Positions 1 through 45,898 of a DNA stretch of 45,898 nucleotides are shown here, one piece after another (position 1 is the stretch's first letter; every line of letters begins with the position of its first letter). The translations under genes and the position numbers were made by a program. The DNA comes from an uncultured Clostridia bacterium (GTDB lineage: Bacteria > Bacillota > Clostridia > UBA1381): NCBI GenBank assembly GCA_944390955.1, contig CALXRY010000131.1:1-45898 (forward strand), written 5' to 3'. Under the pieces are notes generated by a model. That model had not been told where the DNA came from, made no database searches, and was given only the letters and a program-made list of their open reading frames with translations.

Positions 1-12
1 AATTTTATTCAT
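1..12 (-). CDS. Start of an unidentified CDS running off the left edge
   Basis: Only four codons (M-N-K-I) are inside the window. A GGAGGATGTC ribosome site sits directly upstream at 13-22. In the same frame an upstream ATG gives M-E-D-V before it. Being downstream of a PcfB-type mobilisation block it could be a transfer gene, but nothing in the visible part identifies it. Confidence 0.35.
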
Positions 13-44
13 GACATCCTCCATTATTACATTCTTGCCCGAAA

Positions 45-83
45 GCGAGTTATGTAATACGGATGTACCGCAACACAACTCGC
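45..83 (-). promoter_or_regulatory. Stem-loop between leader ORF and next gene
   Basis: Bases 45-55 pair with 73-83 (11 bp with one G-U), and an inner helix pairs 58-62 with 68-72 around a five-base loop. There is no T-run after it, so it is not a simple terminator. It lies between the 8-codon ORF and the next ribosome site, so it could control translation or be a protein-binding site. Confidence 0.45.
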
Positions 84-87
84 GGTA

Positions 88-114
88 TTATCTTAATCTC
101 ATATATGCTGTCAT
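88..114 (-). CDS. Possible 8-codon leader peptide
   Basis: A near-perfect ribosome site (AAGGAGGTGATAAG, 115-128) precedes ATG and eight codons (MTAYMRLR) ending in TAA. A strong stem-loop follows at once at 45-83, then the ribosome site of the next gene. This is the layout of a translational attenuator or leader, but a degraded start of an older gene is just as possible. Function is inferred from layout only. Confidence 0.35.
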   Translation of the reverse strand: MTAYMRLR

Positions 115-217
115 CTTATCACCTCCTTAAATCCCGATTTATCTACGAGTACATTATACCGCAAAACAGGCAGAAAAGCAATCCTTTCGGACTGATTTCT
201 GCCTTTTGCACAAAGGG

Positions 218-3200
218 TTATTTCACCCAAACTTCGTTATTTGCAGAGGTAACAGCCTTATGGTTATTACAGGATTCTGCTACATCAAAGAAATACCACA
301 TATTACTGTCGGTTACATCGGTAAAACGGTTAAGCTTTGTAAAGTTATCCTTTACATATTCCTTGTCTGCAACCCTGCCTGTTGCACGGTTGACAACAGT
401 AACAACCTCTGCACGGGTAATGTCGTTATCACCACGGAATGAGCCGTCGCTGTAGCCGTTGAGCCAGCCGATATTCTTCGCAAAGGCAATATCCGAGTAT
501 GCCCAATATGAGCTTGCAACATCGGTATATTTTACGGTATTGCTCTTTTTGTTTACATCATTGAAAAGGTCATAGTATCTTACCGTCATAGCAACAAACT
601 CTGCTCTTGTAACCGATGCATCGGGTTTGAATGTTCCGTCATTATAGCCGTTTATGACATTGTATTTTTCAAGATAACCGATATATGAAGAATACCATTC
701 TTTACTTGATACATCAACAAATGAAGATTTACCACTTATGGTTTCGCCTTTTGCTTCAGCAATAAGTCTTGCAAATATAGCTGCTGCTTCAGCTCTTGAC
801 ATATTGCTGTCCGGCTTGAAAGTACCATCACCATAGCCTACAATATATGCCTTATGCTCCGTTGCCGGAAGTGTCAGCATACCGTTCTTATCTGTTGTTC
901 CTGTCGCTGTGCCGTTTTTGCGGTCTTTGAGTGTAACCGTTGTGCCAGCCTTTGCAGTGCCTTTGCTGTCCGTTACGGTTACAGTGTAGTAGTTCTCACT
1001 GTCAATCACTTTACCTGTGGGAAGTGTAATGGTTACACTGCCCTTACTGTCAACGGATTTTGTTACAGATACAGTCTTCCCGTCCTTATCTGTTACCTTG
1101 ACATTAACTGTTGAATAGCTGCTGTAGCTTCCGCCGCCACCGCCGGAGCTGCCGCCTGATGAGGAACCGCCACCGCTTGAAGTTTTAACGGGCAGAGTTA
1201 CCTTGCCGTTTGCATCTGTTGATGCGGTCTTTTCTGTTGTTTTGTCCTTGATTGTTACAGATACGCCCTTTACGGCATTTCCGTCTTTATCAAGTACGGT
1301 TACTGTTGTCTGATTGGCGGTGGTAAGAGTATGTGTTTCGGGAAGTGTAACATAAACCTTTCCGTCTTTGATTTCGATAAACGCACCTGTGATAATACCT
1401 TTAGTATCATTTACCTTGACGATATAAGAGATAGTTTCAATTTCGCCCAGCTTATCCTCAACACCGTCACCATCTGTATCTTCGCCTTTGCCCGGTTTTT
1501 CTTCGGTAATGTCCGAGCTGCCGTTATCATCGGTAATATCCTCTGAAAGTGGAGGGAATACGGCTTTTCCATCTGCATTTGTAATACCTGTTAAGATTTT
1601 AGTTTCTACGCCCTCAACATACAATTCGGAAACAATAACTTGTATATCTTTTACAGCCGTATTATCAGCCTTTTTCGCAACTGTTATTGTAACTCTGTTT
1701 GCATAATCGAATTTGATGTTTTCGGGAAGTATAACAGAAATATTTTCAGCAGTATTTACTGTTCCGTCCTCGTTTTTAACTTCGGCATTGTAGGTTATAT
1801 GTGCCTTTTCAATAGCTCCGAGTTCATTTTTTACAGTAACAATAAAGCCGTTTACTTCGCTGTAGCCGTTGAAATCTGTAATATCAACATTTGTGGGCGG
1901 AACGGTCGCTTTGCCGTTTTCGTCCGTAACATTACTTTCCGTATTTTCTGCTTTATCCGTAAAAATCACTGTTATATCCTTAACAGGCTTATCCTCGCTG
2001 TCTGTTATAGTTGCAGTAATTCGATTTGTAACGTCAATCAATACACCCTCCGGAAGCATAACATTTATCTGTCCTTCACCGATAGTAACAAAGGTGTTTT
2101 CAATCGGCTTTGTTTCATCTGTGACTAACACATTGTACCCGTTTACAACAGCCTTGCCCTCGCTGTCCGTCATATCTTCGGAAAGAGGAGGTACAACGAT
2201 AGTACCGTTTTCATCTGTGTTTGCTGTATATGATTTGTCTGCAACATCGTTTACTGTTACATTAACCTCTGCAACAGGCTTGCCGATTGAGTCAAGTACA
2301 GTTACGGTAATTCTGTTTGCATAGCTGATTGTCTTTTCATCGGGCAGCGTTACATTGATTGTGCCGTCCTCATTATGCTTGACATAGGCATTGGGAATTA
2401 CGCCGATTTCATCATTCACGATCACATTGATATTATCAATATTAACCTTTCCGTTCTCGTCCGTGTATCCGTCCGAAGCAGTGGGAAGCGTAATCTTGCC
2501 GTACATATCTGTGCTGCCTTTTTCCATAAAGTCTGCATCGCCGATTGCAATTACTGTAATGCCTTCCTGAGCCTCTCCGTTGTGGTCGGTTACGGTTACG
2601 ATTACCGGATTTTCTCTTGTGGGCTTGATACCGTCCGGCAAATCAACAACAATGTTATTGCTCTCTCCGATATGAATGTCGCAGTTCGGAATAACAACAT
2701 TGGTCTTATCGGTAACGGTTACAACAAAGGTATTCTTTTTATCTCCGTCCTCGTTTCCGATTGTGCCGTTGTCATCGCCCGTGCTGCTCTGATTGTTCGG
2801 CACAACAAGCTGTCCGTTTGCATCCGTCGAGCCTGTTGCGGCATTGTTGTTGGTATCATAAATAAAGATACGCAAATCATCTGCCGGCTCCTGTGTATCC
2901 GTAAAGAAGGCTGTGATTGTGGTACGGTCTGCAAAGTCAAGCAGTCTGCCTTCGGGGAGCTTGATTGTAACATTGTCGTTTGCATCAATGCTGATTTCAC
3001 TGTCAAAGACAGGCTTTCCGTCCTTATCGGTCAAGATAATTGAGAAATTGCCCACCTGTGCGTTGCCGTCCTCATCAGAATTATCCTTGTCGATAAGCTG
3101 TGCAATTTCCACTGTCTGCAAAATCTCGCCGCAACGTTTACATTCAATATGCTTTTCTCCACTGTGTTCAATCGTTGCTTCGGTGTCAACAATCCATTCT

Positions 3201-5710
3201 GTCGGCTGATGTCCGAGCGCTTCTCTGTAATTGCTCTTGTAGGTATCTCCACAAACAGAGCATACAAAGGTGCTGAATCCGAGTTCAAGACAGGTAGGCT
3301 CTGTAACGGTTTCCTCATAGCTGTGTGCCGCTTTGTCAGTATAATTATCCGTATAGCTTGCTCCGCAGTCAGGGCAAGTGTGAGTTGTAAAACCGATTGA
3401 TGTGCAGGTCGGCTCTGTTACAACAGCCTTATATGCGTGTGATAATTTATCTGTATAATTGCCCTTGTATTCATCACCGCAGTCATCGCACTTGAATATG
3501 GAATATCCCATCTCGGTGCAAGTCGGAGCAATGACTGTTTCGATATAGTGATGCTCCTTGCTGTCTGTGTAATCACCTATATATGACTTTCCGCAGTCGG
3601 GGCAAGTATATACGGCATAGCCGTGTTCGGTGCAAGTAGGCTCTACGGTTTCTTTGTTATAGTTATGCTCCAGCATATCGGTATAATTGCCTACATAGCT
3701 GTCACCGCAGTCGGCACAGGTAAAGGTCGAAAATCCCATAGAAGTACAAGTCGGATGTGTTATATCTTCCTTGTAATTATGAGCAAGTTTTTCCGTGTAA
3801 TCGGAAACATATTCATCATCACAGTTTTTGCAGGAATATGTTGTATAGCCGTGACTTGTACAAGTAGGAGCTGTTACGGTCTTTTTGTAATCGTGTTCTG
3901 CTTTGTCCGTATAATCGCCTGTGTAGGTATCGCCGCAGTCATGGCAAGTATATACGGTATATCCCATTGAGGTACAAGTCGGCGCAATTACCTTACTGTC
4001 ATAGTGATGTCCTGTCGGAAGCTCCAAAACTGTATCACATACAGTACATCTTTGAGGTTCTGTGCAAGTTGCAGCAGTTCCGGGAGTGTGTCCGTTTACG
4101 TTTGTTGCCTTAATCATCTTTTCCGTGCAACCGTCATTTAGGCAATGATACTCAATAACGCCCTCTGCGTCGCAAGTGGAGTTGGTAACGGTATGTCCCT
4201 CGTCCCACTTGTGTCCCAAAGGCTCTGTATAGTCGCTTACATAATGGTAATCGCACATTGTACAGGTATGTGTGGTGTAGCCCTTTTCTGTACAAGTCGG
4301 CTCTTTTGTGATATGCTCGTATGCGTGGGATATAATCGGTGTAATATCGGTTATGTAATTATCTCCGCACACCTCACAGATATGCTCCGTATAGCCTGTC
4401 ATTCTGCAAGTGGGGTTATGCTTTACTGTCTTATAGCTGTGAGCTGCTACGGGTGTTGTTTCCTCATAGAAATCTCCGCAGTCTGAACACAGCCATAATT
4501 TCAGACCGCCCTGCTTACAAGTAGCTTCTCTTATGGTAACTGCCTTGTAATTATGTCCCTTTGCAGGCGTATAATTTCTTTTCTGAAGATCTCCGCAGCC
4601 TTCGCACTGCCAGCGTTCATATCCCAAGTTCTCACAGCTCGGTGCAACGGTTTCAAGATAATGATAATCGTGTTCATGTGCCGGAGGGATAACAATAATT
4701 GTGTTTCCGCTGTCGCTGCTGTCGGTTTCATTATCATCATTTACAAGCCATACATAAGAAACGCCGTTTTCGGTCATTGTTTCTCCGGCATAGCTGTAAT
4801 TGATTTTATAGTACACCGTATAATATCCCGCCTGTGTGTAGTTTGGTGCAGAAGTCTTGGTGCAACTATCGGCAGTATCACCATAACGGATACTTGTTTT
4901 AACACCGCTGTCCGAAAGGTCGGAAACGGTCAGCGTATGAGCTTCGCCGTCTGCTGTTCCGTAATAGGAAGCCACAACGGATTTTGCAGTTACATATTCG
5001 CTTGTTTCATATCCGCAGTCATCGCATTTTTCAGCAACATAAAAGCGGTTATTTCCGAGCTGTGCATCTACGCTTTCCGTAAAATCGTGTGATTCAAGTC
5101 CCCTTGACGCTCTTGCAAATGTGCCTTTGCAGAACTTGCAGTATTCGCCTCGTTTTAATGTAGTTAAATGCCTGCCTTCATCATACGGCTCGTATGTGGT
5201 GGCGTCAAAGTCTAAGAAAAAGTTGTGGTCGCAGCTGTTTAAGCTATATACATTGTTATTAAAGTCATAATCTGTAGGACCGTCACCAGAGTTTATCGTT
5301 CCGCAGGTCTGACATACAGCCTTTGTGAAATGATACCCCGTATAATACGCATCAATTCCGGGAGTGCCGTTATCAAGATTTCCTTTTGAAACACCGTCTA
5401 TGCAAGTTCCGTCTGAATATCTTACACCTCGGTTAAGTGCTGTTTCTCCCGTTTTTGTGTATTCGGGAACACGATATGTAAGTACGCTTGTGAATTTCTT
5501 GCAGACATTGCAATACTGTGTTTCGTTTGTGATAGTGGCGTTTACATCAAGCTCGTTGGTACGATTGTTTGATGACAGCCAATTATCCGCCGGATCGACA
5601 TATTCATTGGACTGTGCCGCAAAGACCGACACAGGAAGTGTGCCTGCGATAATAACGAGCGCAAGCATCATTGAAATAACTGATTTCATAGAAAAATGTT
5701 TGGTTTTCAT
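218..5710 (-). CDS. Secreted SLH-domain surface protein with Cys-pair repeats and Ig-like repeats (1830 aa)
   Basis: The protein begins with a signal peptide of about 31 residues (basic start, hydrophobic core, VFAA cleavage site). Residues about 345-875 hold about 13 repeats of roughly 44 aa with the pattern PTC..GY..Y.C..CG..Y....T..H.Y, each with three cysteines. Residues about 885-1610 hold about seven Ig-like or CNA-B-like repeats of the type VTVTD..G, ending with ..T.ANGK..LP. A Gly/Ser linker near residue 1520 precedes the last of these. Three SLH motifs (GYGDGTFKP, GYNDGTFKP, GYSDGSFRG) at about 1620-1830 should anchor the protein to cell-wall polymers. The start has AAGGAG upstream. 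The gene lies directly downstream of the PcfB-like gene in the ICE, so it is probably cargo such as an adhesin or mating-contact protein. Ligand unknown; the Cys pairs look metal-binding or disulfide-forming. Confidence 0.85.
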   Translation of the reverse strand: MKTKHFSMKSVISMMLALVIIAGTLPVSVFAAQSNEYVDPADNWLSSNNRTNELDVNATITNETQYCNVCKKFTSVLTYRVPEYTKTGETALNRGVRYSDGTCIDGVSKGNLDNGTPGIDAYYTGYHFTKAVCQTCGTINSGDGPTDYDFNNNVYSLNSCDHNFFLDFDATTYEPYDEGRHLTTLKRGEYCKFCKGTFARASRGLESHDFTESVDAQLGNNRFYVAEKCDDCGYETSEYVTAKSVVASYYGTADGEAHTLTVSDLSDSGVKTSIRYGDTADSCTKTSAPNYTQAGYYTVYYKINYSYAGETMTENGVSYVWLVNDDNETDSSDSGNTIIVIPPAHEHDYHYLETVAPSCENLGYERWQCEGCGDLQKRNYTPAKGHNYKAVTIREATCKQGGLKLWLCSDCGDFYEETTPVAAHSYKTVKHNPTCRMTGYTEHICEVCGDNYITDITPIISHAYEHITKEPTCTEKGYTTHTCTMCDYHYVSDYTEPLGHKWDEGHTVTNSTCDAEGVIEYHCLNDGCTEKMIKATNVNGHTPGTAATCTEPQRCTVCDTVLELPTGHHYDSKVIAPTCTSMGYTVYTCHDCGDTYTGDYTDKAEHDYKKTVTAPTCTSHGYTTYSCKNCDDEYVSDYTEKLAHNYKEDITHPTCTSMGFSTFTCADCGDSYVGNYTDMLEHNYNKETVEPTCTEHGYAVYTCPDCGKSYIGDYTDSKEHHYIETVIAPTCTEMGYSIFKCDDCGDEYKGNYTDKLSHAYKAVVTEPTCTSIGFTTHTCPDCGASYTDNYTDKAAHSYEETVTEPTCLELGFSTFVCSVCGDTYKSNYREALGHQPTEWIVDTEATIEHSGEKHIECKRCGEILQTVEIAQLIDKDNSDEDGNAQVGNFSIILTDKDGKPVFDSEISIDANDNVTIKLPEGRLLDFADRTTITAFFTDTQEPADDLRIFIYDTNNNAATGSTDANGQLVVPNNQSSTGDDNGTIGNEDGDKKNTFVVTVTDKTNVVIPNCDIHIGESNNIVVDLPDGIKPTRENPVIVTVTDHNGEAQEGITVIAIGDADFMEKGSTDMYGKITLPTASDGYTDENGKVNIDNINVIVNDEIGVIPNAYVKHNEDGTINVTLPDEKTISYANRITVTVLDSIGKPVAEVNVTVNDVADKSYTANTDENGTIVVPPLSEDMTDSEGKAVVNGYNVLVTDETKPIENTFVTIGEGQINVMLPEGVLIDVTNRITATITDSEDKPVKDITVIFTDKAENTESNVTDENGKATVPPTNVDITDFNGYSEVNGFIVTVKNELGAIEKAHITYNAEVKNEDGTVNTAENISVILPENIKFDYANRVTITVAKKADNTAVKDIQVIVSELYVEGVETKILTGITNADGKAVFPPLSEDITDDNGSSDITEEKPGKGEDTDGDGVEDKLGEIETISYIVKVNDTKGIITGAFIEIKDGKVYVTLPETHTLTTANQTTVTVLDKDGNAVKGVSVTIKDKTTEKTASTDANGKVTLPVKTSSGGGSSSGGSSGGGGGSYSSYSTVNVKVTDKDGKTVSVTKSVDSKGSVTITLPTGKVIDSENYYTVTVTDSKGTAKAGTTVTLKDRKNGTATGTTDKNGMLTLPATEHKAYIVGYGDGTFKPDSNMSRAEAAAIFARLIAEAKGETISGKSSFVDVSSKEWYSSYIGYLEKYNVINGYNDGTFKPDASVTRAEFVAMTVRYYDLFNDVNKKSNTVKYTDVASSYWAYSDIAFAKNIGWLNGYSDGSFRGDNDITRAEVVTVVNRATGRVADKEYVKDNFTKLNRFTDVTDSNMWYFFDVAESCNNHKAVTSANNEVWVK

Positions 5711-5755
5711 AAAGTTAAAATCTCCTTTTCAAAATATATTTTTGTTTATGTATCA

Positions 5756-5783
5756 GAAAAGCCGCCATAATTTACGGCGGCTC
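5756..5783 (-). terminator. Rho-independent terminator after the PcfB-like gene
   Basis: On the minus strand, GCCGCCGTAAATTATGGCGGC is followed by TTTTCTG. The stem lies 30 bases past the PcfB-like stop codon and only about 45 bases before the SLH protein start. The SLH gene therefore depends on read-through or on a promoter hidden in this short gap. Confidence 0.75.
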
Positions 5784-5812
5784 CCGATAGCGTGGATATT
5801 CGATTTTCAAAA

Positions 5813-6511
5813 TCAACCCCTGCCTTTCTGTTTGTTCTTTTTCTTTTTACGATTGCCATTGTGTGGCTGAGTATGCTGCACGGACTTTTCGGGAGCAGCC
5901 TTTTTCTTTTGCGCCTGTTCGGCTTTTATCTCCTCAATTTTTTTACGCACCGAGGGTTTAGTACCGCTGTCCGTTTTTGCCGTACCCTCGAATGAGGTAG
6001 ATTTGCTCCCGTGCGGATTTTCGCTTGCTTTCTCCGCACGGGTTTGTCGGTTTTTTGAAGAATTATCCTTTTCCTTTGAGTGTTCTTCATTCACCGGCGT
6101 TTCGGGCTGTTCCGGTGCTTCCGGCTCAACCTCCTGTTCAGGTGCGGAATATCCGAGCTTTTCCATAATGTAATTAAGCCTTGGAATATCATCGTGAAAG
6201 GCGATAATATCGCATAAGCCGTTGTCGTTCGTCTTGTCCGCAACAGGACGGTACATTATGCCGTAGTTGTGTGCTTCTGTATTGAATTTTTTGAGGTCTG
6301 CTTCTTTAATCTGCATAATACAAAGCTGCTTGCCTGTTTTAAGCATTTGCTTGAGCTTTGTAACACCCTCGGTCTTTCCGTCATCCTTTACCAGCGCCAT
6401 TACGATAGCGGCAAGATTTTTTGCACCGAGTGCAGTAAGCTTTACCGCCGACTCGGTAATCTGTATACCTTCCTTTACCATTAAATCAGCGACTTCGCCG
6501 CTTGTGTTCAT
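5813..6511 (-). CDS. pcfB: PcfB-like conjugation protein (DUF3801)
   Basis: This 232-aa protein has a globular N-terminal half with the PcfB/DUF3801 pattern: an early LTALGAKNLAA helix and a LKTGKQLCIMQI segment. A long low-complexity charged tail begins near residue 128, rich in E, K and P, and ends in a Lys/Arg cluster. PcfB proteins are relaxase partners of the pCF10-type conjugation system. The start has GGAGCTGATGAAAG upstream and overlaps the relaxase end by 26 bases, so the two are probably translationally coupled. The expected next gene, the VirD4-type coupling protein, is not next to it; the SLH protein gene is. Confidence 0.75.
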   Translation of the reverse strand: MNTSGEVADLMVKEGIQITESAVKLTALGAKNLAAIVMALVKDDGKTEGVTKLKQMLKTGKQLCIMQIKEADLKKFNTEAHNYGIMYRPVADKTNDNGLCDIIAFHDDIPRLNYIMEKLGYSAPEQEVEPEAPEQPETPVNEEHSKEKDNSSKNRQTRAEKASENPHGSKSTSFEGTAKTDSGTKPSVRKKIEEIKAEQAQKKKAAPEKSVQHTQPHNGNRKKKKNKQKGRG

Positions 6512-7850
6512 CTTTCATCAGCTCCTTATCTGCCTGTTCCTGCAAAGCCATAGCCTGCCGTTTTTTCTCGGCAATTTTGTATGAGTCTTTAAAAATGGCT
6601 TTGCACATTCTGATTTCCTTCCGGAGTTCGTTAAGCTCCGTATTGATTGCTTTCGCTTTTTCCTTGACATCATCACAATTTTCATCAGTCCTTTCATCGT
6701 ACAGCTTTTTACGCTGCGTAATTAAAATATCAATTTCAACCTCCCTGCTTTGCTGATATTTCTGTAACTGTTCGCCCGTTTCAATATCGTGTGAAAACAA
6801 AAATTTGAACTGCTTCTGATAGCGGTCAAACTTTATCATCTCCTCACGCATAAAAAATGACACCCTTTGCGGTGTCTGCTTACGCTGTATTTTTTTGAAC
6901 AGATATAGGTAGTGGAAGTAGAGTGCCATAAAACCTTTCAATTTTTTACCCTTGACATTTTTAAGACTGCCTCGGAATTTATATTGCTTTTTCGGCATCT
7001 CTGACGGTGCAGCCGTAATGATACCGTTACGGGTTGCGATAATTCTTTCCAAAATTTCTGCTTCGCTGTAACCTTCACCGAGATTATCAAGACGCATCGG
7101 GCGTTTTGCGTTCGGTGCTATTATGGAGGTGTATTTGATATTCGGTCCCTTGCGGTGAACGACAAAACCACGTTTTTTTAAGTTTTGCCAAAACTGCTCC
7201 ATAGTGTAAGAGCATTTTATAATCTCGTCAATATCCCTGCGGATACTGCCACGGATGGTCGGTCTACCTTGCTTTAACGCCAGCCATTCGCCGTAGTGCA
7301 TACCTCGCCGTTGGGGATGTTCAATTACCGACAAAAAGTTTTCACGGCAGATTTGGTCGGATATTCCTCGAATGTCTATAAAGTAGTCCTTGAAATTATT
7401 TCGGTATTTGTAACCGTCAAGATATGAAACGGCATTTATGATGATGTGGTTATGCAAATGCTTGTGGTCGAGATGCGTTGCGACAACAACCTCGTATTTA
7501 TCCGCAAACAAACGCTCCGCAAGCTCAAGCCCGCATTTATGAGCAATCTCCGGCGTTGTTTCAAAATCCTTGAAGGACTGTACCAAGTGATAAGCAAGAA
7601 CGGAATTTTTGCGCCCGGCTTTCCCGAAAAACTCTTGTGTTTCCATCATTTCCGAAAATGCTTTGTCTACCGTGCAGTTGTACGCTTTCACATACTTGCA
7701 CTGTTCCGTCTTGTCATTGTTCTTGATATATTTTATTACACCCTCGACTGCTTCAATGTCAGGCTGCAAAGTCGTCTTATCGGGATTTGCAATGTATTTA
7801 AGGCTTGTGTCAAGTCTTGATTTGACCGACCATATTTTTGTAATTGCCAT
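6486..7850 (-). CDS. Relaxase / mobilisation nuclease, MOBP type (454 aa)
   Basis: The enzyme should nick oriT and lead the strand into the recipient. The three-histidine metal motif is visible near residue 130 as HLDHKHLHNHIIIN, with conserved lead-in residues (ANPDKT, LAYHLVQSF). A candidate catalytic tyrosine lies in the N-terminal 20-60 residues, but I cannot fix which one. The C-terminal third is basic and coiled-coil-like (ERRTDEN, KEIRMCKAIF), as in related relaxases. The ATG overlaps the MobC stop as TGATG, so the two are coupled. It is followed by the PcfB-like gene. Full length for this family. Confidence 0.9.
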   Translation of the reverse strand: MAITKIWSVKSRLDTSLKYIANPDKTTLQPDIEAVEGVIKYIKNNDKTEQCKYVKAYNCTVDKAFSEMMETQEFFGKAGRKNSVLAYHLVQSFKDFETTPEIAHKCGLELAERLFADKYEVVVATHLDHKHLHNHIIINAVSYLDGYKYRNNFKDYFIDIRGISDQICRENFLSVIEHPQRRGMHYGEWLALKQGRPTIRGSIRRDIDEIIKCSYTMEQFWQNLKKRGFVVHRKGPNIKYTSIIAPNAKRPMRLDNLGEGYSEAEILERIIATRNGIITAAPSEMPKKQYKFRGSLKNVKGKKLKGFMALYFHYLYLFKKIQRKQTPQRVSFFMREEMIKFDRYQKQFKFLFSHDIETGEQLQKYQQSREVEIDILITQRKKLYDERTDENCDDVKEKAKAINTELNELRKEIRMCKAIFKDSYKIAEKKRQAMALQEQADKELMKDEHKRRSR

Positions 7851-8158
7851 CAGCGCACACTCCTTACAAGCCGCATAATTTCATCTTGCATTTTGAGGAC
7901 TTCTTCAATTTTATCTGCTGAAATATGTCTTTCGGCATTTGCGATATGCGCTATCTGATTTATGTTGTTGCCCACAGCATTTATCTCACGCAGCAGCTTT
8001 ACATATTCATCAGGCGGACGGGGACGAATAACACTACCCATAATCAGCTTGCGGATAAAAGCACCTACACTAAGTCCTGCAACAGCGGTCTGCTTTACAA
8101 GGTGCTGTTTCTCTGCATCCGATAAATATACAAGAACTCCATTTTGTCTGTTTCTCAA
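7850..8158 (-). CDS. mobC: MobC-like relaxosome accessory protein (about 102 aa)
   Basis: The protein has the usual plan of small mobilisation accessory proteins: an N-terminal ribbon-helix-helix-like part (GVLVYLSDAEKQHL, then AGLSVGAFIRKLIMG), a middle LLREINAVGNNINQIAHIAN motif typical of MobC, and a C-terminal helix. It should bind oriT and help the relaxase. I chose the TTG at 8158, which has GAGGTG six bases upstream; a GTG at 8167 would overlap that ribosome site. It overlaps the relaxase start by three bases. The probable oriT lies just upstream. Confidence 0.8.
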   Translation of the reverse strand: MRNRQNGVLVYLSDAEKQHLVKQTAVAGLSVGAFIRKLIMGSVIRPRPPDEYVKLLREINAVGNNINQIAHIANAERHISADKIEEVLKMQDEIMRLVRSVR

Positions 8159-8169
8159 AAAAATCACCT

Positions 8170-8320
8170 CTTTTCATAGTGCCGACGGGCGGGGTATTAG
8201 GGGCATAAGCCACTAACAAGCGGGCTTTTGTATAGACAAATGCCGTGCTTGCTAATACAAATGCTCACGCATTTGTCCCGTCCGCCTGCGGCTTAATTCT
8301 TTCCGGTGGGAAAGCTTCAT
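8170..8320. other. Candidate origin of transfer (oriT)
   Basis: This gap lies between the MobC-like gene and the Cys-rich protein gene. It contains a perfect 8-bp inverted repeat with a four-base loop at 8257-8276 (ACAAATGC..GCATTTGT), another ACAAATGC half at about 8236, and an imperfect inverted repeat pairing AACAAGCGGGC (about 8216) with the GCCGTGCTTGCT segment (about 8242). Stacked inverted repeats directly upstream of mobC-relaxase genes are the normal place and form of oriT. The nic site cannot be assigned by eye. Confidence 0.55.
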
Positions 8321-8321
8321 T

Positions 8322-9011
8322 TTACAGTGTGCAGCTGTCCTTGTAAGGACAGTCCTCACATTCGTGTCCGACACACTCGCTGCCGGTTTCTTCAAAACCA
8401 TAATCATCATAGTCATCTTCATCATCTGCAACATCATCGAGGTTGCTTTTGTATTCGGAAATGATTTCGCCGTATTCGCACTCATCACATTTATTATTAC
8501 ATTCGGTGTTGTAGCAAAGTGATTCGGCAATAACATATTCAATATGTGCGATAAATTCATCTTCATAAAATTGATAGCCGAATTTATACAATCCGTCTTT
8601 CAGATAGCATCTGTAAATGACAGCCTCAAATTTGTCCCCGACACACACTTTCGTATCGTAAAAATATGTAACCGCAAGCGTCATATCGTCAAGTAGCCAT
8701 AATTCATATCCCTCGGTTATATCACTTAAAGTAGAATTAAATCCCGTAGGAGTTGCTTTGAGTAAAAACCCGTTTTTATCAAAAATTGGGTTTGTATCAT
8801 AGCGGTGATTAAGATGTTCGTTGCTGTTTCCGTATGCTTCAAATGTATAAACGGGTTTGAAACGAAAATACATAACCGGATCAAAATCTTCGGGCACAGC
8901 CTTTTCCACATCGTATGCAATATCTTCGGCAAAAGAGAAGATTTCCCGGTGCAATAAGCACAGCTTTTCAAGTGAGCGTACAAACGCATCTCTGTTGTAA
9001 TTTGTGTTCAT
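8322..9011 (-). CDS. Uncharacterised ICE protein with Cys-rich acidic C-terminus (229 aa)
   Basis: I do not recognise the family. The N-terminal two thirds are a soluble alpha/beta sequence (FAEDIAYDVEKAVPEDFDPVM). The C-terminal part has two cysteine clusters, CNTECNNKCDEC and CVGHECEDCPYKDSC, around an Asp-rich stretch (DDVADDEDDYDDYG), suggesting metal binding. I chose the ATG at 9011, which has GATGAGG 9-10 bases upstream. Longer frames reach 9128 but would run back through the upstream terminator. It sits between that terminator and the oriT candidate. Confidence 0.75.
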   Translation of the reverse strand: MNTNYNRDAFVRSLEKLCLLHREIFSFAEDIAYDVEKAVPEDFDPVMYFRFKPVYTFEAYGNSNEHLNHRYDTNPIFDKNGFLLKATPTGFNSTLSDITEGYELWLLDDMTLAVTYFYDTKVCVGDKFEAVIYRCYLKDGLYKFGYQFYEDEFIAHIEYVIAESLCYNTECNNKCDECEYGEIISEYKSNLDDVADDEDDYDDYGFEETGSECVGHECEDCPYKDSCTL

Positions 9012-9043
9012 TTTTATTACCTCATCTTTCATAATTTTATATA

Positions 9044-9073
9044 TCAAAAAAGCCTGCTCAGTAAAGCAGACTG
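9044..9073 (-). terminator. Rho-independent terminator after the DUF3848 gene
   Basis: On the minus strand AGTCTGCT, a short loop, AGCAGGCT (one G-U pair), then TTTTTT. It lies 12 bases beyond the stop codon of the gene at 9085-9438. Confidence 0.8.
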
Positions 9074-9084
9074 ATTTGCGGAAA

Positions 9085-9438
9085 TTATCGCTCCGGCTGA
9101 TGTCGTTTTTTCTTTTTTGCCTGTTCATTTTCTTTTACAAGCTCTTTTGAAAAATCATCAACCGTATCTCTTAGCATATCCATATATGAATAGTCATTTT
9201 TCAGCCATTCATTGTAGCAAGCGGAAAGAGGATATTCAAGCCGCAAAAGTTCTTTTATTTGTTTTGCATCAAGAAAATCACTTTCAAAAAGCATTAGAAT
9301 ATCATCACGCATAACCTTTTCATACGATGCCGAAATGATTTCCTCCGGTGATGAATGCTTCAGCTTTTCAATAAAGTTCTCTTGCTCATTACACATTTTT
9401 TCATAGAGTAAATCATGCATATCCTGTTCGTTTTGCAT
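9085..9438 (-). CDS. DUF3848 family protein (117 aa)
   Basis: A small mostly helical acidic protein with a basic end (KKKKRHQPER). The sequence has the look of DUF3848 proteins, common in conjugative elements next to XRE regulators and of unknown function (YEKVMRDDILMLFES, YPLSACYNEWLKNDYSYMDMLRD). I chose ATG 9438, which has GAGAGG about ten bases upstream; the frame could start at 9471, inside the XRE gene. It begins five bases after the XRE stop, so both are one transcript, ended by the terminator at 9044-9073. Confidence 0.75.
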   Translation of the reverse strand: MQNEQDMHDLLYEKMCNEQENFIEKLKHSSPEEIISASYEKVMRDDILMLFESDFLDAKQIKELLRLEYPLSACYNEWLKNDYSYMDMLRDTVDDFSKELVKENEQAKKKKRHQPER

Positions 9439-9443
9439 TGCAA

Positions 9444-9905
9444 TCAACCTCTCTTTCTGTATGTTCCGCAAGCATTTTTTATAAAATTGTAATCGTTGTA
9501 TGTGATTTCGCCTTTATACAATGCCTGCCTTGCTTCATAGATTTTTTTCAAGTGCCTGTTTGCGGTTTTGCAGTTTTCGGGAAACGAAAAAGAAATTACA
9601 TCTCCGTTTTTGCTCCAATTAAGACCGTAAATCATATCAATCTTAAATAGGGTGTGGAGTGTTTCAAGCTCGGAATCTATTGAGAGCTTTGATATGGCAA
9701 ACTTGTGTATGCCGAGTATCTTTGCTAATTTTGTTGCAATCCGGGCTTTTGCGATGCTTCTCTCGTTTTCATACTGTCCTATGCGTATTCCGGCACTTTT
9801 TTTCGAAAAGCCGACCTTTTCGCCGAGTTCCGACTGCGATAAGCCGTTATATTGTCTGCACAGCCGTATTGTCCTCCCGATAGGTTTTGCTTTTTTCATG
9901 TTCAT
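9444..9905 (-). CDS. XRE-family transcriptional regulator (153 aa)
   Basis: A helix-turn-helix domain covers about residues 10-65 (LCRQYNGLSQSELGEKVGFS, IRIGQYENERSIAK, ATKLAKILGI). It is followed by a C-terminal region of unknown role (GLNWSKNGDVISFSFPENCKTANRHLKKI). It may repress ICE mobilisation genes, as XRE proteins often do in such elements; the target is not visible. I chose ATG 9905 with AAAGGA upstream; 9899 is possible. A terminator for the preceding unit ends just before it. Confidence 0.85.
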   Translation of the reverse strand: MNMKKAKPIGRTIRLCRQYNGLSQSELGEKVGFSKKSAGIRIGQYENERSIAKARIATKLAKILGIHKFAISKLSIDSELETLHTLFKIDMIYGLNWSKNGDVISFSFPENCKTANRHLKKIYEARQALYKGEITYNDYNFIKNACGTYRKRG

Positions 9906-9935
9906 AATTTCATCAATCCTTTCATATTTTCGGGC

Positions 9936-9970
9936 ATAAAAAACCGACAAGATTTCTCCTGCCGGTTATG
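9936..9970 (-). terminator. Rho-independent terminator after the methylase-helicase unit
   Basis: On the minus strand AACCGGCAG, a short loop, TTGTCGGTT (9 bp with G-U pairs), then TTTTTTA. It ends the unit whose last gene is at 9985-10290. Confidence 0.7.
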
Positions 9971-9984
9971 CCGATTATTTAATT

Positions 9985-10290
9985 TTATCGCTCCGGTTCT
10001 GTATCTTTAAGAAAAGAGCGTGCGTCCGGTTTCTCCATTCTCAGATATTTATGCCGTAAATACCACGCCTGCTTGCTTGAAATGAGGTTTTCAACCTCTG
10101 CGGAATTTATATCAGCGTTCAATTCACACCAGCATATATCCCAATGATAGTCCTTTTTGCCGCTGTCTACGATTGCCCACGATTTTTTCATTCGTTCAAG
10201 TGATTCAGCAAGGTATTTCGGAAGTCCGCACTCAAAGTGCATTTCATCCGTCGGCATACCTGTTTCCGAGTCATATTCAAAATCTTTCAA
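9985..10290 (-). CDS. Conserved ICE protein of unknown function (101 aa)
   Basis: The readable protein is the C-terminal part of a longer open frame: DFEYDSETGMPTDEMHFECG at the start, then a Trp-rich middle (KDYHWDICWCELNADINSAEV). The best ribosome site, GAGGTGAACGCA, precedes a TTG at 10290; an ATG at 10332 is the alternative, and frames reaching 10668 are only overlap with the helicase gene. The Trp/Cys pattern and place right after the methylase-helicase suggest an ICE accessory protein. I assign no function. It ends in ER and is followed by a terminator. Confidence 0.65.
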   Translation of the reverse strand: MKDFEYDSETGMPTDEMHFECGLPKYLAESLERMKKSWAIVDSGKKDYHWDICWCELNADINSAEVENLISSKQAWYLRHKYLRMEKPDARSFLKDTEPER

Positions 10291-10372
10291 TGCGTTCACC
10301 TCATTTCTGCCCGATGGCTTATTTTTATTCATTATATATCGGAATATCACACCGGTCAAAAATTTCGGGATA

Positions 10373-11361
10373 CTATCTTGCCATAGCGTATTCACGCTTT
10401 CTTTGCGGCACTTGTGCGTCGGATACATCAGTGTCGATAACATTATCGTCCTTCTTATCCATTTTGAGAAGTGCTTCAACGGCGGCAAGCCGTTTTGTTT
10501 TTTCTTGTAATTCAGCCTCTTGCGGAAACGGTCGCTTTGCTTCAGCCTTTGCCGTTTCATACTGCGTATTGGTGTTTGCAAGTTCTTCTTTTGCGATTTC
10601 AAGCCGTTTTTCAAGACCGTCCAAAGCATTGTCGATACGCTGGATATTACCGAATACATCTGTGCCAAGCTCTACCTTGTGAGAAAGCTCATTTTTAAGT
10701 GACACATAAAACAGCTTTTGAAAGCTGTCAAAGGACAGCTCCATAGAAAAACCCCGGTAGTCACCGATTAAAACCGGCTCCTCCGAGGTCATTTTCTTGC
10801 AGCGTTCTATAAGTGCATTTCCCGCTTTTTCCTTTTCAAAATATCCGAATCCGTCAATGGTCATTGTATTGAATTTATCCTCTATCTTAGGGTATTTTTT
10901 AACTGTCTGAATATCGGTTTCCAATCCCTTAATTCTTGCGGTGGTTTCGGCAATCTGTTTCGGGTAATACTTCACAACCTTATCTTCGAGGTCATAAATC
11001 TGCGACATAAAGGACGATTTTATCAACTTCAGCTTTGATACCTCCATATCAAGCTCCATTTTTTCCTTGATGTACGGGTTGCCCGTTGACAGTGCCTTGA
11101 TTTCCGCAAATGAAAGTGCGGTAGGATCTATATCGTCCGCCACTCTGACGGGGGATTTTGAAGTAAATATCTGCGATATAAACTTCTGTTTCTGCTCAAC
11201 GGTTTGCCACATATATGTATCAAAGGTACCTTTGGTAACATACCGGTAAATATGCACTTTTTCGTTTGTATTTCCTTGCCGTATAATTCTTCCGGCTCGC
11301 TGTTCAAGGTCTGCCGGACGCCACGGACAATCGAGATCATGAGAGGCATAAAGCAGTTTTT
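10373..11361 (-). CDS. Methylase/helicase exon 3
   Basis: It begins K-L-L-Y-A-S-H-D-L-D-C-P-W-R-P, then carries helicase motif VI (QRAGRIIRQG), a NTNEKVHIYRYVTKGTFD segment and a coiled-coil end. A frame starting at 11257 (294 aa) is only part of this exon. Confidence 0.88.
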
Positions 11362-14300
11362 ATAACGATAGGTAAGGCTTTGATATCATCTCCACCTTTT
11401 CCCCCGTCCCACACCGTACGTGAGAGTTTCCCCTCATACGGCGTTCCATCAATTGTAGGTAAACTTAGTTATAAGATTAATTTTCAGTATCCTTTTCGGC
11501 GTTTAACATTATTGCTTCGTTCCCACAGAGTACACGCAGTTTGTTCAGTTTTTCGATTTTTTGTTTGTTTAGTTTAAAGTTTGAAATCAGTCTTGCTATT
11601 ACCTCAGCATTAACCGCATGGATTAATACATGAATATCTTTGTCCACTATTATCAGATTTTTATACTCATCACCGCCGCCTTGTTTTCTTGGTTTCTTGT
11701 GGTGACAATGAATTCTGTCTATAGAAAGCAACTCATTTGTTATCGCACACCGCCCTTTTTGTGCGATATACAGAGATATTCGGTTATCGTTATATTCAAT
11801 GGTTTCACTATCTACGGGATTTCTCATTAATGCATGAACCATTGACATATCTATATTTTCAAGCTGTTTATGAATAAATTCTCGCCCTTCTTTCGTAAAT
11901 GCATTTATCGTTTTCTTCTTGTGAATGGGCGGTTGATGACTCACATAACCAATCGGCAGCAGAATATTCTTTCCAATAAAACGTATTTCTTTACTTGCTG
12001 CATATTCTAACGCATATCGCGGTATTGATTCGTTATTTCGTCGCTTTACTCTCTTTTGAAGCCTGATTTTAATGGACTGCTTTATACTGTATGCAAGCGG
12101 TTGAAAATCGGCATTTACATCAGTCGCCATTCGGTAATAATTGTGTATTCCCATAATGTAGCTGTTGTAATTATTGATTGCTCGGTATTCCGCACTTTCT
12201 CCTTTACTTCTGCAATATTGAATATCCTTTATGTACTCGGAAGCCCTGTCATGGATTCTATTCAAAGCCTTTTCCGATACATGAGATTTAATTACATATT
12301 TATCGCAGACTATATTATTCTTCGTCGTTTTGCCTTTCTTGTGTACCTTAATTTTAAATCCAAGAAAATCTGAATAATTATGTTTAAGGTTTACAATCTT
12401 TGACTTCTCAGGACTTATGTCCAGTCCCAATCTGTCTTTAAGCCATAGTTTGACTGCTTCAAATATTTTCACTGCGTCATTATGTTTTCTGCAAAAGATT
12501 TTAAAATCATCGGCATACCTAACGATATAGCATTCTTTTAATTTTGTTTTCCTCAATGCTCTGTACTTTTTTGACCTGTCCTTTGCGCCTGTAGTATGAA
12601 TTCGTCCGCTGTATTCATGCTTTGTGGGTATTTCCTCCCACTGCGAGGCTATCCACCAATCTAATTCATTTAGCACAATATTTGACAGCAGTGGACTTAT
12701 TATACCACCCTGCGGTGTTCCTTTCTCGGGGAAACCTATTCCTGCAACCTCTGCTTTAAGCATAGCTGATATTATTGATATGAGTGTTTTATCTCTGATA
12801 CCCAATGTCCACATCTGCTTTAAAAGCTTTCCGTGGCTCACATTATCAAAGAAACCCTTAATGTCAATATCAATAACAATATGCAGATTACTGTTTTGTA
12901 TTAATTTTTCAGCTTGTGCCAGAGCATTTTCTACACCTCTGTTTGGTCGAAATCCGTTACTTGTTTCTCGGAATTTTGCTTCACATATAGGCTCCAATAC
13001 TTGATAGAAGCACTGCTGAATCAGTCTGTCTGTTATTGTAGGAATTCCCAGAGGTCGTTTCTTAGTCGGGTCACTGCTTTTGGGTATTTCTACTCTGCGT
13101 ACTGATTGAGGTTTATACCATTTTAGCTTGTTTTTAATAAGTCTAACTATCTTTTCCTCGCTCATAGCAGATAAATGCTTAATCGTTTTTCCGTCTGTTC
13201 CTGCCGTTTTGCTACCTTTATTTTTCTTTATATTTCGGTAGGCAAGTTTTATATTTTCATCAAGCAGTACATACTGCATTAAATTTGTAAAACTTACATT
13301 TTTCAAACTTTTAGCATAAAGCTCATCGAAAATCTGTTGTGTATCGTAATACTCATTATTACGAAGCTTTTGACGCTTTAACGCCTTGTTCGGATTTACT
13401 GCCAAAGTCAGGTACTCACCTTGCGGCTTTCTCTTTTCTTAGTCATACTCGAACCTTTAGAATTAATCTTAACTTTTAGTTCAATCCTGCAATTGACTGG
13501 CGGCTGTTCCTCCACGGCTTGTTATCACCGCTTCATCGGTCGTGCCGCCGCTCTCAGCCAGACAAAGCGAGTTGTTACATTGCTGTTTCTTTCCTCACTG
13601 CCACCAATGTGCAAACATCTTTTCGGGAACTTGTGCAAGTTCCGTTGGCGTTCTGACCTTTCCTCGTTCCGATATTCCTATCTGTTTCATGCTTGCCCTT
13701 AGGTTTATCCTATAAGCCTGTGCGCTTGCCAATGCCTGTAACATTGCAAGGTCTTTCATAACGTACAATTTTACTCAACCTCACGCACACCGTAAATTTA
13801 CAGTTACGCCATTTCTAACGTATCACGCTTTAGACTCGTACATTCGGATATATCGTCAGTCATAATGACATTCTAACCATAGGCATTTTATAGACCCCCG
13901 GCGTATCATCTGCACACCCCGCCTCCGGAGCGGTTTCCACATCAAGCTGCTGACAGCAGTCTCCTGTTTGGGCAGACTTCCGCCGACTTCAACGAGCTTC
14001 GCACCCTCACATTTTGCACTATGAGCGCACGTCGTAGTATCAGGGCAGGCGTTTCAGGGCGTTACTCCATCATTCCACCTGTCGGAATATCAGTTCTACA
14101 AGACTGATAATTTTACTATATTCAGTTGTATTTTTCGTGTCTTGTGTCTAACCTTTTCAGTTAGAAACGAGTCGCACGCACATTCGTTCCGGCACCCATT
14201 TTTGAGGTGGAGCCAAGAAGCACACGCACATCGCCGCTTCTGACTTTCTTGAATAATTCGTCTTTTTTAACCTCCGTGTTTGCGTCGTGAATAAAGGCAA

Positions 14301-17300
14301 TTTCATTTTCGGGTATGCCTTTTTGGAGCAGCTTTTCTCGTATACTATTATATACCGAGAATGTACCGTCCGATTTCGGTGTTGATAAATCGCAGAATAA
14401 AAGTTGTGTTGATTTCTTTTCTGCGGTATCTTTCCATATTTCATATACACACTTAGCACACACCGATACCTTTGAGGTTTCGTCATCGGGAAGCATAGGG
14501 TTTATCATTCGTTGGTCGAGAGCTAATTTTCTGCCATCGTTTGTTATTTTCAGCATATTGTCAACGCTCGGATCTACGCTTCGGTTTCGCACTTCTTCGG
14601 CTCGCTCTCCAAGGTCTGCAACCATATCTTTTTGAAATTCGGTCGGCTCAGCGACTTCGTTATGATACTCAACCTCTGGCACAGGCAAATTCAGCATATC
14701 CGCTGTCTGAATATCGGCAACCTCTTTGAACATTGCAATGAGTTCGGGTAAGTTAAAGAATTTCGCAAACCTTGTTTTCATACGATACCCACTGCCCTCC
14801 GGTGCAAGCTCCATTGCCGATACAGTTTCACCAAATGTGGAAGCCCACGCATCAAAGTGCTGCAAGCCACGCTCTTGAAGTGATTTATATTGCAAATATC
14901 TCTGCATTGTATATAACTCTACCATTGAATTGCTTACCGGCGTTCCTGTTGCAAAAATAACACCTTTACCGCCCGTAAGCTCATCAAGATACTGCGTTTT
15001 CATAAAGAGATCGCTTGATTTTTGTGCTTCGGTCTGTGCAATACCGCCCACATTACGCATTTTTGTGTAGAGGAACAATGTGTACCACCTACGCACCGCC
15101 GTTAGGCGTGTACGTAGTAGATACTTTGTCGTGATAGGTAATTCTTTGATGTTATCTCCGAATTTTCCCCCACCTCACACCGTGCGTACACCTTTCGGCG
15201 TACACGGCGTTCCATCAATTTAACTTACTACCCTCCATCGGGGTTCAACGGATATATGTCCTCACGGAGCATATTCCGCTTACAAATTTCACTTTAATTT
15301 TTCTCTGTATTTCTCGATTTTCTTAATTACCTTTTTATCCGTATTTACAGGTATGGGACTGTTGTGTATCATTTTGTGGCAGTCATAACAAACCCATGCA
15401 AGATTATTGACTTTGTTTATTTTATCCATTGACAGTTTGTTATTAACATGATGACAATGCTTCTGTATTAAACCGTATAAATCCTTTTTTACAACATTTG
15501 CACTTTCCCTTATCACGATTAAAGGCATATTCTCTGTTCATAAAATACTCAAAATTGTATTTACCTGTTGCATATACTGCAAGTCGTATATCGTCACTTG
15601 TATTAACAGACGGTCTGTTATGCGGTAACGGCTTGTGTTTGTTTCGGTATTGAACATAGATTTTTCTGCCTTCTTCGGTATAAGGCGTCATTTTCTGATT
15701 AAATGGTTTTTGCTCATATTTTGAGTGAGTAATAAATGCCATTGTTATTCCAAACCACATTCCCTCAACAGGGATTGCAAAGGTTTTACTGTCGTAGTCC
15801 TTATGCCTTTGCGGTAGATTTGACAAGTGTTTTAACGGGATTTGCCATGAATTATATCTGTCAGGATATATCCGTTTCCATACTGAAAATGCACTGTTAT
15901 TTACACGCCTGTCTATGACATGAAGTGCATGGGAACATATACTTGAGCTGATATATTCTGCAATACCCATTATCACGGAATTTATATACTGTATTTGTGC
16001 TATTCTGCTGTTTATGGCGGAATAGTTTCGTATGTCTCTTATTTTGGCACATAAATTCTTGACTTTCTTTGTCAGTCTGTCCATATCGGGGTATGGCTTG
16101 CCAACTAAATGTTGTTTGTTGTTTTCAGGTGTTTCCCGAGGCTTTTCAGCTTTGATAATAAATCCGAGGAAGTGTATTCCCTCTGTTTTAAGGTCTGTTA
16201 CTTTTGTTTTCTCCTGTGACAATTCAAGCTTCATTTTATACATAAAGTATTTTGTCAGTTCAGCTTTTAGTCTGTCCGCCTCTTGTTTTGTTGATGTCAG
16301 TATTACCCAATCATCTGCATACCTGAAATTATATTTTGGATTTACACCCAACCATTTTAATCGCCTTGAGTCATTGCATTTATACTTGCACCGTCTGTGA
16401 GGATTGTAATATTTTCTGCCTATATACCAGTCAAAATCATTGAGATATACATTTGCCAACAAAGGTGAGATAATACCGCCTTGCATAGTACCGATATTAC
16501 TGTTTTTGAACATATCGTATTCGATATATCCCGATTTCAGCATAAGACCGATAATTTTAATCAGTCTTTTATCGTGTATTCCCAGACGCCATAGTTTTTG
16601 TAACAGTAGTCTGTGATTGATATTGTCAAAGCACCCTTTTATATCACCCTCTAAAGCCCAGACGGGCTGTTCCGATGATTTATATGAGGCGTTTATCACA
16701 TTGACTATATCTCTTACAGCGTGCTTTTGTGCTCTGTACGGTCTGAAACCATAACTATGCGGATAAAATTGTGCCTCGCATATTGGTTCAATAACAATCC
16801 GTACACATTCCTGAATAATTCTGTCAAGAATTGTCGGTATTCCAAGCGGTCGTTTTTTACCGTTACTTTTGTCTATATACACACGTTTGGCAGGTTTTGG
16901 TTTATAGTCTGAAAGCGCATTTCTGACTAAATTTATTACTTCATCTTTTGGCATTTGCAAATATCTATCCATTTTGATTTTGTCAACACCGGAGGTTTTA
17001 CTTCCTTTGTTGGACTTGATATTATGGATAGCTGTTACAATAGTCACTTCATGAATTACTGCTTCAAGCAGTCCTGTAAATTTTGTACCTTGTTTGGCTT
17101 TATCATACAGAAAATCAAGCAGGCTCTTTAAATCAGCCTCATTTGAAAATCTGACGTTTAAATGCACAAGGCTATCACCTCGCAGTTCGTCACCCATTAT
17201 TTCAGGGAGTTAGTAATTTTCGTTTTGTGAAATTTGTAAATTAAACTGACTCGTCTCCTTCGCCATGAGATATTTCAATCTCGTGTAATTGGCTTTCCCA

Positions 17301-20300
17301 ATCTCAGACTACTATGAGACGGCTGACTTCCTATGCATTTCATAGCCCTGTAAAGCTCTAAGCATAGGCTCTCAAACGTTCCTAAATCTCTATCCTTTTT
17401 TTTGATGTTTTTAGGTCGTCACCTTACACCGTGGAAATTTAGCATACTTTGAACCACAGTTTTTGTATGCTTCCGATACGCATTTCAGCATTACCGTGAA
17501 TATACTGAAAAACCAGCAATATATTCCTTTCCATTCATCTCCTTTTCAGGAGCCACTTCCTCTTACGATGCTGCATGACTTTCTGTAATTGTAACCATAG
17601 ACTTCGGAAACCCGCATTATATATTCCATATCATACGAATGAGTATGACTTAGGACATCAAATTACGACTTTACCACGCTTTGTACCATAGGTATTTACA
17701 GATACCTAACGCACAGTGGAGTATCAGTTCTCGTACTGCCCACAGTTTTGACATACTGTCTCTGGCATTGGTTCAGTACGGCAGAGGAATTTCACCTCTG
17801 AATTTGAGATTTAAGTTCTCTACGATATTTTCTTATATATTTAAGTGCTATCGTATGGTGCTTTTCGTCATAGCTGTCAACTATGACTTATGCACAACGT
17901 TTCGCACAATTTTTATAGTAATGTGCCTCGTCCACAAACACCCTGTCAACGCCGATTTCTTCAAAGGTAACAACATCATCCTTACGGTCTTGGTCGTTGA
18001 GTTTTTTTAGTTTTGCTTCAAGTCCACGCTTTGTTTTTTCCATTTGTTTTACGGTGTAACGCTCCGCATTTTCGGCTTTTGCTGCTGCAATTCCGTCTAA
18101 AATTTCATCAAGTTGTTTTTGAAGTATCGCTTTTTGCCTTTCAGCCGACATAGGTATTTTCTCAAATTGTGAATGACCGATAATAACGGCGTCATAATCA
18201 CCCGTTGCAATTCTGCCGCAGAATTTCTTGCGGTTTTTCATCTCAAAGTCCTTTTTTGTTGCAACAAGGATATTCGCCGCCGGATACAACTGTAAAAATT
18301 CGCTTGCCCATTGTTCCGTAAGATGATTTGGTACTACAAAGAGAGATTTGTTACACAGTCCCAACCGCCGTGATTCCATTGCAGCCGCAACCATTGTCCA
18401 AGTCTTACCGGCACCCACGACGTGTCCTAAAAGCGAATTGCCGCCGTACATAATTCTTGCGACAGCGTCCTTTTGGTGCTTACGCAGGGTTATTTCGGGA
18501 TTGATACCGTTAAAGGTTATATGGCTGCCGTCATATTCACGGGGACGGATAGAATTAAACCTTACATTGTATATTTTACAGAGGTCATCACGCCTTTCGG
18601 GAGTTTTCCATATCCAATCCTCAAAGGCTTGCTTGATTGCCGCTTGCTTCTGCTGTGCTATTGTCGTTTCCTTGATATTCAGCTTTGCAACCTTGTTTCC
18701 GTTTTCATCGTAAACATAATCAAAGATACGAACATCTCGCAGATTAAGCGAATCCTCAATAATTTTGTATGCGCTTATTCGGTTTGTGCCGTATGTGTTG
18801 GTAGCTTTTACACCTTTATCGGCACTCTTGCCTTGAATATTCCATTCGCCCGTAAGATTGGAGTATTTCACATCAATTTTATTACCGGCATAGTAATTGG
18901 GCGAAAGCAAATCAAACACAAAGTCCTTTATATACTTTTCCGGTATCCAAGTTGTACCGAGTTTTACGGAGATTTCTCCCGGTGTTAAGTCCTTCGGCTG
19001 TACCTTTTGCAAGTATTCTGCATTGATGCGGTATTCGGAATTTTCCTCTGCAAACAGCTCCGCCTGACTTAACTTTTCACGCACATTACCCGACAGATAC
19101 TCATCAGCAGTCAGATATTTCGGCTCATTTTCGGGAGATATTTCGTGTTCAGGATTTAGGAAGATAACGCCGTGCAAATCCTCATACAGCTGTTGTTCGG
19201 TTTTGCCGGATAGCTTTTCCATAAAGGGTATGTCTATCTTTGCCTTTTCGGCAAGCGATACCACCAATGCTTCATCCGCCGTATCAACCTTAGTAACTTC
19301 GTGTTTGGCTCTTATGGTGCGTTTGGTGAACATATCCGCTTTGCGTGCAAGCTCGCCGTATTCGTCCAATACCTCTAATGAACAGAGCAGGAAATAACTG
19401 CTGTCCTCAGAAAATGCAAGGGCATTGCCACGAGAATTTATGAGTCCGTATTTCTTTGTGTAATCATTATAGAGCGTGTTGAGTTTTGCCTGTTGAGCCT
19501 TGATTTCATCATCGGAATAGTTTTCCGTTTGATATTCGATTAAAGTTCTCACGCAGTCACGCAGTTCAATCATACCTTTTACACGGTTTTCAGCCGTTGC
19601 GTTCAGTTCCACCTTACGCATTATGCTGTTTTCACGAAAATATATATCTCCGTCCACAACCGTAAAGCTGAAATTGCGTACATTTGGATCTGCCGGGATA
19701 GTAACTTCCTCATCATTTGAAACATCCTCAAATTCATATTCTGTAATTTGTGCGTGTATGTTCTGAATGGCTCCGTCAAGCTGTTCGGCAAGTGTGGTGT
19801 TTTCGTCGGGCTCACAGGTAAGCTCCGGACCGAAAGGACCGCTGACTTCTTTCAGTTCACCCATAACCATATCGGGATTATCTAAAAAGTAGCGGTTTAC
19901 AAATTGTCCTGTTTCGTGTTCGGCAACTTCAACCCATTCCGGCATAATATCCGTCATACGCTCACGCTTTTGCAAAAAGAGAATATCAGCCGTAACCTCT
20001 GTTCCGGCATTCTTCTTAAAGGTGTTATTCGGCAAGCGGATTGCACCGATTAAATCGGCTCTCTGTGCAATATATCTACGCACCTTTGAATTACGCTTAT
20101 CCATAGTGCCGGAGGAGGTGATAAAGGCTACAACGCCGCCCGGTCGCACTTTATCCAAAGTCTTTGCGAAAAAGTAATCGTGTATGAGAAAATTGTGCTT
20201 GTTATACTTCTTATCAAGCAGCTTGAAATCTCCGAACGGCACATTTCCGATTGCCACATCGAAAAAACTGTCGGGAAGTTCCGAGTTCTCAAACCCTTGT

Positions 20301-23300
20301 ATGGCAACGGAGTTTTTCTGATAAAGCTGCTGTGCAATTCTGCCTGTGATACTGTCTATCTCCACACCATACATTTTGCTTTCTCTCATACTGTCCGGCA
20401 TGAGTCCCATGAAATTGCCGATACCGCAGGACGGTTCCAAGATGTTGCCCTGTGTAAATCCCATATTGAAAAGTGCCTTATACATTGCCTTGATTACAAC
20501 GGGCGGAGTGAAGTGTGCGGTAAGCGTTGACGCTCTTGCTTGCTCATACTCATCGGGCGAAAGAGTGGTGTATAGTTCCTTAAATTCCTCCGACCAATTT
20601 GATTTTGTTTCGTCAAAAGCATCTGCAAGACCGCCCCAGCCGACATACTGTGATAAGATTTCCTGTTCGTCGGGAGTAGCCAACCTATGCTCAAATTCAA
20701 GCTGATGCAAAAGATGTACAGCTTCTACATTCCGCCTGAATTTCTCTTTCGGTGTTCCGTATCCGAGTTCTTCATTTGATATTTGAAAATTGTGACGCTC
20801 GGAAACAGGTATTTCGGGATACACAACAGTATTTTGTGCCTTCTGCGGCTTTGCCCTTTGAAATTCTGCCGTTATCTGCGGTTTAGCTTGCTCTGCAATA
20901 ATGCTTTTTACAAAATCTATGCTCTCGCTTCGGAATATGGGAAACCCCGTACTGTTTTGAAAGGTTATATCCTTTAATGACACCTTGTTAAAATCAGTAT
21001 TTACGCTGTCAACAACAAATTTTCGGTCGTCAATGGTAATTTCTTTGCCGACAAGACTTTCAGTGGTGTCAGTTGTTTGCTCGGCTTGCTCCGGTACAGC
21101 CTTATCCGCCGACAGTATTCTGTACGACTTTTTGTTTTCATCTGCAATTACAACATCATAGCCCTTGTAGGTAAGAGTATCTACATACTTTTCAAGAGCG
21201 TGTTTCGGAAAACCAGATATTGTATATCGTTTACCGTCAATGATTTTCGTAGCTGAAGCAATATCAAGCTCCCGTGCAATATTTTCAGCATCCTCGTTAT
21301 AGCTTTCATAAAAATCGCCGAGTGGCAGAAGTGCTATTGTTTTTGAGCCGTTGTCATCCTTGTGAAGCTCTGCAAGATATTCATCAAAGGTCTGTTCCGG
21401 TATTTCCTTTTCTGTCTGATTTTCTGCCCGTTCCGCTGATATGGCATTATACATTGCCATATCGTCCTCGGTCAGATTATAGCTCTCGCCATAGTCAAGG
21501 CTTGTTTCAACATGGTCAACAACCTCCTGTTTGTCCTCCTCGGTCATTTCTGAAAGCTGAGTTTCAATAGTTTCTTCGGCAGCCTCCTCAATCCTGTCGA
21601 TATGCGGAAACAGGTTGTATTCACCGTTTACATACTTCTCAAGGTCTTGTATTGCCGCTTCTCTTAACGGGTAGCTTCTTGAGTCGGCAGGCGTTTGGGC
21701 AAGCAGCTCCTTTAAGTCCGAAAGCATTGTCTGCGTATGTGCTTTATCGTTCAGCTTTTGCTTTAAAATGTCTTTTGTCTTATCATAATCTGCATCGGAC
21801 GGATACGGCATAACCGTATTTTCATCGGTATCAAACATATATGCTTGTCTGATTTTGAGAATAAGTTGCTCTTTTTCATAATTCGGAATATTCCTAATTT
21901 CAGCGTCACTCAGATAATCGCGGCTTTTAATAAGCCTGTCAATATGCTTTTCGGCTTCATTCCATTTTATTTCTATCTTTGCATAAGGCTTTGACAAATC
22001 GCCGTGGCTGAAGGTTATGCCTTTGGCATCGTGATTTTCATTGTATACACCCGTATAACTTCCGCCCCAGCCGTAGTGATTTTTAAGAAAAGTTATCCTT
22101 TCTTTTTTATCGGAATGGGTATCAAAGAATAAGTAAATGCTGTATTTTCCTTCCGAAATACCGCTGCCTCGCTTAAACATTTTATCAATTTCATCTCTTG
22201 AAATAAAGCGTTCCGGAGGAGTGTAGGTCAAGGCTTGCGCCGGAAAGTCTTTTCTTGCGATATATAAGTCAGCAAGCATATCGTTTACAATATTGGGGTT
22301 ACTATATCTAAATCTTGTAACCCTATTGTTTTCTGCATACATATCTGATAATTTTTGAGTTATTGTTTTAATCTCGTCTAAGCCTTTAGCGGTTTTTAAG
22401 TGTTCGGCAATACGCTCGGTGCTGTCGGGGAAGCCGCCCTTAAACCACTCGTCTTTGAACATATTCCTCAATTCGGGATATTCATCAAAATTAAGGTCAC
22501 GCTCCATATACCAAAATGTGTTTGCCGCTTTCTTGTATTCATATTTATCCATTTGTAAAAGCGTATCTTTCGGAGCAAATCTGCCCAAGTCCAAAAGCTC
22601 ATCAATTCGTTTTGCAGCGTCCTCCCAAGATAAAAGCTGTGCAGTATTTGTGTTTGCACTGTCCCCGTAGGATATTCGTATGCCTTGTTCATTCCACCAA
22701 GCCGATACCTTTCGTCCGTCCAAGATAAATCCCTTACCGTCCGATTTATACAAATTTCTTAAAAACTGCGCTTTATCCGCAAGGGATTTATCCTTTGAAA
22801 ACTCAATACAGATTTCAATGACGCTGTTTCGGTCATTTGTTCCGTCGCATAAAACCTCGTCAATAACCTGCTGAGGCATAGAAAAAGCAGCACCGAATAT
22901 TTCCTGTGCTGCTCTTTGTACCGTTTCTCTTTGCTGTTCCTCTGTGGGAATAAGGTCAAACAGACTTAGCTGTAAACCACCTCCGGCAGTACGATTTCCT
23001 CCGCCGAATGTAAAAGATTGTTCATCAGTCCTGTCCACATCATTGGATTTTTCGCTTTCAGTTCCTCGGTCACGCCCTCGGTCTGTGCCATCTTCTGAAT
23101 GATGCTCTGTATCTGCTCGGTCGCTGTCCGCTCTACCTCCAGCAGATGCTCCGTTATCATGCCCGTTATCATAAGGCTGCTGTATAGGCTCGGTCGGCTC
23201 TGTTTGAGATATTTTCTCCTCATCTGTCCGTATTTGCCTATCTGTACCGTCTGATGCGGCACTGTCAAGTTTGGTATCTGATACCCATTCACTTCCGTGT

Positions 23301-24163
23301 ATGTTATCTCTGTCATAGTTACCCGTCCTTTCGTCATTTATTGTGGGTATATTTTCTTCTTTGCTTTCATTATATACCGCATTTTTATTTTCCGCAAAAT
23401 TTTTTCGGTTTTTTATTTCCTCACGCACTTCCGCATGGATAGTTTCGGAAATACCACGCAGAGCTTCCTCAGAAATACTTGATACGGCATTGCCCAAGAC
23501 AGAAATTACGGAAGTTGTGTTAAAATCCATAATGTGCGGAAAGTCCTCACGCTCAAAAATCTCATCGGGGTTTATTCCGAGCCTGTGTAAAACCATATAT
23601 GCAATACTTGTTTCAGCTGTTCGCTGAAATTCTACTTCAATATTCAGCTCGTCCAAGTCCTCCAAAAAGCTGTTTTGCTTTTCATATTTAAGCTCTTGCA
23701 GATAGTCCGCCTTGCTGTCCTCGATTGCATTTTGAGCCGCACTTATGACAGCCTCCGTAATTGTGTCTTTTGATTTTAATTCGCCGAAAGAATTTTCAAG
23801 CGTTTCAATAATCGCACTGTCAAAACGGCTGTTATATTGCCAAAGCCTTACCGGAACGTTATTGCTGTGCGTGTCGGAAATGTCAAAAACATAGTCAAGA
23901 TATTGTCCCTGGTCGCCTTCACGGAGAAGGGCAATACCCTTGCTTCCTCGGTTTATCCAACTGTGAAGCCGCTTGTTCCACACATCAATGCTTGCACACG
24001 CCGTCGCATCGGGACGCTGTGCGTAGATTAAAAGCTGGTCGTGAAACGGATATTTATACTGCCACGCCGCACTTTTCAAAAAAGCCGTCCAACTTTCATA
24101 ACCGGACAAATTTCTGCTGACATTTTCGGACAGCTCGTATATATATTGCAGTTTGCTTGCCAT
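10373..24163 (-). CDS. DNA methylase/helicase of ICE, split by two group II introns (2714 aa after splicing)
   Basis: Exons are 24163-17908, 15077-14178 and 11361-10373 on the minus strand; together 8145 bases, exactly 2715 codons. N-terminus: ICE antirestriction-like region (SWTAFLKSAAWQYKYPFHDQLLIYAQRPDAT, here abridged by position 25-55). A methylase domain follows (YVGWGGL; EPSCGIGNF near residue 1245; GNVPFG near 1305, a variant of the NPPY/F motif). The SNF2-like helicase has GAGKTW near 1918, DEAH near 2078, TGTPVSN in exon 2 and QRAGRIIRQG in exon 3. A coiled-coil C-terminus ends it. Such proteins are a hallmark of Tn1549-like elements, thought to act in transfer or restriction evasion. 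The start has GGAGGTGAACGCAAA upstream. Without splicing the protein would stop just after DEAHYYKN. Confidence 0.85.
11410..11446 (-). ncRNA. Domain V of intron 1
   Basis: The hairpin arms CCGTATGAG and CTCTCACGTACGG are the catalytic core of group II introns. It lies about 48 bases before the intron 3' end, the normal spacing for a domain V-VI end without extension. Confidence 0.85.
11477..13405 (-). CDS. ltrA: Group II intron reverse transcriptase/maturase with intact HNH (642 aa)
   Basis: RT blocks are in order: KRPLGIPTITDRLIQQ near residue 116, GFRPNRGVENAL near 151, PQGGIISPLLSN near 231, and VRYADDF with catalytic YADD at 297-300. The maturase/X domain follows, and an HNH endonuclease end near residues 560-600 (CAITNE, RIHCHHKKPRKQGGG, NLIIVDKDIHVLIHA). 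It assists splicing and drives retrohoming. The start is TTG at 13405 with AAGGTGAG upstream. All functional motifs are intact, so the intron could be mobile. Confidence 0.93.
   Translation of the reverse strand: MAVNPNKALKRQKLRNNEYYDTQQIFDELYAKSLKNVSFTNLMQYVLLDENIKLAYRNIKKNKGSKTAGTDGKTIKHLSAMSEEKIVRLIKNKLKWYKPQSVRRVEIPKSSDPTKKRPLGIPTITDRLIQQCFYQVLEPICEAKFRETSNGFRPNRGVENALAQAEKLIQNSNLHIVIDIDIKGFFDNVSHGKLLKQMWTLGIRDKTLISIISAMLKAEVAGIGFPEKGTPQGGIISPLLSNIVLNELDWWIASQWEEIPTKHEYSGRIHTTGAKDRSKKYRALRKTKLKECYIVRYADDFKIFCRKHNDAVKIFEAVKLWLKDRLGLDISPEKSKIVNLKHNYSDFLGFKIKVHKKGKTTKNNIVCDKYVIKSHVSEKALNRIHDRASEYIKDIQYCRSKGESAEYRAINNYNSYIMGIHNYYRMATDVNADFQPLAYSIKQSIKIRLQKRVKRRNNESIPRYALEYAASKEIRFIGKNILLPIGYVSHQPPIHKKKTINAFTKEGREFIHKQLENIDMSMVHALMRNPVDSETIEYNDNRISLYIAQKGRCAITNELLSIDRIHCHHKKPRKQGGGDEYKNLIIVDKDIHVLIHAVNAEVIARLISNFKLNKQKIEKLNKLRVLCGNEAIMLNAEKDTEN
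14178..15077 (-). CDS. Methylase/helicase exon 2
   Basis: Exactly 900 bases. It begins with the residues that complete the motif after HYYKN (L-F-L-Y-T-K-M-R-N-V-G-G) and contains TGTPVSNSMVEL, and ends with GSTSKMGAGTNV. The first codon is completed by one base from exon 1, and the last C is completed by exon 3 to give Gln. Confidence 0.88.
15078..15127 (-). ncRNA. 3' extension hairpin beyond domain VI of intron 2
   Basis: Fifty bases lie between the equivalent of the normal intron end (CGAC) and exon 2. CTACG pairs with CGTAG, CAC with GTG, GCC with GGC, around a TAAC loop. The exon position is fixed by the helicase frame, so these bases cannot be exon. Similar extensions are known in the B. 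cereus-group intron B.c.I4. Confidence 0.65.
15175..15212 (-). ncRNA. Domain V of intron 2
   Basis: The arms CCGTGTACGCC and GGTGTACGCACGG fold around a GAAA loop. It is at the normal distance from domain VI but about 97 bases from the splice site because of the 3' extension. Confidence 0.8.
15289..15484 (-). pseudogene. Detached HNH end of intron 2 RT protein
   Basis: This frame continues the endonuclease domain: DLYGLIQKHCHH, then LAWVCYDCHKMIHN. Removing one A from the six at 15485-15490 gives KCKCCKKDLYGLIQKHCHH without a break and a protein of about 635 aa, the usual full length. It has no ribosome site of its own. Confidence 0.75.
15443..17197 (-). CDS. ltrA: Group II intron reverse transcriptase/maturase, endonuclease truncated by frameshift (584 aa)
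   Basis: RT blocks are visible: KKRPLGIPTILDRIIQE near 114, SYGFRPYRAQKHA near 148, QGGIISPLLANV near 239, and FRYADDWVI with YADD at 293-296. The maturase region follows. At residue about 572 (KCKCCKKG) the frame shifts at an A6 run and ends. GTG 17167, preceded by GAGGTGATAGC, is a better start than ATG 17197. RT and maturase parts look intact, so splicing may work while HNH-dependent bottom-strand cutting should be lost or weak. Confidence 0.85.
   Translation of the reverse strand: MGDELRGDSLVHLNVRFSNEADLKSLLDFLYDKAKQGTKFTGLLEAVIHEVTIVTAIHNIKSNKGSKTSGVDKIKMDRYLQMPKDEVINLVRNALSDYKPKPAKRVYIDKSNGKKRPLGIPTILDRIIQECVRIVIEPICEAQFYPHSYGFRPYRAQKHAVRDIVNVINASYKSSEQPVWALEGDIKGCFDNINHRLLLQKLWRLGIHDKRLIKIIGLMLKSGYIEYDMFKNSNIGTMQGGIISPLLANVYLNDFDWYIGRKYYNPHRRCKYKCNDSRRLKWLGVNPKYNFRYADDWVILTSTKQEADRLKAELTKYFMYKMKLELSQEKTKVTDLKTEGIHFLGFIIKAEKPRETPENNKQHLVGKPYPDMDRLTKKVKNLCAKIRDIRNYSAINSRIAQIQYINSVIMGIAEYISSSICSHALHVIDRRVNNSAFSVWKRIYPDRYNSWQIPLKHLSNLPQRHKDYDSKTFAIPVEGMWFGITMAFITHSKYEQKPFNQKMTPYTEEGRKIYVQYRNKHKPLPHNRPSVNTSDDIRLAVYATGKYNFEYFMNREYAFNRDKGKCKCCKKGFIRFNTEALSSC
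17908..24163 (-). CDS. Methylase/helicase exon 1
   Basis: This exon carries the N-terminal region, methylase and the first helicase motifs up to DEAHYYKN. Read without splicing it continues only four codons into intron 2 (C-A-K-R-C-A) before a stop, giving 2091 aa. The truncated product would keep the methylase and Walker A/B but lose helicase motifs III-VI. Confidence 0.9.
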
Positions 24164-24199
24164 TTTGCGTTCACCTCCGTAATTTTATTTTTCTGTATA

Positions 24200-24346
24200 T
24201 CAGTCTTTCTTTGTTATAGGGGCAAATTGCGTACAGGTTTTGCCGTTATTAAAATTCATATACGGACACATCGGCTCCTTCGGATCAAGTTTCAGTGCGT
24301 CTGCACCCGTTTTGCAGTTCGGGCATAATTGTTTATTTTCTTTCAT
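24200..24346 (-). CDS. Small Cys-containing ICE protein (48 aa)
   Basis: GGAGGAAATCAG precedes ATG, followed by 48 codons and TGA. The protein has LCPNCKTGAD, then MCPYMNF and KTCTQFAPITKKD: two cysteines as CPNC plus two further ones, a zinc-ribbon-like pattern. It sits 36 bases upstream of the methylase-helicase, so they are probably cotranscribed. No family is recognised. Confidence 0.75.
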   Translation of the reverse strand: MKENKQLCPNCKTGADALKLDPKEPMCPYMNFNNGKTCTQFAPITKKD

Positions 24347-24371
24347 CTGATTTCCTCCTGATTTTAAGCAT

Positions 24372-24408
24372 AGAAAAAGAGCATTGAAGTTTTTAGTTTC
24401 AATGCTCT
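24372..24408 (-). terminator. Rho-independent terminator
   Basis: Minus strand GAGCATTGAA, loop ACTAAAAAC, TTCAATGCTC, then TTTTTC. It follows the gene at 24429-24800 and precedes the 48-aa gene, which therefore needs read-through or its own promoter. Confidence 0.85.
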
Positions 24409-24428
24409 ATGTGGTGGTATATTAAATT

Positions 24429-24800
24429 TCATCTGCACATTGCAGGCTCACGGAGCCGCTTTGCTGCTTCAATGCCTTCGGCTGCCGTAGTAATTTCGCC
24501 GTTCTCTATCATTTCAATAAGCTCCGCACGGTGCTTTTCGTTTAAGCAATACACACTCCTGCAAAGCCGCTGAACAGTTCCGAGAGTATCACGCTCGGTA
24601 TCAATAAGCGTTTTTACAATTTCGCCGACCTCATCATTTGCATTGAGTTGAATTTGCAGTGTACGGCGGTTATCGAGAGTAATCATACTCGGCATTATCA
24701 GTATTCCGATATTCTGCAAGCTGTCACGAAGCTCTGTTTCACGGCAAGTCATATCAACCAAAAGATTGTTTGTGATAAAATTGATTTTTGCTGTCATCAT
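24429..24800 (-). CDS. Uncharacterised ICE protein (123 aa)
   Basis: No recognised domain. The N-terminal part is beta-like (AKINFITNNLLVDMTC, GILIMPSMITLDNRRTLQIQ), and the C-terminal part is helical (LNEKHRAELIEMIENGEITTAAEGIEAAKRLRE). I chose ATG 24800, which has AGGAG about ten bases upstream; a GTG at 24809 would be too close to that site. The next gene upstream ends at 24864. It is closed by the terminator at 24372-24408. Confidence 0.65.
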   Translation of the reverse strand: MMTAKINFITNNLLVDMTCRETELRDSLQNIGILIMPSMITLDNRRTLQIQLNANDEVGEIVKTLIDTERDTLGTVQRLCRSVYCLNEKHRAELIEMIENGEITTAAEGIEAAKRLREPAMCR

Positions 24801-24863
24801 AAAAATCACGCTCCTGTTCTTTATGCTTTAATTATACTGCATTTTTTGTTATCTTTCAAAAAA

Positions 24864-25907
24864 TTATCGTTCAATATCATGCTCGTTTTTTGCCTTTTCG
24901 GGTGCGGCATACTTTTTCAAGCCGTTCATTGTTTTTAAAGTACAGCCTTCAAAATCACCTTTGTTTTCCATTAAATATTCTGCCGCTTCCTTGAAGGTTT
25001 CCGTACCCACATCATAAAGAACGCCCTTTGCCATACCTTCAAGATGTGAAAAGAAGTCCTGCGGATTTTTATACAGCTTTGCCGCATCGTTAATATCGTC
25101 TTTTGATATGGTAAGCTCAACAATTTGTCCTCCGGCATTCGCATCGGGGTTATAGTACATTTCCATAACACCGTTTGTTGTTTTGAAAAACTTATCCTTG
25201 TCAATAGCGTCATAGTTCTGCTCAACAAATTTTAAATCCTTGTAGGTCTGCAATGCCTGTTTATCATAACAGTAGATATATGCGTTATATGTGTTTTTTC
25301 TTGAATCGCATCGTATGTAATATACATTTTTCTCAGTTGTCACCTTGTATCCGCAAATATCCTTGTCGCTTGCAAGCCGTTCAGCGTTTAAGTCATACGC
25401 CGCATTGTGCATTGTAACTCTGCTTTTGAATATTGGTTTATCCGCCTGATGTCTAAGATAGTTTACAACATTATCACATTCAAGCGAGAAGTCGGGTGTT
25501 TTGTATGCTTTATAGTTTTCTGTATTTTCTATCATTGATGCTGTCTGTAAACGCTCGTTGATAGAATTATCAAAGTAACAGCGGATATAGCAGATACAGC
25601 CACGGTTTAATGTATCGTCCTTCGGTTGTGCAAAGGTGTATTCAAATTCCGATTGCTCGATTTTTTCAAGCTCATACATTGGCGTATCTTTTGGGCGGTA
25701 TGTACTGCCGCCACGCTCCATAAGCTCGGCAAACTCGCAGATATGAAAAACATTGTAGCCTATTTTGGTATGATAATCGTCAATGTATGTGCATTGTCGG
25801 TCTGACATAGAGCCGTCGGAAAATGTTACGGTTATGCTTTCGCCGTCCTTAATACGGAAAAGCTCGTTATATTTACTGTCAATAAAGCGTATATCCTTTG
25901 TTTCCAT
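24864..25907 (-). CDS. Uncharacterised ICE protein (347 aa)
   Basis: A soluble, acidic protein with no signal peptide. Its N-terminal part reads RFIDSKYNELFRIKDGESITV and has a FHICEFAELMERGG segment; the middle carries CICYIRCYFD. The layout recalls the single-domain large polyvalent proteins of ICEs, but I cannot assign a family. The ATG overlaps the preceding stop as TGATG, so it is translationally coupled to the 305-aa gene. Confidence 0.7.
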   Translation of the reverse strand: METKDIRFIDSKYNELFRIKDGESITVTFSDGSMSDRQCTYIDDYHTKIGYNVFHICEFAELMERGGSTYRPKDTPMYELEKIEQSEFEYTFAQPKDDTLNRGCICYIRCYFDNSINERLQTASMIENTENYKAYKTPDFSLECDNVVNYLRHQADKPIFKSRVTMHNAAYDLNAERLASDKDICGYKVTTEKNVYYIRCDSRKNTYNAYIYCYDKQALQTYKDLKFVEQNYDAIDKDKFFKTTNGVMEMYYNPDANAGGQIVELTISKDDINDAAKLYKNPQDFFSHLEGMAKGVLYDVGTETFKEAAEYLMENKGDFEGCTLKTMNGLKKYAAPEKAKNEHDIER

Positions 25908-26824
25908 CAGCGTTCAGCCTCCTTGTGTGATTTTTTCTTAACCTTTTCAGTGTGTGCCTGCTCTGCATATTTATCAAATGAGCCTTTGTATTCAAAAAGC
26001 TCGTTTTCTGCCGGAAGATAGTTTTTGCCGTTTTCTATACATTTGAACACATCGCATTTTATATTTCCGCAAGCGTTATAGAAGTCATTATGACTGTATT
26101 CGACCTTCGGCTTGCCATACACGCTTTCATATTTTGAACACCAAAATCCTAAATCCTTGTCTGTCGATGTTTGTTTTGCAGCAGTATAAAAACCTATGTT
26201 TTTTCTTATAACTCCGACAGGCAGAAAATGTTTATCACCGTACCCAAATACATTCGGATTTTCATTTATAACGGTTTCAATTTCAAGCCTTTTATTGAGC
26301 CATTCGGGGTAATGCTCCGGCTTTAATATTCCGAGAACATCATATCTTTCAAAGCGAGTGCTTTTGCCCGTAAAGCAGTTATCACAAAATACTGCGTGAC
26401 CTCTTGCTTCATATCTTGCGCCGTTGCCGCCCGTGCACCGCATAATCTGATGTGTTTGCGTCTGACATTCGGGGCGAAGTACCTCTGCCTTAATAACAAT
26501 TATTTCGCCCTCATAATTTCTGTCTGACGAGGTATCGCACATATCGGCTGTGATAAAGCCTTTCGGCATATTCTTTTCGGCAATTTTAACTTTCTCAATC
26601 TGTTCCTTTAATCTGTCCGAAAATCTCTCCGCAAGGTCTATAAAGCTTTCGCTTACAATGGAATTTGTATATCGTTCAAAAAGCTCGTTGCGTTCACAGT
26701 CGGTCAGCATATAATAATGACCGTCTTGGTCGTTCAGATTCATACCAAGTACAATTTCTTTATCACCGATATGTATTGAATTTATGACTTCATACCCGGC
26801 AATATATCTTTTTTTATCATTCAT
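25907..26824 (-). CDS. Uncharacterised ICE protein with Cys motifs (305 aa)
   Basis: I do not recognise the domain. It has a MRCTGGNGARYEARGHAVFC segment followed by DNC, which recurs in ICE-borne hypothetical proteins and may bind metal. The C-terminus is basic (KVKKKSHKEAER). I chose ATG 26824, with GGTGAT upstream inside the previous gene; a longer frame to 26893 would overlap that gene heavily. It overlaps the 65-aa gene by eight bases. Confidence 0.7.
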   Translation of the reverse strand: MNDKKRYIAGYEVINSIHIGDKEIVLGMNLNDQDGHYYMLTDCERNELFERYTNSIVSESFIDLAERFSDRLKEQIEKVKIAEKNMPKGFITADMCDTSSDRNYEGEIIVIKAEVLRPECQTQTHQIMRCTGGNGARYEARGHAVFCDNCFTGKSTRFERYDVLGILKPEHYPEWLNKRLEIETVINENPNVFGYGDKHFLPVGVIRKNIGFYTAAKQTSTDKDLGFWCSKYESVYGKPKVEYSHNDFYNACGNIKCDVFKCIENGKNYLPAENELFEYKGSFDKYAEQAHTEKVKKKSHKEAER

Positions 26825-27014
26825 TTCTATAATCACCGTCCATATCTTTAAGTCGTATTGTACTGACAATTCTGTAACCGTGCTTATTGGCAAGAGCCTT
26901 TAATTCGGCTATAAGCCTGCGGCGTTCCTCACGCCGTACGGCTTTTACTGCTTCATAAGCGGTAATGTCGGTACAGCCGCTGCTGTTAAGTCTGTCGTTT
27001 ACCTGTTTACACAA
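26817..27014 (-). CDS. Small ICE protein (65 aa)
   Basis: A basic helical protein (YEAVKAVRREERRRLIAELKALANKHGYR), of a size and charge typical of small DNA-binding or regulatory ICE proteins; function unknown. The start is TTG 27014 with GAGGTGG upstream, itself overlapping the end of the preceding gene. It is coupled to the 305-aa gene by an eight-base overlap. Confidence 0.6.
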   Translation of the reverse strand: MCKQVNDRLNSSGCTDITAYEAVKAVRREERRRLIAELKALANKHGYRIVSTIRLKDMDGDYRNE

Positions 27015-27024
27015 TCATTCCACC

Positions 27025-27279
27025 TCACCGTTCATTTGTTTTCGGCGGCTTGTTCATAACCTCGATAGCCTTGATTTCTTCAAGCGCACGCTTGCAAAAA
27101 TCCTTTTGTGCCGCAAGCAGATTTGTAAAATAGTGTCCCCAATAGTAATCGTCCTTATCTTTGCATTTCCAAGTGACAAAGCTGTTCGGATTATTTTCGT
27201 GAACACCAAGCACAAATTCCGCACTGCCTATTGTTATTTGATTTACAATGATAAAGCCTTGATTTTTTCGCCATTCCAT
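27025..27279 (-). CDS. Conserved small ICE protein (84 aa)
   Basis: Short protein MEWRKNQGFIIVNQITIGSA, then FVLGVHENNPNSFVTWKC and YYWGHYFTNLLAAQKDF. The WGHYF pattern is familiar from Tn1549-like elements but has no known role. The start is ATG 27279 with GGAGGAATTGCTT upstream; an upstream ATG at 27285 is less likely. Ends in TNER. Confidence 0.7.
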   Translation of the reverse strand: MEWRKNQGFIIVNQITIGSAEFVLGVHENNPNSFVTWKCKDKDDYYWGHYFTNLLAAQKDFCKRALEEIKAIEVMNKPPKTNER

Positions 27280-27296
27280 AAGCAATTCCTCCGATT

Positions 27297-27416
27297 TTAT
27301 CTTTCAATATATTTTCTGTCAGCTCGTCCGGCGCAGATAAGGCAGCAAATAAAAATAACGCTTATTGCTCCGCCTACCATAACGCCCGATAGAAATATAA
27401 GTATAAGTTTTAACAT
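27297..27416 (-). CDS. Small one-helix membrane protein (39 aa, DUF3789-like)
   Basis: AAGGAGCGATGATT precedes ATG and 39 codons. Residues 2-29 are one hydrophobic helix with GVMVGGAI, and the tail is charged (RADRKYIER). Size and layout fit DUF3789 proteins of conjugative elements. The ribosome site overlaps the ParB stop codon. Confidence 0.75.
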   Translation of the reverse strand: MLKLILIFLSGVMVGGAISVIFICCLICAGRADRKYIER

Positions 27417-27418
27417 AA

Positions 27419-28345
27419 TCATCGCTCCTTTTCGTTTTCTCGCTGTCTATGCCATTTATCAAGCAGTTTCAAGATAATTTCTTCCATTTTTGCTTTTGTA
27501 TAGCTTTTGGGAAAGTATTTTTTCAGTTTATCTTCTCCGAGTGTGACTTTTATCGTTTCGGGTTTTTGCTCCATCATAATGCTGTCGATGACGGCTTCAT
27601 TTAATTTTCCGTCTTGATGAAATTTACGGATTTTCTTTGCCTGTGCAATGGAGGGGGAGGTGTCCTCTTTTTCGATAGACTGCATAACCGCCGCCTGTTC
27701 CTTTGAACCGAGATAGGAAAGCTCAACGGCAGCGTTCATTGCAATTTGATTATCGTCTACCATTTGCAAGATTGGATCAATGAGGTTTGTCAGACGGATA
27801 TATCGGCGTATTTGGTCTTTGCTTTCGCCGACTTGTTCTCCCAAAATTTCGCTTGACTGTTTTCCTTGAAAATTCAGCGCAATTTGCTCTGAATTTTCTT
27901 TTAACGGTCTGCCGGCTTTTCTTTTCATAGCTTCCAACTTCATCTGATACGCAAACGCTTTCTCGCTCGGCAGTATATGCTCTCTCTGCAAGTTGCTGTC
28001 TACAAGCAAAATTGTAGCAGTATCATCGTCAAGATTTTTTACCACAACTGGGATTTCCGTAATTCCGGCAAGCTCACACGCTTTTACACGCCTGTGCCCC
28101 GAAAGTATTTCATAGCCGCCGTCCTTGTGCGGTCTTGCGATTACCGGAGTTAAAACGCCGCTTTGCTTTATGCTGTCTACAAGCTCGTCCATACTTTCGT
28201 CAAGAAGTACCTTGAACGGCTGCTGTTCAAAGGGTTTCAGCTCGGATATGGGGACGGGCTTTATTTCCTCACTGTTTCTCTGCTCGTCATTTTGAAAAAT
28301 ACTATCGTATGATTTCAGACTTATGTTTATTCCGCTGCTTGCCAT
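27419..28345 (-). CDS. parB: ParB-like partition protein (308 aa)
   Basis: An N-terminal ParB/Srx nuclease-like domain (SIKQSGVLTPVIARP, GYEILSGHRRVKACELAG) is followed by the KorB-type HTH region (SEILGEQVGESKDQIRRYIRLTNLI). It should bind a centromere site and stabilise the circular or integrated element with ParA. I chose ATG 28345 with AAAGGAGGTGCTTGAAG upstream. It overlaps ParA by 44 bases, a strong coupling. Confidence 0.9.
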   Translation of the reverse strand: MASSGINISLKSYDSIFQNDEQRNSEEIKPVPISELKPFEQQPFKVLLDESMDELVDSIKQSGVLTPVIARPHKDGGYEILSGHRRVKACELAGITEIPVVVKNLDDDTATILLVDSNLQREHILPSEKAFAYQMKLEAMKRKAGRPLKENSEQIALNFQGKQSSEILGEQVGESKDQIRRYIRLTNLIDPILQMVDDNQIAMNAAVELSYLGSKEQAAVMQSIEKEDTSPSIAQAKKIRKFHQDGKLNEAVIDSIMMEQKPETIKVTLGEDKLKKYFPKSYTKAKMEEIILKLLDKWHRQRENEKER

Positions 28346-29120
28346 CTTCAAGCACCTCCTTTGTCAGTTTTCTGTACGCTTCGGCAACCTTGCCGTTTTT
28401 GGCATAGCTGTAAATACTTTTGCCGACTGCCGATATTTCGGCGGCTTTGATTGATAACGGAATTTCAGTTTTGAACACCTTGATATTATTTCCGTAAGTG
28501 TTTCGGATAAGCTGTGATATATCCTTTGCAAAGTTCGTTCTGCTGTCAACCATAGTGAGAAGTATGCCGTTTATTTTTAACTGTGGATTTATCTGCCGCT
28601 TAACCTTGGCTATCGTTCCGAGCAGCTGTTCCAAGCCTTTTGCCGGTAGGAAATGAGATTGCACGGGGATAATCACTTCGTTTGCCGCCGTCAGTGCATT
28701 GACCGTCAGCATACCGAGTGATGGTGTGCAGTCAATCAGCACATAGTCATAATTGTCCTTTACCTGTGAAAGATAATTTTTAAGAACACGCTCTCGGCTC
28801 ATTATGTTTACAAGCGCCGTTTCCATACCCGACAATTCTATATTTGCCGGAATGAAGTCAACGCTCTCAGCGTGATGCAAAATGCCCTCGTCCTTTGCGA
28901 CAGGCTGTTCGTTTACGGTCTTTTCCATAAGTGTTGAGATTGTAACTGAAAGTTCATCGGGATTTGGATAACCAAGACTTTGTGTTAAGCTGCCCTGTGC
29001 GTCAAAGTCAATCAGCAGCACCTTTTTACCCTCGTTTGCAAGTCCTATGCCTAAATTTACCGTTGTAGTCGTTTTTCCCGTTCCGCCTTTCTGATTTGAT
29101 ATTGCGATTATTTTACTCAT
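28302..29120 (-). CDS. parA: ParA-family ATPase (272 aa)
   Basis: Deviant Walker A is KGGTGKTT at residues 11-18, Walker B-like LIDFDAQG near 36 and VLIDCTPSLG near 126. It is the partition ATPase partner of the next gene. Start ATG 29120 has AAAGGA upstream. It begins eight bases inside the preceding small gene, so the rep-par genes form one operon. Confidence 0.93.
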   Translation of the reverse strand: MSKIIAISNQKGGTGKTTTTVNLGIGLANEGKKVLLIDFDAQGSLTQSLGYPNPDELSVTISTLMEKTVNEQPVAKDEGILHHAESVDFIPANIELSGMETALVNIMSRERVLKNYLSQVKDNYDYVLIDCTPSLGMLTVNALTAANEVIIPVQSHFLPAKGLEQLLGTIAKVKRQINPQLKINGILLTMVDSRTNFAKDISQLIRNTYGNNIKVFKTEIPLSIKAAEISAVGKSIYSYAKNGKVAEAYRKLTKEVLEDGKQRNKHKSEIIR

Positions 29121-29310
29121 AAAAATCCGTCCTTTCTTGTTCTAATCTTTTAATTATCATCTCTCCGTCCACTCGTGTTAAAACCTTAAACCACTCCGAA
29201 CGGAAGAAACGCTTTATTTCTGCTCTTACCTGCGGCGAATATGTATGTCTGTAATCCCTTACCGCTTGCAGGATAATAGCGTTTGCCAACAATTCAAAGT
29301 TATCATACAC
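29113..29310 (-). CDS. Small ICE protein between repA and parA (65 aa)
   Basis: A mainly helical protein (LLANAIILQAVRDYRHTYSP, then EIKRFFRSEWFKVLTRVDGE). It starts at GTG 29310 with GGAGGGATAT upstream and overlaps parA by eight bases. Its position in a rep-par operon suggests a part in replication or partition, but no family is recognised. Confidence 0.65.
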   Translation of the reverse strand: MYDNFELLANAIILQAVRDYRHTYSPQVRAEIKRFFRSEWFKVLTRVDGEMIIKRLEQERTDFYE

Positions 29311-29327
29311 ACATATCCCTCCTCAAG

Positions 29328-30341
29328 CTATTTATTTGCCATATCATACTGCACCTTTGCAGAAAACCAATTATCCGCCGTTTCGAACGAACGGTAAATT
29401 GTTGTAATTAAAAACGCCCGTATATTCCGGACGTCTGATGTGTTGCTCCTTAGAGCCATATCTATGTATTCAATATGCGACGAGTCGATTTTCAAAAATC
29501 TGCTTTTGACAACCTCGTGCGGATAATCCTGCTTGTTGATGCGTATTGTCGGCTCATCACTGCATACAACATCAACCATAACAGCGACGATTTCATCAAG
29601 CCAAGCCTTGCTGTAATTATTTACGATAATGTCATAGTCAATATTGTTTTTGATAATATTTTCGTATGTCTGCCGTTTTTCTATCCATCGCATCGTATCA
29701 ATCCCTTTTCCCGCAGACGAGGGGGAAGTATTACAGTTTATCCGATTGATAGGATAGGATGTGATTTCAGTATCGTTCCTCTCTGTATAATTCTTTTCAG
29801 TATCGTTATAATTAGTTTTATTATTATAAGTATTATTTGCGTATGATTTTGGAACTTCTTGAAGTTCGATTTTCATATTTGCAGAAGTTTGATTTTCATA
29901 CTTCTGTAAGTCTGAATTTAATACTTCTTGATTTTCGATATTCATACTTTCGGTATTTTGATTTTCATACCGCTTTTCTTTGGGGTTATGTATAAAGTTT
30001 TTTACATAAATAATATTCGGTCTGCCAAGTCCCTGCCGCTTGCGTTCTATAAGACCGATGCCCTTTTCAAGCTCATCAAGCAGTTTCAATGCCTTTTGTC
30101 TTGCGCAGCCAAAGTCGCTTAAGATGTCGTCAATGGTATAAATGATATATACTCGGTTATCATCATCAAACCAACAGTTCTTGACGGATAAACTCATACG
30201 GTCAAGCATAAAGCTGTATAGCACTTTCGCTTCAACGGAAATATCCATAAATGCTTCATCTGTAAAAAGCACTTTGGGAATACGGTAAAACGAAAACTGT
30301 TCTGCTTGACTTCCGTAAAAATATTCAAATTGTACTGACAT
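29328..30341 (-). CDS. repA: RepA_N-family replication initiator (337 aa)
   Basis: The N-terminal part (FYRIPKVLFTDEAF, KVLYSFMLDRMSLS, YTIDDILSDFGCARQKALKLLDEL) is the RepA_N winged-helix domain. The low-conservation middle (about residues 115-170) carries an ENQ-rich stretch that overlies 23-bp DNA iterons. The C-terminal domain (LDEIVAVMVDVVCS, IRINKQDYPHEVVKSRFLKI) matches the helical domain common in ICE RepA proteins. It may drive autonomous replication of the excised circle. ATG 30341 has AAAGGAGGC upstream. Two hairpin terminators precede it. Confidence 0.88.
   Translation of the reverse strand: MSVQFEYFYGSQAEQFSFYRIPKVLFTDEAFMDISVEAKVLYSFMLDRMSLSVKNCWFDDDNRVYIIYTIDDILSDFGCARQKALKLLDELEKGIGLIERKRQGLGRPNIIYVKNFIHNPKEKRYENQNTESMNIENQEVLNSDLQKYENQTSANMKIELQEVPKSYANNTYNNKTNYNDTEKNYTERNDTEITSYPINRINCNTSPSSAGKGIDTMRWIEKRQTYENIIKNNIDYDIIVNNYSKAWLDEIVAVMVDVVCSDEPTIRINKQDYPHEVVKSRFLKIDSSHIEYIDMALRSNTSDVRNIRAFLITTIYRSFETADNWFSAKVQYDMANK
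29845..29982. repeat. Iteron array inside repA, 23-bp period
   Basis: On the plus strand GATTTTCATA-like sequences start at 29868, 29891, 29914, 29937 and 29960, each exactly 23 bases apart; a sixth weaker copy (GATTTTGGA) starts at 29845. Copy consensus is GATTTTCATACTTCT plus eight variable bases. Because 23 is not a multiple of three, selection must act on DNA rather than protein. RepA_N plasmids are known to carry their origin as repeats inside the initiator gene. Confidence 0.8.
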
Positions 30342-30372
30342 AAAATATGCCTCCTTTCCTCGTATGATTGCA

Positions 30373-30397
30373 CAAAAAAAGAATGCTCAACATTCTG
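30373..30397 (-). terminator. Hairpin terminator/attenuator in the repA leader
   Basis: AGAATG, loop TTGAG, CATTCT, then seven Ts on the minus strand, ending 31 bases before the repA start. It is too close to repA to be the end of another gene, so it fits an attenuator controlling RepA synthesis. Confidence 0.65.
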
Positions 30398-30429
30398 TAT
30401 AAAGCACTCTTCCATATTATTTATATATA

Positions 30430-30466
30430 CAAAAAGAGCTGCAAATTATACATCTGCAACTCTTTG
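30430..30466 (-). terminator. Terminator between lysS and repA
   Basis: GAGTTGCAG pairs with TTGCAGCTC (9 bp, G-U pairs) and TTTTTG follows, on the minus strand. It may stop transcription from lysS into repA. Confidence 0.65.
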
Positions 30467-30486
30467 TCAGCGTTGTTACCTTTTAA

Positions 30487-30563
30487 TGCACAAATTCCTG
30501 CACAAATTGGCGTAGTATTGGCGTAGTATGGCGTAGTTTTGGGACTTTTCAAAGTCCCAAAAC
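30487..30563. repeat. Repeat cluster and palindrome at lysS/ICE junction
   Basis: Two copies of TGCACAAATT (30487 and 30499) are followed by three copies of GGCGTAGT with A/T-rich ends (30509, 30520, 30530) and then by a perfect 13-bp palindrome, GTTTTGGGACTTT..AAAGTCCCAAAAC (30536-30563). No gene is here. The palindrome has no T-run on either strand. Such short direct repeats fit arm sites of a tyrosine recombinase or a replication control region; no integrase is in the window to confirm this. Confidence 0.6.
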
Positions 30564-30591
30564 CCGCATAAATACTGACTTTTCTCGATTT

Positions 30592-32124
30592 TTACTTCTC
30601 CAACGGCTTCATTGTGGGGAAAAGCAGCACATCGCGTATCGAATAGCTGTCGGTAAGGAGCATGACAAATCTATCTATGCCTATCCCCAGTCCGCCTGTC
30701 GGCGGCATTCCGTATTCGAGCGCCGTGAGGAAATCCTCATCGAGCATGCTTGCCTCGTCGTCGCCGGCAGCCCTTAATTCAAGCTGCTTCATAAATCTTC
30801 CGCGCTGGTCTATCGGGTCGTTGAGCTCCGAGAACGCATTTCCGAATTCGCGGCCCGTGATGAATATCTCAAATCTCTCGGTAAGCTCCGGCTGCGACGG
30901 CTTTCTCTTTGCAAGCGGCGATATCTCAACGGGATAATCCGTTATGAACGTCGGCTGCACTAGCTTATCCTCAACGAATTCATCGAAGAACAGCGCGATA
31001 ACGTCGCCGCGCGTCTGCTTTGCCTTGTCCACCTCAAGCCCCTTTTCCTTTGCAAGCTTAACGGCATCCTCATCGGTCTTGATCTCGTTGAAGTCAACGC
31101 CCGCGTATTTCTTTATCGAATCGATCATCGTCAGACGCTCAAAATGACCAAGGTCAATATCAACGCCCTGATAATTAACGACGGTCGTTCCGCATACTGT
31201 TTCCGCACAGTAGCGCATAAGGTTTTCAGTCAGATCCATCATGTCGTTATAGTCGGCATACGCCTCGTATATTTCTATTGTTGTAAATTCGGGATTATGC
31301 TTTATGTCCATGCCCTCATTTCTGAATTGGCGTCCCATCTCATAGACCTTCTCCATACCGCCCACGATGAGCCGCTTGAGGTGAAGCTCTGTCGCGATCC
31401 TCAGATACATGTCCATATCGAGAGTATTGTGATGTGTTATAAATGGTCTCGCGGCAGCTCCGCCGGCGATAGTATTCAGGATAGGCGTTTCGACCTCAAG
31501 ATAGCCGAGCCCATCAAGATAAGTTCTTATTGCTGTAAGTATCTTGGAACGCATGATAAACGTTTTCTTAACGTCCGCATTCATGATAAGATCGACATAG
31601 CGCTGCCTGTAGCGCAGGTCTGTGTCGCTCAGCCCGTGGAATTTCTCCGGCAACGGCAGCAGCGACTTTGAAAGCAGCGTGATCTTTTCGGGACGTATTG
31701 AGATTTCGCCTGTCTGCGTCGTAAAGACCTCGCCCTCGGCGCCGATTATATCACCTATATCGAGCTTCTTGAAGCGGTTGTATTCCTCCTCGCCAAGGAT
31801 ATCCTTCTTGACAAAGAGCTGTATCTGTCCGTCAGTATCAGCAATATGGACAAAGCCAACCTTGCCCATACCGCGCTTTGACATTATTCTTCCGGCAACG
31901 GAGACCTTCTGCCCGTCAAGCGGCGAAATTTTTGCAGTCACTTGCTTTTCCTCTCCGCGCGAAACTATCGTTCTTTCTTCCGTCGTATAGCCCTCGGTTA
32001 TCTGCCCCGAGGTATGTGTGCGGACGTATTTTGTTATACGGAACGGGTCCCTGCCCTCCTCCTGCAATTCAGAGAGCTTATCTCTTCTTACCTGCAAAAG
32101 CTGTGATAATTCCTTTTCTTCCAT
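30592..32124 (-). CDS. lysS: Lysyl-tRNA synthetase, class II (510 aa)
   Basis: Charges tRNA-Lys. The OB-fold anticodon-binding part is at about residues 60-160 ([20 protein letters not shown]). Class II motif 2 ([22 protein letters not shown]) and motif 3 ([14 protein letters not shown]) are visible, and the gene ends [11 protein letters not shown]. Full length and intact. AAAGGA precedes the ATG. The ICE lies just downstream, so any native terminator has been displaced or shared. Confidence 0.97.
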
Positions 32125-32168
32125 ATGAAATGACTCGTCCTTTCTGACTTTGAATTATATACTAGTCC

Positions 32169-32197
32169 ATTATATAATATTTTTCATATTTTTTCAA
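32169..32197 (-). promoter_or_regulatory. Sigma-A promoter of lysS
   Basis: -35 TTGAAA (32192-32197), 17-base spacer, -10 TATAAT (32169-32174), about 45 bases before the ATG. Confidence 0.85.
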
Positions 32198-32295
32198 GCC
32201 TTACGGCAAAAGTTTTTGATTTTACTTAATTTCCCGTACAGAATATTTTTTGTCTTATACATTATGCCTCCGACTCAAAATCTGTCCGAAAAAAC

Positions 32296-32676
32296 TCATA
32301 CCGAAGCCGCCCATTTAACTATCCATTCACCAGCAAACACCGCCGCCACTCCCATGACCATGCTTAAAACTGCATATACAGCTGCCATGGCGGTATTGCC
32401 GCCCGATATAAGATCACCGGTCTCCAGGGCAAAGGAGGAAAATGTAGTAAAGCCTCCGCATATTCCCGTTTTGAGGAACAGTATCAGCTTAGGGTCTATT
32501 TTGTCGTTCCTTAGCGCCAGAGCCGCAATGACCCCTATTGCAAACGAGCCGATAATATTTATCAAAAATGTGTTGACGGGAAAACTTCCGCTCCTGTTAA
32601 GGGGGATAAGCCCTATAAGATATCTCAGCATTGCTCCCGCTGCGCCGCCTGCTCCCACTATGATACAGTTAAGCAT
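32296..32676 (-). CDS. crcB: CrcB-family fluoride channel (126 aa)
   Basis: Four membrane helices, with GAGGAAGAMLRY at the start, FPVNTFLINIIGSFAIG and GGFTTFSSFALE: the Fluc/CrcB pattern. It exports fluoride as a dual-topology dimer. The ATG has ACAGGAGATG upstream. There is a single copy here, and I see no fluoride riboswitch in the 90 bases upstream. A weak promoter-like TTGACT lies near 32732-32737. Confidence 0.92.
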   Translation of the reverse strand: MLNCIIVGAGGAAGAMLRYLIGLIPLNRSGSFPVNTFLINIIGSFAIGVIAALALRNDKIDPKLILFLKTGICGGFTTFSSFALETGDLISGGNTAMAAVYAVLSMVMGVAAVFAGEWIVKWAASV

Positions 32677-32765
32677 TTTTTACGCATCTCCTGTTACTGT
32701 TTCGGTTTGTTTATGTATTTTTCTCTGGTGCAGTCAATTTTTATGTCTAAAAAATATAATATTTT

Positions 32766-33239
32766 TCACAGCTTTTTCTCCATAATGTAACTCTGCACAG
32801 CCATTCCCAGCGATCTGTAAAACTCTAATGCCGATCTATTGAAATCCCACACCATAAGCTCGACGCAGTCGGCACCAAGCTGATGTGCGCGCCGAACGGC
32901 TTCGTTATACAGCGCCGTTCCGATGCCGCGCCTGCGATATTCCTTATTCACACAAATATCGTCTATGTATCCTCGCGTTCTCGGAACAACGCAGGGATTT
33001 TTAGACGGCTCGCGTATAGTCATAACGCATATCCCCGCCAGATCACCGTCAATCTCTGCGCCGAGCAAAACACAGTTTTTGTTTTGCAGCATAGCTTCAA
33101 AGTCCCACGCTTTTGAAGTCGTTGGCTTTTCTATTCTGTTATATATGTCGGGACGGCTGTTCACATGATGATCGTGCAGCCCCATCATCAGAATATTAAA
33201 CTGTTCAAAATCCTTTATTGTCAGATCTCTTATCTTCAT
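32766..33239 (-). CDS. GNAT-family N-acetyltransferase (157 aa)
   Basis: Acetyl-CoA site motif RRRGIGTALYNEAVRRAHQLG near residue 112 and FYRSLGMAVQSYIMEKKL at the end. The substrate is unknown. GAGGCGGACAA precedes ATG. It lies 41 bases downstream of the kinase gene, so they may be cotranscribed. Confidence 0.9.
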   Translation of the reverse strand: MKIRDLTIKDFEQFNILMMGLHDHHVNSRPDIYNRIEKPTTSKAWDFEAMLQNKNCVLLGAEIDGDLAGICVMTIREPSKNPCVVPRTRGYIDDICVNKEYRRRGIGTALYNEAVRRAHQLGADCVELMVWDFNRSALEFYRSLGMAVQSYIMEKKL

Positions 33240-33280
33240 TTGTCCGCCTCTCTTAATATTCGTCCAAGAATCTCTACACC

Positions 33281-33799
33281 TTATACGCAGGCTTGCATTA
33301 TTTTATCAACAATATCATACACCGGCAGCAAACCGTCTACCACTATATCCGAATCGGGCATTATATTGTCTATCATATATTGATAAAGCGGCCGTTCGTA
33401 TTTTATATAATTCTCAATATATTTTCGTATTTGCTCGCCCGACGCATCGGACATATCCCGAAAGATCCTTCTTGCCAGCGCTGCGTCAAGCGGCGTATCT
33501 ATATAAACAGCGGTGTTAATATATGAGCCTATTAATTTATTTTTATACGCGAACGGATAATCGAGCAAAATATAGTCTGTTCGGTCAATAAGCTTATCTA
33601 TATCGTTTTTCAGCGGCAGCAGATCCCATTCATTATAGTCCGCTCCGTTTTTTAGCCATGAGCCGTATTCAATATGTTCATCAAAGCTATAATCATCAAA
33701 ATAAAGCACCGCCGAATTGTCAAGCCGCTTGCTTAACTCATTGATGACCGTCGTTTTACCGCCGCCGGAAACACTTGCTATCGATATGACCTTTGACAT
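33281..33799 (-). CDS. P-loop nucleoside-kinase-like protein (172 aa)
   Basis: Walker A SVSGGGKTT near residue 9, VLYFDDYSFDEH, and LLDYPFAYKN (Walker B-like) recall uridine-kinase/phosphoribulokinase-type small P-loop kinases. The C-terminal lid region is IENYIKYERPLYQYMI. The substrate is not determined. Start ATG 33799 has AAAGGAATGAGG upstream. Confidence 0.8.
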   Translation of the reverse strand: MSKVISIASVSGGGKTTVINELSKRLDNSAVLYFDDYSFDEHIEYGSWLKNGADYNEWDLLPLKNDIDKLIDRTDYILLDYPFAYKNKLIGSYINTAVYIDTPLDAALARRIFRDMSDASGEQIRKYIENYIKYERPLYQYMIDNIMPDSDIVVDGLLPVYDIVDKIMQACV

Positions 33800-33982
33800 G
33801 CAGCCTCATTCCTTTCCTGTCGCAAAATCTTTTTTTCCAAGCCTTGCGGCTTGTCTGACTTTTCATCATCTATTCGGGCAGCCTACCCATAATAAACTAT
33901 TGCCCTGATATTCCGGCAGTGCTCACGGCCCTGTGATGTGAGCTCCGCCGCGGCCGTCCGGTCCCGCCGGAAGCCGCCATAT

Positions 33983-34020
33983 AAAAAACCCGCAGCGGCA
34001 TATACTGTCCGCGGCGGGTC
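33983..34020 (-). terminator. Terminator of the amino acid ABC operon
   Basis: ACCCGCCGCGG, loop, CCGCTGCGGGT, then TTTTTTA on the minus strand. It lies 17 bases past the binding-protein stop codon. Bases 33800-33983 hold no gene. Confidence 0.85.
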
Positions 34021-34036
34021 TATACTGCTTATCTTA

Positions 34037-34813
34037 TTATTCGCCGGTAGCACCGTCATACTGCTCTGCAAGAGCGTCTATCTCTCCGTTTGCAGTCATT
34101 TCAGCCAGCACCTCGTTTATCTGGTCAAGCAGCTCAGTGTTGCCCTTCTGAACAGCTATAGCATATTCTTCGGACTCGAACACCTCGGGGTCCTCAACGA
34201 CCTTAAGACCGTTTTTCTCCGCAAGAGCCTTTCCTGTTGCGCTGTCAACAACAACAGCGTCAAGTCTGCCGTTCTTTACATCCTGAACGACGTCAATACC
34301 TCTGTTCGCTCTTACTATATTCTCCTCAGGTACCTGCAGCGTCTCAGTTACGATGGTGTCGCCCGTATATCCGAGAACAACTCCTACCTTTTTGCCGTTC
34401 TTTAGATCCTCAGCCTTTGTTATCGACGTATCGTCGGGCTGAACGACCATTACCTGTGTTGCAACATAATACGTGTCTGAAAAATCAACATTCTCAAGTC
34501 TTTCGGGATTTACGGTCATTCCGGCAACAGCCATATCCACCTTACCCGTTTTTACCGATGCGATAAGCCCGTCAAACTCCATATCCTCGATAACGAGCTC
34601 CTTGCCCATGCTCTCGGCGATACGCTTTGCAATGGCAACGTCGATACCATCGAACTCGCCTACAAGCCCGTTGGTCGTAGTGAACTCAAACGGCGGAAAT
34701 GCCGCATTTGTTCCCATTGTCAGCGTGTCGCTGCTCCCACCGCAGCCCGAAAGCGCCGCAACGCCCATGACTGCTGCAGCTGCAAGAGCCGCAAACTTTA
34801 CTACTTTCTTCAT
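34037..34813 (-). CDS. Polar amino acid ABC transporter, substrate-binding lipoprotein (258 aa)
   Basis: Signal peptide with lipobox LSGC (Cys near residue 25), then TLTMGTNAAFPPFEF, GEFDGIDVAIAKRIAESMG, AGMTVNPERLENVDFSDTYY and VGVVLGYTGDTI: a typical SBP family 3 protein binding polar amino acids. I chose ATG 34813 with GGAGGGTATGTAAA upstream; the frame reaches 34861 but the longer start spoils the signal peptide. Last gene of the operon, 63 bases after the ATPase. Confidence 0.95.
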   Translation of the reverse strand: MKKVVKFAALAAAAVMGVAALSGCGGSSDTLTMGTNAAFPPFEFTTTNGLVGEFDGIDVAIAKRIAESMGKELVIEDMEFDGLIASVKTGKVDMAVAGMTVNPERLENVDFSDTYYVATQVMVVQPDDTSITKAEDLKNGKKVGVVLGYTGDTIVTETLQVPEENIVRANRGIDVVQDVKNGRLDAVVVDSATGKALAEKNGLKVVEDPEVFESEEYAIAVQKGNTELLDQINEVLAEMTANGEIDALAEQYDGATGE

Positions 34814-34849
34814 TTTACATACCCTCCATAAAAATTGAATTTTATATGA

Positions 34850-34868
34850 AAGCCGGAGCATCCGGCTA
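34850..34868 (-). promoter_or_regulatory. Hairpin between ABC ATPase and binding-protein genes
   Basis: AGCCGGA pairs perfectly with TCCGGCT around a three-base loop, followed only by TTTC. It is a weak attenuator or an mRNA-processing/stabilising hairpin, common just upstream of abundant binding-protein genes. Confidence 0.5.
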
Positions 34869-34876
34869 ACTAAACG

Positions 34877-35605
34877 TTACAATATCTTACCGAGAAATTC
34901 TCTCGTCCTGTCGTTCTCCGGTGATGAGAATACCTGCTGCGGCGTCCCATCCTCAAGGACGTAGCCGCCGTCCATAAACAGCACCCTTGATGCGACCTCG
35001 CGCGCAAAGCCCATCTCATGTGTTACGACTACCATAGTCATGCCTGCGTTCGCAAGGTCCTTCATGACCTCGAGCACCTCTCCGACCATCTCAGGGTCAA
35101 GCGCCGAGGTCGGCTCGTCAAACAGCATTATCTCCGGCTCCATCGCAAGAGCGCGAGCTATAGCGATTCGCTGCTGCTGTCCTCCCGAAAGCTGTCCGGG
35201 ATACGACTCCGCCTTATCCGCGAGCCCCACACGCTTTAGGAGCTCCATTGCCTTTTCATCGGCTTCGGATCTTGTCATTTTCTTGACCTTTATAGGCGCA
35301 AGCGTTATATTCTCAAGCACGCTCAGATGCGGGAACAGGTTGAACTGCTGAAAGACCATACCCATCTTTTCGCGCACGCGGTTTATGTCGACAGACTTGT
35401 CCGTTACTCTTTCTCCATCTATATAAATATCTCCGCCTGTAGGCATCTCAAGCAGGTTCAGGCATCTCAGAAACGTTGATTTTCCACTTCCCGACGGCCC
35501 GATTATAACGACCTTTTCTCCCTGCTCTATATGCTGGTCTATGTTCTTAAGGACCTCAAGCTCTCCGAAGCTCTTTCTCAGTCCCTTTACCTCGATCATT
35601 GACAT
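34877..35605 (-). CDS. glnQ: Polar amino acid ABC transporter ATPase (242 aa)
   Basis: Walker [10 protein letters not shown] near residue 36, Q-loop [11 protein letters not shown], signature LSGGQQQR, Walker [16 protein letters not shown] and H-loop VVTHEMGFA, all intact. It powers the uptake of the substrate bound by the lipoprotein. GGAGGAAGCGTA precedes ATG; it starts 11 bases after the permease stop. Confidence 0.96.
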
Positions 35606-35616
35606 TACGCTTCCTC

Positions 35617-36306
35617 CTATCTCTTGTCGCTCTTTCTGAGCTGTGCTTCAAGCTTCGACAGTATAATTGTGAGAATCTTGATTATCACATAATATATAGC
35701 CGCGCACGAAACGAGCGGCCACAGGAAGTCATAGGTCAGCGTCTGGACCTTTTTCGCTGCGCCGAGGAGGTCGACGTTGTTTACCATACCGATAACAGCC
35801 GTTTCCTTTATAAGCACGATAAACTCATTGGCAAGCGCCGGAAGGATATTCTTCATCGCCTGCGGCATTATGATATATCGCATCGTCTGAGTCTGCGTGA
35901 GCCCGAGCGAGCGCCCTGCCTCTGTCTGCCCCGGATTTATCGAAAGAATACCGCCGCGGACGATCTCCGCTATGTACGCGCCGCTGTTTATGCTGAAGGC
36001 GATGACTCCGACTATCCACGCCGGAAGCGTCACACCCGCAAATATAACGTAATATATAATCAGCACCTGCACCATTGTCGGCGTACCACGGATAATATCT
36101 ATGTATATTCCAGCTATCCAGTTGAATACCTTTATCTTTGACAGCCTGCCGAACGCGGCAAGTATCCCGAGAACAAGACCGATAAGAACGGCGAACAGCG
36201 ATATGAGCAGCGTGTAGCCGAGACCGCTCAGAAACCATTCCCAGCGTCCATCCTCGATAAACGTAGCATGCAGACCATTCAGCATACCCGAAAGCCATGA
36301 TGGCAT
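35617..36306 (-). CDS. glnP: Polar amino acid ABC transporter permease (229 aa)
   Basis: Membrane helices with the HisM/GlnP pattern: [36 protein letters not shown] and the EAA loop [22 protein letters not shown]. First gene of a three-gene operon (permease, ATPase, lipoprotein). AAAAGGAGTGAATAACA precedes ATG. Confidence 0.95.
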
Positions 36307-36380
36307 TGTTATTCACTCCTTTTAGGTTTATCCATAAATCATGCCCCGCCAAAGTATGCATCAGCGGCGCTCTACCTTAT

Positions 36381-36409
36381 ATAATACCAGAAAATCCGTA
36401 AAACATCAA
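36381..36409 (-). promoter_or_regulatory. Sigma-A promoter of the amino acid ABC operon
   Basis: -35 TTGATG (36404-36409), 17-base spacer, -10 TATTAT (36381-36386). It lies about 75 bases before the permease ATG. Confidence 0.75.
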
Positions 36410-36434
36410 GTATTTTTAATGATTTTGTTATATA

Positions 36435-37802
36435 TTACAGGCTGATAATACCGAGCGAATTGAGAACCGATGACACCAATATCGCGATTATCAGCACCGG
36501 TGCGATATACTTTATCATAACATTGAAAAGCTTTCTCCTGCCGAAGCTGCCGCTTATGAGCACCTCGTCCTCTATCGCTTTTGTTCCGATACCTATCGAA
36601 ACGAACAGGCACGTCAGCAGCGCGCATATCGGCATCAGCACCGAATTGGTTATGAAATCCATAAAGTCAAGGATATCAAATCCTATGATATTTACCCAAG
36701 ACAATACGCTGTAACCCAAGGATGGCAGCATGCTCACGCAGAACGAACCTATGCCTATTATGAGTACCGCCTTGTTTCTTGTTATTCCGAAATGGTCGCA
36801 AATGCTTGCAACGATCGTTTCCATGATCGATATTGCCGAGGTGATAGCCGCAGCAAACACAAGGAAAAAGAACAGCGCTCCAATTATGTTCGGTATCGAC
36901 ATCCCGGCAAAGACCTTCGGCAGAGTTACAAACATAAGCCCCGGCCCCTGATTGAGCGCGCTTCTGTCGCCGCCCGAGAACGAGAACACCGCCGGGATTA
37001 TCATAAGCCCGGCCAGCACCGCTATAAGCGTATCGAAAAGCTCTATGCGCCCTACATTCTTGTCGAGCGAGCTGTTTTTCGGAAGATACGAGCCGTAGGC
37101 TATCATGATGCCCATAGCAAGCGAAAGAGAATAGAACATCTGCCCCATCGCTGCAAGGACGCTGCTCAAGCTGAAATTCTCAAAGCTCGGGATAAAGAAA
37201 TACTTTACACCCTCCATCGCCCCCGGGAGCGTCATTGAATATACCGTGATTATCACAGCAAGCACCACGAGCATAGGCATCAATACTGTGCATGATTTTT
37301 CAACGCCCTTCTGCACTCCGCGCAGTATAACTGCCACAACAAGAGCCGTAAAAATGCCCTGATACAGCGTCAGCTGCCCCGGAGAAGCAAGCATGGCGTC
37401 AAAATATCCGTCCTGCGCGGCGCTCTGCGCAAGGCCTGAGCAGTATGCCACAAAGTATTTTATGACCCAGCCGCCTATTACATTATAATACGGTAAGATT
37501 ATGCACGGAATGACCGTCGCAAGCACGCCAAGAAGCTTCCATTTTTTATTTAATGCTCCGAATGCGTCAAGGCAACTCTTTCCGCTTTTTCTTCCTATAG
37601 CGTTTTCCGCGATCATTAGCGTATAGCCAAATGTGAACACGAACAGAATATAGATCAGCAGAAATATCCCTCCGCCGAATTTTGCCGCCAGATACGGGAA
37701 TCTCCAGATGTTGCCCAGGCCGACGGCCGAACCGGCCGCGGCCATAACAAAGCCGAGTCCGCCGGTAAACGTATGTCTTTTGTTGATTTGCTTGTTTCCC
37801 AT
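36435..37802 (-). CDS. Sodium-dependent transporter of the NSS family (455 aa)
   Basis: The N-terminal helix has FVMAAAGSAVGLGNIWRFPYLAAKFGGG, the sodium- and substrate-binding signature of the neurotransmitter:sodium symporter family. About 11-12 helices follow, with GMIMIAYGSY-like segment and SGGDRSALNQGPGLMFVTLP. It probably imports an amino acid with Na+. I chose ATG 37802 with AAAGGAATTCTACT upstream; ATG 37835 is the alternative. Divergent from the GH26-like gene. Confidence 0.92.
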   Translation of the reverse strand: MGNKQINKRHTFTGGLGFVMAAAGSAVGLGNIWRFPYLAAKFGGGIFLLIYILFVFTFGYTLMIAENAIGRKSGKSCLDAFGALNKKWKLLGVLATVIPCIILPYYNVIGGWVIKYFVAYCSGLAQSAAQDGYFDAMLASPGQLTLYQGIFTALVVAVILRGVQKGVEKSCTVLMPMLVVLAVIITVYSMTLPGAMEGVKYFFIPSFENFSLSSVLAAMGQMFYSLSLAMGIMIAYGSYLPKNSSLDKNVGRIELFDTLIAVLAGLMIIPAVFSFSGGDRSALNQGPGLMFVTLPKVFAGMSIPNIIGALFFFLVFAAAITSAISIMETIVASICDHFGITRNKAVLIIGIGSFCVSMLPSLGYSVLSWVNIIGFDILDFMDFITNSVLMPICALLTCLFVSIGIGTKAIEDEVLISGSFGRRKLFNVMIKYIAPVLIIAILVSSVLNSLGIISL

Positions 37803-37858
37803 AGTAGAATTCCTTTCAAAATAATTTTGTTTCATATAACTAAAAATATTATTCTATT

Positions 37859-37887
37859 ATTATATACAAAAACAAGAGAAATGTCAA
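37859..37887 (-). promoter_or_regulatory. Consensus sigma-A promoter of the NSS transporter gene
   Basis: TTGACA (37882-37887), 17-base spacer, TATAAT (37859-37864): a perfect match to the sigma-A consensus. Confidence 0.9.
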
Positions 37888-38003
37888 AGGAATTATCGAA
37901 ATTCTGCGAAACAATATGAAAAAAGCTCTGAAATCCAACTTATATATCTGTACTCTCCATAAAACAGGAGTGCCTGCCGACTGTTTAATTTACTGTAAAG
38001 CTA

Positions 38004-38032
38004 TAGACAAAAATACTTTTATATGATATAAT
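38004..38032 (+). promoter_or_regulatory. Sigma-A promoter of the GH26-like SLH protein gene
   Basis: TAGACA (38004-38009), 17-base spacer, TATAAT (38027-38032). A leader of about 100 bases follows before the ATG; I see no known riboswitch in it. Confidence 0.8.
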
Positions 38033-38134
38033 ATCAAAGTAAATTTTAATCGGTAAACAACCTCAAGGACGCAGTATGAATATAAATGGGAAGACATCGT
38101 CTGTTGAGGATATTGAAATGGAGGGGGCATAAAA

Positions 38135-40216
38135 ATGATAAAACAGAAAATTGCGGCGGCAGCGACGACTTTTGCCGTATTGCTCGGTTCAATCACAGCA
38201 TCGGCATATGATCTTCCGTCGGCGTACTGGGGCTTGAACGACAGCTACGGCGCGGCGGTGGAAAGCCAGAACTATCCGGAAACTGCCCAGTACGGCTCAC
38301 AGATAATCGAGCTTATTTCGCAGGAGCCATCAAATGAGCAGACGCAGAATATACTTGCGTCAAGGGCATATACGACGGCGTTTGCGTATTTTCTTATGGG
38401 AGATTATACAAATGCTCTCAAGTATTTTGAAATGCACATTCCGTACGGACAGCAGCTCGGCTGGGACGAGAACGTATATATTGCCGAAAATTTTGTAAAG
38501 CAGCTTACTCCTGCGCTTGAGGTGTATAAGCACACAAGCACATCGCAGAAAACGTACGGCGCAAAGAATGAGCCAAACGGCGTGCTCTACGGAGAAACGA
38601 GTGAAACGGCACAGACCGATGATTCGATGATACTCCTGTACCTTGAATACGGTGACACCTCGAGCTTTGACTGGGCAAATCTTATATTGGAACGGGCGCA
38701 GCAGTCAGGAAAGGCCGTTGAGGTCGCTCTGAACTTCCCGAATCAGGCCGATACGGCGCGCTCCGTAAACGCTTCGGACGGGTACCTGTCGAGCCTTAGC
38801 ACACTCCTCGGGCGCTACACGGGTGTTCCCGTATATCTGAGGATAGGGGCGGAGATGAATATATGGGGAAATACGGCAACGCCGGACGAGTTCAAGACGG
38901 CGTTCATAACCATAGCAAACTATATGAGGCAGCTGCCAAATATCGCTACCGTATGGAGCGCTGCGCATACGTCAACATGGAAGAGCGACTCGTTCCCTTA
39001 CACTGCCGATGATTTCTATCCCGGGGATGAGTACGTCGACTGGGTAGGAGTGAATTGCTATCCCAACAAGTATTTTGACGGACAGGTCTGGGAAGGCGAA
39101 TCGAAATTCAACGAGATATGCTTCAAAACAGGCTACAGCGCAGATCCTGTTCTTATGGTAAGGGATATTATAGAGACGTATGGCGGCAGAAAGCCGATAA
39201 TGATCTCGGAATGCGGAAGCGCGTATATGACGACGGGCTCGGTCAACGAGAGCCACGGCGACTGGGCTGCGTATTACGTGAAGCAGATGTATTCGTATCT
39301 GCCAATGGTGTATCCTGAGGTAAAGCTGATGGCATACTTCAACAAGAAGATCGACCACGAAAAGAATTATTATGATCTTGCCGGTTCATCGGAGCTCAGT
39401 GCGGCATATAATGAAATAACGTCATCGCCATGGCTCATCCACGGTGGAAGCGGAAACAGCGCGCAGACGTTCTTTGAAAAGGCGGACGGCGCTATACAGA
39501 CAGACGGAAGCCTGACACTGAGTACATATCCGCATCTTTACGGCTCGGACAGCATACAGGTCGAATACTACCTTGACGGCGAATTTTATCATTCGACCAG
39601 CGAAGTGCCCTATACCGTTTCCTTTGACGATATGATAGGGAGCCATACGCTTACGGTAAAGGCAGTCGGGAACAACGGTGCGGAGATGACGCGCGAATAC
39701 AGTATATCAAGCTCTGTAAAGGCCGACAGCGCTGACGATTTCTCGGATACGCAGGCTCTCAGCTCAGAGCAGAAGACGGCGGTCGACTATATGATGAACA
39801 ACGGCATAATAACAGGATATGAGGACAATACGCTTCGTCCCGACAACACCGTTACGCGTGCTGAGTTTGCAACTATGATATGCAGGCTCAAGGGCTATTC
39901 CTCGGATACGGCGTGCACGTTTGATGACGCGCACGATCACTGGGCCACGAATTATATAGAGGCGTGCGTAGAGCAGGGCGCCGTGAACGGAGTAGGGGGC
40001 AATAATTTTGCTCCTGACGGAACGATAACGCTTGAGCAGGCCGCAAAGATAATAACGGTTATAGAAGGGTTTGCGCAGCCTGACGCGGAATATCCCGATG
40101 GATTCCTTTCCGCGGCAACGGCGAACGGACTGTTTGACAACGTTACGGACCGCCGGACCGGCTCGCAGCTGAAGAGAATAGATGCAGCAATGATGATGTA
40201 CAATGCGGTAAAATAA
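38135..40216 (+). CDS. Secreted GH26-like glycoside hydrolase with SLH domains (693 aa)
   Basis: Signal peptide residues 1-24 (ASA cut site). A short helical/TPR-like region (FAYFLMGDYTNALKYFEMHI) follows. Residues about 150-430 form a TIM-barrel-like domain with PVYLRIGAEMNIWG (Glu240, candidate acid/base) and KPIMISECGSAY (Glu359, candidate nucleophile), the GH26 pattern. An Ig-like segment lies near 450-520, then SLH motifs (GIITGYEDNTLRPD, GAVNGVGGNNFAPD, and a weaker third) for wall attachment. Substrate, probably a beta-mannan-like or similar glycan, is inference. GGAGGGGGCATAAAA precedes ATG. The only plus-strand gene in the window. Confidence 0.8.
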   Translation: MIKQKIAAAATTFAVLLGSITASAYDLPSAYWGLNDSYGAAVESQNYPETAQYGSQIIELISQEPSNEQTQNILASRAYTTAFAYFLMGDYTNALKYFEMHIPYGQQLGWDENVYIAENFVKQLTPALEVYKHTSTSQKTYGAKNEPNGVLYGETSETAQTDDSMILLYLEYGDTSSFDWANLILERAQQSGKAVEVALNFPNQADTARSVNASDGYLSSLSTLLGRYTGVPVYLRIGAEMNIWGNTATPDEFKTAFITIANYMRQLPNIATVWSAAHTSTWKSDSFPYTADDFYPGDEYVDWVGVNCYPNKYFDGQVWEGESKFNEICFKTGYSADPVLMVRDIIETYGGRKPIMISECGSAYMTTGSVNESHGDWAAYYVKQMYSYLPMVYPEVKLMAYFNKKIDHEKNYYDLAGSSELSAAYNEITSSPWLIHGGSGNSAQTFFEKADGAIQTDGSLTLSTYPHLYGSDSIQVEYYLDGEFYHSTSEVPYTVSFDDMIGSHTLTVKAVGNNGAEMTREYSISSSVKADSADDFSDTQALSSEQKTAVDYMMNNGIITGYEDNTLRPDNTVTRAEFATMICRLKGYSSDTACTFDDAHDHWATNYIEACVEQGAVNGVGGNNFAPDGTITLEQAAKIITVIEGFAQPDAEYPDGFLSAATANGLFDNVTDRRTGSQLKRIDAAMMMYNAVK

Positions 40217-40250
40217 AAATTCAGGAGGCCTCGGGCCTCCTGAATTTTTA
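40215..40250. terminator. Bidirectional terminator between convergent genes
   Basis: TTCAGGAGGCC, loop, GGCCTCCTGAA, flanked by A5 on one side and T5 on the other, so it serves both the GH26-like and the HAD genes. It overlaps the HAD stop codon. Confidence 0.92.
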
Positions 40251-40949
40251 TATGCCTATCTTTGATATGTCTTCCACAACCTTATCAGTCATTGTAAGAA
40301 GGATATTTTTGTTTGTTTCGTTTTTTGCAACGCCTATCGCTTTTATCCCGCCGTTTTTTGCAAAGTTCATATCTGTAAGCGTATCACCGACCATAAGGAG
40401 CTCCTCGGGCTTTAAACCCTCGTCATCGCAGAATTCATATATGCAGTGCGGGTCCGGCTTGGGCGGACGTATGCCGTCGGCGGTATATATCCTGTCGAAA
40501 TGCTCCGTAATCCCAAGAGCGTCAAGGCTCTTTCCCGTTGCATAAGGATCGTCGGTCGTTACAACGGCAAGCTTTATCCCGCGGTCACGAAGCCCTTTGA
40601 GAAATTCCGAGATATTGCTGCATGAGGGTCTTATCTCGCCTTTCATTATATTTTTATGAAATGATTCAACGGCGGCTTTTTCAACGTCACCGAGTGACGC
40701 TTCGAAGCCGTTTTCGGCAAGAGCCTTTTGTATTTCAACTGCCATTTCGCCGTAGGTCCCCCAGCAGAGAACGCCGTTTATGCTTACGCTCCCGTCATGG
40801 ACACCAAGAGCCGAAAGGATCTTTTCCTTAGGCACGTCCGCGCCGAGCGTTTTCAATATATCCTCAGCCGTACGATCCGCAACGGGATACCACATAGCAT
40901 CAAAATCAAGAAGAGTTCCGTCCTTGTCAAAAATTATGCCTTTTATCAT
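40248..40949 (-). CDS. HAD-family phosphatase, phosphoglycolate-phosphatase-like (233 aa)
   Basis: Motif I DKDGTLLD near residue 8, motif II VVTTDD near 128, motif III/IV KPDPHCIYEF and MVGDTLTDMNFAKN. A helical cap lies between motifs I and II. The substrate is a small phosphate ester, not resolvable by sequence. ACGGAGGGATAATAA precedes ATG. Confidence 0.9.
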   Translation of the reverse strand: MIKGIIFDKDGTLLDFDAMWYPVADRTAEDILKTLGADVPKEKILSALGVHDGSVSINGVLCWGTYGEMAVEIQKALAENGFEASLGDVEKAAVESFHKNIMKGEIRPSCSNISEFLKGLRDRGIKLAVVTTDDPYATGKSLDALGITEHFDRIYTADGIRPPKPDPHCIYEFCDDEGLKPEELLMVGDTLTDMNFAKNGGIKAIGVAKNETNKNILLTMTDKVVEDISKIGI

Positions 40950-40986
40950 TTATTATCCCTCCGTAATTCAAATAAATGCGATTTTA

Positions 40987-41015
40987 ATTATATCAGGCAA
41001 ATCGACAGCGGTCAA
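40987..41015 (-). promoter_or_regulatory. Sigma-A promoter of the HAD gene
   Basis: TTGACC (41010-41015), 17-base spacer, TATAAT (40987-40992), about 38 bases before the ATG. Confidence 0.85.
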
Positions 41016-41046
41016 TAGAATATACGTAAATTTTACATTAGCTTAC

Positions 41047-41078
41047 GAAAAAACCGCCGCGCATAAAGCACGGCGGTC
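41047..41078 (-). terminator. Terminator of the RpiB-like gene
   Basis: ACCGCCG, loop, CGGCGGT, then TTTTTTCG on the minus strand, 14 bases past the stop codon. Confidence 0.85.
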
Positions 41079-41091
41079 GTTCCTGTAATAA

Positions 41092-41730
41092 TTAGTCAAC
41101 TATTGTTTTAATATATTCAGCGATCTTATCGCACTTGCAGTTTGCAAAGAACAGATCTTTGAAGTTCTTACCTGCAACAGCTCCCTTAACGAGATCCTGA
41201 TCAAGATTCGGAAGTATGTCAAGCAGGTCTCTGTGAGTTACCTTCTTAACTTCATTAAGGATCTTTGCGTTTCTCTGCTCGGGAACAGCTCTCTCCTTCG
41301 GATAACCGCCGCCCCATTCTTCAACGAACAGCTTTTCAAATACGTACTGGAGGTTCAGCTCTGCACCCCAGCCCCAGCCCTTTGCAAAGGGAAGAGCGAT
41401 ACAGTTGCCGTTGTTTACCTGTGTGAACTGATATGCGTCTGTGGGGTCTACAACATGTCCGCAAAGTACGCCGGGGAATGCGTTGCATGCAAGGCATGCG
41501 CCCTCGCCTGTTCCGCAGCCTGTGATCACAAGGTCTGCAGCTCCTGAATTAAGTAGTATTGATGCAAGTATACCTATCTGTACATATGTCAGCTGCGCTT
41601 CGTCCTCAGCAGTATACATTCCGTAGTTGTCAACGGTATGTCCGAGAGGCTCTACGACCTTCTTGAGCGTCTCAACGATAATGCCATTCTTTGCAGCCTG
41701 GCTGTTCTCATTAATAAGTGCTATTCTCAT
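41092..41730 (-). CDS. RpiB/LacA/LacB-family sugar-phosphate isomerase (212 aa)
   Basis: N-terminal MRIALINENSQAAKN and the phosphate loop GCGTGEGACLACNAFPGV near residues 70-90 match the RpiB/LacAB fold; the second half (WGWGAELNLQYVFEKLF, KERAVPEQRNAKILNEV) extends beyond the usual 150-aa RpiB. It likely interconverts an aldose/ketose phosphate; which one is unknown. Monocistronic, with its own promoter and terminator. Confidence 0.87.
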   Translation of the reverse strand: MRIALINENSQAAKNGIIVETLKKVVEPLGHTVDNYGMYTAEDEAQLTYVQIGILASILLNSGAADLVITGCGTGEGACLACNAFPGVLCGHVVDPTDAYQFTQVNNGNCIALPFAKGWGWGAELNLQYVFEKLFVEEWGGGYPKERAVPEQRNAKILNEVKKVTHRDLLDILPNLDQDLVKGAVAGKNFKDLFFANCKCDKIAEYIKTIVD

Positions 41731-41766
41731 TGGAATTACCCTCTTTCTCTGTATTATTATATTTAT

Positions 41767-41795
41767 ATTATAACATACTATTTATTTTCTTGCAA
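41767..41795 (-). promoter_or_regulatory. Sigma-A promoter of the RpiB-like gene
   Basis: TTGCAA (41790-41795), 17-base spacer, TATAAT (41767-41772), about 37 bases before the ATG. Confidence 0.8.
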
Positions 41796-41816
41796 GGGAT
41801 TTTTAAAAAGTTTCAT

Positions 41817-41850
41817 GTAAAAAGGGCGCGGAGTTTTTCTCCGCGCCCGA
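41817..41850 (-). terminator. Terminator of rpoC
   Basis: GGGCGCGGAG, loop AAAAA, CTCCGCGCCC, then TTTTT on the minus strand, just past the rpoC stop. Confidence 0.92.
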
Positions 41851-41857
41851 TGCCGAA

Positions 41858-45658
<3,801 letters not shown>

Positions 45659-45723
45659 TTAATACACAAACCTCCGTTTACAAAGAATACGATAATGATC
45701 AATTTTCAATATTAAAAGCAGTA

Positions 45724-45898
45724 TTAAAAGTCATCGTCATAATCTTCGTCGTCTAAAGTGTCATCATCGAAAATATCTTCGTCTCCGTCATCCTCGTCGA
45801 AATCGTAGTCGTCCGCAAGCATTCCCGCGTCGTCAAGATCGTCATCTGTCAGGCTTACGTCGCCCTCCTCCATGGTCGATACTATCTCATCGGAAACA
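45724..45898 (-). CDS. rpoB: RNA polymerase subunit beta, acidic C-terminal tail (partial)
   Basis: The last 57 codons run to TAA at 45724. The tail is extremely acidic (DDDLDDAGMLADDYDFDEDD, then DEDYDDDF). Identity is inferred from its position directly upstream of rpoC and from the acidic ends seen in some clostridial beta subunits; the catalytic part lies outside the window. Confidence 0.85.
   Translation of the reverse strand, partial: VSDEIVSTMEEGDVSLTDDDLDDAGMLADDYDFDEDDGDEDIFDDDTLDDEDYDDDF

Follow-up and report, generated by a model that had tools for sequence, protein, structure and literature searches.

The repA gene of an ICE-type element at lysS carries, inside its own coding sequence, an array of 23-bp iterons. 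From sequence comparison, this array is very probably where the initiator binds within a theta origin (oriV) of the RepA_N type. The analysis covers a stretch of 45,898 nucleotides of clostridial DNA (the window).

RepA has 337 residues (gene at 29328–30341, minus strand) and is divided by Pfam, AlphaFold and Foldseek into a RepA_N domain (aa 17–91), a disordered linker (aa 118–213) and a DUF6017 C-terminal domain (aa 210–335). The N terminus matches PF06970 (E 2.4e-28, 98.3 bits against a cut-off of 30) and the C terminus PF19481 (DUF6017, E 3.7e-34). A RepA profile matches RepA N-terminal domain structures at E 5e-32, and the top Foldseek matches are the RepA N-terminal domains 4pql, 4pt7 and 5kbj. 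An AlphaFold run, whose input was free of four rows from public records, falls below a pLDDT of 50 at residues 118–213 only, which predicts the linker to be disordered between two folded domains; a single-sequence fold of the DUF6017 domain (pLDDT 40) is too poor to judge its likeness to DnaD. RepA_N replicons are marked by a winged-helix RepA_N N-terminal domain, by iterated Rep boxes in mid-rep over the linker and by direct repeats whose inverted arms meet at a poly-A tract. All are found here, and every sequence feature tested fits membership of this class.

The array lies in the linker of this RepA_N plus DUF6017 gene. On the plus strand, GATTTTCATA occurs exactly at 29868, 29891 and 29960. 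The copy at 29937 has one mismatch, that at 29914 has two and the degenerate end copy at 29845 has three, and all six 23-bp units stand in perfect register. The preliminary description had listed copies at these sites; its register holds at all six and its exact copies at 29868, 29891 and 29960, while the word was slightly generous for 29914 and 29937. TRF recovers the array independently (29854–29970, period 23). Read on the minus strand (consensus AGAAGTATGAAAATCAAACTTCA), the units are A-tract-centred semi-palindromes spanning 29837–29974, with dyad centres at 29963, 29940, 29917, 29894, 29871 and, for the degenerate unit, 29848. The natural register set by these dyads gives units at 29837–29859 (degenerate), 29860–29882, 29883–29905, 29906–29928, 29929–29951 and 29952–29974; they are among the more degenerate of their kind, with 2–7/8 dyad pairs per unit. 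A period scan of the 45.9-kb window ranks the 23-bp array best, the runner-up period scoring 60. Period-23 identity is 77 over 115 positions, against a mean of 43.1 (maximum 55) when codon order is shuffled within the linker, and of 55.6 (maximum 69) in 2,000 synonymous-codon shuffles, a control that keeps the protein together with its pseudo-repeat.

Homologues were drawn from the host's family, GTDB genomes, plasmids and phage-labelled contigs; a scan of viral contigs for repA relatives returned none. About 30 homologues, down to ~32% identity, hold a 23-bp array at the same place, with 4 units in 12 genes, 5 in 8, 6 in 8, 7 in 4 and 8 in 1. In nearly all RepA_N plus DUF6017 genes the strongest period is 23 bp and lies in the interdomain linker, as it does in staphylococcal, Anaerococcus and Aerococcus RepA_N genes; a significant 23-bp array is absent from the RepA_N homologues L019 and L046 and from the second gene of L050. 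Other in-gene periods occur in RepA_N-containing genes of L052 (17 bp) and L049 (22 bp). Several enterococcal and lactobacillar RepA_N genes on Lactobacillales plasmids (L098, L099, L101 and L104) have repeats at mostly 54-bp (18-codon) spacing, some of which are similar A-tract palindromes. Three Butyrivibrio loci (L038, L039 and L040, 5946–7373) carry two tandem RepA_N ORFs, of 134–137 aa and 321 aa, with the array in the second only, and a 518-kb Monoglobus plasmid (L060, a megaplasmid record) has a repA relative with the same type of array beside parB. Across the related repA genes the period is kept as the protein drifts, and the unit sequences drift too. This is the opposite of conserved protein residues with lost DNA spacing, the pattern that the preliminary description had set against its own reading.

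Synonymous divergence locates the constraint in the DNA. Comparing the window gene with L032 (87% identical) gives 0.14 for the array against 0.61 for the two domains (Fisher p 2e-5); the corresponding values are 0.09 and 0.63 for the L033 comparison (p 2e-6) and 0.15 and 0.55 for the pair L034/L037 (p 6e-5), and as some pairs share sequences these p-values are not independent. Selection on DNA, as first claimed, is thus supported: among the closest pairs the array diverges by 0.09–0.15 at synonymous sites and the remainder of the gene by 0.55–0.63. In more distant pairs the amino-acid divergence of the array about equals that of the domains or exceeds it, and synonymous divergence is still lower. 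A low-complexity, repetitive linker in the protein is almost certainly not what produced the repeat. Linkers of this kind often are repetitive, and this protein does contain a 23-aa pseudo-repeat (YENQ, as had been described, at aa 125–128 and again 23 residues on at 148–151), yet the units fall in all three reading frames, again as first described, and were gained in steps that are not multiples of three: among homologues the frame of the last unit is mostly constant and the first unit occurs in any of the three, which indicates that units were added singly and not as codon multiples. Synonymous suppression, the covariation of arms described below and the synonymous shuffles (0/2000) also speak against it; a protein-repeat origin of the array is ruled out by the synonymous-site test.

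When 31 distinct consensus units are aligned in register, they have AGA...AAA...TCA in common and differ in their arms. No axis scores better than the dyad through the A-tract (0.63 complementary, against 0.38 for the next independent axis), and at arm positions 7–8 with 16–17 three or all four of the possible pairs occur. Across relatives the arms covary, with 41 cells changed on both sides against 13.9 in shuffled sets (0/500), and arm pairing drops from 78% to 50% or less when the partner is shifted by one, two or three columns. The aligned units match in sequence the published description of RepA_N iterons, semi-palindromic direct repeats in which inverted arms meet at a poly-A tract (PMC7145576). 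Iteron similarity follows the N-terminal domain of the protein (Spearman 0.30; partial given the C-terminal domain 0.37; Mantel p 0.0005) and not the C-terminal domain (Spearman 0.08; partial given the N-terminal domain −0.24). In L034 the C-terminal domain is 95% identical, the N-terminal domain is 56% identical and the iterons are different, indicating that N-terminal domain and iterons travel as one module. From these patterns we infer that RepA binds the units of the array.

The array belongs to a module in the order repA, a 65-aa ORF, parA and parB, leading into MobC, relaxase and DUF3801 genes, all on the minus strand. The small ORF (29113–29310) is conserved, with 78–81% identity in L037 and G070, and has no Pfam match. 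Domain matches identify parA (28302–29120, AAA_31 partition ATPase) and parB (27419–28351, ParB_N plus HTH), the latter containing a 15-bp inverted repeat with a 1-nt spacer at 27868–27898 (GAAAATTCAGCGCAA/TTGCTCTGAATTTTC), a possible parS-like site. The mobilization genes encode a MobC/NikA-like accessory protein (7850–8167), a MobA/VirD2-like relaxase (6486–7850; PF03432, E 5.6e-33), placed on the same element by synteny with G070 contig C16, and a DUF3801 (PcfB-like) protein (5813–6511; PF12687, E 6.2e-23). Contig C16 has the same gene order and then a VirD4-type coupling protein (PF02534), ~12 kb past the relaxase in this syntenic element and ~8–10 kb past it in G073. The window, where the contig ends first, shows no integrase and no T4SS genes, and a T4SS coupling protein was not found in the host's own genome (88.8% complete). 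Two group II introns (Rfam; 11362–14098 and 15128–17820) split one giant gene (10373–24163), whose ORFs at 10373–11257, 14161–15096 and 17888–24163 all match one ORF of 2875 aa that is unbroken in the G070 element (L082, 2567–11194).

Integration is at the 3′ end of chromosomal lysS (30592–32124, minus strand), as judged by comparison with G049, G050 and G055. The repA-side end of the element, marked by 11-bp direct repeats found by TRF (ATTGGCGTAGT, 30506–30542; candidate integrase arm sites), lies at lysS in the window and at the apparent 3′ end of guaA in G070, which identifies a mobile element. Matching the repA-side flank against the host's own genome gave no hit for the other end. ACGCCAA-type repeats stand beside lysS in G049 too, one copy adjoining the C terminus of a tyrosine integrase. 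Within the genus, the lysS 3′ end resembles an integration hotspot (window 30480–30592; L089, L090 and L095): it holds different DNA in three genomes, with ACGCCAA-like or ACGACCAA-like direct repeats.

We regard it as very unlikely that the array is a parS-like centromere bound by the neighbouring ParB. Partition sites are often iterated, and parA and parB directly follow repA; in evolution, however, the array tracks the N-terminal domain of RepA. It is also present in pSK41, whose annotated partition gene is of the parM type, and in pAPRE01 and Aerococcus, both lacking an annotated par gene in the stretch examined around repA. The palindrome inside parB is the better parS candidate.

The array is followed (29765–29843, minus strand) by 15-bp AT-rich repeats whose core is ATACT(GA); they form a candidate unwinding region defined by TRF, register, A+T peak and threonine codon bias. 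The window has cores at 29833, 29803 and 29773 and altered copies at 29818 and 29788; TRF reports period-15 rows at 29765–29803 and 29806–29837, and A+T content over 60 bp peaks at 0.82, a value within the window's top 0.2%. For most genes, the first ATACT core starts 15 nt past the last iteron centre and later cores follow at 15-nt steps; most other offsets differ from this by whole 23-bp units, presumably because the last unit was misplaced. In the 110 nt downstream of the array ATACT is counted 92 times, where synonymous shuffles give 30.4 (maximum 41). Threonine is encoded by ACT at 98 of 118 codons after the array (ACA at 13) and at 66 of 398 elsewhere (ACA at 189), a shift seen in 31 of 32 genes; ACT and ACA are equally A+T-rich, so base composition does not explain it. 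Judged by codon choice, the 15-mers are under DNA-level constraint. All 68 copies of the longer motif ATACTGA are in one frame, and an additional protein-level role may therefore exist.

A test for the ATACT 15-mer in enterococcal, lactobacillar and streptococcal-phage RepA_N genes was mostly not significant gene by gene, which limits the strong form of the 15-mer claim to the 23-bp group. HTH-type DUF6017 initiators (HTH_36, below cut-off; L030, L026, L054, L058, L059 and others) have in-gene 15-bp palindromic iterons, ATTGGAAAATCCAAC, read as LENPT with a period that is a codon multiple; similar AAATACT steps follow these iterons. It is a serious but tentative possibility that the 15-bp ATACT(GA) repeats, 15 nt past the last iteron centre, form a second, initiator-independent origin element for unwinding or helicase loading. 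Such an element would be common to staphylococcal RepA_N replicons and clostridial ICEs and, more loosely, to HTH_36-type and phage initiators with unrelated iterons and DNA-binding domains. The conserved 15-mer contradicts a review in which replicons of this class are said to lack an AT-rich region (PMC4490491), and it points towards a melting or loading site held in common. No mention of this 15-mer was found in the accessible literature; of all parts of the origin layout, the 15-mer in fixed register has the least documentation.

Doubt has been raised as to whether the RepA_N proteins of conjugative transposons still initiate replication, and another role has been the subject of speculation (PMC7145576). 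In such a reading the array would be a RepA-binding control site only, for autoregulation or titration of copy number, with RepA used by the ICE for transfer or stability and not for theta replication. Autonomous replication is not required of ICEs, and the anatomy of binding sites alone does not separate operator from origin. We nevertheless consider this improbable: the sites lie more than 350 bp inside the gene, away from the promoter; a strong iteron unit, looked for upstream of repA, was not seen there; and the adjoining fixed-register AT-rich repeats, together with the layout of the proven pSK41 origin, fit an origin. Replication of TnGBS ICEs with a RepA_N protein, as reported (PMC4701971), is a further argument against a control site.

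Taking the array as an origin, RepA would bind each A-tract palindrome as a dimer through its N-terminal winged-helix domain, and RepA multimers on 4–8 units would melt the adjoining 15-mers. The DUF6017 domain might then recruit host primase or a helicase loader, and ParAB could stabilise the excised circle until reintegration. An array kept at the DNA level and arranged as in pSK41 suggests that the element probably copies itself as a circle after excision; the self-replicating circle proposed at the outset is plausible, with TnGBS as a precedent (cited in PMC4701971). An in-gene origin under strong synonymous constraint argues that RepA_N proteins of conjugative transposons do still start replication, and the array offers an exact 140-bp target for testing this. 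The joint exchange of N-terminal domain and iterons suggests a way in which such elements change incompatibility.

Among the closest known systems is pSK41 of Staphylococcus aureus, whose origin is experimentally defined within rep; four Rep boxes are bound by the N-terminal domain, and the central protein segment is dispensable for replication (PMC5703833). As a positive control, a scan of pSK41 (NC_005024) made without prior box coordinates recovered period 23 and four units, AGAAATGTCAAAAGGACACGTCT, the published number. The earlier proposal that the origin is kept as repeats inside repA gains support from this fit to a proven origin with four 23-bp boxes at the same place. Both replicons have a RepA_N N-terminal domain, an in-rep origin of tandem 23-bp A-tract semi-palindromes over the linker and, directly after the array and in the same register, 15-bp ATACTGA repeats, which the clostridial genes share as ATACT(GA). 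They differ in that pSK41 has four near-identical boxes and the window six more degenerate units, in the C-terminal domain (Bac_RepA_C in pSK41, DUF6017 in the window) and in setting, a staphylococcal plasmid against an integrated clostridial element. ICEs of the Tn5252/Tn1549 families and TnGBS (PMC4701971) resemble the window in pairing a RepA_N initiator with ParA on an integrative conjugative element; in the window, comparative evidence documents the in-gene origin. The RepA of PLE, a phage satellite of Vibrio cholerae, is likewise a RepA_N initiator on an integrated element with semi-palindromic A-tract iterons, but these lie in a non-coding region and phage helper functions are required (PMC7145576), whereas the window array is in-gene. 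In pPR9-type hybrid initiators (PMC5703833), N-terminal domain and origin move together as a module against the C-terminal domain, and L034 and the HTH-type DUF6017 genes show the same; the DNA-binding N-terminal domain of the pPR9 type is HTH_36, unlike RepA_N, and the HTH-type genes of this analysis have 15-bp iterons, unlike the 23-bp iterons of the window.
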